DNA of 64,000 nucleotides from positions 43,422,277 to 43,486,276 of the forward strand of contig NC_065543.1 of the NCBI RefSeq assembly GCF_932294415.1, given 5' to 3'. This document shows, in pieces, positions 1 through 64,000 of the stretch (position 1 is the first letter of the stretch; the number at the start of each line of letters is the position of its first letter). Source of the DNA: Quercus robur (lineage: Eukaryota; Streptophyta; Magnoliopsida; Fagales; Fagaceae). The translations under genes and the position numbers were made by a program. Under the pieces are notes generated by a model. The model saw only the letters and a program-made list of their open reading frames with translations. It was not told where the DNA came from and searched no databases.

Positions 1-1342
1 ATAACCTATATATTAGAAGTTATATATATATATATACAAGTTACTGATTTGATTGGAAGGGGAAAAAAAAGATCAGAACACTCAATCTCATATTCAAATA
101 TTATTATATTATTAATACTCCTTAAACCTTTTTTTTTTCTTAATGACTAAGAGAACTTTTATTATAGAGAAAACAACACTAGAACAGCCTAGATCCCTTC
201 TTAAGAATTACATTAATGATACTTTGAGATTGAGTACATATCGAGGTTTTCAGGTGATCACCAATGATAGTGTTGAATTTGTAGTGTCTTGTGTATGTTG
301 ACTTGTTCAAACATGTTGTCATAGGAAATGGCATTAATTCTAAAGATGCATCGCTATGGTAAGAAGAGCCAAAGTCATTATAAACTAACTACTACTTCCT
401 TTTTGAGGCCAAAGTCTTACAAATAAAACCAAAATAAAAGATAAAAAAATGGCATCGATCTCAAGAAAAATTAAAATGGTTGATTAAAATGATTTTTTTA
501 ATGTCATTTAAATCTTTTATTTTAAAGAATTTTAATTTATAACGTTTACTTTCAATAATAATTTTGTATCATTAGAGTAGATACTATTTAGTTTTTGGTT
601 TACGTGAAAATTAAACCCAAATTTATCATTCAACTATTAAAATTTTTACCAATTAAATTATTTGAAACCCACGTTCAATTCATTTCTGGCAAGAACCCAG
701 ATGGTAAAATAAAATGATAATTTAGAGTGAAATTGCCACTTGATGCAAAGAAAAAGCCAAAAAAAGGGGCTCTGAGGCTATGAATGCCTTTGCCAGAGGT
801 TTACGCATGGCAACAAAGCAAGTATTTGCTTAAATGAGTAGTCTAGCGTTTGGGATTTTTGTTAAAAAATGATACCCTCCAAATTTAAAAAACGAAGCTT
901 TAAAATGCATTTATAGCATATTTTTATTAATGTCAGGGGAATCTGTAATTCTAATATTAAAAACTCCGCCGCAGAGGCTGAGATTAATTAGTAAATCAAA
1001 AATATATAAATGCCGGCATGGCTGGACCCAAATAGTACGTGCCTTGGAAAGGTAACGTAATAGACAGGTGTCTCCCTCTCTCTCTCACGGAAGTTTAGCC
1101 TTAAAATTGGATTACGTTGTTTTTTTTTTTTTTTTTTTTTTTTTGAGGGGGAAAATTGGATTACGCCTTGGTAGTAAATTTTGACAAATTTATTTTTAGG
1201 TTACGTCTTCTTTTTATATACTTCATACTTGCAAAATGTTTAAAAAATTAAAAATTTATAGTTATGTTATCAATAAACTGTTTAAATTATAAATTTTTGT
1301 AATCTAAAATTATGCATAAAATATAAGTTTATAAATTATATA
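1..1342. other. AT-rich intergenic DNA
   Basis: No coding region is supported here. The stretch is AT-rich with a long poly-T run near 1119-1144. From about 1150 to 1347 it is the inverted partner of sequence lying to the right of element A (about 7300-7510). I see no promoter or RNA gene in the rest. Confidence 0.6.
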
Positions 1343-1347
1343 GTAAA

Positions 1348-1965
1348 TGTGGGGCTCGACAACAATTGGGCCAGATCCACCTGTTCACAGGAAGACTTAA
1401 GGCCCAAGCCGAAGAAGATAGTATTCCAAGCCCAATAGCGCAAAGCACCAATGGGCCAGAAAAGCCGCCGAGGAGGGTACAGCCCCCGGATGGCCCAGAG
1501 CTACACTAAGGAAAGGGGCAAAAGCGGCATAGGGATAATCTTGTAAGAAATCTAAAATATCTAGGAAAGGCTGCCCATACTACCTGCCCTAGACAGAGTT
1601 TTGTCTCTCACAGAGTCGTGTTTCTTTAGCCCACTCAACCACTCCCAACAACTCGGGTCCGAAACTGATGGGACAAGTATCAGTCTTGGAAAGTTCGGCC
1701 CTACACGTGGACGAAGGAAATTGAATGCACGCTAATATAAAAGGAAAATATGCAACCTAAAGGAGAGAGCTCCTCCAGTCCCACTAAAAGAAAAAGAGGT
1801 TTCAGAGGCAAATATACTGGAACCATGCATAAATATCTTAACAAAAACACAGTCGGGTAAACATGGCTTAGCCTTTCGATCCCACTCTCTACAAATGATA
1901 TTGTACGGGCCCATTTACGTGCGAACCCAACTCAACGGCGGTTTAACGCGAATCGTGTGCCTACA
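1348..1965 (+). repeat. 5' LTR of element A
   Basis: 618 bp, TG...CA termini, aligned over its full length without indels to 6556-7173. A TATA-like TATAAAAG lies at 1736-1743 and is a plausible promoter for the genomic RNA. The right boundary is set by the PBS that starts two bases later. Confidence 0.93.
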
Positions 1966-1967
1966 AT

Positions 1968-1985
1968 TGGCGCCGTCTGTGGGGA
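1968..1985 (+). other. Primer-binding site of element A
   Basis: TGGCGCCGTCTGTGGGGA begins two bases after the LTR. The TGGCGCC start is the usual complement of a tRNA 3' end in plant Ty3/gypsy elements. Element C has the same 18-mer on its own strand and element B differs slightly (TGGCGCCGTCTATGGGAA). Confidence 0.85.
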
Positions 1986-2218
1986 GGCTTGCGTGTTAGC
2001 TCGAGCGGTGGCGAGGTTGAGCTTCTATCGAACAAGGGACTATGAGGATGCCTGTATTACCGGCGACACCTGGTTGCTATTCCAACATAGGCTCCCACTA
2101 GGGGCTACGTTCCACGGTGTCAACGACATGGGCAAGCCTAGGGGCTTCAAACATCAGGCCGACTTCCTCCACCTTATTCGAGGAGCTAAACCTTCGGAAT
2201 AATAAGCGAGTAAAGAAG

Positions 2219-3430
2219 CATACAAGTTTTGGACAGAACCAAGGCCTTGCATGGTCCTCGGACCCAAGCCTCTGGGGAAACCAACTACTTAAAAAGAATC
2301 ATACAAGTTTTGGACAGAACCAAGGCCTTGCATGGTCCTCGGACCCAAGCCTCTGGGGAAACCAACTACTTAAAAAGAATCATACAAGTTTTGGACAGAA
2401 CCAAGGTCTTGCATGGTCCTCGGACCCAAGCCTCTGGGGAAACCAACTACTTAAAAAGAAGCATACAAGTTTTGGACAGAACCAATGCCTTGCATGGTCC
2501 TCGGACCCAAGCCTCTGGGGAAACCAACTACTTAAAAAGAATCATACAAGTTTTGGACAGAACCAAGGCCTTGCATGGTCCTCGGACCCAAGCCTCTGGG
2601 GAAACCAACTACTTAAAAAGAATCATACAAGTTTTGGACAGAACCAAGGCCTTGCATGGTCCTCGGACCCAAGCCTCTGGGGAAACCAACTACTTAAAAA
2701 GAAGCATACAAGTTTTGGACAGAACCAAGGCCTTGCATGGTCCTCGGACCCAAGCCTCTGGGGAAACCAACTACTTAAAAAGAAGCATACAAGTTTTGGA
2801 CAGAACCAAGGCCTTGCATGGTCCTCGGACCCAAGCCTCTGGGGAAACCAACTACTTAAAAAGAAGCATACAAGTTTTGGACAGAACCAAGGCCTTGCAT
2901 GGTCCTCGGACCCAAGCCTCTGGGGAAACCAACTACTTAAAAAGAAGCATACGAGTTTTGGACAGAACCAAGGCCTTGCATGGTCCTCGGACCCAAGCCT
3001 CTGTGGAAACCAACTACTTAAAAAGAATCATACAAGTTTTGGACAGAACCAAGGCCTTGCATGGTCCTCGGACCCAAGCCTCTGGGGAAACCAACTACTT
3101 AAAAAGAAGCATACAAGTTTTGGACAGAACCAAGGCCTTGCATGGTCCTCGGACCCAAGCCTCTGGGGAAACCAACTACTTAAAAAGAATCATACAAGTT
3201 TTGGACAGAACCAAGGCCTTGCATGGTCCTCGGACCCAAGCCTCTGGGGAAACCAACTACGTAAAAAGAATCACGCTAGTTTTGGACAGAACCAAGGCCT
3301 TGCATGGTCCTCGGACCCAAGCCTCTGGGGAAACCAACTACTTAAAAAGAAAAACAAAAAATGTTGGACAGAACCAAGGCATTGCATGGTCCTCGGACTC
3401 AAGCCTATGGGGAAACCAAGTACACAAAAG
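2219..3430 (+). repeat. 81-bp tandem array 1 of element A
   Basis: Fourteen near-identical 81-bp units plus one degenerate unit start soon after the PBS. Each holds the core CATGGTCCTCGGACC, flanked by imperfectly complementary arms (AAGGCCTTG and CAAGCCT) that can fold into a hairpin. Because 81 is a multiple of three, two frames stay open through the array and give repetitive 27-residue translations. I regard these as by-products and not proteins. The same core, in the same orientation relative to the element, is found in the arrays of B and C. Confidence 0.92.
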
Positions 3431-3699
3431 CGCCATCGGAGTTCCCTAACTCCCAGTCGATTGCTCGGATGGATTATTTATAAATCATCAGCCTTGGACG
3501 ATATTCACACGCTTATCACAGAATATCCAACTGATATCCCGGTTAGTTTCTTAAGTCTGATTTATTACAAATTATCGATATAATGCCTGATAGTGCTGAC
3601 AGATGAGAGTTGATTAGATTATGCTTCAAAGTAGTTTTATCACAAATATTCTCAAAGCAACACATACATAGAGCACATTCGTTCACAAAGTTGTGTTGC

Positions 3700-4400
3700 C
3701 CATTAGATCAACACTTAAAACATGTAAATCAATTTCCATTTTTATTACGATGAAGAAATAGTACAGTGTACAAATGAAAAGCTGGAATCAGCCTACGTCA
3801 AAGCTTACTACATAAGCAAGAAAAAGAAAAATACAAGAAAGCTGGAGAAAGCCAAGGAGGTATGTCGGAGGAAAGGTTGGCTACAGCTCCGAGACCTTAT
3901 TCTTCCCCCGCACCCTTACCTGCCCATAACTCAGGCAGCCAAAGAGACCCAACTTGAACCTGACACCGTTGAAGAAAAGGTGCAGGGAGTTGGAGGTGGT
4001 GGGCCTTTCTCTAAATATACGCCTGCCGCAAAGCAGATGCGCTGATGGAGGAAAATCTTTCTTCTGCCATACCAAAGTGTTGGCATGAACAGAGCCTGCT
4101 TCGGATTTTGACTAAAAGAGGGAGAGACGCCGTTCTCCCTCGGTGGAGATGGAGTACTCTCCTGAACTTGTGCTTCCTGTGCCCATACCATACTGTTATA
4201 AGCCTCATGAAGACACGGCGCTTCTGCGGCGGAGACAGTTCTTTCTTCCCAACCCCCACTTTCAACATGTTATGCCAAGAAAGGAGAACTCCGGATATGG
4301 AAGCTGTGAGGTGGGAGGAAATCTGAAGGATTTGTGCGTATATAAAGCAACTTTCTCTCCTTCCCATTTATTGGAAAAGACAAGGTGATGGCAGTCAACT
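3700..4400 (-). other. Antisense module 1 of element A (degenerate ORF and TATA)
   Basis: On the minus strand a TATA-like TTTATATA lies near 4340. Downstream, around 4250-3880, is an open stretch whose translation resembles that of module 2. Both contain a QKR(R/H)V stretch and a later L(V/A)KIRSR stretch, spaced similarly. I do not recognise a protein family. The module lies between array 1 and array 2. It is probably a degenerate antisense transcription unit like the aORFs of B and C, though its protein is not visibly related to them. Confidence 0.45.
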
Positions 4401-4705
4401 CACGTGGCGTCCCAAGAAACGCTACAGACAAAACAGTCCTGGCTCAACTTCCAACATCAACTGCAACCACAAGATTAAAGAGCCTCGTAAAGGCGCACCT
4501 CGGTCACCGTGACATCAGAGAGTACCACGTGGCCAGAAGTTGCAGAAATATCTCTTGATTCAGGGGCTAGGTGGATTCGCGGCCCCGGGCCCGCTTTGTG
4601 TAAAGGCCCAGGTACTGTGGCCGACGCCGGGCAATGGCCATGGCCGAGGACAACCCCTGTTTGGCCCCTCGAGAAGTGCTCAAAGAAAGGGAAAATCTGA
4701 ACCTA

Positions 4706-5130
4706 AGTCTTGGACAGAACCTAAGGCTTGCATGATCCTCGGACTCAAGCTAAAAGGGAAAACCAAGTACTGATGCAGACATAAGTCTTGGACAGAACCT
4801 AAGGCTTGCATGACCCTCGGACTCAAGCTAAAAGGGAAAACCAAGTACTGATGCAGACATTGGTCTTGGACAGAACCTAAGGCTTGCATGATCCTCGGAC
4901 TCAAGCTAAAAGGGAAAACCAAGTACTGATGCAGACATTGGTCTCGGACAGAACCTAAGGCTCGCGTGGTCCTCGGACTCAAGCTAAAGGGGAAAACCAA
5001 GTACCGATAAAGACACAAGTCTCGGACTCAAGCCTAAGGGAAAAGTCAAGTGCATAAGATAAAACGCATAAGTCCTAAGTAAAACCCAGGTTTTGCAAAG
5101 TCCTCGGACTCAGGCTTCCTGGGAAATCAA
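4706..5130 (+). repeat. 78-bp tandem array 2 of element A
   Basis: Units begin GTCTYGGA at 4707, 4785, 4863, 4941 and 5019, exactly 78 bp apart, with a degraded unit to about 5130. The unit core is GCATGATCCTCGGACTCAAG. It is homologous to array 1, but three bases shorter per unit, and also homologous to the 81-bp units of B and C. It can form a stem between AGGCTTG and CAAGCT, with one G-T pair. Confidence 0.88.
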
Positions 5131-5499
5131 CTGCCCGAATGAAGAAATTGCTCGGCTTAAATACTGGAAAAGGCTAAGGCTCGCATATCATGGAGATGGC
5201 AGAACAACCTAATGATCGTCAACCTAAGGAGGCCATTCATCCGGTGGGTAACATGTCCTCGGATAACTACTTCTTACACCTTATCGAGCATTTAATACTC
5301 GTCACGGCTAATTTTAAGATAAGTCTCATTCCTTACTGGTCGGACTGTTATATTGAATAATAATTTTGTTAAAGTTATCGTGGCATCTTTTTATCAACGA
5401 TTACTTTGGCCTTAGTTATTATTGATTCAAATGCTATACTATTATGCCGAGCAGCGCTTTCACATTTGTTAGAATATATAAATAAGACATACGAAATAG

Positions 5500-6350
5500 A
5501 GTAACAGTAACTTTTATTGATATGAAAAATTATTATTACAACGTACAAGGAAGGGCTTACACAAGCCTATATAAAAAATGAACTGCTAAGACAGTAACCA
5601 CATCCGTAATACAAATAAGTGAACCATCAGGTGTCTTCTGAACTCGCCTTCAAAGTCTCTCTGAAATCTATACCTCAGTACTGCTCATATCAGGAGAAGA
5701 ACCTTATACAAAAATAATGAAGGACAAGGAAGAAGAATTGGAACACATGGAAGCACTTCAGCAAGCTCTTGTCACTGAAGAAAGCAAGGGAAAAAGAAGA
5801 TGGAGGACATGAGTAGGAAGGAGGAGAAGAAGAGGGAAGCAATGAAAAGAAAGTAAAAGGAGCAAAAGGGAGAAGGGGAGCCATATTAGGTATGCTCATG
5901 AGAGAGCGGATGGAGATGACAAGGCAAGTTTTCGACTCAGTCACACCAGAAATGGGGTATGACGAGTCCCTGCTTCGGATTTTGGCTAAAAGAATGGGGA
6001 GGCGAATCTTGAGCCTCCGCCATCCTTGCCCCGACCGAGCCATCTCAAGTTTTGATAGGACATGACGTTTCTGGGAAAGGAAGGCTTTGTTCATGGCTGA
6101 TTACTGTGGGGGATGTATTATTGAATATTAAGTAACCGGATGGAGGAAGTGAATTCTGAGAAGAGCCTGGGGGAATTCAGATATAAGAGAGTCACCTTTT
6201 GTCCTCTCTCTTTATATAGGGGAAGGGGGGAAGGGTACGTAACGCGCTCTGATATCCCAAGAAGTCCCCAAATAAATGTGCGTCCGTTTCGTTCCTCCAC
6301 GTTATCAGTAACCGCTTGATTTGGGAGACCTCGTAAAAGGAAGATATTAA
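5500..6350 (-). other. Antisense module 2 of element A (ORF and TATA)
   Basis: The minus strand carries a TATA box (CTATATAAAG, 6219-6210) about 340 bp inside the 3' LTR, followed by a 134-codon ORF at 6094-5690. The N-terminal half of the translation resembles module 1. The C-terminal part is a low-complexity S/P/F-rich stretch. The order LTR, PPT, antisense TATA, antisense ORF, tandem array matches elements B and C. Function is unknown, and the ORF may no longer code. Confidence 0.5.
6210..6219 (-). promoter_or_regulatory. Antisense TATA box in element A
   Basis: CTATATAAAG on the minus strand, between the 3' LTR and the antisense ORF. B (8674) and C (21689) have a TATA box in the equivalent place. 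Confidence 0.5.
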
Positions 6351-6540
6351 AGGCACACTACGAACAACCAAACGATATAAACGCATCACGCGCAAATCGA
6401 GGGAAACATCTCGTAGACCGGCGCATTCCTTGGGGAGGTGAAAAGTCGCCGACGTTGATCAAGGGCCGAATTTAATGAGCCGCTATAAATGCTCGGTATT
6501 ATCAAAACCCTCCTATCTAACTAAGGGGTCGGACAGCATG

Positions 6541-6555
6541 GTTTTGAGGGGCTAT
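6541..6555 (+). other. Polypurine tract of element A
   Basis: GTTTTGAGGGGCTAT directly abuts the 3' LTR. Elements B and C have the same TTTTGAGGGGCTAT on their own strand next to their 3' LTRs. Confidence 0.75.
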
Positions 6556-7173
6556 TGTGGGGCCCGACAACAATTGGGCCAGATCCATCTGTTCACAGGA
6601 AGACTTAAGGCCCAAGCCGAAGAAGATAGTATTCCAAGCCCAATAGCGCAAAGCACCAATGGGCCAGAAAAGCCGCCGAGGAGGGTACAGCCCCCGGATG
6701 GCCCAGAGCTACACTAAGGAAAGGGGCAAAAGCGGCATAGGGATAATCTTGTAAGAAATCTAAAATATCTAGGAAAGGCTGCCCATACTACCTGCCCTAG
6801 ACAGAGCTTTGTCTCTCACAGAGTCGTGTTTCTTTAGCCCACTCAACCACTCCCAACAACTCGGGTCCGAAACTGATGGGACAAGTATCAGTCTTGGAAA
6901 GTTCAGCCCTACACGTGGACTAAGGAAATTGAATGCACGCTAATATAAAAGGAAAATATGCAACCTAAAGGAGGGAGCTCCTCCAGTCCCACTAAAAGAA
7001 AAAGAGGTTTCAGAGGCAAATATACTGGAACCATGCATAAATATCTTAACAAAAACACAGCCGGGTAAACATGGCTTAGCCTTTCGATCCCACTCTCTAC
7101 AAATGATATTGTACGGGCCCATTTACGTGCGAACCCAACTCAACGGCGGTTTAACGCAAATCGTGTGCCTACA
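6556..7173 (+). repeat. 3' LTR of element A
   Basis: 618 bp, with about eight substitutions against the 5' LTR. It is followed by the target-site duplication GTAAA at 7174-7178. Confidence 0.93.
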
Positions 7174-7179
7174 GTAAAT

Positions 7180-7560
7180 AATATCTGATTAATACACAAA
7201 AGCTACAACCTTACTTAATAAAATAAACATTACTACATATTTTAAAATTTTAACCTTTGAATTATATGTTCGTTACACTCTTAATACATATGTCGAATTT
7301 TGTGTCAATTGGATATTATTTATTATATGATTTATACGTTTATATTTTAAGCATAATTTTAAACTACAAATATTTACAATTTAAATATCTTATTAATGAC
7401 ATTGCTATTGATCTTTAATTTTTTAGAAATTTTGCAAATATTGAGGATATAAGAAAAAGATGTAATCTAATGGTGGATTTATCAAAATTCGCTCCCAATA
7501 AAAAAATATTGAATAAGGTTGTAATTTAAGGTTATAACCAATTTTGTAACTAATTTTTTT
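7180..7560. repeat. Old dispersed repeat into which element A inserted
   Basis: This AT-rich block resembles 32192-32545, right of element C, over about 350 bp. The shared order is a TTGAATT stretch, an ATTTTGTG.CAAT.GGATATTA stretch and a final ATATAAGAA.AAGATGTAAT stretch. Part of it (about 7300-7510) also matches the reverse complement of 1150-1347. It is therefore an older repeat, perhaps with inverted arms, interrupted by the LTR elements. The family is not identified. Confidence 0.6.
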
Positions 7561-7663
7561 TTAAATGTAAATAAAAACTTATTAAAATGACATTTCAATG
7601 AAAAAATAAAAATATAATTATCTAAAAAATACTTTTATTTTATGATAAAACTTAGATATAATT

Positions 7664-8390
7664 TGTAGGGGCGGTTTTTGGGGCTCAAGCCCAACAGGCA
7701 AGCGATTCTGGCCCAAAAGTCCCTCAACAATGAATTTGTAGAGAGTAGGTTACATAACTAAGTCTTGACAGAGTGAACATAGTTATGAACAAGCCATGCA
7801 ACCATTTGGACGTGGGGATATTCCTCTAAGCTACCTGGGATAACAGTCCGTAGAGCTGTATCCTGTGCTTTGTTTCTCCAACTCCTTTTCTCTTTTTCTC
7901 TGCCTTTTCTCCCTCTCTTCTGCGATACCCTGGCCATGGGGACTTTCTTCTCTTATATAGCATCCTTTCTACGATAATGACCCTACACTTGTTCTGGGCC
8001 TCTACTTGAGTGCCTGTCCCATAAGACATCCTCCTTCTTTTCTGTGAGTTGCACTGGCCAAGATAATTTTGTTCTCCTGTCCTTTCCACATTAATGCGGC
8101 TGGAAAAGTAGCTCCTTGGCATTTAATGCGGCAGTTGTGGTTGCCCCCCCCCCCCGGCGAACGTCATGCACTCTTCCTTGATATTGGATGACCTTTCGTC
8201 ATGTAAAGGGTGTGAATCGGACTACCATTTGGTGCGTCCGAGGAGGTACTCCTCCTCGGACACCCCTAAGCAAGCCCAGCCCATCATGATTGGGCTAGGG
8301 GGTCCTCTGCCCGTGTCCTCGCTTCTTATTGTGGTTGGGCTTAGTACAAGTACTATGGCCCAACGTTGACTGGCGAACTTTACCCCCACA
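7664..8390 (-). repeat. 3' LTR of element B
   Basis: 727 bp, beginning TGTGGGGG on the minus strand and ending CCCTACA. It contains a TATA-like CTATATAAG (minus, about 7960-7952) and an 11-bp perfect hairpin at 8236-8261. It lacks a duplicated 16-bp stretch found in the other LTR. Confidence 0.93.
8234..8263. promoter_or_regulatory. LTR hairpin, left copy of element B
   Basis: GTCCGAGGAGG (8236-8246), loop TACT, CCTCCTCGGAC (8251-8261): a perfect 11-bp inverted repeat. The right LTR copy extends to 13 bp, so a single transition shortened this copy. The arm contains GTCCGAGGA, the same motif as in every unit of the internal array. Confidence 0.7.
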
Positions 8391-8405
8391 ATAGCCCCTC
8401 AAAAT
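8391..8405 (-). other. Polypurine tract of element B
   Basis: ATTTTGAGGGGCTAT on the minus strand, immediately before the 3' LTR. It is nearly identical to the tract in elements A and C. Confidence 0.75.
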
Positions 8406-8673
8406 TCCGGCTTTTCTTCTAGGTCCGAGGAGGAAAGGCGGGATTTTGATACCCACTGGACAGTTCGTGGTGAATTCCTGCTTCACACGTGTAAGGGGGG
8501 GGGTATGCCCTCACGTGCCTCATTAATGCTGAGGGCGTTTAATGACCCGGGGGAAAGTAACTGCAGCTTTTGAGGTTTTACACTCATCCAATCCAACAGT
8601 TGGAGACCGGATCTACGGTGGACAGCATTTCACTTGCTCTAGACGTAAGTGTGTCTGTTCAACTTCTTCCGAG

Positions 8674-8680
8674 TATAAAA
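8674..8680 (+). promoter_or_regulatory. TATA box of the antisense aORF, element B
   Basis: TATAAAA at 8674-8680, about 285 bp inside the LTR boundary and 208 bp upstream of the aORF start codon. Upstream, near 8423, lies another GTCCGAGGAGG motif. C has CTATATAAG in the corresponding place. Confidence 0.6.
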
Positions 8681-8881
8681 GGTTTTGAAGGCGTTCGTAC
8701 CTTACTTTTGACGAACACTCCAATATCTAGAACGTCTCAGAGCTTTCTCTTTCAGTCCGTTCTCACTTCCGCCGCCATTCTCTTGAAGACTCCGTCGAGC
8801 TTCTTACCCGTAAGTGCGCGCTTCTTCTCCGTTATTCTTCATTAATTAAACTGCCTTCAAGTTGTTTTAGGTTTAGAGGGG

Positions 8882-11325
8882 ATGGGTAGGCTTGAGAAAA
8901 TGGTAGATTCTCCGGCCGGTATGGCGGGCTTCAGGGCGAAGTATCGTATTCCACCGGAGGTAGGTTTAGAGTACTGCCATCAGGAGGACATTTTGTTCAA
9001 GAGGAAAACAGGGGAAGTCGCAATTCCAATGATAGCCTTCATGGAAGGAGGAATGACGATTCCAATGGGGAGAATAACTAGGGATTACCTACGTGGTCAT
9101 AGATTGGCCCCCCATTAATGCACCGCAAACCTGTACCGGATCCTGGGGTGTGTCGACGCCCTGAACGATCAGATGAACCTCGGCCTTTCATGGCACGACG
9201 TGGTTCATCTTTATGAATGCCATAAGCTCGGCGACTCATACTATCTAAAATCCAGGACTGACGAAGTGAGGTTAATATCCTGCCTTCCGAAGTCCAGCAA
9301 AGGCCTGAAGGACGACCATTTGATCGTCTCCGGACCATGGCATGACGGCCCTCACTGTCCGACTAGGGCGGGAATGCCAGGTGGGGTGTCGTAGAACTAG
9401 ATTCCGTGGGGAGGACCTTAGTTTTGAGCTCCTCTCCCTCCTTTTTCTTTTTATTTTAAATTTGTTGGTTTGGTTGCATGTCTCCTCGGACTAACATAAA
9501 ACTTTTAACGGCCTTTGCAGACAAGGAGCGAACATCCCCTCGGCTGAGCTCGGTCAACATCCAGGCTCTAAATTACCTCATGAGGTCCGAGATTTTCGTT
9601 AGCGAGGACGGACAACTACGGTCGGCCCCTTTGATTTTGGACTACGTTCCACTCACTCGATCCCTGGTGGAAGCCGGACAAGCTATAAAGGCTGGCAGTC
9701 CGAGATTGGCACGCATTGACGTATCCGTACCAGGGTTTCTCACTGCAACAGACTTGCCTCCTATTCAGTTACCTCCCCAACGCGCCTTTCCCCCAGTAGT
9801 TATCCCGGAGGAAGAGGCTGGTTCATCGCATTCATCCCTAGAGGATCAGATAGACCAGTTTCAATTTACCGAGGAAGGGGAGGCGTTGGTCAGAGTAGTA
9901 GAGCTCTCCGACTCTGTCGCTGATTTAGACCGCGCCTCAGTGGCTCCTGGTACTGGTTTGGTCATCGCACAACCTGATATCAGCGAAGACACAGAAGAAG
10001 AAGAAGGAATGGATCTCCAGCCAAGGACTGGCCTCAGGGGCCTTCTATCTAACAGGTCCAAGGGGCAGACCTCCAAGGACGTCTCGAAGGGACAGACTGC
10101 CCCTAAAGCTCCCGTTCCTCCTCTCCCTCCCTCGTCGGATGCGGCGCTGCAGCCTATGCCTAACTTAAGGCGAAAAAGGCCCGTAGAAAAGACGGAGGAG
10201 GGAGAGATTGCCCGTGAAAAGGCCGGGCCTAAAAAGAAGGGCAAGGAGACGAAAGAGCCCCGAGAGAAGAGGACCAGGTCCACTGAGAGCCGAGACGAGG
10301 CGGCCATTCTTAGGGGACAACGAACATGGTCTCCTCGGATCGAGTTGGACGGCGCCCCAATCCCCTAGGATGCGACCCTATGGGAATCCCAACGAGAGCA
10401 GGCATCATTCTTGGCCGAGGCCCTGCAGCAGCCTCTTCTCTTGCCCCGTGATATGGAGGGTCTCAGAAAGACTCGTCAGCCAGAACTGTTCATGTCACTG
10501 AAGAGGGACATGGCCATGGTAAGTGAAATCTTCTATCTTGTCTCTATACTGTGTACCCTCTTATCGTCATGTTTTAATAGTGTTTTCATTTCCGTCCGAG
10601 CACAGGTCACTCAACAAATTTATGTTGCTGAGGAGTGGGCCAAGAAGGCTCGTGAGGACATGCATAGGGAGGCTCAGTCCCGTTCAGCAGCTGAGAGGGC
10701 CGCTGGCGATCTCAAACGAGATTTTGATCGTCAGAGTAATGAACTAAAGGAGGTGAAGAAGGCTAATGCGAGTGCAGAAGCTGGCCTCAAAAATGCTGAA
10801 AAGCAAGCTGATAAGCTGCGCAAACAGCTCCGCCAATCTGAGGAGAAGCTGACAGCGGAGCAACAGGCGGTTTCAGAGCTTAAGGCTGAGCTTGCAAGGA
10901 CGAAAGAGGAAGCTCGCTTGTCCAGGGAAGCTGCCGAGAAGGCCGTGGCGGCTTCATATGAACGTGGAGTCCACGATACTGAGGAGAGACTGGCCGAGGA
11001 AGTTGCCACCGTCTGCAGGGAATACGTCACCATGTCCTGGGGTGTAGCCCTGGATTGGGCAGCCGTCCCAGCAGATTCTGATCTCAAGAAAGCTGAGAAC
11101 ATCTTTTTCCCGGAGGAGATACGCGAGGTTCCTGACGAGGTCGCCTCTACTGAGCCTCCTCCAACAGACTCCTCTGTTCCCGAGGCTGGGGGCACGGAGC
11201 AAGCCACGCAGGGCCAGTCACCCGAGGACAGTCTTCGCATCAACGAGATTCTTGCACAGGCCCAGGAGATTGCCCCGGAGAACCCAGCAGCGGATGATCA
11301 GCCTGCTCCGACTCAGGGCTCTTAG
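8882..11325 (+). pseudogene. Antisense aORF of element B (three exons, two stops)
   Basis: Exons 8882-9380, 9521-10518 and 10606-11325 join in frame into about 738 codons with GT-AG introns at both junctions. Element C has introns at the same codons. Start ATG follows the TATA box by 208 bp. The N-terminal 165 residues (KYRIPPEVGL, IPMIAFMEGGMTIPMGRITR, LSWHDVVHLYECHKL) resemble the 'putative gypsy type transposon' domain (Transposase_28-like). The middle is acidic and S/P/K-rich with basic clusters, and about 140 residues near the C-terminus form a coiled coil rich in A, E, K and Q. The gene is convergent with gag-pol. Two in-frame stops (TAA at 9116, TAG at 10366) break it. The first is a glutamine codon in C, so the ancestor was open there. 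Molecular function is unknown. Confidence 0.75.
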
Positions 11326-11591
11326 GGACGTAGTATAGGAATTCATTTGTTTTGCTTTTTGTGCTTCGTTTTGTTTAACATTGCTAATGTTTGTGAACCG
11401 AGCTACTTTGAAGATTAAATGACAAAAGTTATTTCATTTCAGATATCGTTGCTCTATTCTATTTTGTTTTCATCACGAATGGATATTGGTTTTATCATTT
11501 TACTGCTGAAAGTTAAGTATAAATGAATGAGTACGTTAGAATAGCGATAATCCATAATTAGGCAAAAACGGCTACGAAGCTGATTTCTCCT

Positions 11592-12133
11592 AAGTCCGTG
11601 GCTGAGAATCCGTGCAGGACTTGGGCTCCATTTAACACTTAGTGAGAATCGCATAACGGTTAATTTCCCCCAAGTCTGTGGTCCGGGGAGCCATACAGGA
11701 CTTGGGTTCTGTTTAACACTTATTGAGAATTGTGGCGTGGTTAATTTCCCCCAAGTCTGTGGTCCGAGGAGCCATGCAGGACTTGGGTTCTGTTTAACAC
11801 TTATTGAGAATCGTTGTGTGGTTAATTTCCCCCAAGTCTGTGGTCCGAGGAGCCATGCAGGACTTGAGTTCTGTTTAACACTTATTGAGAATCGTTGTGT
11901 GGTTAATTTCCTCCAAGTCTGTGGTCTGAGGAGCCATGCAGGACTTGGGTTCTGTTTAACACTTATTGAGAATCGTTGTGTGGTTAATTTCCCCCAAGTC
12001 TGTGGTCCGAGGAGCCATGTAGGACTTGAGTTCTGTTTAACACTTATTGAGAATCGTGGTGTGGTTAATTTCCCCCAAGTCTGTGGTCCGAGGAGCCATG
12101 CAGGACTTGGGTTCTGTTTAACACTTATCCCAA
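11592..12133 (+). repeat. 81-bp tandem array of element B
   Basis: Seven units with the AAGTC core at 11592, 11672, 11753, 11834, 11915, 11996 and 12077. Spacing is 81 bp except the first, which is 80. Each unit holds CCCAAGTC and GACTTGGG as a perfect 8-bp inverted repeat around GGTCCGAGGAGCCATGCA. The array lies exactly between the 3' ends of the convergent aORF and gag-pol. A 142-codon open frame on the plus strand is only a consequence of the 3n period. Confidence 0.93.
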
Positions 12134-12174
12134 ATAGTTGTATAGTAACACGGCATCAAGTATAATGTCTTTCA

Positions 12175-15100
12175 TTAATAAAAGTACCTTTTCAGGTTAT
12201 TTACATTCCACGGACGTGGCACTACACGTTCGTCTAAGTCTTGCAAAAAGTACGCTCCAATGCCGGCCACGGATGTGATACGGTATGGGCCCTCCCAGTT
12301 TGGTCCAAGCTTTCCCCATGTAGGGTTCCTCACGGTGCCCAGGACTTTCCTCAGCACTAGATCCCCGGGCGTCAAGGGCCTCGACTTCACCTTGGCGTCA
12401 TAGCCCTGTTTGAGCTTTTACTGATAGTAAGTTAGGTGCACCATCGCGCTTTCCCTTCTCTCTTCAAGGAGGTCCAGGCTTTTTTCCAGAAGTCCGTCGT
12501 TAGCAATGGGGTTGAATGCAGTAGTCCTCTGGGAGGGAAAGTTTATCTCTAATGGGATGACGGCCTCGGCCCCGTAGGTCAACGAAAAGGGGGTTTCTCC
12601 CGTGGACCTACGAGGCGTGGTGCGGTACGTCCACAAGACATGGGCTAGCTCTTCCACCCACCTCCCTTTCACGTCGTCCAACCTCTTCTTCAGTCCATTC
12701 ACTATGGTTTTGTTGATGGCTTCCGCCTGTCCGTTACTCTGCGGGTAGGCTGGTGTGGAGTATCGGTTGACAATCCCCAGTTCATTGCAATATTCCCTAA
12801 AGGCCCTGTTGTCAAACTGGAGGCCATTGTCCGAAATCAGGGTGTATGGGGTCCCGAACCTGGTGACAATATTTTTCCAGATAAATTTCTTGACATCGAC
12901 ATCCCTAATGTTTGCCAGCGCTTCAGCTTCGACCCATTTCGTGAAGTAATCGGTGCCGACGAGAAGAAACTTCTTGTTCCCGGCAGCTTTGGGGAACGAC
13001 CCTAGTATGTCTAGGCCCCATTGTGTGAATGGCTAAGGGCTGGACAACGGGTTAAGTACTCCGCCCGGCTGATGTATGTTCGGGGCGAACCTTTGGCATT
13101 AGTCGCACTTCTTCACATATTCCAGAGCCTCCTTATGCATGCTCGGCCACCAGTAACCCAGCGTCATGGCCCTGTGGGAGAGGGACCGGCCCCCCGTATG
13201 GCTTCCGCAAATCCTTTCATGCAACTCCTCCAGGATGAGTTCCGTAGCCCCTGGGTGCACACACAGCAAGTATGGCCCTAAGAATGAGCGTCTGTAAAGT
13301 TTGGAATCGTCGGACAACCAGAATCGAGAAGCTCTCCTCCTGATTTTGTCAGCCTCAACCTTATCGTCCGGTAAGGAGTCGTGCTTTAAGAACCGAACAA
13401 GAGGGTCCATCCAGCTTGGTCCCTCCTCGACGCTGTGTACCCGAATACCATTGGGCTCTTCTTCCGTTGGGCGGCAGAGGTCTTCAACTAAAATAACCCG
13501 CGGAAGGGGCTGAGCCGAGGAGGTGGCCAGTGTCGCTAGAGAATCAGCGTGGGTATTCCCACTTCTAGGTATATGCGTTAAACGGAAGTCGACGTAATAG
13601 GCCCGCAGGTGTTTAGCCCGGGCAAGGTACCCTCGCATTCTTTCATCCTTCGCCTCCAATTCCCCATTTACTTGCCCCACTATGAGTCTCGAATCTGAGA
13701 ATATGCTCGCGCATTTCCCACCCAACTTCCGGATCATAGACATCCCCTCCAACAATGCCTCATACTCGGCTTCGTTATTCGTTGCTGGGAATCCCAGCCT
13801 CAACGACTTTTCCAAGGTCATACCTTCGGGAGAGATTAGAACGAGTCCCACACCGGAGCCCCTTTGGTTTGCTGCTCCATCGATGTATGCTCTCCACTTG
13901 TCGTGTTCTTGCTGAGAGATCGTGCCGACCAATTTCCTATCGGCACTCGGTGATCCCGACACTTCCACCCCTTCTAAGGTGGGCTCCGCGAATTCAGCTA
14001 CCAGATCGGCGAGGACCTGACCCTTTATGGCGGTGCGAGGCATGTATCTAATGTCGAAGGCGCCCAAGATGGTTCCCCATTTAGCTATTCTTCCTGTGTA
14101 GTTGACGCTACGGAGGACTGATTTCAGTGGAAGTTAGGTTAGCACAACTACTGTATGTGCCTGAAAATAGTGGGGGAGCTTCTTTGTAGCTTGCACGACG
14201 GCCAATATTGCCTTTTCGAGGGGGAGGTACCGGGTCTCCGCCTCTTGTAGTGATTTTCTTATGTAATACACGGGCCGCTGCGCGCCATTGTCCTCTCGGA
14301 TTAGCACTAGGCTCACCGCATGAGCGGCGACTGCGATGTATGCGTACAACACCTCATTGGCGTTGGGATTGGACATGATCGGTGGTCGGGCGAGGTATTC
14401 CTTGAGCTGTTGGAAGGCTAAATCACACTCTTCAGTCCACTCGAAACCTTTCCACTTGTGCAGTAGGAGGAAAAAAGGCCTGCATCTGTCCGCTGAGCGG
14501 GAGATGAAACGGTTTAAAGCGGCTATCATGCCCGTAAACTTCTGGACCTCTTTGAGATTCCGAGGAGGCTGCATGCTATGAATGGCTCTTATTTGGTCAG
14601 GGTTAACCTCGATTCCTCGGTGGGTTACCATATAGCCCAGGAATTTCCCTGATCCCACCCCAAATGAGCATTTGGATGCGTTCAGTTGCAGCTTGTACCT
14701 TCTCAGAATTTGAAACACTTCGCCGAGGTCTCTGATGTGGTCGGCCGCCAATTTACTCTTTACTACCATGTCGTCTATATACACCTCGATAGTTTTGCCC
14801 ATCTACTGCTCAAACATCCTAGTCATCATCCTTTGATAGGTTGACTCGACATTCTTCAGGCTAAAGGGCATCACCTTGTAATGATAGTTGCCAATTGGGG
14901 TGACGAAAGCAGTTTTTTCCTGGTCTTCGGTGGCCAAGGATATCTGATGGTAGCCCAGGAAAGCGTCCAAAAAACTCATTCGGGGATGCCCGACAGTCGC
15001 ATCTACCAGTCGGTCTATCCGCGGCATCGGGAAAGGATCCTTCGGGCAGGCCTTGTTTAAGTCCGTGAAGTCCACGCAGACTCGCCGTTTCCCGCTCTTC

Positions 15101-15501
15101 TTCTTCACCACGACTGTGTTCGCCAACCATTCGGGGTAGAATACTTCCTTAATAGCCCCAGCTCTCTTCAATTTTGTGACTTCCTCTCTCACAGCATCTG
15201 CATGCTCCTTTGACGGGCGCCGGGGAGGCTGCTTCTTCGGTGTAATAGCTGGGTTAACATTAAGGTGATGGCGTATGAGGTCTGTATAAACCTCGGGGGC
15301 TTCGTAAGGATCCCAGGCGAATACGTCCTCATTTCGTCGAAGAAAATTAATTAGCGCTGACTTCTCCTGTGCTGGTAATTCCGAGCCAATTTGGAAAAAC
15401 TTCTCGGGGTCTGATCCGATGAGCACTTTCTCCAGCTCCTCACAGCTCACCTCCATGGCCGGTCCTCCATTACCCGTAGTTAGGACCGGGGTCCTTGATT
15501 G
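12175..15501 (-). pseudogene. pol: pol of element B: RT, RNase H, second RNase H, integrase
   Basis: Read in one frame from the UAG at 15504 to the final stop at 12175. RT shows VCVDFTDLNKACPKDPFP and the catalytic YIDD near 14785. It is followed by the element's own RNase H remnant, then a second RNase H (DGAANQRGSGVG, NNEAEYEA, FSDSR, HADSLA, near 13900-13540) that keeps its acidic residues. Integrase has the HHCC finger (ending VKKCD at 13102) and the D,D,E core between about 12940 and 12720. Stops interrupt it at 14803, 14134, 13099, 13033 and 12418. Each replaces a Gln or Trp codon when compared with element C, and no frameshift is needed. The element is therefore defective now but structurally complete. 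Confidence 0.9.
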
Positions 15502-15504
15502 CTA
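15496..15504 (-). promoter_or_regulatory. Candidate readthrough stop UAG-CAA-UCA at the PRO/RT junction, element B
   Basis: The gag-PRO frame ends with TAG (15504-15502). The next codons are CAA TCA, and the same frame runs open into RT (first ATG at 15456, 48 nt on). UAG-CAR-YYA is the leaky-stop context known from tobamovirus-type readthrough. Element C has the stop at the same place, inside a shared AGCTTATAGCAA, while protein sequence on both sides is unrelated between the elements. Confidence 0.6.
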
Positions 15505-17514
15505 TAAGCTATTCCCGGCTGAAGTGGAAGGTCCGCTGCTTGATCGTCGAGAAATTGCCGACACCATGCATTGTCTGGCCATTCCTTGGTCCCCTACTAT
15601 CTCTTTGATTCGACCTTCTGACGGATATTTCACTTTTTGGTGCAGGGTTGACGACATAGCCCCTAGTGCATGAAGCCATGGCTGTGCCATAATAGCTGTG
15701 TAGGGGGAGTATGCATCTACCACGATGAAGTCCACTTCCACTACTTCTGAGTCTGTTTGCACAGGCAGCCTAATCATGCCTTTCGGGATGACGACTTTTC
15801 CTTCGAAGCTAAGCAGGGGTGAATCGTATGGCGACAGGTCCTCCTGCTTCAAGTTCAGCCCCCTATACAAATCTGGGTACATTATCTCCACGGCGCTACC
15901 CTGATCGACTAACACCCTCTTCACGTCATAACCTCCTATTCTGAGCGTCACGACTAGGGCGTCTTCATGGGGTTGAATAGTTCCTTCCTTATCCTCCTCC
16001 ATGAACTCGATTAATGGCGGGGCCCTCACTCTGGCTCTCTTGGATCCTCTTTCGCCTGGCTCTGTCGGGAACCTACCCACTGACATTACTTTGAACGGGC
16101 CGGAACCGGTTCTCCCAGGTGCGGCAAGAATGACATTTATCGTGCCTATGGGTGGCGTCAATACGCCTTGTCTGGTTTCGACATTCGACTGCTCAGGGCG
16201 GTGCAACAGATGCCTTAGCTTTCCTTCTCGGACAAGCCGATCCAAATAGTTTTTCAGGTTCCTGCATTCGTCAGTGGGGTGACCGGGCTGTTGATGATAC
16301 GCACAGTATAGATTCTGATTGCGTTTTGAGGGGTCGCCTGCCATCCGGTTCGGCCACTGAAAGAAGGGTTCGTGCTTTACTTTCTCCAGGATCTCGTGCA
16401 ATGGTTCTCGGAACACAGCGTGGATTACCTGAGCCCCAGTAGGTCCAGACTGTTCCATATAATCTCTTCTCGGCTTGTTACTACTGCTGAAGCGGTCCGA
16501 CCTGAAGTCCTTCCTCTCCTGAGGGACAACCTTCGCCTTTCCCTTCCCAATCTGCTGGTCCTCCTCGACCCTTTTGTACTTGTCTATCCTGTCCATGAGT
16601 TGTCGCACGCTGGTGACTGGCTTCCCAGTGAGAGACTTTCTCAAGCCATGCTCTGTCGGCAGGCCCCTTTTGAATGTACTGATGGCGACGTCATCGTAGT
16701 TTCCTTCTATCTCGTTGTACGTTTCCCAATATCTTTCCGAGTAGGTCTTTAGCGTTTCTCCTTCTCGCATGGATAAGGATAAGAGGGAATCGAGGGGCCG
16801 AGGGACTCTCGTGCTGGTGATGAAACGGGAACCAAAAGCCTGCGTCAGCTGTTTAAAGGAATCTATGGAATTCGGTGGGAGGGCATCAAACCATCTCATT
16901 GCCAGGGGTCCCAAGTAGGATGGAAGCACCTTACACATTAACGCCTCGTCCCTGGAGTGGACGGCCATCCTCTAGTTGAATTGGCTCACGTGCTCCACTG
17001 GGTCGGTTCGACCATTGTATATGGCAAACGTTGGCTGATTGAACCACCGAGGAAGCATCGCCCTCTCTATTCTACGTGTGAATGGCGACTGGGAGATTCG
17101 ATCCAGGGCCTTGCTCATGGCGTCATTGGCCAGGCCTTGGTAAGACGGGCTTTTGCGGCCGCGCTTTCGAGGCCGTTCTTCCTCATAGGAAAGCGTCTCG
17201 CTCGGAGGGGTTGTCGACCTTCGCCTGTATTCACCGTCCTCACCACTGCTAGCGTCCGAGACGGGTGAAGGACGTTTTCGCTGGGCTCGACGCAGCTTCT
17301 TCTTCAAATCGTCAATCTCTTGTTGTAGAGCCTTTCGCTCGTTGTGCTGGTGGGACGTGTGATCCTTCCTTTTCGAGCGACTTCTATTCGTGTGAGAGGT
17401 GTTCACACTGCCCTCTCGTTGATGATCTTGGTCCTTCGCTCGTTCGAGGTTTAGAAAGTTGTCCTGTCGTTGAGATTCTGCACGTCCGGTTTGGCGCGGA
17501 CCTAATCCTTCCAT
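15502..17514 (-). pseudogene. gag: gag-protease of element B
   Basis: Start ATG at 17514 lies about 50 nt past the PBS, as in C. The N-terminus is basic and charged (EIDDLKKKLRRAQRKR). The retrotransposon gag domain follows (residues from FAIYNGRTDPVEHVSQFN to LMDRIDKYKRVEED). A zinc-knuckle-like CAYHQQPGHPTDEC and an aspartic protease domain (VVTLRIGGYDVKRVLVDQGS) come next. Two features point to inactivity. A TAG at 16972 replaces the Gln codon found in C, and the protease active site reads D-Q-G where C has the usual D-S-G. The frame ends at the conserved TAG at 15502. Confidence 0.9.
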
Positions 17515-17547
17515 CCCTTACTGTTTCACTTGTCGAGACACAAGTTC

Positions 17548-17565
17548 TTCCCATAGACGGCGCCA
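17548..17565 (-). other. Primer-binding site of element B
   Basis: TGGCGCCGTCTATGGGAA on the minus strand, two bases inside the 5' LTR. It differs from A and C at a few positions after TGGCGCCGTCT. Confidence 0.82.
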
Positions 17566-17567
17566 AT

Positions 17568-18312
17568 TGTAGGGGTGGTTTTTGGGGCTCAGGCCCAACA
17601 GGCAAGCGATTCTGGCCCAAAAGTCCCTCAACAATAAATTTGTAGAGAGTAGGTTACAGAACTAAGTCGTTACAGAACTAAGTCTTGACAGAGTGAATAT
17701 AGTTATGAACAAGCCATGCAACCATTTGGACGTGAGGATATTCTTCTAAGCTACCTAGGATAACAGTCCGTGGGGCTGTATCCTGTGCTTTATTTCTCCA
17801 ACTCCTTTTCTCTTTTTCTCTGCCTTTTCTCCCTCTCTTCTGCGATACCCTGGCCATGGGGATTTTCTTCTCTTATATAGCATCCTTTCTACGATAATGA
17901 CCCTACACTTGTTAATCATCTGAGCCTCTACTTGAGTGCCTGTCCCATAGGACATCCTCCTTCTTTTCTGTGAGTTGCACTGGCCAAGATAATTCTGTTC
18001 TCCTGTCCTTTCCACATTAATGCGGCTAGAAAAGTAGCTCCTTGGCATTTAATGCGGCAGTTGTGGTTGCCTCTCCCCCCGAACGTCATGCACTCTTCCT
18101 TGATGTTGGATGACCTTTCGCCATGTAAAGGGTGTGAATCGGACTCCCATTTGGTGCGTCCGAGGAGGTACTCCTCCTCGGACGCCCCTAAGCAAGCCCA
18201 GCCCAACATGATTGGGCTGGGGGGTCCTCTGCCCGTGTCCTCGCTTCTTATTGTGGTTGGGCTTAGTACAAGTACTATGGCCCAACGTTGACTGGCGAAC
18301 TTTACCCCCACA
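17568..18312 (-). repeat. 5' LTR of element B
   Basis: 745 bp with the same termini as 7664-8390. Compared with that copy it carries a short internal duplication (CAGAACTAAGTC repeated near 17657) and several transitions. It is followed by the TAATT target-site duplication. Confidence 0.93.
18156..18185. promoter_or_regulatory. 13-bp LTR hairpin, right copy of element B
   Basis: GCGTCCGAGGAGG, loop TACT, CCTCCTCGGACGC: a perfect 13-bp inverted repeat. It is upstream of the TATA region of the LTR in the element's sense. It carries the GTCCGAGGA motif on both strands. Confidence 0.75.
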
Positions 18313-18495
18313 TAATTCATTAAGGATAATATAAGTGGAATTTCTCGCCCTCTTTAATTGTTTGTTTCAGAAAAAAGTTTTAGCTTTTAGCTTTTTTATT
18401 TTTTGTTTTCAAAATTTAAAAAAATTATCAAAATTAGATTTTTAAATTTTTTTGTTATACATTTAACATGAAAGCTATCAAAAAATTATATTTTA

Positions 18496-18530
18496 CTAGC
18501 CTTACCATACACGTTTTTGCGCGTGTGATG
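18496..18530 (-). mobile_element. Possible Helitron 3' end
   Basis: On the minus strand a short hairpin (ACACG...CGTGT) is followed about ten bases later by CTAG and then T, the layout of a Helitron 3' terminus. I could not find a matching 5' end, so this is only a candidate. Confidence 0.3.
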
Positions 18531-18532
18531 AT

Positions 18533-18565
<33 letters not shown>

Positions 18566-19440
18566 GTTCTTTTTGGTTTAGTGTCAAAAATTTCCAAAAA
18601 AATAAAAGAGAAAGAAGCATCTAAAAATTATATAGAACAATCAAAATCATGAGCAATAAAACGATTAAAAAAAAACATTAAAATAATTACCTTGTAGGAA
18701 ATGACTACTCCTTATTCTAAGAGAAAAAAGATTTTTTATTTTTTATTTTTTATATATAAAAAGATTAAACAGAGTAAGAAAAACATTTATTTATGGTTGA
18801 TTTTAGTAAATGACTTGTCTTTAATAAAAAGATATGGAAGTGACTCATTTTAAGGGATATGGATAAGAGATTATCATTGAATTAAAATAAGTTAGCTAAA
18901 CTTACGTGAAAGAGAAATAGGGTGAAAAACTACTCTTTTTTGTAATTTATCTAAAATTTAGGAGTGTTTAAGTTAGTATTTTTGCATATCTAACCCTACT
19001 ATTTAAGCTTTCTAAACATATGAATTTGAAAGTATTTTAGTATGCAAAATGATGAAACCTAATTGTATAGATGATAAACACTATACAAATCCAATATGAA
19101 AAATTTAGAAGTGTTGACGGTTGTGGAACTAAAAATGTTTTAAAATAAAATACTCTTGTTTTTCTAGAATGGATGTTGCAGGCACTGTTATCTTTTGTTG
19201 TTTTCGTCGGGAAGTGCATGCAACTTTCTGTGCTACCATAGAGGTAATTACCCAAAATAAAAGTTCCATTTGATGAACTTTTTAGTGGCTGCAAGATTAA
19301 CAACAATGCATACGATATCCTTACGTTGAAACTTCTTCTATCCAATCGCAAGAATCGCATTTCCTAACATAACTGTAAAGCACATCTACGGGGAAAAGAA
19401 CGGATAGGTTAGCTAAGTTGAGTTTACTCTTTAACTTTAG
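18531..19440. other. AT-rich spacer between elements B and C
   Basis: No gene is supported. The stretch has a 26-base poly-T run near 18537 and A/T-rich tracts. Short open frames (for example minus 19360-19037) have no recognisable domain and biased composition. Confidence 0.5.
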
Positions 19441-19454
19441 ATTTTGTAATATTT

Positions 19455-19611
19455 TTTTTAATACAAGATAGAAAGTTTACTTTAATCTAATTTAATTGTA
19501 TATGTGTATGAAACTTTCTTCTAGATACTTGAATATTGGCTCTAGCCCCCCACACCCTACAAGAATTTTGTACTTGTGAAGTGATCATCACACCAATAAT
19601 GTGCGGTGATT
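19455..19611 (-). mobile_element. tRNA-derived SINE with 14-bp target-site duplication
   Basis: Flanked by ATTTTGTAATATTT at 19441-19454 and 19612-19625. Read on the minus strand it starts with an A-box-like region near GTGATGATCACTTC and has a degenerate B-box-like stretch. It ends in an A-rich tail (poly-T on the plus strand). Its sequence is related to the copies at 20394-20525 and 60495-60664. Confidence 0.75.
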
Positions 19612-19625
19612 ATTTTGTAATATTT

Positions 19626-20393
19626 GATAACCCACCGCATATGATGGTTTATTTATTAGCTTTTGATAAAGCTGATGGTTTACGTAACAGACTAATTTGC
19701 TGTTTGTTTAATATATCACCCTTAATTATTACCAAAATAAATAACTTTTTAGTGGTTGCTTTCTCCTCAATGGGGTCTCACCTTCCCATTAGATCATCTT
19801 TGCTTTTACTCCTAGTTTATATCTTTCTGTCCATTTCTTGAATTTATTTCTCACAATTGGCCATAAAGTCTTGTAGCTTTTTTACTTTTCTTTTTTTGGA
19901 AGTAAAGATAGTCATACACTCATACCCCTTGTTCTTTGAATGCAAATTTTGTCAAGTTAGGGGATGGGGAGGACTTAGCTCTTGAAAAAAAATGATAGGA
20001 AAACTTAGGATAATACAATATTATTATTGGATTTGTCTGAGACCAAACAACTCATAGCTAGGAAGACTCTGAAAAATCAGAACACTTCAAAGTTCAAGCC
20101 TACCTTTTGACAATTCTTTTGGCCATAATGGCAATTAAGACGTTTTTGCGTTCAAATCAAGTCGTCTTCAATTCATACATTGATTATATCATCTACTAAT
20201 TATTATAAGGTCTTCTTTCCAAAAAAAAATTATTATAAGGTCTATTCACAAGAATGAAATTCCGTTAGGGGAAAAAAACAGAAAAACTTTTTAAAATAAT
20301 TTTTAAAGAGAATTTTAAATTAAATTTAAGTACAATTATTTAGTGTTACCTTAAATGTACTAATTTATTTCAAATATATCACTACATTTGTTT
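19626..20393. other. Non-coding DNA between SINE copies
   Basis: AT-rich, no gene supported. An ORF on the plus strand around 19536-19841 overlaps the SINE and is not credible. A short repeat of AATTATTATAAGGTCT occurs around 20200-20240. Confidence 0.45.
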
Positions 20394-20525
20394 TTGTTTT
20401 TTTTTTTTTTTTGCTTTTTTTTTTTTTTTTTTACAAGATAGAATTTCTACTCTAACCTAATCTAAGTGTATATGTGTGTGAAGCTCCCTCCTGGAGACTT
20501 GAACCCCGGCTCTTGCCCCCCACAC
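20394..20525 (-). mobile_element. tRNA-derived SINE, 5'-truncated
   Basis: The minus strand has a B box (GGGGTTCAAGTCTC) and the conserved tail segment, ending in a long poly-A (poly-T on the plus strand from 20394). The A-box part seen in the 60495 copy is missing, which suggests 5' truncation or decay. Confidence 0.65.
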
Positions 20526-20753
20526 CCCACAAGACAAATGATATTATATATTCCATTTATGGCAGTTAAATTAATTATATGATTTATTAGCCAATGTAGT
20601 TTCATAATTGAATTTAATTTGAGGTTTTAAGGAACAACACCTAATAAACTGATTTTTTTTTTTCTTTATTAGCCAATGCATTTTTTTCCTTTTTTATATA
20701 GAACAAAGTTTAGTTACAAAACTACCCTACTCAATAAAAATAAATATTACTAC

Positions 20754-21431
20754 TGTAGTTGCACGATTTTCCTGGTCCAAACCCTATTGATCAGGCCTTG
20801 GCCCGAGACGCAACACACAATAAATATTTGTAGAGGATGGGTCAAAGAACTTAGCCTCAGTGAGCTTAGTCGGTCTGATGCATGGACAATATTATTGCAG
20901 GAATAAAAACACAAGAATGGATATCTCACAGAAGATTCTATTTCCTGAGTGCCTAATACATTTCTTTGTCCCCCTCTTTGAGGGACTCCACTATATTATA
21001 TAACTCTCTCATTCTTATCTGAACCTTACACTTGTTGATCATCTAAGCCCCCACTTGAGCACCTGTCCTATCAGACACCCTTATCACTCCCTTGTGAGTT
21101 GCAGTGGCCAAGGTAGTACTGTTCAGGGGTCTTTTCCTCATTAATGCGGCCAAGAGGGTGGTTGTGACACATTTAATGTGGTGGTGGCAGCTTTCCATGA
21201 GATATTTTGGGTTTTATTCTTTTTTTATATGCTTGGAGGATGAACTGCAATGGTTGGGGCGAGCTCTTCGTCCGAACTTCGTAATGTCCGAGGAGGAGTT
21301 ACTCCTCGGACAGGTTTCTTTTACCGCAATTGGGCTTGAATAAGGTTTTGGCTGTGACTTCTCCTCGGACAGGATGCTTCTCGGACAGGCCCGTAGTTTG
21401 ACTAGCCCATTATTTTGGGCCGAGCCCCACA
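20754..21431 (-). repeat. 3' LTR of element C
   Basis: 678 bp, minus-strand start TGTGGGGC and end AACTACA. It contains an intact 11-bp GTCCGAGGAG hairpin (21285-21312). Confidence 0.93.
21285..21312. promoter_or_regulatory. 11-bp LTR hairpin of element C
   Basis: TGTCCGAGGAG, loop GAGTTA, CTCCTCGGACA. The other LTR (about 32044-32071) has the same hairpin damaged by transitions in both arms. It is equivalent to the hairpin in the LTR of B although the LTRs share little other sequence. Confidence 0.7.
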
Positions 21432-21446
21432 ATAGCCCCTCAAAAC
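21432..21446 (-). other. Polypurine tract of element C
   Basis: GTTTTGAGGGGCTAT on the minus strand next to the 3' LTR, the same as in A and nearly the same as in B. Confidence 0.75.
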
Positions 21447-21688
21447 TCCGGTTTTAATCTCCTTTCGAGGAGAAAAGCGGGGTTTTGATGTTAGTGAGAG
21501 GATGGAAGTAAGGAGGGCTTAGGGCGCGCGTGCGGGCAGTTACTTTGGACACACTACAATTTACGAGGCGCGGCCATTTACTTCCGGAGGCTTTCTGTCC
21601 CCTTCATCCAACGGTGAGGCGTGGATCGAACGACCATCATTTTTTCTCGACTTTTTAGGCAGGAGCGATCTTTTCTCTCTCCTCCTGG

Positions 21689-21697
21689 CTATATAAG
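21689..21697 (+). promoter_or_regulatory. TATA box of the antisense aORF, element C
   Basis: CTATATAAG, about 258 bp inside the 3' LTR and about 285 bp upstream of the aORF ATG at 21975. The promoter is internal to the element and points against gag-pol. Confidence 0.62.
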
Positions 21698-21974
21698 ATG
21701 TCAGAGGGGTTCAGTTTTCTTTTTATCTGCATCTCATAAACCCCAGAGGATTCCAGAGAACTCCATCGAACTCCAGAGATCTACAAATACTTGCATCCGC
21801 TAAGCCTCCATAGCCGTTTTTCGTGAAGCATCTCCTCCAAGAGAGATTTCCAGGCATCCCATTGGGCGTTTTGTGAAGGTATCAGTAAATTTCGTTCATT
21901 TCGTCGTTCCGATTCCCTCCTCGGACTTTACTTTTCTCCTCGGTCTTTATTTTCATTCCTCCAGTTCATCTCAG

Positions 21975-24408
21975 ATGGGTAGATTCGAAAAACTAGTAAA
22001 AACTCCGGCCGCTATGGAGGCCTTTAGGGCAAAATACCACATTCCCCCAAGGGTGGGGCTGCAGTACTGTCCTCTTGAAGGAGTATTGACAGATAGCGGC
22101 GAGGGAGAAATTGTTATCCCCATGATTGCTTTCATAAAGGGAGGGATGACACTTCCCATGCGTAGGATTACAAGGGAATACCTGTTCAACCATAGGTTGA
22201 CGCCGCATCAGTGTGCCCCAAACATGTTCAAGATACTAGGCTGTGTAGATGTCCTAGACGAGCGGATGAATCTAGGCCTTACCTAGCACGATGTGGTTTA
22301 TCTGTACGAGTGTCACCACATCGAGAACGAAGGGTATTATCTTAAATCCCGATCTGAGGTCGTTAGGTTGATCTCTTGTCTCCCAATATCCAATAAGACC
22401 GTGAAGAACGATTTCCTTATTGCTTCGAGGGAATGGTTCGATGGTATTCATTGTCCAACTCGGGCAGGAATCCCAGGTGTGACGTCTTTAGGGCCAATCC
22501 TTTTCGGGAAAGGGTTTAGTATTGGGGGGTTATTTTTCTCGCTTTCTTTACAATTGGAAAATTTCATGAACTAATCCCACTTTTCTTGGACGTTTGCAGA
22601 TAAAGCTCATGTCGCTCCTCGGCTAAACCTCGTGAATGTGCCGGCGTTGAACTACCTTCTAAGGTCGGAAATTTACGTAACTGAGGACGGACAGTTACGT
22701 GCGACACATCTGGTTTTAGGCTATCAACCTCTAAGCCGCTTTTTCCAAGCTATCGGTCACGCCATAAGGGCTGGCAGTCTGAGGTTGGCTAGGATTGACG
22801 TGTCTAAGACTGAGTTCCTAGCTCGACGTGATCTTCCACCAGTCGTATTACCCGGCGTTCGAAATCCCTATCTAGCAGAGCAACTACCTCTGGCAGACGA
22901 GCCTGGCGTTGCTGTTCTGGTTGAAGGGGAAGCCGAATCATCTCGTCTTTCCCTTGAGGAAGAGATAGACGAGTTTTATCTCGAGGAGGAGGTTCAGCAA
23001 GCCCCCTTGGTTGAGCTTTTTGATCCTGAAGGAGAGCAGGACCAACACTCCGCAGTTGGTGCTCCCATAATCATAACCTGCTCGGACGACCCCTCGGACA
23101 AAGAGATAGAACCCATGGCCGGGAAGGGAAAAAATTTACGGGAGTTGATGGCCTCCTGAGGGAAAGGTCAATCATCAAAAGGTCAGTCATCAAAAGGACC
23201 AACTCAGTCACAGGCCGAGACCCTTCCCCCTGTGGTCTCTCAGATTCCCTCGGACCTAGGCCTTAAGGTTAATCCGGACCTGAAGAAGAAAAGGCCGGTT
23301 GACACTCCTGAGGAGGGTGAGGTGGTTGCCCAGTCGACCAAGCAGCAAAAGACCACCCGGACGCCAAGAAGCAGAAGGGGTGACTCTGCGGAAAGCCGGG
23401 ATGAGGAGAACCGTGCTGAGGTACGCGCCACCCCACGCACATGGAGCCCCAAGTTGGAGCTAGATGGGGTTGCCATTCCCTACAATGCGTCAATCCGAGA
23501 GTATAACCGGGGCCGAGCAGGGTACGTAGCTGATGCCTTGGAGCAACCCCTACTCCTCCCTCGGGATATGGAGGCCTACAGGCAGTTCTCTCAGCCCGAG
23601 ATTTTCCTATCCCTCAAAAGGGATCTCGCGATGGTAAGTGACCCTTTTACTGTTTTATTAATTTATTTAACCCCGTCAAATTTTAAACCAGTCTTGTTTC
23701 GTTCGCAGATTACTCAGCAGGTATTTGTGGCGGAGGAGTTTTGTCGTGATAATCGCAGTCGGGCTGAGGCTGAGACCCAGTCTCGGACGGAATATGGAGA
23801 AAGCCTTGGGGTCCCTTAAGCACAATCACCTTGAACTCGCGGAGAAGTTCAAGGAGTCGAAGAAACGGCGCAAGAGTGCAGAGGCCGGTTTGAAAAGTGC
23901 TGAGACCCAGGCGAAGGATCAGCGCAAAGAGCTGTACTCAACCCAGATCAACCTTGCCACCGAGAAGCAGGCAGTGCTGGATCTCAAGGTTGCCCTGCAG
24001 AAAGTCGAGGATGAGTTGCGGCGGGTCAAAGAGGAGGCTCAACTGATCTGAGAGGCTGCAGAGGCTGAAAAGAGTGCTTCTCGCCAGCTCGAGGTCCAAG
24101 AAACGGAGGCCAGGCTATCCAAGGAGATCCCCGAGGTGTGCAGGGACTACTGCAGCATCTCATGGGCTCATGCCCTTGATGCTGCAGGAATTCTTGCGGA
24201 TTCGGCGCTGAGACTGCCCGAGAACATCTTCTATCCTTAGGAGATCCGAGAGAATCCTGATGGCGCCTAAGCGGCTTCAGAACAGGATCTGGCGGTGCTT
24301 GATGCCTTCCCTGTGCCTGATAAAGCGAAGGATCCTGCCACGGACCTTACCATCGAGGCTCCTCCTCCTCAGCTAGAGCAGAAAGAAGATCCTCATGCTA
24401 AGTCTTAG
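21975..24408 (+). pseudogene. Antisense aORF of element C (three exons, decayed)
   Basis: Homologue of the aORF of element B with exons 21975-22476, 22600-23633 and 23709-24408. Both introns sit at the same codons as in B. The N-terminal Transposase_28-like region (KYHIPPRVGL, IPMIAFIKGGMTLPMRRITR, HDVVYLYECHHI), the variable middle and the C-terminal coiled coil all align with B. Damage: TAG at 22284 (Trp in B), TGA at 23157 (Arg in B), a frameshift near 23790-23820, TGA at 24049, TAG at 24238 and TAA at 24268. None of these is shared with B, so both descend from an open gene. It ends beside the 81-bp array. Confidence 0.72.
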
Positions 24409-24438
24409 CCTTTAGGCTTTTAATTTCTGTATTCCCTT

Positions 24439-24479
<41 letters not shown>

Positions 24480-24770
24480 AATGAGAGTCGTCCTGTTTTT
24501 GTGCTCTTTTGTAGGGACCTCTCTTTATATTGACCTCGGAATATTAATATAGAATGTTTGCCTTGCTTTCTATGGATGTATGCTAGTACCGCTCCCTTTT
24601 TTTTTTTTAACGTTTGCAACGACATAAATAAATGTAAACGGTCGAGATAAAAAGGATGCTGGGCAGCGAATTTGAATGAGGGTTGCAATGGTGCTAGACT
24701 ACGTGCACGCCTTAAAATGATTTCCCCTAAGTAATAATTTCCCAATCTGTCATAAGTAATAATTTCCCCT

Positions 24771-26045
24771 AAGTCTGTGGTCCGAGGAGTCATGCAGGAC
24801 TTAGGTTCTGTTTAAAACTATGAATAGTTGCCATAAGTAATAATTTCCCCTAAGTCTGTGGTCCGAGGAGCTATGCAGGACTTAGGTTCTGTTTAAAACT
24901 ATGAATAGTTGCCATAAGTAATAATTTCCCCTAAGTCTGTGGTCCGAGGAGCCATGCAGGACTTAGGTTCTGTTTAAAACTTGTAGAAATTGTCATGAGT
25001 AATAATTTCCCCTAAGTCTGTGGTCCGAGGAGCCATGCAAGACTTAGGTTCTGTTTAAAACTATGAATAGTTGCCATAAGTAATAATTTCCCCTAAGTCT
25101 GTGATCCGAGGAGCCATGCAGGACTTAGGTTCTGTTTAAAACTTGTATAAATTGTCATGAGTAATAATTTCCCCTAAGTCTGTGATCCGAGGAGCCATGC
25201 AGGACTTAGGTTCTGTTTAAAACTATGAATAGTTGCCGTAAGTAATAATTTCCCCTAAATCTGTGGTCCGAGGAGTCATGCAGGACTTAGGTACTGTTTA
25301 AAACTTGTATAAATTGTCATGAGTAATAATTTTCCCTAAGTCTGTGGTCCGAGGAGCCATGCAGGACTTAGGTTCTGTTTAAAACTTGTATAATTTGTCA
25401 TGAGTAATAATTTCCCCTAAGTCTGTGGTCCGAGGAGCCATGCAGGACTTAGGTTCTGTTTAAAACTTGTATAATTTGTCATGAGTAATAATTTCCCCTA
25501 AGTCTGTGGTCCGAGGAGCCATGCAGGACTTAGGTTCTGTTTAAAACTATGAATAGTTGCCATAAGTAATAATTTCTCCTAAGTCTGTGGTCCGAGGAGC
25601 CATGCAGGACTTAAGTTCTGTTTAAAACTTGTATAAATTGTCATGAGTAATAATTTCCCCTAAGTCTGTGGTCCGAGGAGCCATGCAGGACTTAGGTATC
25701 GTTTAAAACTATGAATAGTTGCCGTAAGTAATAATTTCCCCTAAGTCTGTGGTCTGAGGAGCCATGCAGGACTTAGATTCTGTTTAAAACTTGTATAAAT
25801 TGTCATGAGTAATAATTTCCCCTAAGTCTGTGGTCCGAGGAGCCATACAGGACTTAGGTTCTGTTTAAAACTTGTATAAATTGTCATGAGTAATAATTTC
25901 CCCTAAGTCTGTGGTCCGAGGAGCCATGCAGGACTTAGGTTTTGTTTAAAACTATGAATAGTTGCCGTAAGTAATAATTTCCCCTAAGTCTATGGTCCGA
26001 GGAGCCATGCAGGACTTAGGTTCTGTTTAAAACTATGAATAGTCG
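24771..26045 (+). repeat. 81-bp tandem array of element C (16 units)
   Basis: AAGTC cores recur from 24771 to 25986. Those I checked are spaced exactly 81 bp apart, and the total span fits 16 units without net indels. Each has CCTAAGTC and GACTTAGG as an 8-bp inverted repeat around GGTCCGAGGAGCCATGCA. Two alternating unit types differ in the spacer (CTATGAATAGTTGCC versus CTTGTATAAATTGTC). It lies between the convergent aORF and pol ends. Confidence 0.94.
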
Positions 26046-26104
26046 TAAATAGACCAGTAGGGAGAGGATAATCACGAAACAAAACATGGGCTAAGCCACT
26101 TTCA

Positions 26105-29100
26105 TTAATAATAATATCTTCTGAGGTTATTTACATTCCATGGTCGAGGTACAGTTTTTTCATCCAAATCTTCTAGATAGTAGGCGCCTATCCCGACCAC
26201 GGATGTGACACGGTATGATCCTTCCCAACTGGGCCCCAGTTTGCCCCAAGAGGGGTTTTTTGCGCTGCCGAGAATCTTCCTCATCACGAGATCACCTGGA
26301 CCTAGAGGTCGCAGTTTAACATTGGCATCATACCCTTGTCTCAGCTTCTGGTGATAATAAGCCATATGGATCGTTGCTTTTTCCCTTCTTTCCTTGGCTA
26401 GGTCTAGACTTCTTCCCAACAACTCGTCGTTACCGTTTTGGGTAAACGAGTTAAACCTCAGTGTGGGAAAGTTGTTCTCGATTGGGAGCACGGCCTCAGC
26501 CCCATAAGTCAACGAAAAGGGGGTCTCATCGGTTGATCGTCGCGGCGTTGTCCTATAGGTCCATAAGACGTGCGGGAGCTCTTCTACCCATCTCCCCTTT
26601 GCCTCATCCAGTCTTTTCTTCAGTCCGTTCATTATGACCTTGTTCATGGCCTCGTCTTGCCCATTTCCTTGGGGGTAGGCGGGGGTGGAATATCGGTTAA
26701 TGATCCCAAACTCGCGGCAATACTCCCTAAAGCTCTTACTGTCGAATTGAAGACCATTGTCAGAAATGAGTGTACGTGGAGTTCCGAAGCGGGTGATAAT
26801 GTTCTTCCAGATGAATTTCTGGGCATCCATGTCCCTAATGTTGGCCAAAGGTTCAGCCTCCACCCATTTAGTGAAGTAATCGGTTCCGACTATTATGTAT
26901 CGCTTGTTCCCCACAGCTTTGAGGAAAGGTCCGACAATATCAAGACCCCATTGTGCGAACGGCCATGGGCTAGAGAGGGGGGTTGAGAATCCCTTCGGGT
27001 TGGTGGATATTTGGGGTAAATTTTTGGCACTGATCACACTTCTTAGCGTATTCTTGGGCCTCTCTTTGCATGTTCGGCCACCAGTATCCTTGGGTGAGTG
27101 CTCTGTGTGCCAATGACCTTCCTCCGGTGTGACTTCCACAAATTCCCTCGTGTAACTCTTCAAGTAGAGACTCAGATTCTTCTGGATGTACGTAGAGTAG
27201 GTACGGTCCAAAGTAGGAGCGCCGATATAGTTTGTAGTCCTCCGATAGCCAGAACCGAGGAGCATTCCTCCGTACCTTCTCGGCCTCCAACTTTCCCTTT
27301 GGTAGGATGTCATCTTGGAGGAAGTTCTTTATGGGATCCATCCAGCTGGGGCTCTTTCTGATCTGATGGACCTGGGCCGGGTTTCTTCTAATGGGACTTG
27401 CTTGGACTAGATCTTCGACAAGGATCATTCGCGATAGATTATGCGCCGAGGACGTGGCGAGAGTGGCCAGTGAGTCTGCATGGGTGTTTACACTCTTGGA
27501 AATGTGCGTCAGATTGAAGGACTCAAAACTCGTCTGTAGGCGTTTGACTTGTCCTAGATACTCTTGCATCCTAACATCTCTGGCTTCCAGCTCACCCATC
27601 ACTTGTCCGACGACCAACCTGGAGTTTGAGAATGCTTCTATTACTCTTCCGCCCAATCTTTGAACCATCGTCATCCCTTGAAGTAAGGCTTCGTATTCGG
27701 CTTCATTGTTCGTAGCCGAGAACCCGAGCCTCAATGATTTTTCAATGGCAGCACCGTCTGGCGATACTAAAACTATTCCGACTCCGGATCCTCTCTGGTT
27801 GGCTGCGCCATCCACATAGACCTTCCAATGCAAGGTTCCTCCTGCTGAAATTGTGCCAACCGACTTTCCATCCATGTCTTTTTGCTCGGTTATTGTTTCT
27901 ACAGAGGGTTTAGCAAACTCTGCTACCAAGTCTGCGAGGACCTGACCTTTGATGGAGGATCTGGGCATATATTTAATATCGAAGGCCCTCAAAAGCGCAC
28001 TCCACATGGCGATCCTTCCTGTGTAGTCAGCGCTTCGAAGCACTGCTCGAAGGGGGAGCTGAGTTAGAACGATGACCGTATGCGCCTGAAAGTAATGAGG
28101 GAGCTTCCGGGTGGCATGTACTATTGCCAGAATTGCCTTTTCCAAAGGTAGGTATCGCACCTCGGCCTCATGTAATGATTTGCTCACATAGTAAACCGGT
28201 CGCTGCACCCCATTATCATCCCGTATCAGTACAAGGCTTACAACATGGGGAGCTACAGCGACGTACGCAAACAGCACCTTGTCTGCCTTAGGGCTGGACA
28301 TGATGGGTGGTCGAGACAGGTATTCCTTAAGCTGCTGGAAAGCCCTAACACAATCCTCCGACCATTCAAACCCTTTCCACTTGTTTATCAGGAGGTAAAA
28401 AGGTCGACATTGATCGTCTGATCGCGATATGAACCGGTTTAATGCTGCAATCATGCCAGTGAGCTTCTGCACTTCCTTCGGATTCCGAGGAGCCTGTAGG
28501 TTGTTAATTGCTTTGATTTGATCGGAGTTTACTTCTATTCCCCTGTGGGTTACTATGTACCCTAAAAATTTCCCAGACCCGACCCCGAATGAACATTTGG
28601 AAGCATTCAGCCGCAACCGGTGTTCCTTTAAGATAGCGAAGATTTTTTCAAGGTCTTTCACATGCTCGGACACCCTTTTACTCTTCACAACCATATCGTC
28701 TGTGTAAACCTCAATGATCTTGTCCAGCTGTGGCTTGAACATCCGGGTCATCATCCTTTGGTAGGTTGAGCCTGCATTCTTCAGCCCAAACGGCATCACC
28801 TTATAGTGATAATTTCCGATGGGCATTATGAAAGCCGTCTTCTCTTGGTCTTCTAGCACAAGGGGGATCTGATGATAGCCCTGGAAGGCGTCCAGGAAGC
28901 TCATTCGAGGGTGACCCACGGTTGCATCCACCAATCTGTCAATTCGGGGAAGGGGGAATGGGTCCTTTGGGCACGCCTTGTTCAAGTCCGTGAAGTCCAC
29001 GCAGACTTTCCACTTCCCTATCTTCTTCCTTACCACCACCGTGTTTGCCAACCATTCGGGGTAAAAGACCTCTTTAATAGCCCCTGCTTTTTTCAGTTTT

Positions 29101-29420
29101 GCCACTTCGTCTCTTACGGCACTAGCATGTTCCTTTGAAAGGCGTCGGGGTGGCTGCTTCTTCGGAGTGGAAGAGGGGTTGACGTTCAGGTGGTGACAAA
29201 TAAGGCTAGGATTAACTCCCGGGGCGTCGTAGGCGTCCCATGCAAACACATCGACATTCCCTCTGAGAAATCTGACCAGTTCCTCTTTTTCTTGAGAAGG
29301 CAACTCAGAGCCGACCTGAAAAAACTTCTCCGGGTCGTTGTTGACAGCGATCTTATCTAAACTTTCGCACCTTATCTCCTCGGCTAGCCCATCGCCTTGC
29401 TTTGCCGAGGTGGCTGGTTG
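26105..29420 (-). pseudogene. pol: pol of element C: RT, RNase H, second RNase H, integrase
   Basis: Open from just after the UAG at 29423 through RT and both RNases H to 26970 (over 800 codons). RT has VCVDFTDLNKACPKDPFP and YTDD at the catalytic site. The second RNase H has DGAANQRGSGVG, NNEAEYEA and HADSLA, but the FSDSR aspartate of B is N here (FSNSR), which should harm catalysis. The integrase zinc finger ends KKCDQCQKF. After it, near a GGGGGG run around 26977-26983, the frame shifts, and the D,D,E core (VGTDYFTKWVEAE, ISDNGLQFDS, NGQDEAMNK) continues in another frame to 26105. One indel and one active-site change are the main defects. Confidence 0.9.
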
Positions 29421-29423
29421 CTA
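29415..29423 (-). promoter_or_regulatory. Candidate readthrough stop UAG-CAA-CCA at the PRO/RT junction, element C
   Basis: TAG at 29423-29421 is followed in frame by CAA CCA, again fitting UAG-CAR-YYA. The frame then stays open through RT. It sits in the same AGCTTATAGCAA as in element B. Confidence 0.6.
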
Positions 29424-31460
29424 TAAGCTCTTAAAGGCCGAGGACTCGGCACGGGGCCGATGTAAGATGGCGGCCACCATACACTGCCTGGCCACGGCCT
29501 GATCTCCTCAGATCTCTTCTACTTGTCCTCTGGATGGGTATTTTACTTTTTGGTGAAGTGTGGAGGATACGGCTTCTAGGGTGTGGATCCATGGCTTGGC
29601 AACTATTGCGGTGTAGGGTGAGTAAGCGTCGACCACGATAAAATTTACCTCCACCACCTCCGACCCAGTCTGTATGGGTAGTCGGATATGCCCCTTTGGC
29701 GTAACAATCCTCCCTTCGAAGCTGAGAAGGGGGGAGTCATAGGCTGTCAAATCTTCCGGTTTCAGGTTCAGCCCCTTGTATAGATCAGGGTACATTATCT
29801 CTACCGCACTTCCCGAGTCTACTAACACCCTTTTCACATCGAAGCCTCCAATTCTTAACGTAACCACCAAGGCATCGTCGTAAGGTTGAATAGTTCCTTT
29901 CTTATCCTTGTCCGAGAATCCCAGTATCAAAGAGCTTCGTTTTTTTGACCTTTTTGGTTCCCTTTACCTGTCCTCGGAAGGGAGCCGATCAATAGCCAGT
30001 ACCCTGGGGATGGGTGGCCCAGTTCTTCCTGGTGCGGCGAGGATGACATGTATTGTTCCGGCGGGGGGTCTTAAGGACACATCCTTTCGAGACTCTTGTA
30101 TTGCTTGACCGGGATGGCCGCTCGAGGGGTACAAAAGGTGACGTAACTTCGCTTCTCGGACCAACTGATCTAGGTGATTCCATAGATTCCTGCAATCCTC
30201 GGTGGTATGCCCATGGTCCTGATGATAGTGGCAGTACAGGTTCTGGTTACGCTTGGAAGGGTTTCCAGCCATCTTTCCTGGCCATCTGAAATAGGGCTCG
30301 TTCCTTACTTTCTCCAGCACTTGTTGTATTGGCTCCCTGAATACGGCGTTCACTGTCTGCGGGTTGCTCTATCCAGCCTGCCGCGAAAAATCTCTCCTCG
30401 GCTGGCTAAGGTTATACCGTTCTGACCTAAAATCACTTGCTTTGGGGGGGATGACCTTCTCCTTTCCCCTTCCTTGCAGCTGATCTTCCTCCACCCTTTT
30501 GTACTTGTTGATCCTATCCATCATCTGATGAACGTCGGTAACTGGTTTACCAGTGAGGGATTTCCTTAAGCCATGCTCGGTGGGGAGACCGCTTTTGAAT
30601 GTGCTGATAGCAACATCATCATGGTTGTCATCTAAGTTGTTATACACTTCCCAATATCTATCCGAGTATGCTTTTAGGGTTTCTCCTTCGTGCATGGATA
30701 AGGACAATAGCGAACTGAGGGGTCGAGGGACTCTGGTGTTTGTGATAAAATGGGAGCAAAAAGCCTGAGTGAGTTGCTTGTAGGAGCCTATGGAGTTTGT
30801 CTTTAGGCTGTTGAATCACCTCATCGCCATTGATCCCAAGCTGGATGGGAAGATTTTGCACATTAGGGCTTCATTTTGTGAGTAGATTGCCATTTTCTGG
30901 TTAAACTGACTCACATGCTCTACTGGGTCTGCTCGGCCGTTATAGATGGCGAACGTCGGTTGGTTGAAGCGTCGAGGCAGCTTTGCCCCTTCAATTTTAT
31001 ACGTGAAGGGTGACCTTGAAACCTGGTCCAGCGCCTTCTTCATAGCATTGTTCCCCGAACCCTTGTTGGATGGGCTCTCATACTTCCGTACAGGGCGTGG
31101 TTCCCTTTCGTAGGAAAAGGTTTCACTTGGGGGGGTCCTTGACCTCCGTCGGTAACTCGCATCCTCCGCATTAGAAGACTTGTCTGAGTCAGAGGGAGAT
31201 CATTTTCGCTGCACACATCGTAACTTCCTTTTCAGGTCATCTATCTCTCGTTGCATGGCCTGATGACTATTTCACCTCTGGGACACGTGACTACCTATTT
31301 GAGTGTGACTCTGGCTCGTCCGAATAGTATGCACACTCCCCTCATGATTCCCCCTGCCGCCTGGGTTGGCGGGGTTATTTTGCCTCTGGGACTTGGCGGG
31401 TTGTGTCTGTTGGGAGTTAGCTTGGTGAGGATTCTCCTGGTGTGGACCTAGTTCTGCCAT
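29421..31460 (-). pseudogene. gag: gag-protease of element C
   Basis: ATG at 31460, about 50 nt past the PBS. The gag domain (FAIYNGRADPVEHVSQFNQK to INKYKRVEED), the knuckle CHYHQDHGHTTEDC and the protease (RVLVDSGSAVEIMYPD, with an intact DSG) all lie in one frame. Private stops occur at 31272, 31200, 30816, 30369, 29964 and 29508. Where B can be compared, they replace Trp, Arg or Gln-type codons. Only the last stop, TAG at 29421, is shared with B. The protein would be a gag-PRO precursor for particle assembly and processing. Confidence 0.88.
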
Positions 31461-31493
31461 GCTTGACCGTTGTGCTAGCTGATGCCATAGTTC

Positions 31494-31511
31494 TCCCCAC
31501 AGACGGCGCCA
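31494..31511 (-). other. Primer-binding site of element C
   Basis: TGGCGCCGTCTGTGGGGA on the minus strand, identical to the site in element A. Confidence 0.85.
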
Positions 31512-31513
31512 AT

Positions 31514-32191
31514 TGTAGTTGCACGCTTTTCCTGGTCCAAACCCTATTGATCAGGCCTTGGCCCGAGGCGCAACACACAATAAATATTTGTAGAGGATGG
31601 GTCAAAGAACTTAGCCTCAGTGAGCTTAGTTGGTCTGATGCATGGACAATATTATTGCAGGAATAAAAACACAAGAATGGATATCTCACGGAAGATTCTA
31701 TTTCCTGAGTGCCCAATACATTTCTTCGTCCCCCTCTTTGAGGGACTCCACTACATTATATAGCTCTCTCATTCTTATCTGAACCTTACACTTGTTGATC
31801 ATCTAAGCCCCCACTTGAGCACCTGTCCTATCAGACACCCTTATCACTCCCTTGTGAGTTGCAATGGCCAAGGTAGTACTGTTCAGGGGTCTTTTCCTCA
31901 TTAATGCGGCCAAGAGGGTGGTTGTGACACATTTAATGTGGTGGTGGCAGTTTTCCATGAGATATTTTGGGTTTTATTCTTTTTTTATATGCTTGGAGGA
32001 TGAACTGCAATGGTTGGGGCGAGCTCTTCGTCCGAACTTCGTAATGTCCAAGGAGGAGTTACTCCTCGGATAGGTTTCTTTTACCGCAATTGGGCTTGAA
32101 TAAGGTTTTGGCTGTGACTTCTCCTTGGACAGGATGCTTCTCAGACGGGCCCGTAGTTTGACTAGCCCATTATTTTGGGCCGGGCCCCACA
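31514..32191 (-). repeat. 5' LTR of element C
   Basis: 678 bp, the same length as the left copy. TATA-like TATATAAT-type sequence lies in the middle on the minus strand. It is followed by ACTAC, the target-site duplication. Confidence 0.93.
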
Positions 32192-32196
32192 ACTAC

Positions 32197-32545
32197 ATAA
32201 TTTAAAAATCTAACCATTGAATTGCATAAGATTTACGCTTTTCTTTTAATACACATGCCAAATTTTGTGCCAATCGGATATTATTTACTATATAATTTAT
32301 AAGTTTATATATTATGCATAATTTTAAACTACAAAAATTTGTAATTTAAAAAATTTATTGGTGACATAACTATTGATTTTTAATTTTTTAGAAAATTTGC
32401 AAGCATGGAGGATATAAGAATAAGATGTAATCCAATTGTGGATTTGTCAAAATTCATCTCTAATAAAAAGATATTGAGTAAATTTGTAACCTAAGATTAC
32501 AATTAATTTTGTAGTTAAATTTTGTCATTTTCTATATGTCAACGA
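32197..32545. repeat. Old dispersed repeat interrupted by element C
   Basis: Similar to 7180-7560 over about 350 bp. The short segment left of C (about 20700-20753, ending AAATATTACTAC) matches the part of the A-flank copy that precedes this point (AAACATTACTAC). Element C thus inserted into the same repeat family that hosts A. Confidence 0.6.
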
Positions 32546-32648
32546 GAAAGATTCAAAACCGAGACATCTCTGTTGAAAATATTAAAAATTTCATTTAACT
32601 TAAAGACGATCCTTATTTTGCACCACTTTGTAAATGCGAATGACATAA

Positions 32649-33729
32649 TCTGTATATATATATATATATATATATAAAACCGAAACTTCTGCTGGCACCA
32701 CAATTTTCCACGTCAGCACAATATTTAAAAAATAAAAAATAAAAATAAAAATAAAAACATTATAACACCTCAAAACCCTAGCAACCTTACCCCTCTCTCA
32801 AGTTAAGAAATAAAACCCTAACAACCTTACCCTTCTCTCAAGTTAAGAAATATAAAGCCATAGTTTCTGCAAACTCTCTCTCTCCAAACGTAAATATCAA
32901 ATTCAACCCTTTTAATTTCTCTTTATATTTTTTAGGCTTCTATAGAGTTATAGTAAGTTATGCTGATTTTGTTTTTTGTGTATGTGTGTATAGATGGTCA
33001 TAATACTCCGGTATTCCAAGAGAAGTTTGTGTTTTTGTTAATTGAAGGCCTTAGAGAGATAAGTGCTGCAGTTTAGAAAAGCAATGCAAAAGATGATTTC
33101 ATTGACAGCGGAAAGTAATTACTTAGTAATTACAAATAGTTTTTTAGCTTTTTATTATCATCATTATAAATGCTCTAAAGGATGGATAATCACTCGCATT
33201 TTGCTACATAAAAGATGTAAAAAGTTATAAAATAATTTGTGGATGTGAAACTGATTGTTTTATTAAAATAAAAATAATAATTGATTTATTTTTCAAAATT
33301 TTTTATTTTTTTCTGAAATTATTTTAAATTTTTTTTAAAATAATTTATTAATAAATGTCATAAAAGCACCTATTAATCTCATTCTTATACTTATTTTTAC
33401 CAGTAAATTTCTTTTTTTTTTGCTGAAACCAGTAAATTTCTTTTGTGATTAAAACCAAGAACTATCAAATGATTAACGTTAGTTTTATTTTTTTTTAAAA
33501 GAAAAATATTAACGTTAGTTAGTAGCATTCAAGTAGCTTAGGGAAGTCGAAAGGAACCTATGGTGTAACCGATCTTCCTATTATTAATGGTCTTGCTTTT
33601 TTTTTACTATAAATTACTAACCCTTTTAAGTATATTAGTTAGAATTATTTTCAAATGATTGTATCAATAAAAGTAAATGTGTATAAATTTTGTTTAACTA
33701 TCCCGTGCATCGCACGGTATAGCGACTAG
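32649..33729 (+). mobile_element. Non-autonomous Helitron
   Basis: The 5' end is TC following A (A|TCTGTATATAT, then ATAAAACCGAAACTTCTG). The 3' end has a perfect 6-bp hairpin (CCGTGC, loop ATC, GCACGG), then TATAGCGA, CTAG and T. Insertion between A and T, a TC start, and a CTAG end after a hairpin are the diagnostic Helitron traits. There is no Rep/helicase coding sequence in the 1.08 kb, so it depends on another element. The interior is AT-rich with no gene. Confidence 0.72.
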
Positions 33730-33730
33730 T

Positions 33731-34400
33731 TTATTTTAATTTGTATACCACATTGTTATTAGTAAATTATTATATTTTCTTTCTCAATAACTTTACGCTC
33801 ATTGCGCGCAAATTAATTGGCGCAATTGAAGTATTCAACCATCTAAAATTCTTTTGTTATTGCCTTTTCGTATTGGGGTTTCCAAAAGAGCGGCTATCTT
33901 TTGTTTATAATAGGGATAGTGTTTCTGTTGAATACGAGATGATTTTAGAAGGAATTGTATAAATTTTTATATAAAGAACATGGCAATGAGAGAAAGTAGA
34001 CATTTGAATTTTCTTATTGTTCCCATGGTTTATTTTTCTGATAATTTAGAAAATACTAATTGGATTGACATAAGGAATAAAATAATAATATGAAGGTGAT
34101 GTAAAAGATATGTTAATATAAATTGATATGTCAACTTTAAGATGAAAGATAAAATAAAAAAAGTAGTTAGATTTTTATTATTATTGTTATTGACTTTATA
34201 AATTGATATATCAACTTTAAGATAAAATTAAAAAGTAGTTAAAAAATATATTTGTTATACATTAATGTGTTAACAATCACAAAAAAAAAAAATCAAATAT
34301 TAATTTTTATATTTTTTAAAATCCAATTTTTTAAATGTTGTATGGTAGTAAAATTCTGAAATGTTTAGTATTTTTTATTTTATACTAAATTAAGCTAGCT
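33731..34400. other. AT-rich intergenic DNA
   Basis: No gene is supported. An AT-rich segment (TATAAATTGATAT.TCAACTTTAAGAT) occurs twice around 34116 and 34196. Confidence 0.45.
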
Positions 34401-34403
34401 TTA

Positions 34404-34749
34404 GGCTATGTTTTGGTTAGAGTGAAGAGAAAAGTATAAGAGAAGAGAAAGGAAAAATAAAGAAAAAAAAATGTTTTTGGATGTAAAGAAGAAGAAAAAT
34501 GAAAGAAATTGAATGTATTTTACACTTTTATCCCTTTAATTTATAAAGAAATAAGGATACAAATATAATTTCACACAAACATTTAAAACTTTTTAAGGGT
34601 ATTAGAATAATTTTATAAATTTAGATGGAAAATTAAAAATAAAAATTGGTGAAACCATAGAAATTTTTTCTCCCTCTATTCTCTTTTAACCAAACAAATT
34701 AAGTCTTTTATCTTCCCTTCTCTCACTTTCCCTCAAACCAAACATAGCC
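34404..34749. mobile_element. Tourist-like MITE with TTA duplication
   Basis: Terminal inverted repeats GGCTATGTTTTGGTT and (right, inverted) GGCTATGTTTGGTT. They are flanked by TTA at 34401-34403 and 34750-34752, the PIF/Harbinger target duplication. No coding capacity in 346 bp. Confidence 0.75.
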
Positions 34750-34752
34750 TTA

Positions 34753-35126
34753 ACATTTTCCTAACAAGAATAAGAACGAATACGAGTGAGATTTTGTGAG
34801 CCGCGTGTAGTTTCAACTGGTATGTGTGATACACGTCATGGCACGTTGAATCGTTCAGAACTCCTTCGTTCTCATTGATTATTGAGTCATGTATAATGCA
34901 CTGTGACTCCTTTGAGTTTGACCACCCTGACGTTGGAATGCAACTACTTTCTTTTATTCTTTATGTAATATTCTAATGCCTTTGATCCATCCAAAAGTTA
35001 AAGGGAAAAAAGAAACAAAAAAAAAAAACAACAGCCCTTTATTGCAGTAAAAGAACTCGAATGTGTGCCTTTCTGCTAGTTCCAAACAATGCAGAAAATC
35101 AAAGTGGTCCTATAAAAAAACGAAAT
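34753..35126. other. Intergenic DNA between MITEs
   Basis: I see no gene, RNA or regulatory signal that can be supported. Confidence 0.4.
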
Positions 35127-35129
35127 TAA

Positions 35130-35269
35130 GGGTCTGTTTAGTAATGTTGTTTTAATAACATTATTTAAGTGTTGTGAAAATGTGCGTGGATGAAAAATGT
35201 TGTAGAAATAGGTGTTGTGTTGTTTAAACAATAAAAATTGTTATTTAAACAATACAACTAAACACCTCC
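35130..35269. mobile_element. 140-bp Tourist-like MITE
   Basis: Starts GGGTCTGTTTAGT and ends ACTAAACACCTCC, flanked by TAA on both sides (35127-35129 and 35270-35272). Inner parts are also self-complementary (GTTTAAACAATA region), so it can fold as a hairpin. Confidence 0.68.
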
Positions 35270-35272
35270 TAA

Positions 35273-36824
35273 AAGTCTTTTTTATATGACACATAATAGA
35301 GTGGTCATTTTTTTGCGGAGGGATTTTCGGCGTAGACTCATCAACGTTTATCACAATACGATAATAAATAATACCACTTGTACTATCATTCAAACTACTC
35401 ACAAAATAAAGCAATACAAAAACTCTTACCATCAAACCACATCTAATAAAATAGAGATATAGAGTGGTCCTACTATATCAAAACAATAGATCTTTTATTC
35501 AGTTAACGGTTTTATGTTTAATTGTTTATTAACAATAACATATGATTTGTAAAGAAAGAACCATGAAGTATCCTATTCTAATTTTTTATAAAAAAAATAA
35601 AAACCGGAATCCATAGCTGAATAAAGGAATTATCTTTTGGCTGGATATACCTGTCTCCTACTCTGGAAAGTTAAATTTTATAATTTGAGGCTAAAAGCTT
35701 GTTTAGCTAAGCAGTTTGCCCATAAGTCTTATCTGTTTTTTTTAGAAAAAGAACAAGCAGGAGAATAAATAATTGTATATGTTAATGTGATCCTTAGTTA
35801 GGGATATATAATATGCTCCAAATTGAATTTTAACACTTCGTTGGCATTTTTGGCATAAGCTTCTTATAATTGACCTGTCTTGTGAAAAGTTAGTGTGCGT
35901 TGGAGTTCTATGCTTCTATGTAGTTCACTGAATGGTATAGTTTTAAAGATGTCTGTGTCTTTCTTGCTCTCAATCATGATATAGTTTTTCCCTAGTAAAG
36001 GAATAATCTCTCTCAGGCCATCATGCCTTCTCGCTTGTCTAGCACTTTACAGGTTTACATCCCTTTCACCAAAAAAAAAAAAAAACCCATTTGGTGGTTG
36101 GTATGTCTATTGAAGTATTAAGATAGGACAATCAAAGTCGCGAGTAATTTGATAACGAAGAGAGGACTTAGACGTATTCCATGTGTCACTAAGTCTCAAC
36201 TAAAATTTCAGATGCAAACAATATTACACTCAATTCGTGAGCTTCACCTATTAGTTGTGGGATCCTCATGCTATGAGTGTGATGTTATATACATCCGAAA
36301 TATTAGATATTTTTTCAGTAGAGACTTCGTCAGAGCCAAGCATGATTTTACATACTTTTGTGTTGTTTAGTTTATGCAATACTGGTAAAGGGACACTTAA
36401 CAAAATCAGAATCATAAAGCTTATGTTTTCTTAATTGCTAAGAATCATATAGCTTTGGTGTGTGCAATATATGACTATGACACTTATGACAGTGTACCAT
36501 CCCTAGCTCAATGGTTTTACACCTCAGGCATCTATTTCCATAGAGGCTTTGAAATTCCTCTGAATTTTGGACCCAGGAAGAAAGGAACTACTAGTTCCAA
36601 TATGCACCAATTTGAAATTTTTTATGCTGACCAATTCCTGGATCACTCACTAGACTCTTCGGTTAGGAAATTTGACTAGACACTTGACTATGATGTCAAT
36701 CAAGGATATAATGAGGCAGTCAAATTCAACTTTGACGACTTTAAACCAATAAATTAACTTGACTCCAGAAATCATTTGAATACATACAACCTTGGAAATA
36801 AATTGGGGGAATTCATTATTTATT
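35273..36824. other. Gene-free intergenic region
   Basis: AT-rich, short open frames only (for example plus 36455-36679, 74 codons), none with a known domain or supporting splice structure. I see no reliable feature. Confidence 0.45.
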
Positions 36825-37135
36825 TTTCCGAATTGATCAAAGTGGAACTCAAAAATGTGATTAGGTAATACATTTAAGATACATGATGTCGATTAGCAAG
36901 TAAAGAGGATTCACGGATCGACCATTATATATTTATATGTGGCTTAGTCTATATTTGTTTCGATAAAAAATCTTATTTGTTTTTCCGAATTGGTCAAAGT
37001 GGAACTCAAAAATGTGATTTGCTAATACATTTAGGTACATGTAGGAAAATGTGGATTAGCTGGTAAAGAGGATTCATGGATTGACCATTATATATTTTAT
37101 ATGTAGCTCAGTCTACACTTGTTTTTATGAAAAAC
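36825..37135. repeat. Tandem duplication, about 153-bp unit
   Basis: Two direct copies share TCCGAATTG(A/G)TCAAAG, GTGGAACTCAAAAATGTGAT and GACCATTATATATTT stretches. The first copy starts near 36827 and the second near 36982. Confidence 0.7.
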
Positions 37136-37189
37136 TTTATGCAAAGATAAATTATGCACTTTCTTATATTTGATAATAATAAAAAAAAA

Positions 37190-37365
37190 AAAAAAAAAGA
37201 GTTAAAAGAAAATTATCTTTTAACTCAACTTATTTTAAGGTTGCTACCGAATAATTTTTTTTAAAAATACTTTAAAAAAATTGAGTTAAAAGAAAACTAT
37301 CTTTTAACTCAACTTATTTTAAAGTTGTTACCAAATAATTTTTTTTTTTTAAATACTTTTAAAAA
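37190..37365. repeat. Tandem duplication, about 85-bp unit
   Basis: Two copies of GAGTTAAAAGAAAA..ATCTTTTAACTCAACTTATTTTAA followed by GTTGCTACCGAATAA or GTTGTTACCAAATAA. Within each copy GAGTTAAAAG and CTTTTAACTC form a short hairpin. Confidence 0.65.
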
Positions 37366-37578
37366 ATTATTTTTCAAAAAATATTAATTTCGAAACAAAT
37401 AGAAACCTCCCTCACGTTGCAACTAGAATGGAAAAAGCTATGACTGTTATGATTCAGTGGTCCACATAAAATGGACCAATTATTATGCTGTAATAAAGTT
37501 TCCATTAGAATTCATTGTAGTTGTTAGTTGTTACATAATTCAGATCAACACACGACGGTGTAATAATTATACATTCTT

Positions 37579-37620
<42 letters not shown>

Positions 37621-39556
37621 GAGAATGATACATTCTTCCAATTTAATTCACATAATTTAAAGTATTACAATGGTGGGGACATATAATTAAGATAATTTTT
37701 TTTCTCAAAAATTAACTGCATTTTGGAGTTCTGATTACAAAATTAATTTTGAGAACTATCAAGGTGTCAAATATGGCTCTAGAACTCTCTAGCTTTCCTC
37801 TAGAGTAGGGTTTTTTTTTTTTGAGGGTGTCCCCTAGAGTAGATGATACTAAAAAAAAAGTGCAATGGTGATCCTGAACAATTAATTTCAAAGTTGTTTT
37901 TGGGAGTTCAGAAAGGTCATATTGCACCCCCAACAATCTTAAAAATAATGTAGGAATGCTTAATGCTCAATGTCCATTTGACATTTAAAAAAAAATTCAT
38001 ATAACTTTTACAGATATATGAATGTTAAATTGTAGGAAATTAAATAAAAATTATCTTCCTTGGAGCACAAAATAATCTAGTTTTTCTTCAAATAGTTGAA
38101 AAGGTGAAATATAATATTGTCATAACTTTCATAACATGTGTTTAGCAAAAAAATAACTTTCATAACATGAAATGTCTTGTTATCAAAATTTGTGATAAAG
38201 TAATACATAGAATACAGTTCTTCTGGGCCTATAACTTTTGTTCCACAATACTAAAATACAAAATGGTATTAGGGATGGAGTTATGTAAAAGTAATACCTT
38301 TCCAGCCTTAATAAATCTTGAAAAAAATTGTGTGATATTTTGTTACTTTAAGTAATTGTAAAGGCAAAATTTAAAATTGTTTGGATGAAAAAGATTGCTT
38401 AGACAAAATTTTTAATAACAAGTTAGGAAAGTTGGCCATACAAAGAAATTTTTTTAGAGAAATTCTATTGGGGTTTAGACTTTAGAGGATGCTTTTTTCC
38501 CCCTTGAATAACTACTCTATTGATATATTTTTTTAAAAAAAATTTATTTTTAAAATTCAATAGTTGTAATAGAGAAGAGAGCTATGAACCTTGAATGTCT
38601 CAATTAAAAACACAAAATAATGTTAGTTGAACTTTATAACTCTTGGCAACTACTTTATTGAACTAAACTCCCAAAAGAGAACATGGAGAGGGAAAGAGCA
38701 CTGCATGGGTCCATTTCTTTCCAAAGCTTGGACTACAAGAGAAGGTAGAGAAGAGATGGACACTGGCCCGGCCCAATGCAAAAGAGGTGTCCATTGGGCT
38801 GAGATATGGGCTGGAACATTACCCTCTATATTCAGCACAAAAGATAAGGAAAAATTCTCCGTTAGTGTTTACAAGTTTCAACATGTCCTCTGAGATAAGG
38901 CTTTAATAATCCAATGAAGACTCAACTCAGGCTCAATGCATCACCTTCAAGAATGAATTTGAAGAGACTTTTGTCAATATATAATATCTTAAGAATGATG
39001 TGTGTGTGGGTATATATATATTGTTTTGATGTAAAATTTTGAGATTTACGTAATATTGATATTGTATTATAAATTGTTTAGCTAAAACCCTTACATTCAA
39101 TAGTACTGCCAATTTCTCTCATGTATAAAAAAACATGGTACTTAGTCTAGAAACATTGCATGATACCTGAAGTACTAGATTGTACTAAAAAAACATAACC
39201 AGCAGCATTGATGTTAGTGATCACATGGCCGCCATTCAATTCATATTTGGGACTATCCAAAAGTAAAGAATTGTAATCTAGAATTGCTACTGAGCTTGGC
39301 AAAAGCCATATGCATGTAATATATACTTTCCTCCTTTCATCCCAAGTCATTCTAAACATGCACATCACCAGGAAATCATGTTTGAAATTTTGTTTATGTC
39401 CAACAATTGGGACTGATATTACTTAGTCCTCTCCTTAATTACTCTCAGCTAAACTTAGTTGTTTGTAGCTTACTTCCTTTTCTCTTATGTAATGCCAAGG
39501 TTCTATACTACTTGATTATATTTGTCTTATTATATGATTGGATGTGGCTTCATGGA
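37366..39556. other. Gene-free intergenic region
   Basis: Contains a nearly 40-base poly-T tract near 37580-37619 and a (TA)n stretch near 39013. Around 38660-38890 is a more GC-rich patch with an 88-codon open frame and no recognisable domain. Nothing else is supported. Confidence 0.45.
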
Positions 39557-39846
39557 GGAAATGGCTAAATGCCCTTTATTTGTACAGTCTTTTCAAAGTA
39601 TTTAGCAAAATGTCCTGTTTTGAAACTCGATTTTAACAAAATGTTAAAATCGAGTTTCGCGTAAAACTAGATATCCTCAAAATTGAGTTTTATGTGTATT
39701 TTTAAGTAAAACTTGACATTTGCAATGTTGAGTTTCACTTAAATTTTTAAAAAAATTCAAGTGGCAAAATATGCATAGAACTCGACTTTGGAAAGATGGA
39801 TGTTTTGCTACGTACTTTAAAAATAAAGGGCGTTTAGCCATTTTCA
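39557..39846. mobile_element. Small foldback element with inner perfect palindrome
   Basis: Left arm GGAAATGGCTAAATGCCC pairs with the inverted right arm (GAAAATGGCTAAACGCCC), and the match continues through CTTTATT, AGTA.TTAGCAAAA. Inside, 39622-39658 is a perfect 17-bp inverted repeat (GAAACTCGATTTTAACA, loop AAA). No target duplication found with certainty. Confidence 0.55.
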
Positions 39847-40825
39847 CCCTTCATACTTCATACCCTTAGAGATGACCACATGGCCCCATTGATCTTTAAC
39901 AAATTTTCAGAATCATAGCTCAAAGATGAAATCCCATTGCTGCAAGGTTAAAAAGGTAACATTTTTCTACCTGGACATCCATAATTAAACACTCATGCTG
40001 TGTGAAAGCCCCCATTTCTCCAAGCATAAGTGGTATTCTATTCCACCTGGACATGTTGATTACCTTTTATAAAAAAATCCTTGTCCTCAGACCTAGTTAC
40101 CAACTTGAAGATTCACTTTTTAACTGAACGTAATTTTCTAATATTCTTTTTCCTAATTTCTGTGCTTTTTTTACCCCATTATTTTCACATTGTAGATTAT
40201 TGATGCATCAGTAGTGAAAATAATGAAGCATTATCATAGGTTCCGAACACTTTCTAATGCCACATATATATGAGGCATGCATGGTAGTTCCAAGTTGCTA
40301 GACACTCATAGGTTGTTCAATATCATTTCTTCAATTAGTTGAATCGTTTGTTTAAAATAGTTTCTCTCGTCAAACTTGTGATTATTAGAAACTGAAACAG
40401 ATCTAGTCATTTCCTTTACACAATGAACTAACTAATTTAGTTAGATTTAATCTAAGTTTAACCAAATAATTCACCCGTTTTGAACCTGACTCAAATGCTC
40501 TTGAAGCCAAGCATGTGAGTATGGTGGAGTTAGAGAGAGAGAGTAATCTTTATTTTCATCTCAAACCGTTGGAATGAAGATGGCATACATCATGCAAATT
40601 TAGTTAAATGGGAGCAAGCCAACATGCTTTTCTTGCCTTCACACTAGTCATACCTTTAAACCCCTCTACTCCATCCTCTCTTTCCTCTCAAAGAGCATTT
40701 GCAAAACAAGTTATTTGAAGTTGCATCACCATTATCTAGCTCTCTCATCATCAACTCTCTTTTCTTTTTCCTTTTGTTTCCTACTTTCTTTTTTCATTTT
40801 TGTGATTTTTGGATTAACAGATAAG
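39847..40825. other. MYB upstream region
   Basis: No gene. It precedes the MYB start and ends with a CT-rich 5' leader. An in-frame upstream ATG at 40715 would add a hydrophobic 37-residue extension that the family lacks. Confidence 0.45.
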
Positions 40826-42902
40826 ATGGTAAGACCGCCTTGCTGCGACAGGCTGAACCTTAAAAGGGGTCTATGGACTGAAGAGGAAGATGCAAAGATA
40901 CTTGCATATGTCTCCAAGCATGGCACAGGCAACTGGACAGCTGTCCCCAAGAAAGCAGGTTAGTTTATATGGGTTGGATCAGACTTATAATATGGACTAA
41001 TTATAACCAGATTTTAGTTTAACTGATAATTTTGATACTGTATGTGAGGCTGTTGTGCAGGACTTAAGAGATGTGGGAAGAGCTGCAGGCTAAGGTGGAC
41101 TAACTACCTGAGGCCTGATCTTAAGCATGACGGCTTCACACCTCAAGAAGAGGAGATGATTGTTAGGCTTCATGCAGCTATAGGTAGCAGGTGGGCTTCT
41201 TATGAACTTACTATAGTAGTTCCTCTCTCTCTCTCTCTTCACTTGGTTTAATTCTAAATTACTTATTAAAAGGGAATAAAACTCTTTTTGGATCTTGTTT
41301 TTTAAGCTTCCTGTTTCTTTCCTTTCATATTCCATGTTGCTCTTCCAACATTCTCTTTCTCATGTAGAAAGTTGCAATGCATACAAGTCATATTTGCTAT
41401 TTTCTCTCAATTTTAAGTTGATTTTCCTCCCAGAAATCATTTAATTCTAATTACTCTGGAAACAATATTCTGTCTCAAAGCAGAGTTTATCACATGCATT
41501 CCCTTGCGCTTCCTACACTTCATATTTGTTTTCCAACACTTACCATGTATATAAGCTTATTTTTCATATTAGCATCAGAGTTTACAATTTTCCAAAAATA
41601 ATTTTCATATTCTAAAACCACTTTCCCACTCTTGCATTTATGCTGTCTCCACCAGTCTCTCTAAATACCTTTTTTGAGTTTTTCTCATCCTTGTTCCGGG
41701 TATATCTAACTTACCAAAATCTTGGTACTTTTGCGCACTTCTGGATTTTAGAGAAACAGCTTCTTACAAAATAGAATGACTCAGGTTGCTTTGCAGTTCT
41801 GGTTTCTCTCCTCTCTGAAGAAAACAATCAAAATTTTCAAAGCAACTCCAAAATCTTCAGCACCCCCCCGCCCCCACAAAAATCGGAAAGAATATCCAAA
41901 ATCTGGCTATGTATTACTGTTCTGTATTTTTTATGGAGAAAGTTGTGTCATTTCTCAGAAGATGATAACAAACATAACTACCAACTATAGACTGTTTTTT
42001 GTTACTAATGCTAGAGTAATGTGACTAATGTCTCTCTCTCTCTCATAGTCTCATGGTTTCTGTGGTCCAGGTGGTCCATAATAGCACAACAACTTCCTGG
42101 GAGGACAGACAATGATGTTAAGAACTACTGGAACACCAAGTTGAGAAAGAAGCTTTCTGAAATGGGAATCGATCCTGTTACTCACAAGCCCTTCTCTCAA
42201 ATACTTGCTGATTATGGAAACATTGGTGGCTTCCGAAAACCTGGCATCAGAGTTGGACCTCTTAATAAAGATTTGAAGAGTGCAATTATGTTAAAATCAG
42301 AACCATATCCAGCTGCACCACAGGGATTCCAAAACTTCAATAGCCAATTGATGACTGCAAAAAAAGAACCAATCCAAGATACCCTTTTCAATAACAATCA
42401 TACTGACAACTACCCATCGGATCTTCTCGCTGAGCTCCAAGCTATAAAACTTGTCACAGAGGCCTCAAATTGCTCTAACAATGAGACCATCCCACCACCA
42501 GCCTTTGCTGAGGCCTCGTTGTCATCATCTTCAGTGTCATATTCTCCTACATGTTCTACTACAGCGGCGCAAGAAAAGTCATCCCTAGACTTCAGCTGGC
42601 ACGACTTTCTTCTTGATGATGCATTTCAACCAGCTGATCCTCAAGAACAAGGAACCACTGCCGAGTATTCATCAAAAGAATTTGCAAGCCAAAAACAAAA
42701 AGGGATACTGCAAATTAGCGACACTGACAATGAAGCTGCCATTCAAGAAAGTAATACCAGAGCTAAAGCAATAGAATGTGCAGTCATAAGCAATGACTTT
42801 GAAGCTTCATCGTCCTCTGACTTTGCTTTTGTGGAAGCCATGCTATATCAAGAATATGAAATGTTGTTAGACTTCCCTAACCTGGAACCATTCTACTACT
42901 GA
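40826..42902 (+). CDS. MYB35: R2R3-MYB transcription factor, MYB35/TDF1-like
   Basis: Nuclear DNA-binding regulator. Exons 40826-40958 (133 nt), 41061-41190 (130 nt) and 42071-42902 join to 364 residues. The exon 1 and exon 2 lengths and intron phases are those typical of R2R3-MYBs. R2 runs from about residue 14 ([16 protein letters not shown]) and R3 from about 67 ([20 protein letters not shown]), with the usual Trp spacing and [18 protein letters not shown] and [19 protein letters not shown]. After R3 comes [19 protein letters not shown]. The [15 protein letters not shown] start favours the MYB35/TDF1 group, which controls tapetum development in anthers, over MYB80. Residue 2 is V, where the family usually has G (MGRPPCC). 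The C-terminus is acidic and S-rich, likely an activation region. The subgroup assignment is from memory. Confidence 0.85.
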
Positions 42903-43365
42903 GTCTGAGTCTTCCCCAAGTTTTATGGCATTTTGGTGTTCAGTAGGTTAAGAATTACCGAATAAGGATTTATTGGTTTCCTTTTTTTTTAAATTAGTTT
43001 TCTAACCTTTTCAGCATTTATGGGTTGAGGGCTAACAGTTTATCATTGTGTTAAAATTATGGTTTTCTACTTCTAATAGTTTGTTCTTAGACTATTTATC
43101 ATGTACTTAGATGCATCACTATTTTTTTTCCAGCAGACCATCCTCTAATGACATAATATTAAAATTGTATTGTTTCAAAGTTCGCCCTCCATAAGAAAGT
43201 TTACATTGGACTAGAGATTTCCTGTTTATTAATTTGAAGTTTCTGCAGAAAATGTACTATCATATCTCTAGGGCTAATGCTCTTATACTTGTTGGTAAAA
43301 TACAAAACCTACCCCTTACGTTCGGGCTAATGTTAGGTACTACCAAAACTTTTCAAAAATATCCT
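42903..43365. other. MYB 3' flank
   Basis: AT-rich, likely includes the 3' UTR. No further gene seen. Confidence 0.4.
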
Positions 43366-44060
43366 TGATGATGCCGAAAATCACCAATCAGTTACACGGT
43401 CCTCATGTGCTCAAGACAATACCTGCACAACACAAAACAAGAAGACTTTAGGAGAGTACCGGTGTGGTACCAGTCAAAGACCCTCCAATAGTTAAGTTAG
43501 AGAACTCTTCACAACTCTAGAGTGTCAAAGTTGGGATAAATTATGCGTATCTTAATTTGTGAGGGTTTTGGAGTTTTTATAGTAGTGTAGAGTTGACATT
43601 CGTTTCTTGGCAAAGAGGGTATTTCCTTATGGGGAAGATCCTCATAAAAGTACGTATTTTACGAGATCCTTTCCATATAGCGATTTTGTTGATTAGGGTT
43701 AGCCGTGAAGTGCAAGATATTTCATTTTTAAGTTTCTTAAGGATTACTTAAACTGCATGGAGGTCACGTGACCCTATCACTGTCCACATTGCATCCATCA
43801 GCTTGAGGACAGTCTTACATCATGTGAATGTTACGTGACTCTGTCACCGTCTAGATTGTACCCATCCGTCTTCTTGCACGTCCTTCAGAAAGAATCCGTC
43901 CTTTTCCATACTAATTTCAACCAAAAAGGTACTGTTGCTCATGTTTGATCCAGTAGAATGAGACCGTCCACGTTCATTTTATCCTCTTCAGCCCCATTTG
44001 GCATAAATGTTACTTAAAATCGTTTTAAAATTCCGCTGCTCCGCGTCTTCCTTCTCCATC
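43366..44060. mobile_element. Possible degraded solo LTR
   Basis: A 0.7-kb block of higher complexity begins TGATGCCGAAAATCACC. It contains GTACCGGTGTGGTACC, CAAAGACCCTCCAAT and promoter-like AT-rich stretches that look like an LTR to me. No partner LTR, PBS or clear target duplication is visible. Confidence 0.33.
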
Positions 44061-45135
44061 CCGAGTTGCTATTTATCTGTCACTTAGACACTCCCTAGTG
44101 CAAATATTTGCCATAGACACTCCCTAGTGCAAATATTTGCCATAATGCAGTCATTGTAACAATCAAGATCAGCTATTAAAGAGAAGCAATGAATAAGGAA
44201 CTTTCAAATGGTTTTAAGTGTCGTTTGTATTGAGGGAGCAAAGTGAGTATTTTAAAAAAAGTTTTGGTTGAATTTGGTATTAGTATTTTATTCTTATGTT
44301 TGAGAGGAAATATTTGTAAAAATAATATTTTTTTAATAACAATTACTTAAATTGGTAATATTTTGAAGTTATTTTAGAATCTGGTCTCTTTTTTCTTTTT
44401 CTTTTTTTTTTTAAAAATTGTATTTTGACTTCAACTGATTTGGATGAGTTTTAAGCGTTGAACATGTAAAATCCCATATGGTTTCAAACTGTGCTAATTT
44501 AATTCAAATAATTACTATTATTTTGCAAATTTTGCCCTATTTATAAGCTCAGCCTAATTTATTATTATTTTTTTCTCTTTATTAAACAACTCGTAGGCCG
44601 TAGGAAATCTAATCTAGGTCAAAAAAAAGATATTCATTATGCAACCGAAAACAAAACCTATTAGTTTTTTTTTTTTTTTTTTAGGAACTCAAAACATATT
44701 AATTAATTAATTATATGGCCTTATTTGGAACTCAAGTTTTTCGAGTTCTAATGTGAAGAACTTGAGTTTCTGAAACTTGATTTCCATCGGAAACTTTTAA
44801 AAGAATATTATCTCAGATTTTTCTTTATGGAACTCACTAGAAGCTTAAAAAAAATTATAATCTCAGGTTTTTCTTCATAGAACTCGAGTTTCTAAGAGTC
44901 ACATAACTAATACGTTTTAATGTTTCTATTTTGGTCAATATGGCCAAAGAAAGATAAAGAAAAATACCAATCTAACCCACTCAAAGATATGATGTAGTTA
45001 ACCCTAAGTTACTACTACAAATGTTAGACGAACTCTTATTATGTAATGTATTATAAATCTGTTTAAAAAACTCTATATATTACTTTCTTGTATGTTTGTT
45101 CTAATAAGAATTATTGTTTTTTTTTTTTTAAATGA
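44061..45135. other. Gene-free intergenic region
   Basis: A 30-bp direct repeat (AGACACTCCCTAGTGCAAAT...) lies near 44087-44142. Around 44710-44900 several GAACTCGAGTTT-like stretches recur in both orientations, resembling the palindromic motif at 39622. No gene seen. Confidence 0.45.
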
Positions 45136-45375
45136 CGTGGGTATGTTTGGATATCATTTATTTTGTTGAAAACTGAAAATTGAAAATATCATAACAAAAT
45201 AAATTTTAAATATGTAAATAGTACCTTAAAACTTATTTTTAATGAAAATTTTGTTGAAAATAAAAGTTTATGGGTCTCGTAAACCGTGCATAGATCCACA
45301 AAAACGCGCTTCTTACAAAAAAATAAAAACACAGACGCAGACGCAAAGAAGCTTTTGTCCAAACGGGTATGTAGT
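45136..45375. mobile_element. Probable MITE upstream of the 45541 gene
   Basis: Left end GGGTATGTTTGGATA and right end TGTCCAAACGGGTA are imperfect inverted repeats, with AT-rich interior. Target duplication unclear. It ends about 170 bp before the next gene's start codon, so it may lie in that gene's promoter. Confidence 0.45.
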
Positions 45376-45540
45376 TATTGATCTTATTCCCAATAAACGA
45401 CCTGTAGCAAACCATTCATTACACTATTGCAATGTTCAGATAATAAAACACAGAGCAAACCAGAAATAGATACAGAGAATCCACGGGTCAATCAGATTCG
45501 GATCAGAAAGAGAGAGAGAGAAAGAAGAATCAGGAAAAAA

Positions 45541-48500
45541 ATGGTGGCGATATCGCTATACAGAGGGAACCTGCACAGAGTTCCCGACGTGCCTCGCCGA
45601 TGGCTCATGCCAACCCCTAAACTCTCCCTCAAAGACTTCAAGTCTCTCCTTCACCGTCGCTCCAAAGCCCTCTCTCGCCTCCGCTCCACCACCCCTGACC
45701 CGGACCCGAACTCGAGCCAGAACCCCGACCTGAACCAGCAAGCCGAAGCTCCGAAAGAGAACCCGGTTTTGGTTGAGCCTAAGTTGGAAGAAGAAAAGGC
45801 CAGTGATTGCGAAGAAGCCCCGCCGAAGAATGAGGAAAACGATCAGAGAAGAACCGACGGTGGTGATTGCTCGGTGAAACCGGTTGTTGTTGATGCGCCG
45901 GATTTGAAGCCTGAGAAAATCGATTCCGGTGCGGTTGGTGCCGATGTTGACGGACAAGCTTTGCCTGCCGAAACAAAACCGGTTGATTTGGCAATCGCGA
46001 ACCCTAATTCTGAGGTAATCACTTTTTTTTTTTTTTTTTTTTTACCAAGGGCTTTTATGATTGATCTTGAATTGTCTGTGAAGATTGCGTTTTTGCAGAT
46101 GATAGATATAGCTATATCTTCCTAGTCACTAATTCATTTACAAATTGCAATAAAAGAATAACCATTTATTTAGATTTCGACACTTAACAATTGAGTGATT
46201 GACATTATTTTGTATGTATGAATTGGTACAGAAAGATGAAGAGAAAATGACAAATTTTCCATACGATATTGCTTGCTTAAGAAGCTTAGTTTATTTGAGA
46301 GTCAAGAATGTTTGTAATTTGTATTCACCATTAAGAATCTTAGACATGTTATAGAAATAGTGAATCACTAGCGAAACATTGGGGTTCGAGGGAAGCCCGA
46401 GTGGTTTCAGCACTAGGGTTTGAACCCCACCAGCCCTGCTCCCCGAATTTACCTAGCCAAAAAAAAGTACTAGCTAAACATGGGTTATGATTCTGAAAGT
46501 ATGAGTTTTTAAGTTATCGGCCTCTGTTCTTTACAATGTTTGTTTACTGTATTTAACTGTGTTTTTTGGTAGGTAAGCGACAAAGTGGATGTGTTAAACA
46601 AAAAACAGAAAAGGAAAAGGGAGGTTGAAGATAAGTTAGAAAGTTTGAATGCTAAGAAACATAATCTAGTACTAGTGCTAAAGCAGGTAAGCTTTGGTTT
46701 TATACTCCTCTTGTTTGGGTATCTGTTTAGATGTTACATGCATAAGTGCATAACTCATCGCTTTGTGTTGTGTTGGAACTATGTTCTACTGCTCTTCTTT
46801 TTCTTTTTCCCCTTTTTTGCTCTGACAATGATTTTGATAGGTAGATATAATCAATTGGCGGTGGTTGGCAGATCTTGAATGCAGAGGAAGAACTGAAGAG
46901 GCGAAATAGTATGCAAGGAATGGGGATTCGTCCATCTGTTCCACTTCAAGGGGATGGTGCAAATGACATGGGGTCATTGACTAGGCATATTGCTCCAAGG
47001 ATGGGCTCAGAGGCAAATCTTGGTGGAGATATGGAAGGGACAGAAGCTGACGATCCTTTAAATCATAGCATTAATCCTCGCCATGTGCTTCGGACTAGCA
47101 GTATGTCACCATCTTCAGAGTCTCCTCTTCGAAGGCCTGTCTATAATCAACACATGGTAATGTTTACAAATTACTATTACTTGTATCATGTAGCGAAGTA
47201 TCTAAGCATGCTGTTTACTCCAGCTTTAATTTCCTCTGATTTCTTTCACATTTTATTTACCTCTGATTGTTGTGATTGTTTTGTCATTGAGTTTTTGTTG
47301 AGAACTTACAACTTGAGTATGAACATTTTTTATTTAAATATTTAAGGTAGGAGTAGGACTGTCAAATGGGGCAGCCTGAGTTGGTCTCATGTTAAATAAG
47401 CTCATCTCTGAAATTAACCACTCTTTTTTATGCACACCACAGCCTTTTAAATTTTTTACTGCCATACGAAAGACCCGGGTTATAGCCCATTGTAAGGTAC
47501 AAGCTGTGGACCAAGTTCTGGCTGGTCTGACTTAAACAATGGAAACAATAACAGTATAGGAAGTCATTTGTTGCAAGGAGAAAATGAACCATGGCTCAAG
47601 CAACACTTCTTCCAATTGTAAGAACAAAGAGGAGGGTGAAGCAGTATATTTATTGAAAAGAGAAAATGAGCCATAGCTCAAGCGGCAATTCTTCCGATAG
47701 TAAGAACAGAGAGGAGGGTGAAGCAGTATTAGTAAAGCTGTCAAGCACACTTAAGCACACATGCCTCTTAGAGCTTAGGCAGAAAGCACAAGCACTTGCC
47801 TGATTGAAGTATAGCACTCACTATTCAAACATAATATATATAATAGCCTCTAATTGAAAGATTCATAGTATATAATGAAAAGAAGTTATTGACTCTAAAT
47901 AGTAACATATTTATTGAGAGGATTGTTTGAAACTAGGCGTGAAGGTTTTGTTGCATGTACTCTACCAGTACCACTATACTACAGTCTACTGTTAAACGAG
48001 TCCATGTGGTGTAGTACATGTACATGTGTGTTTGTAAGAGATTTAAAAACAGGCTAAATTATTAACCAAGGCAGCTTAGATAAAAGTCATATTATATTCT
48101 ATATAATAAAAGTTGTGTCTTGCACACTATGGTTGTGCCAAGTGCATACCCTCTTCCCTTTTTTTTCTCCTTCCATGTGGATAATCATTTTGTTCATTCA
48201 TTTAAAAATTTTAGACTCTTTCCTGACTAAAGAAAAAGTAGCCATTACTCATTTCAATATGATGGTTGACACATTGGATGACTAGAAGGAGTTTACTAGG
48301 AGCCCTTTGGTTTATTATTATGAAGCACAACATGTTAATGCAAGTATGTAATGTTTATGTGAAGGTTTCACACCCCTCACGTACGAGTTTAGTGGCAATC
48401 GGCAGTCCATCACGCTTTGCTCCCACTGGGCATCCGGGGAATTCTGGAAACCTGCCCACATTATCTGTATCAGGAACAAATTACATTCCATCCTCTCCTT

Positions 48501-48565
48501 CCCCTGCAGCATCTGGTGGTACATCTGCTTTTAGAGATGCTCGGCTACCAAGTCCATGGAATTAG
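45541..48565 (+). CDS. Conserved plant protein of unknown function (four exons)
   Basis: Exons 45541-46014, 46573-46686, 46872-47156 and 48365-48565 all join in phase 0 and give 357 residues. The start MVAISLYRGNLHRVPDVPRR is followed by a basic segment (LSLKDFKSLLHRRSKALSRL). A proline- and acid-rich stretch to about residue 158 comes next. Exon 2 and the start of exon 3 form a short coiled coil (KQKRKREVEDKLESLNAKKH, LNAEEELKRRNSMQ). The rest is S/P/G-rich and ends RDARLPSPWN. There is no signal peptide or membrane segment. I believe the N-terminus is conserved in plants but I cannot name a function. The last intron (1.2 kb) contains a duplicated 80-bp repeat. The exon 4 acceptor (GTGAAG|GTT) is the least certain junction. 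Confidence 0.7.
46388..46450 (+). mobile_element. Possible short SINE remnant in intron 1
   Basis: A-box-like GCCCGAGTGGTTTCAGCAC and B-box-like GGTTTGAACCCC lie 30 bp apart, followed by a short A-run. Too short to be a tRNA gene, and no target duplication found. Confidence 0.3.
47575..47735. repeat. Direct duplication in intron 3
   Basis: Two copies, about 82 bp apart, of GAAAATGARCCATRGCTCAAG...GGAGGGTGAAGCAGTAT. Confidence 0.65.
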
Positions 48566-51100
48566 AAGGTCAGACGTCAACATCCTTCACATAACATCAG
48601 TCTCAAATTTTTTTTTTTTTGGGGTCCCTGTCAAGGTACGTCATCTTCTGATTGGGCAATGCTACCATGCTGAGTTCTGAAATGTCGAGCACCTCTTTGT
48701 TTCAATTTCTCAGAGCCATTATAGTTTCTGTTCAGGAAAATATAAATCCAGGTTTTATTACCCTTTCAGCATTTGTGGTCAACGAGAATCAGAAACTTGT
48801 GTTGTATCATTCTTCTGAATCAGCGCTGTGTGTATTGATGTTGTAAACTAAAAAAAATTTCTTGCAGGCTTGAGCTGTACAAAAGAAAAATGTTCAAGAA
48901 TTGAAAAATTAGACTGATGTATTGTTTTCTTTTTATAATGGTCTTCACATTTTATACTGTTGTCTACCTTTGGAAAATAGTACTCTAGTTATCTAAGTTA
49001 CGACTTACAAGTGAGATCTATATATCTATCTTTAATGTTCAATCTGTGTAGAGAAAGATATAGATGTGCTTTGTGATGGTGCTGTTGAGACATCGTTGCA
49101 TGAGATCGAATTGAATTCCTTACATAGTCTAGAGACTCTTCAATGGAAGAATCTTTTGACAACCATTTGAGCATTCTAACCAAACATCATGTTTATCAAA
49201 TTCAAATGCGTGGAATAGACTTCGCTGTTTCTCAAAAAAATTATTTAAAAGAATGATAAAAACCTGCTTTTGTTGGACTTGAGTCTGAAAAGTCAGTGGG
49301 GGTGGGGGAGGAGACATACTTTTTCGGAACTTATTGCACTCTTGGGACCCATGCATGATGATTTTCATTTTCTTACCTAAAAGCCAAACTTTAGCCCAAA
49401 TGCACAAGAATTCAGAGTTATACTTCTGACCAATGTATAGATTTTACTGGAATTTATGCCCAAAAAGAGCAAATAAAATTTCTTGAAATATCTTTTCCGC
49501 TGAATTGTTTTCTTTTTTCTTTTGTAGTCTTCTTTTATTCACTAAATGTGGTGTATTTGGATGTAATTTTGGGTTAACATCCCAAATGAGAAAGATGAAC
49601 TCTAAACCATGTAAAACACAGCAGTAATGTCGTTATTGCACATGTATTAGCCAGCTAAGCCTTAGTTGATTGGCAAGTCTGGTTAGAAGATGTTCCACCT
49701 GATGTTTTAGCTGTTATTCTTCGACATGTTTCTTTATTAATATTCATCAATAAAGCCTTACTGGCATGTTTCTCAAAAAAAAAAAAAAGATCAACTCTAA
49801 ACCAGTTTGATGAAATCTTCTCCAGTCCACTTGTATGGATGTAGAGGTCAGGGAGGTTACACCACATGTTCTTGTTTAGAAAATTCAAAACTGTTTTTGT
49901 TTCTCGTGATGTATGTCTTTTTGTTAACATTTGTGTGTACCTCTTAATACATGTTTCCAAAAATAATCAATTAGCAGGAATGGCCTGCAAAAATCGGCGT
50001 GAAATTAAAGGACACGTAGCAATAAGATATAAGAAAGGAAATAATGAGAGCCATGTGCTTCAATGCTTCTGTAGAAGACACTGTCGTTGGTTATGGTCAT
50101 TTGCCCTATTTTTATTGCCCATCACGACGAAATCTATTACAAATTTTGGGTAATCCTAGTCAGCTTCTACCAAAAAGTAGATGCCATTATGGTATTTCTC
50201 TCTCCTAATTCTTATTTTTCATGATTCGATGCATGATCTACATTACAATTTAAAAAGTTCGATAATACATAACCGCCGCAACTGTATCACCAAACTTGTA
50301 GTAACTTCTGCTCAGCGAGCAAAGAAATTGTAATCAGATAAATTAAATTACCTTTTTGAGGCAATTAAAGTATTACACTTCCCACAGTCCAAGAAGTAAT
50401 TTGAGTTCCGGTAACAATTTTGTTCTAAGAGAAATTTTTTAGGTATTTTCATAATATAACAAAATGATGTTCTCTTCTTTTACGGTGAACTTCACAATGA
50501 ATTCAATAAGTAAATTCTATCATGAATATGAGAGTAAGAAGCATCATTTATCATTTTTGGATAATATCTAAGAAGTACTCTTGTTTAAGAATTATTATCT
50601 TTTTTGAATTCTTTCATATAAAAATCACACATGTGAGATGAAATCTATGGGCCATTCAGAGGGAAGTGATTAAATAATCCATAGAAGGTTTGTAAAGAAA
50701 GTTTTCAATTATAGGATCCTCTCACTTTCAAGTCAAGTAAAATCAAGATTAATTTTCTTTCTTGAATGCGATGGTATGTATTATGCTGACGTTAATGCAT
50801 CTTTAACAAACACATGGATATTTTTATAATTAATACCTAAAACTAATCAAGTCAACAGTCAAACCCAAGCACAAACCTCCCATGTCCTCCGCCCCCGGCG
50901 CATGTTAGAACAAAACAGCGATAGATCTCACACTCGTCACCACACAAGTCCCTATCTCAATGGAACCCCACCACTGACCATTTTCCATGTACCCCAAACT
51001 CATATACTCTCTCCTCCCCCAAGTCCCAATACCCAACCACCTTATATTCCCCTCCATTTTCCCTTGAACCAATTCCTAATTTTTCCCATTCCCCACCAAC
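48566..51100. other. Intergenic region
   Basis: Includes the 3' flank of the preceding gene and the promoter of the dynein gene. Short open frames on both strands have no domain. The last 200 bp are C-rich (CT/CCA tracts), typical of a plant 5' leader. No RNA gene or element is supported. Confidence 0.45.
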
Positions 51101-52186
51101 ATGGCTCACCACACCACCCAAAGGCGCATCTTAGCAAAACCAGAAGAAGAACCCAAACTCAAACCATCCATGGATCCCACTCTCATCAAAAAGCACCCCA
51201 AACCCACCACCACCACCACTTCTCACCACCACATAAGACCAAACCCAGATCCCCCTTTACACTCTAAACCCTCCTCTTTCATGTCCCACAACTTCTCTAG
51301 ATTAAACCCATATCACAGAAAAGCACATAAACCCCAAAACCCCACCAATCCACATCCAACCCCATGTGTTATGGACACCCATTTACAAGCCAAAGCCTTG
51401 ACTGTTTCTGTTGATTCCTCCATGTTTTCCTTAACCAAATCAAACCACCTCACCAGAACAACTATTGCTCCAAAGCTTGAAAAAGACAGCACCAAAGCAA
51501 GAAAGGAGGTCTCTAAAGAGAAACTCAAGAAAGAGTTGGATAAGAAAAAGTTTCATGAGGTGAAAGTGAATGAAAAAAAGAAAGAAACCCGTGAAGAGCT
51601 TGATGTTAAGAGATTGTCAGAGAAATTGAAGGATGTAGAAATGAAGGATCTTCAAGATTGTCGTGAAAGTAAGAGAGTTTCAGTTTCATTAGCTGTGAGA
51701 GGAGGCAGAAGGAGGTCTTTCTCTGACTCACAGGTTGACTTAGCAGATATCCTTGCAAGCAATGGTGTGAAAGTGGTTTCAGCTGATATGCCACCATTTA
51801 TGCAGATCCATGTTGTGGATTGTGCTAGAAAGGCTTATGATAGTATGGAAAAGTTCACTTCCAAGACCCTTGCTTTGACTCTCAAAAAGGTAATCAATTG
51901 TTGTTAATTGCAATGTAATTAGTTCATATTTTGATCATGAATCTATTATCTACTTGAGATTTTTTTGTTGATGTTATGTGAGTCGATTGATGTGGTAAAA
52001 GATTTTTGTGGGGTGGTTGTGATTTTGCAGGAATTTGATGGGGTGTATGGGCCAGCATGGCACTGTATTGTGGGGACAAGTTTTGGGTCTTTTGTTACTC
52101 ATTCAGTAGGTGGGTTCATGTATTTCTCAATGGATCAAAAGCTGTACATCCTCTTATTCAAGACCACTGTACAAAGAGCAGATTGA
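51101..52186 (+). CDS. LC8-type dynein light chain with long N-terminal extension
   Basis: Two exons, 51101-51889 and 52031-52186, join in phase 0 to 314 residues. The last 85 or so residues are a dynein light chain LC8 domain (VKVVSADMPPFMQIHVVDCA, then EFDGVYGPAWHCIVGTSFGS and LYILLFKTT), with the intron in the middle of the domain. LC8 proteins are homodimeric hubs that bind short peptide motifs. Plants lack axonemal and cytoplasmic dynein heavy chains, so the role is probably as a hub and not a motor part. The N-terminal 220 residues are an extension: first P/H/T-rich and basic, then a strongly charged K/E helix (SKEKLKKELDKKKFHEVKVN). Standard LC8 is about 90 residues. No signal peptide or membrane segment. 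Confidence 0.88.
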
Positions 52187-52538
52187 GGCGATGATTAGGG
52201 ACAGTTGGAAGTAAGAATATATTTTTAGAATAGGAAGTTTTGGAAGGCTATAAAACTAAAAGTAGATATCTCCTTAGCTGCTTGTACATGGGTTTTGTTC
52301 AGGAAAAGATGAAAATATGATGGACAGATATGATGGAAGATTTTCTTTTCTTTCTTTTTTGTTCAAAGGGCATTTTTTAAGTGGTCTAGGACTTTTACTT
52401 TCATGTAAATGTTGGGGTTCAAAAATAGATAGCCCCTTTTTACTGTAGTACATGCTTTGTTGTTATTATGTTCTGCTTCATATATTTCATAATTGGTATT
52501 TTTCTTCTTCCTGATTTGCTTTAACACCATAAAATATC

Positions 52539-53578
52539 GAGTCTTTTGGGTTAATATTGCAAAATCTAAATTTAATTTGCGTTATAGGTACTGTTTGAAC
52601 TTAATTGGGGAATTGAGGAAAGAGAAAGAATTTCGGCAACAGTGTTGTCGAAATTCAACAAAAGTAGGAGAGAGAAAGAGAAAAAGTTGGAGAGAGAAAG
52701 AAGAGGAATTTCGGCAACGCTGTTACCGAAATTCCTCTGCCCAAATTCCTGCCCGGTCCTGTGTAAAAAAGCAATTGCGGCAATGGGAATTTCGGCAATC
52801 CCATTGCCACAATTCTTCTCTTTTTTTTTTTTTTTTTCCTCACATTTTCGGCAATGGGATTGCTGAAATAGGTGAAAATTTTCTACACCTATTTCGGCAA
52901 TCCCATTGCCACAATTCTATTATTTATTTATTTATTTTTTTAAGAAATGATAGGTACACACAATTTTTACAATATTTTTTACAACAAATTTTAAGTAGCA
53001 GGTTGTTATTATTAGATTAAAAAAGTAATCTCAGTGTTAAAATCAAATTTGAACTAATAATAACTAATCACCTGTGATTTGTTGTGAAAGTATTATAAAA
53101 ATATTGTGAACGTAACACTTTTTTTAAAATTTCTTCCCAGATTTCGACAACAACATTTTTTTTTTCCTCTCATTTTCGGCAATGACATTGCCATAATTCC
53201 ATTCAATTTTTTCCCCATTTTCGGCAATGCCATTGCCACAATTACCAAAAAAAAAAATTTCTTTTTTTTTTTTTCCCTATTTCGACAATGACATTACCGC
53301 AATTGCTTTTTTACACAGGACCGGGTAGGAATTTCGGTAACAGCATTGCCGAAATTCCTCTTCTTTCTCTCTCCAACTTTTTCTCTTTCTCTCTCCTACT
53401 TTTGTTGAATTTCGGCAACACTATTGCCGAAATTCTTTCTCTTTCCTCAATTCCCCAATTAAGTTCAAACAGTACCTATAACGCAAATTAAGTTCAGATT
53501 TTGCAATATTAACCCAGTTCAAACAGTACCTATAACGCAAATTAAGTTCAGATTTTGCAATATTAACCCAAAAGACTC
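52539..53578. mobile_element. Foldback element made of nested palindromes
   Basis: Long inverted arms begin GAGTCTTTTGGGTTAATATT and run about 280 bp (52539-52800 against 53300-53578). Inside the arms and the centre are about ten short palindromes of the form AATTTCGGCAAY...RTTGCCGAAATT, each about 27 bp. They lie near 52628, 52706, 52789, 52846, 52889, 53172, 53216, 53278, 53327 and 53407. The right arm carries an extra 54-bp tandem duplication at its end. No target duplication is clear and no transposase is encoded. It starts about 350 bp downstream of the dynein light chain stop codon. Open frames through it are artefacts of the repeats. Confidence 0.7.
52945..53123. mobile_element. MITE nested inside the foldback element
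   Basis: Imperfect inverted arms (GGTACACACAATTTTTACAA left; right arm inverted reads GTTACGTTCACAATATTTTT) interrupt the palindrome units. The composition is AT-rich, unlike the host element. Confidence 0.55.
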
Positions 53579-54659
53579 AAGATGTTTTAAAGTTAAAAGT
53601 TGAGCAATCAATCTCATTATCTTATTCAAAATTGTAAATAACATCCTACAGTTTTTATTAATATTTGTCAAATTTAAAATAATCTTTCCATCAAATGGTC
53701 TTCTAAGTTCTAACTTCTCTCCTAACCACTCCTATGCAGTGATGATTTAACCTTGTAAAGCACTCAAAAATTGTTAAATTTCTTCTTATGTTAAATTCAA
53801 TGTGAATAAAATTGAAAACAGTAATCAAGTGAAAGTTGATTACTGTATCCAATAATTTCATTATCCTCTACTATTAGTTGCATTTAATGCTTTAGAAGTC
53901 TGGTTGTACCCAATAATTTCACCTCACGTAAGTGGTTGTAGCATCACCTGCATTTCAGCACATAGCAGGAATTTTACATCAAGAGGGAATGGTATCTTTG
54001 AGGGCCTGTTTAATTAAAGATTCTTCTTGTTGTAAATAAATGTGTTACTTTGGTTTCACCATCGAAGCGTACTGTGAATGTGCCATGCTGTGTTTTTTAC
54101 TGACCAAAGGCAGCCCAAAAAAAAAAGGATACAATATTTTTCTTTCACTATTGTTGCTATAATTTGTTGTAATTAAAACAAAATCATTTTAACTTTTTTT
54201 TTTTTGAGAATTAAAATCATTTTAAGTTGAATCTCTCGCTAAATCACAAGAAATCATGCTTGAAAAATGTGTAAAATTTTTGGGTAAACTAAGACTTTAT
54301 TTTTAAAATTAACAAATAAAAAGCACAAAAACGATACCCTTCTCACTCACTCACTCATTCATTGACAATTGACAGTTTCAAGTGTCCTGATCATATCTGA
54401 GGCCGATCATGTCCTATCTGCAGAAGCATTTATTTTAAGGAGGTGAAAATTGTGGTGCTAGGACCACAGCAATAAAACATATTTGGATGCACATTCTTTC
54501 TTTTGACCTCCTTTGACTTGATACTAATTCTATTGGATCTTGATTATAAGCAAATTTATTGCTTATATTTCTTCTAAAAAAATTTATTTTTTATTTTTCT
54601 TGTTTTTTTTGGGTCTTATGTGAATTTTTTACTTATTTTATTTAATTTTTACCTTTTAT
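53579..54659. other. Gene-free intergenic region
   Basis: AT-rich. No gene, RNA or element end could be supported. Confidence 0.4.
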
Positions 54660-57484
54660 CTACAGTAATTTTGATAAAGAACTGATAAGCTAAGGCTAGG
54701 GGTTTGTTTAATGCTTCACACACTTCCTAGTATGAGGCAGGAAAACAGTTTTAAGCAGTCTCTAGTCTAACTGGAGAAGCATTAAATGGATCTATAGGCA
54801 TGAAATTTGCTCTAGCATAAATTTTGTGCTTTTGTCAGTTTAACAAGGCACTCCAAAGAAATAAGAATTGGCTCAATGATTAGGAAAAGTCTTAAAAAAA
54901 ACCCAGATCATATGCTTGCAGCTTTCAACAAATGTTTCTTCTAAAAACAAAAGCTTTCAACAAATGTGTCATGTTGTTATCATTTTTAAGATCAATAGAA
55001 TTTAACTATGTGATTCATTGATCAATGTAATCACATTGTTACATTGTTGAATTTAATTGAGAAAATTAACAACTATATGCCTAAATTTTTATTCTTTTGT
55101 CTGTGAGACATGCATGGAATCCAATATAATTGATGGATAGTCAAAGGCTCAAAGGACCCTAAGAGTTGGGACTAGTGCTACTGTTGATAGAGAAGTCCAT
55201 CAGTCATTAATGGAATAGTAGTTGTGGTAGCTCGGCCTAGGACTGGAAACCATACCCAAAATTTAGTCAGTGTAGGCCTCAAGTTATTGACACCATCGAC
55301 ACCTAAACTACATAGATAAACCCGTTAGTCTATTTGTTTAGCTAGGCCATTTATGCCTGTTTTAGACTTTTTTTTTAGGGCCTGTTATAGACTTATAGAC
55401 ACCAATTTCTGTGTGTGTGTGAGAATTGAATTGGCCCAAAAGCGAAAAAAGGTATTAGGATCAAATTTTGCTTACCTAAGTATAATCACAAGGGAATCAA
55501 AATCCTTGTGTTCCACACCACATATGACATTATTTGTTCTCATCTTTTCCTGCAAAGAAGTTACTTAGTTTATTTTATTTTATTTCTTCAAAATCAGGAA
55601 TGAATTTTTGGCTATTAATTTATAGTTGAAGGTTTTCTGCCTTTCAAACAACGGAAAGCATGAATCCTAAGAATTCAAACATTCACTTCTTCATGACAAT
55701 AGTTTTACAACCAGGTTCTGTTTCCATTTAGCTTAAGAAAAATAGGGAGGAGAGGGGGGGCAAGAATTTTGATCAGTAAATAAGGGGAAGAACTCAAATT
55801 GCACCAATGTGGTACTGAGGACATAACTATGTGTTTCTATTTGACACAAAAAGAAAAATGTCAAAAAATTAGATTTTATTCTAATTAGGCCTTTTTTTTA
55901 TGAGGTTATTCAAACTACATCTTATTATAACTTAGACTGAACCCCTAACTTCATAAAAGTTTTTTGAAGCCTAAAAAATAAAAAAATTTATCAATAGAAG
56001 AATTATATATTTTAATTTTACATTTAGGCATATTTATGAGTTCTAGGATAAAACAAAAATTCACAACATTTTCAAATTAGCCTATCACTGCACATGTGGG
56101 CTATTAAAAGAAATTCCAAATTGCATATTAGATGAGACTCATGTTTGAGGTGATATGTTAATTTTTGAATGTGAAATTATTGTCAAATTTTACTGTGTCC
56201 CTATTTTATTGCATATTTATATGGCATTAAAGACTCAACCAGCATGTATAACATTCCTAAATTGCGCATAGTATTCTAATTGGACTTGAATGTGACCGTA
56301 AAAACCATATAAAATAAGGAAATATTACTTAATGTTTAAAAATATCAAAAATTGACACCATTGTGATGTCCTTCTTAACATTTATTGATGTGCTCGTTGT
56401 TTCAAGCTTGATGTAGAATTGGAGAATGGTAGATGAAGCAAATCAAGTGTGGATAAAGCTTCCGATGGTGCATTTGTTACAACATTTAGCAAAAGTTCTT
56501 TATCATAAAATCCCTAAATGCCTACACCGTAATAATTCTGTAATACCTTAAATTTGGTTTTGTGTGAAGATTTGGGTTGTGAATGCGTTGTGTGGACATG
56601 TACTGAATCATTTTTATTGTCTTTAGAATAATCAAGAATGTATAAATAGTTATAATGAATGTTTGAATTATTTATTTTTGTAATTGACTACACATCAATT
56701 TGTAAGTTTTATATAATAAAATTCGAAGTATTCATAAAATTTGTAATACAATATAGTGATATACAAACCTTATAGTTTGTTTTTGCTAATTTGATAATTG
56801 GGGGATTTAGGATTTAAATCCTGAATGTCTTTTTTAAAACACCAAAAAGTGTCATCCAATTGAACTACCAAGTTCTTGGTTATTTACATATATTTAAGAA
56901 ACTTTTATTGTTAAGCACTATCTTTGTTCTTTATAGTTTTCTTCCGTTCTTGTCTGTTTGCCTTTTTGCAATCTTTATTTCCGAAAAAAAAAAAAAAAAA
57001 AAAAACAAACAAAAACAAAACATAATGATGTAGAAATGTTCCTTTGACTGAGTTCAATATATAAAAAATATATTTTTTGAGAAACTATATATAATATATT
57101 TGAGACTAAAGTTTAATGTTGTTCCAATCGGGAGGAGCAAAAAGATGTATTAGTCAATATTAATTCATTGTCAAGAACAGTTGAAGATTATTTATTCATA
57201 TTATTCTAATAAATAATATTCATAAATAATATTCAACTGTTGAATATTATATAGATCATAGATGTCATCATGGCGTTCGTGTAGAAATAGAATGGATTAG
57301 ATGGAAAAAAATGTCATGGCTTACGTATGCAAACGTTTAGCAAGACTGAGAAAGAGACAATTCAATGAGCCAAAATTATAAATACCAATCAGCTTTAACA
57401 TTTTTTTAAACCAACTTCAAACCACAAATTTAATTAAGGTATCTTCTGCATTAATTGGTGGTACATACTTTAAGCTCATAACAA
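54660..57484. repeat. Upstream duplicated block, copy 1
   Basis: About 2.8 kb ending at the SDR start codon, closely matching 61146-64000 in the same order and orientation. Offsets are about 6.5 kb. Copy 1 lacks about 60-80 bp present near 62320-62400 and has an extra palindromic insert at 57177-57241. It contains the SDR promoter; no gene lies inside. Confidence 0.92.
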
Positions 57485-60124
57485 ATGGCTGAAACAACCA
57501 ACAATCCTGAAACGAAGAGGTAATTTGATCTTTAATTATAATGTTTTTAGTTTTTTTTTAAGTGAGTTTCAACTTATGATGTCTGCTTCTGATGATAGTC
57601 ATTATTATCAGACCCAGACATCAATCAGTTTCTAATGTAGGCGGAAATTAAATCTCAAATATCTTAATTGAACATAAGCCAGAGATTCTAGTGACATCCT
57701 TGATCCTCATTATTCTTTCCTCCTTTTTTGCATTTATTTCAAACTCTTTCCCAGAGTTGCAGTCGTAACAGGAGCCAACAAAGGGATAGGATTTGAAATA
57801 TCCAAACAGCTAGCTTCAAATGGAGTCAAGGTGATATTAACTGCTAGAGATGTGAAGAGGGGCACTGAAGCTGTTGAAATACTCAAGGCTGCTGGATACT
57901 CCGATTTGAGTTTTCATCAACTTGATGTCTCGGACCCAGTTAGCATTTTTGCTTTCGTGAATTTCATCAAAACCGAATTTGGGAAGCTTGACATATTGGT
58001 ACCTAGCTAATCCAACTCTCTAGCCATCTTCTGAACTTGACTCTATATATACTACTACTTGCATGTGATCGTGTAGATTGTGTTTAATTGCTTCATTAAC
58101 TTGTTGCAACCATTTTCCTAGAATTTGGGATGAGCAAAATTTTGATTTTAACAAAGATAATACATTATATTATGGTGTTTTGATTCTAATACATTGCTAA
58201 TTGTTTCAAAATTTATCACTGTCATCATAGTAGGAATTTCTAGTTAAGCTATTTTTGTCTCCACATCTCCTCTTATTTAAATAAAATTAAAAAAAAAAAA
58301 ACAAATTCTCACATATGGCAGCTTAGATTAACCGATTAAATCAATAATTTTTTAACAATTTAAACTTTTGAGACAAATAATAATTTATGAGATTTGAAAA
58401 AGACAACTATGGTTAAATTATTTTTCTATATAGAGTTTTAAATAAAGATAAACCATGTATTATTTTTCTCTTTTTTCCATCTATTTTTTGCTAGCTTGGC
58501 GAAATTGAAACCCAATTTAACTAGATGAAATTTTGTTCTTATTATGCAGGTAAATAACGCAGCGGTTAATGGATTAACCACAGTTGGTACAGTGGATCCA
58601 AAAGACTTAAAATTTGGTCCTGATGATGTGAGTCTCTCAGTGTAATATATAATCTTTTCAGTATTTCAAAATTTGAGGACATAATCCAAAATTTAGTAAC
58701 ATGGCAAGATGAATAATTAAAAGGAGTAATCAAATAATTTAACTTAGACATGTATGAAAGATGGCTTACCACTGTCTACGATAACAGTTTGTAGGTCCAA
58801 ATGCCGGAGCCTTTACGAAATTTGTACAGCAAACTTATGAATCTGCGGTGAACTCTTTCAAAACAAATTATTATGGGATCAAGCATTTGAGCAAAGAACT
58901 TATTCCACTTCTTCAGTTATCAAAATCAGCAAGAATAGTAAACATCTCCTCCACCTCGGGACAGCTTGAGGTAAAATATTATTAATCCAAAGAAGCTAGT
59001 TACCTCTAGTTATGTCATAGTAGACATGCTACCACCGAAGAAAGAGAATGTATCTTATGTATCGGGTATATACATTACATCCGTCACTGTTTGTGGCCCT
59101 ATAGGCTGTAAGAGGTTGGATGTATACACCATATACGTAGGATACTTTTAAAAGAGGCACAATTCCTTCATAATCACATGGTTAATAAAATTATTATGTG
59201 ACAATTTAAAGAGTAATACTAGTTAGGAATATCACAATTTTATTATTTAAATATTGCAAGCAAATAGAAATGTCACTTTTTAAATACAAGATAAAAGGAT
59301 AATAAAAAAATTTTATTTATGATATTGTTGATGTTTTACTATTCACATTTATTATAATATTAGATTATATATGAATATTTTGGAGTAAAACTAGTTGTAG
59401 ATTTAGTATTTTGAGTCATGATCATCAAACATTTACTAGAGTACATGATCTGTACACACTGTTATCGTTCACATTTTATTATAAATATCTAGGAAAAAAA
59501 TTGTGAAAATTATGCACGAAATTCTAGATATGATGTGTACGGAGTATACACTAATTAGTGTGTAAATTCCCCAATAACTTGAAAACTTTATGGTTGTTCC
59601 TGATAATTAGATGATATGAACATGTTTTTATTTGTGCTTTGAAACTGTATTTGACATGCATTAAACGAATGGTGCTAGAATTTTCTGGACCAAGATGAAA
59701 AAAAGAAAAATATTTAAATTGAAAATTTGTGTTTGTATTTCAGTTTATTTCAAATGAGAATGCAAAGAAGAAGCTAGGAGATGTGGATGGTCTCACAGAA
59801 GAGAAAGTGGATGAGGTGGTTGAAGAGTTCTTAGAAGATGTGAAGGAGAATTTGATAGAAGATAAAGGTTGGCCTAGTAATAATTTTTCAGCGTATTCTG
59901 TCTCCAAGACAGTTCTGAATGCGTACACAAGGGTTCTAGCAAAGAAGTATCCCACAGTTGCCATTAACGCAGTTAGTCCTGGATTTACCAAAACGGATTT
60001 GAATTACAACGCTGGGGTCTTGACTACTGAAGAAGCTGCAAAAGGCCCTATGATGTTGGCTTTGATGCTTGATTCTAAGCCTTCTGGACTTTTCTTTGAT
60101 AATACAGAAGTTTCAACGTTTTGA
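57485..60124 (+). CDS. Short-chain dehydrogenase/reductase, salutaridine/neomenthol reductase-like
   Basis: Five exons (57485-57519, 57755-57998, 58550-58627, 58788-58970, 59744-60124) join to 306 residues, the usual length for this plant SDR group. TGANKGIG at residues 17-24 binds NADP(H), and LDV near residue 73 and NNAA near 95 are present. The NYYG, VNISS and YSVSK motifs (Tyr231, Lys235) complete the catalytic set. The insert before the Tyr motif ([20 protein letters not shown]) is typical of the monomeric, carbonyl-reductase-like plant SDRs related to salutaridine and neomenthol reductases. These reduce carbonyls of terpenoids, alkaloids and other small molecules. The actual substrate cannot be told. 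The exon 4 acceptor is placed at ATAACAG|TTT because it alone keeps the frame. The C-terminal end is partly duplicated in the 3' region. Confidence 0.85.
57560..57700 (-). mobile_element. tRNA-derived SINE in SDR intron 1 (degraded)
   Basis: Shares the order GAGTTTCAACTTATG, TGTCTGCTTCTGATGATA, CAGAC..AGACATCAATC with the SINE at 60350-60475. The part around the B box is decayed. Confidence 0.5.
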
Positions 60125-60203
60125 CTGCATGTACTAATGTGTGCGTGGAAGGCAGAGACAGAATAAGGCTAAAGATTGTTGTTGTTGTTGTTTTATTTTA
60201 TTT

Positions 60204-60335
60204 GATGTTGGCTTTGATGCCTGATTCTAAGCCTTCTGGACTTTTCTTTGATAATATAGAAGTTTCAACGTTTTGACTGTAAAATATTATGCAATAGTTA
60301 TAGACATGTTAGGTATGTGTACTCATGTGTGCGTG
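60204..60335 (+). repeat. Duplicate of the SDR gene's 3' end
   Basis: Repeats 60052-60124 and some following 3' sequence 152 bp downstream (GATGTTGGCTTTGATG, GTTTCAACGTTTTGACTG, GTGTGCGTGGAAGG). It lies after the stop codon, so it is likely part of the 3' UTR and not translated. Confidence 0.82.
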
Positions 60336-60349
60336 GAAGGTAAACTATG

Positions 60350-60475
60350 GCGTCTGTTTTTTATAGTAGCTCTTTTATTATTAGATTAAGACACCAATCG
60401 GTTTTTGGGGTAGGCGGTGATCGAACCCCATATATCTTATTCAATTATTAGAGATCTTATCAGTTGAGCTAATTG
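60350..60475 (-). mobile_element. tRNA-derived SINE (host of a second SINE)
   Basis: On the minus strand: A box TTAGCTCAACTGATAAGATC, B box GGGGTTCGATCACC, then CGCCTACCCC and a tail GATTGGTGTCTTAATCTAAT. It is interrupted at its 5' side by the SINE at 60495-60664. Confidence 0.65.
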
Positions 60476-60494
60476 GTTTTTTTTTTTTTTTTTT

Positions 60495-60664
60495 AATTTT
60501 TTAAAAAAATTTTTTATGCAAGATAGAAATTCTATTCTAGCTTAATCTAAGTGTATATGTGTGTAAAGCTCTCTCCTGGAAACTTGAATCCCGACTCTTA
60601 CCCCCTACACCCCACAAGCACTTATACTTGTGGAGTGACCATCGCATCACGGGTGTGTGGTGGT
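60495..60664 (-). mobile_element. tRNA-derived SINE inserted next to the previous one
   Basis: Minus strand: A-box region GTGATGCGATGGTCACTCC, B box GGGATTCAAGTTTCC, tail ending TCTATCTTGCAT and a poly-A. The duplication AGCTAA(T/C)TGGTTTTTT flanks it (60467 and 60665). Same family as 19455 and 20394. Confidence 0.72.
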
Positions 60665-60679
60665 AGCTAACTGGTTTTT

Positions 60680-61145
60680 TTATCAGTTAAGTTAAATGTA
60701 TGAACTACTTTCTCTTGCAATTGTGTTTCTTTTGTACTTAATTTTAATAAAATAAATTTATGATGAATCGTGCACAAGGACAATTTTCATGGAGTTAGTC
60801 TTGCCAGGAAAAATAGGGTGAAATTATTGGAGTCATACAATATAGTTACTACAATTTGTACCTAAAGCGGAATTCAATATCTCTAATGATATAAAAAAAA
60901 AAATCGTAGTTATTGAGGTCATAATATAATATATTGTAATTATTTGAGGTCATAATATAATATATTGTAATTAGCACTTAATAAAAATGGTCTTTAGTGG
61001 TTGTGCAAATGAAAGCAACATTACATTAATAAAAAAAGAAAAGAAAAGAAAAAAGATTTAGATAGCAATTATGAAGTTGTGAAATAATTGAAATTAAAAA
61101 TTTTAAAAGTTGTGAAATAGTTGAATATATAATTTTACATTTTCT
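60680..61145. other. Gene-free intergenic region
   Basis: AT-rich with a short direct repeat (GAGGTCATAATATAATATAT, two copies near 60915 and 60949). No gene seen. Confidence 0.45.
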
Positions 61146-64000
61146 TTACAGTAATTTCATTAAAAAGAAGAAGAAGAAGAAGAAGAAGAAGATAAGCTAA
61201 GGCTAGGGTTTGTTAATGCTTTCACACATTTCCTAGTATGAGGCAGGAAAACAGTTTTAACTTATAAGCATAGCCTCCAGTCTAACTGGAGAAGTATTAA
61301 ATGGATCTACAAGCATGAAATTTGCTCTAGCATAAATTTTGTGCTTTAGTCAGTTTAACAAGGCATTCCAAAGAAATAAGAATTGGCTCAATGAATAGGA
61401 AAAGTAACACGTAAAAAAAAAAAAAAAAAAACAAAAAACCCAGATCATATGCTTACAGCTTTCAACAAATGTGACATTTTGTTTTTTGGGGCCAATTAAA
61501 CTTAAATTCAAGCAAGGCAAGGCTGCTATCTGATTATCAACAGAGAATTTTTTTTTTTTTTTGAGAAACAATAGAGAATTTAACTATGTGATTAATTGAT
61601 CAATGCAATCACATTGTTACATTGTTGAATTTAATCGAGAAAATTAACAACTATATGCCTAAATTTTAATTCTTTTGTCCGTGAGACACGCATGGAATCC
61701 AATATCATTGATGGATGGTCAAAGGCTCAAAGGACCCTAGGAGTTGGGACTAGGGCCACCGCTGATAGAGAAGTCCATCTCTCATTATTGGCCTTGTAGT
61801 TGTTGTAGCTCGGCCTATGACTGGAAACTATACCCAAACTACAAAGATAAACCCGTCAGCCTAATTTGTCTAGCTAGGCCATTATGCATGTTTTAGACTT
61901 TTTTTTAGGGCCTGTTATAGACTTATCGACACCAATTTGTGTGTGTGTGTGTGTGTGAAAGAGAGAATTAAATCGGCCCAAAAGTGAAAAAAGGTATTAG
62001 GATCAAATTTTGCTTACCTAATTATAATCACAAGGGAATCAAAATCCTTGTGTTCCACACCACATATGACATTATTTGTTCTCATCTTTTCTTGCAAAGA
62101 AGTTACTTAGTTTATTTTATTTTATTTCTTCAAAATCAGGAATGGATTTTTGGCTATTAATTTATTGTTGAAGGTTTTCTGCCTTTCAAACAACGGAAAG
62201 CATGAATCCTAAGAATTCAAACATTCACTTCTTGATGACAATAGTTTTACAACCAGGTTTTGTTTCCATTTAGCCTAAGAAAAACAGGGAGGAGTGGGGG
62301 TGGGGGGACAAGAATTTTGATCAATAACAACTATTAGTAGTAATTAACAAATAAATAAAAAACGGTTTAAATTCCTTAACATGAGATATTGCACATGAGG
62401 GGAAGAACTCAAATTGCACCAATGTGGTACTGAGGACATAACAATGTGTTTCTATTTGACACAAAAAAGAAAAATGTCAAAAAATTAGATTTTATTCTAA
62501 TTAGGCCTTTTTTTTAATGAGGTTATTCAAACTACATCTTATTATAACTTGGCTGAACCCCTAACTTCATAAAAGTTTTTTGAAGCCTAAAAAAAATAAA
62601 ATTTTATCAATAGAAGAATTATATATTTTAATTTTACATTTAGGCATATTTATGAGTTCTAGGATAAAACAAAAATTCACAACATTTTCAAATTAGCCTA
62701 TCACTGCACATGTGGGCTATTAAAAGAAATTCCAAATTGCATATTAGATGAGACTCATGTTTGAGGTGATATGTTAATTTTTGAATGTGAAATTATTGTC
62801 AAATTTTACTGTGTCCCTATTTTATTGCATATTTATATGGCATTAAAGACTCAACCAGCATGTATAACATTCCTAAATTGCGCATAATATTCTAATTGGA
62901 CTTGAATGTGACCGTAAAAACCATATAAAATAAGGAAATATTACTTAATGTTTAAAAATATCAAAAATTGACACCATTGTGATGTCCTTAACATTTATTG
63001 ATGTGCTTGTTGTTTCAAGCTTGATGTAGAATTGGAGAATGGTAGATGAAGCAAATCAAGTGTGGATAAAGCTTCCGATGGTGCATTTGTTACAACATTT
63101 AGCAAAAGTTCTTTATCATAAAATCCCTAAATGCCTACACCGTAATAATTCTGTAATACCTTAAATTTGGTTTTGTGTGAAGATTTGGGTTGTGAATGCA
63201 TTGTGTGAACATGTACTGAATCATATTAATTGTCTATAGAATAATCAAGAATGTATAAATAGTTATAATGAATGTTTGAATTATTTATTTTTGTAATTGA
63301 CTACACATCAATTTGTAAGTTTTATATAATAAAATTTGAAGTATTCATAAAATTTGTAATACAATATAGTGATATACTAACCTTATAGTTTGTTTTTGCT
63401 AATTTGATAATTGGGGGATTTAAGATTTAAATCCTGAATTTCTTCTTTAAAACACCAAAAAGTGTCATCCAATTGAACTACCAAGTTCTTGGTTATTTAC
63501 ATATATATTTAAGAAACTTTTATTGTTAAGCACTATCTTTGTTCTTTATAGTTTTCTTCCGTTCTTGTCTGTTAGCCTTTTTGCAATCTTTATTTCCCAA
63601 AAAAAAAAAAAAAAATGATGTAGAAATGTTCCTTTGACTGAGTTCAATATATAAAAAATATATTTTTTGAGAAACTATATATAATATATTTGAGACTAAA
63701 GTTTAATGTTGTTCCAATCGGGAGGAGCAAAAAGATGTATTAGTCAATATTAATTCATTGTCAAGAAAAGTTAAGTATTATATAGATCAGAGATGTCATC
63801 ATGGCGTTCGTGTAGAAATAGAATGGATTAGATGGAAAAAAATGTCATGGCTTACGTATGCAAACGTTTAGCAAGACTGAGAAAGAGACAATTCAATGAG
63901 CCAAAATTATAAGTACCAATTAGCTTTAACATTTTTTTAAACCAACTTCAAACCACAAATTTAATTAAGGCATCTTCTGCATTAATTGGTGGTACATACT
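61146..64000. repeat. Upstream duplicated block, copy 2 (to window edge)
   Basis: Near-identical to 54660-57484. It begins after a shared TACAGTAATTT and has an (AAG)n microsatellite at 61165-61191 that copy 1 lacks. It ends with GGTGGTACATACT, which in copy 1 lies 14 bp before the SDR start ATG. The window therefore stops just upstream of a probable second SDR gene. Confidence 0.92.
61165..61191. repeat. (AAG)n microsatellite
   Basis: Nine or so AAG units at the left edge of duplicated block copy 2. Confidence 0.9.

What the first reader, a model, noticed from the sequence alone, without database searches (positions are those of the whole stretch)
15496..15504. A UAG-CAR-YYA readthrough signal may control gag-PRO versus pol expression
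Seen: in element B the gag-PRO frame ends in TAG followed by CAA TCA, and the same frame continues open into RT. B's gag-pol (17514-12175) is one frame with no frameshift. Known: UAG-CAR-YYA is the leaky context behind tobamovirus-type readthrough, and retroelements often limit pol by recoding. Inference: this stop is functional, unlike B's six other stops, because element C has it at the same junction inside the same 12-mer (AGCTTATAGCAA) while the protein on both sides is unrelated between B and C.
Basis: partly seen in the sequence, partly recalled or inferred. Interest (0 to 1): 0.85.

Follow-up and report, generated by a model that had tools for sequence, protein, structure and literature searches.

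The report
Leaky stop codon in oak retrotransposons
Oak retrotransposons of one lineage carry, between their protease and reverse-transcriptase genes, a stop codon in the same leaky sequence setting that tobacco mosaic virus uses, and its conservation across the copies examined suggests that a small share of ribosomes read through it to make the replication enzymes.

Summary
Element B has TAG-CAATCA at 15504-15496 (minus strand), in frame between PRO and RT; element C has TAG-CAACCA at the homologous point. Five hexamers occur, all CARYYA; the four misses are single C-to-T changes. Of 150 B-type copies scored, 34 have an uninterrupted pol frame of exactly 1108 codons starting right after this stop; none is longer. 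B's six other stops look like private decay. Proteins that run through carry Q, Y, W, E or L, a set that only TAG reaches in one step. Most likely this is programmed type I readthrough setting Gag-PRO against Gag-PRO-Pol. An Ogre-type intron is the main rival. Neither translation nor splicing was measured, and some relatives, perhaps a whole subfamily, have a sense codon here. The signal is known; I found no report of it at this junction.

The parts
15502..15504 (-). element B: TAG stop at the PRO/RT junction
   Evidence: homologous stop in 149 of 150 junction copies read
15496..15501 (-). element B: CAATCA, fits CAR-YYA directly 3' of the stop
   Evidence: CARYYA in 146 of 150 junction copies
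15499..15510 (-). element B: shared 12-mer AGCTTATAGCAA
15502..17514 (-). element B gag-PRO frame (one decay stop at 16972-16974), ending in the leaky-type TAG
   Evidence: (PF03732 gag; no Pfam match was reported for the protease part)
12178..15501 (-). element B pol frame (RT, RNase H, aRH, INT), 1108 codons from the junction stop to the terminal TAA at 12175-12177, with five decay stops
   Evidence: (PF00078, PF17919, PF17917, PF13456, PF17921, PF00665); same 1108-codon length uninterrupted in 34 of 150 copies
29421..29423 (-). element C: homologous TAG stop at the PRO/RT junction
29415..29420 (-). element C: CAACCA, fits CAR-YYA
26970..29420 (-). element C: first part of the pol frame after the junction stop (816 codons)
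   Evidence: domains by similarity to B, no Pfam scan of C
29508..29510 (-). element C: extra in-frame TGA in PRO, probably decay; several relatives read EIRGDQ here
7663..8390 (-). element B 3' LTR
   Evidence: 93.3% over 750 columns to the 5' LTR
17567..18312 (-). element B 5' LTR
20754..21432 (-). element C 3' LTR
   Evidence: 97.6% over 679 columns
31514..32192 (-). element C 5' LTR

Best explanation
The TAG at 15502-15504 is a programmed, leaky stop codon of a Ty3/gypsy element of Tat/Retand type in oak. Most ribosomes end there and release Gag-PRO. A minority decode UAG with a near-cognate tRNA because of the CAR-YYA context (type I, as in tobacco mosaic virus) and continue in the same frame into RT-RNaseH-aRH-INT, giving a small amount of Gag-PRO-Pol. 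Shown here: the stop and the hexamer are conserved across four subfamilies, the frame is kept on both sides, pol frames are intact directly downstream in many copies, and the sense variants are all one step from TAG. Inferred: that ribosomes read through, at what rate, and that this sets the Gag:Pol ratio. Element B itself is decayed (six other stops), so the function belongs to the family, not to this copy.
For: (1) 150 junctions located by RT-side protein matches, so not selected for the stop (B and C included): stop in 149 (143 TAG, 6 TAA; 1 TAT); CARYYA in 146; the four others are TAA-YCA, one C-to-T change. (2) The hexamer varies only as CAR-YYA allows: B-type CAATCA/CAATTA, C-type CAACCA, P0107-type CAATCA/CAACTA/CAATTA, P0120-type CAATTA/CAGTTA. 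(3) In 90 B-type copies the 9-mer is less variable than all 33 other (overlapping) codon-aligned 9-nt windows near it; in 30 C-type copies 6 of 33 are as quiet or quieter. (4) Uninterrupted pol frames bounded by this stop, my count from the tables: 34 of 150 B-type (1108 codons), 9 of 150 C-type (1104), 45 of 140 with query P0003 (1104; overlaps C-type). (5) 93 of 120 listed PRO relatives end exactly here (90 by script, 3 by eye). (6) 27 colinear proteins that run through have Q19, L2, Y2, W2, E2 at the stop column, a set reachable in one step only from TAG; the next residue is Q in 27 of 27, then L21/S6. (7) Where relatives could be aligned at B's six other stops they have sense residues: Q 7/7; Q109 plus 42 other of 151; Q 22/22; Q 2/2; W 2/2; Q 3/3 (these are predicted proteins, so a stop could not show). 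(8) No 3' structure beyond chance (z 0.39, -0.04, -0.50, -0.36), as type I needs none. (9) In planta the TMV context gave 32% and BNYVV (CAA UYA) 11% readthrough (PMC2754532, passages).
Against: No translation or transcript data. Copies within a subfamily share ancestry, so 150 copies are not 150 independent tests; the independent part is the agreement between four subfamilies and the protein relatives. Open variants exist: one C-type copy with CAG, L172 with TAT, and 27 proteins. Among 51 database proteins from short contigs 9 run through, far more than in the own genome; many of these belong to one group (EL/DL-Q-QLKP), in which the stop may have been lost for good, although other members of that group end at it. 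In C-type copies the 9-mer is not the quietest window (6 of 33). Codon -1 is also conserved (TTA 115, TCA 5 of 120), which the type I motif as defined does not include. Four annotated models appear by eye to resume right after the TAG, as if its AG were a splice acceptor (P0072, P0261, P0266, P0305). A direct alignment of relatives through the junction from B's own context found none (0 aligned), because the linker is too divergent.
Confidence: 0.83

Rival explanations
1. Ogre-type splicing: the stop belongs to an intron between PRO and RT that is removed from some transcripts, with the AG of the TAG (or a downstream AG) as acceptor. Unspliced RNA gives Gag-PRO, spliced RNA gives Gag-PRO-Pol.
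For: The sister clade Ogre has an intron at this point, spliced from a subset of transcripts (PMC6317226, passages). 45 named protein models of Quercus and Castanea lack all or part of the linker; four by eye resume at the Gln right after the TAG (P0072, P0261, P0266, P0305).
Against: Ogre ORFs are separated by 274 bp on average; here a single codon separates two frames in register (PRO motif in frame with the stop in 116 of 120 junctions). In the 45 models the largest gap starts at 23 different places and ends at 25 (pairwise alignment, largest gap only; it covers the stop column in 37), which looks like ad hoc bridging by annotation software. The 20 nt before the TAG are on average 54% pyrimidine. 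Splicing does not explain why +1 to +6 keep CAR-YYA.
Confidence: 0.1
2. Decay: CAG (Gln) at this site was turned into TAG by deamination of methylated C in silenced copies; the stop has no function.
For: Gln is the commonest residue in proteins that run through (19 of 27), and B's other stops stand where relatives mostly have Gln or Trp. One C-type copy has CAG here.
Against: Stop in 149 of 150 junctions and in copies with an intact pol frame, while at B's other stops the relatives aligned are sense. W, Y, E and L also occur, and no codon but TAG gives the whole set in one step. By contrast the C of CAR was lost in only 4 of 150.
Confidence: 0.03
3. RT-INT is translated separately, by reinitiation or internal initiation at a Met just downstream of the stop.
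For: 83 of 90 B-type copies have their first Met at codon 16 after the stop, and 110 of the 111 RT-side database proteins that start below the junction start with Met.
Against: None of 30 C-type copies has a Met within 25 codons (33 of 120 overall), although 9 of 150 C-type copies keep an intact pol frame. Separate initiation needs neither TAG nor CAR-YYA nor a kept frame.
Confidence: 0.04

Closest known systems
Type I readthrough signal of tobamoviruses (TMV replicase; UAG-CARYYA)
   Same: UAG, the six following bases, same-frame extension. Definition from PMC5382211 and PMC2754532 (passages). Nine of ten P0120-type oak junctions read UAG-CAA-UUA, which I recall as the TMV hexamer; the passages give CAA UYA for TMV and BNYVV.
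   Different: Chromosomal LTR retrotransposon, not an RNA virus; extends Gag-PRO by RT-RH-INT instead of replicase by polymerase; readthrough not measured.
SIRE1 (soybean Ty1/copia), stop codon suppression
   Same: A plant LTR element with a single in-frame stop between two genes. I recall that it is UAG-CARYYA with about 5% readthrough; the paper is not held. Title seen in reference lists and described in PMC2194720 and PMC2829016 (passages).
   Different: Ty1/copia, at the pol/env-like junction; here Ty3/gypsy, at the PRO/RT junction, controlling pol.
Ogre (Tat clade sister of Retand), intron between PRO and RT
   Same: Control point at the PRO/RT boundary, Gag-PRO versus full polyprotein (PMC6317226, passages).
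   Different: Ogre separates the ORFs by an intron (274 bp on average); here one stop codon and a kept frame.
Murine leukaemia virus gag-pol UAG readthrough
   Same: In-frame UAG limits pol; about 5% readthrough (PMC2194720, passages).
   Different: MLV needs a purine-rich spacer and a 3' pseudoknot, and its stop precedes protease (recalled); here the stop follows protease and no structure stands out.

Membership tests
Type I (UAG-CARYYA) programmed readthrough | stop codon is UAG | tested here: met
   143 of 150 junctions TAG, 6 TAA, 1 TAT; only TAG explains the whole set of sense variants in one step
Type I (UAG-CARYYA) programmed readthrough | CARYYA directly 3' of the stop | tested here: met
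   146 of 150; 27 of 27 spanning proteins fit Q-(L/S)
Type I (UAG-CARYYA) programmed readthrough | long coding frame continues in register after the stop | tested here: met
   pol frame of 1108 codons uninterrupted in 34 of 150 copies; PRO motif in the same frame in 116 of 120
Type I (UAG-CARYYA) programmed readthrough | measurable readthrough in plant cells | not testable with these tools
   needs a reporter, ribosome profiling or mass spectrometry
Retand (Tat clade, Ty3/gypsy) | second RNase H domain (aRH) between RH and INT | tested here: met
   PF17919/PF17917, then PF13456, then PF17921/PF00665 in element B; criterion from PMC6317226, which Ogre shares
Retand (Tat clade, Ty3/gypsy) | RT phylogeny places it in Retand | not tested
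   no tree was built; an oak paper reports Retand and Ogre as the commonest Gypsy lineages (PMC10988972, passages)
Ogre | GAG-PRO and RT-INT ORFs separated by a spliced intron of about 274 bp | tested here: not met
   the two frames are separated by one stop codon; splicing itself was not testable
SIRE1-type stop suppression | stop between pol and an env-like ORF | tested here: not met
   the stop lies between the gag-PRO frame and RT

The most novel reading that the evidence does not exclude
A TMV-like UAG-CAR-YYA signal is the standard pol switch of a large retrotransposon lineage in Fagaceae (hundreds of copies in the oak genome, probably also in chestnut), kept by selection through several subfamilies. 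Two sister Tat clades thus regulate the same PRO/RT boundary by different means, Ogre by an optional intron and this lineage by stop-codon readthrough.
Probability: 0.6. Interest if true: 0.72.

Novelty: new variant of a known kind. Interest (0 to 1): 0.62.

Why it matters
It gives plant Ty3/gypsy elements a concrete, testable way to make less Pol than Gag. It would be a cellular, high-copy reservoir of the tobamovirus readthrough signal, useful for measuring how plant hosts set readthrough. It may also explain why gene models in oak and chestnut derived from these elements skip a stretch around this point with varying borders.

Tried and rejected
DNA copies from public collections: viral contigs and genome contigs, two scans each with RT and PRO alignments, found no relative. 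Structure 3' of the stop: no signal. Decay by CAG-to-TAG: rejected as the main cause. Fixed intron: not supported by the borders of 45 models, not excluded. An odd copy with a 1115-codon frame (C37:66867836) turned out to be rearranged, with no PRO sequence upstream in the piece read. Papers not held: PMC2596294, PMC1370496, PMC1315901. That I found no report of this signal at the PRO/RT junction rests on searches and the passages read; in the 2025 Retand paper (PMC11963269) the main text has 'stop codon' once, in the methods, and neither 'intron' nor 'readthrough'. Queries P0082 and the PRO piece of B were asked of the own genome while it was busy and never run.

Full report
What is there. 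Elements B and C lie on the minus strand. B has LTRs at 7663-8390 and 17567-18312 (93.3% identical), C at 20754-21432 and 31514-32192 (97.6%). B's frame encodes gag (PF03732), RT, RNase H, a second RNase H (PF13456) and integrase in the order of Tat-clade elements, with the second RNase H between RH and INT as reported for Ogre and Retand (PMC6317226 passages). The protease part gave no Pfam match; I name it from position and relatives. I did not build an RT tree, so 'Retand' is a likely, not a tested, label.

The observation. TAG at 15502-15504 is followed by CAATCA and the frame goes on into RT. C has TAG-CAACCA at the homologous place. Within 15 bases (AGCTTATAGCAAYCA) B and C differ only at the Y, whereas the other 276 aligned bases around it are 58.7% identical. 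The 9-mer alone is not rare in the window (6 hits, 3.94 expected).

Protein relatives. A search with the RT side listed 120 proteins (of 7038): nine extend upstream of the stop position, seven of them colinear and two (P0029, P0072) gene models that lack the linker; the other 111 begin downstream, 110 with Met. A search with the PRO side listed 120 of 415: 93 end exactly at the codon before B's TAG, 13 end earlier, 10 run through colinearly and 4 are gene models that lack the linker (three of the 93 were placed by eye because the motif filter missed them). Because length limits could hide long open proteins, I looked at the 51 whose contig, by my reading of the table, is under 2570 bases: 34 end at the junction, 9 run through, 8 end earlier. 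The list is the best-scoring part, so proteins that end much earlier are under-sampled.

Which codon. Across three searches 27 colinear proteins run through (a 28th, P0320, lacks the codon in the alignment and was left out). The residue at the stop is Q19, L2, Y2, W2, E2. No codon but TAG reaches all five within one change. The next residue is Q in 27 of 27 and then L21 or S6, all compatible with CAR-YYA; the third residue after the stop already varies. Many of the Gln proteins form one group, so in that group the stop may be lost; others of the same look end at it.

DNA copies in the own genome. The 12-mer has 499 places against 8 for its reversed control. For a sample not chosen by the stop I searched with RT sequence beginning after the stop; the tool scores only the best candidates (150 of 6647). 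B-type: the open frame is never longer than 1108 codons, exactly the distance from this TAG to the end of pol, and 34 of 150 are uninterrupted at that length (my count, taking the table's 'open frame' as stop to stop and 'none' as no stop inside the match). I read the junction DNA of 90 of the first 97 rows; the 7 left out were places already listed with the 12-mer, so leaving them out works against the claim. C-type: first 30 of 150 rows read; 9 of 150 have uninterrupted 1104-codon frames and one (1431 codons) is open past the site, where it reads CAG CAACCA (not among the 150 junctions). P0107-type, an old decayed subfamily: first 20 of 150 read. P0120-type: 10 plus-strand rows among the first 17 of 136 read. 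Together: TAG 143, TAA 6, TAT 1 of 150; CARYYA 146 of 150, the rest TAA-YCA. Five CARYYA hexamers occur, differing at R and at both Y positions and nowhere else. A spanning query of another type (P0041) matched 132 copies; by my reading of the table 131 contain a stop and 124 at least one TAG, though the position of those stops was not read and most of these copies hold several.

Constraint. In the 90 B-type copies the 9-mer has a mean minor-base fraction of 0.009, lower than all 33 neighbouring codon-aligned windows; in the 30 C-type copies it is 0.011 and 6 of 33 windows are as low or lower (ungapped register, overlapping windows). 14 of 24 junction copies found by the 12-mer have no other stop within 125 codons on either side. 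Three copies with the uninterrupted 1108-codon frame have LTR identities of 96.0, 96.6 and 98.6%. At B's six other stops the relatives that could be aligned (7, 151, 22, 2, 2 and 3) have sense residues, so these look like decay private to B, and B itself is not able to make intact Pol.

Mechanism. Type I readthrough (UAG-CARYYA) is established for tobamoviruses, where the hexamer is described as the sole signal (PMC5382211, PMC2754532, PMC2194720, passages). In planta, 32% was measured for the TMV context and 11% for BNYVV, with Tyr inserted at UAG. No structure 3' of the stop exceeds chance in B or C. The same frame is kept on both sides in 116 of 120 junctions; the other four appear frame-shifted upstream. 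I conclude that readthrough sets Gag-PRO versus Gag-PRO-Pol; the ribosomal event itself is inferred.

Rivals. An intron, as in Ogre, is the serious rival, because Ogre controls the same boundary by partial splicing and some annotated oak and chestnut models skip the stop, four by eye resuming right after the TAG. But in the 45 models that lack linker sequence the largest gap starts at 23 places and ends at 25, the sequence before the TAG is not pyrimidine-rich (54%), and splicing gives no reason for CAR-YYA. Separate initiation is unlikely because none of 30 C-type copies has a Met within 25 codons of the stop, while 83 of 90 B-type have one at codon 16. Decay fares worst (see rivals).

Known or new. 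The signal is known, and stop suppression in a plant LTR element is known from SIRE1 (title and short descriptions seen; details recalled). [quoted passage not shown] In ten literature searches I found no report of this signal at the PRO/RT junction of Tat/Retand elements. The supplement that could list ORF layouts per clade was not readable.

Noticed in passing
P0029, P0072, P0160, P0187, P0189, P0235, P0246, P0249-P0267 and others: 45 named protein models of Quercus and Castanea ('uncharacterized protein LOC...' for nearly all) are this retrotransposon with a gap of variable borders around the leaky stop, probably annotation artefacts.
   Followed up: partly
window 1348-1965 and 6556-7173: A third element (A, LTRs 98.7% identical over 618 bp) carries 81-bp tandem repeats and shows no gag-pol ORF of 150 codons or more between its LTRs; it looks like a young non-autonomous relative, opposite in strand.
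   Followed up: partly
window 2131-3483, 11564-12187, 24663-26177: 81-bp (27-codon) tandem repeats in or next to all three elements; the period keeps two frames open for hundreds of codons in element A (ORFs of 493 and 411 aa).
   Followed up: no
window 9460-11325 (B) and 21804-23819 (C), + strand: Extra ORFs antisense to gag-pol between pol and the 3' LTR. B's two ORFs have no Pfam match above the curated cut-off; C's were not tested.
   Followed up: partly
G000:C41:38667029, 38771625, 38872931: Three B-type copies about 100 kb apart with identical scores and one TAG inside the match each suggest a segmental tandem duplication of about 100 kb.
   Followed up: no
junction codon -1 (15505-15507 and homologues): The codon before the stop is TTA in 115 of 120 copies and TCA in 5; an upstream part of the signal may exist.
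   Followed up: no
oak group of P0194, P0162, P0173, P0218, P0055: In this group many database proteins have Gln, Leu or Tyr instead of the stop; a subfamily may have given up the stop.
   Followed up: no
P0017: A protein filed under Bacillus coagulans is a plant retrotransposon RT, so that record is probably contaminated with plant DNA.
   Followed up: no
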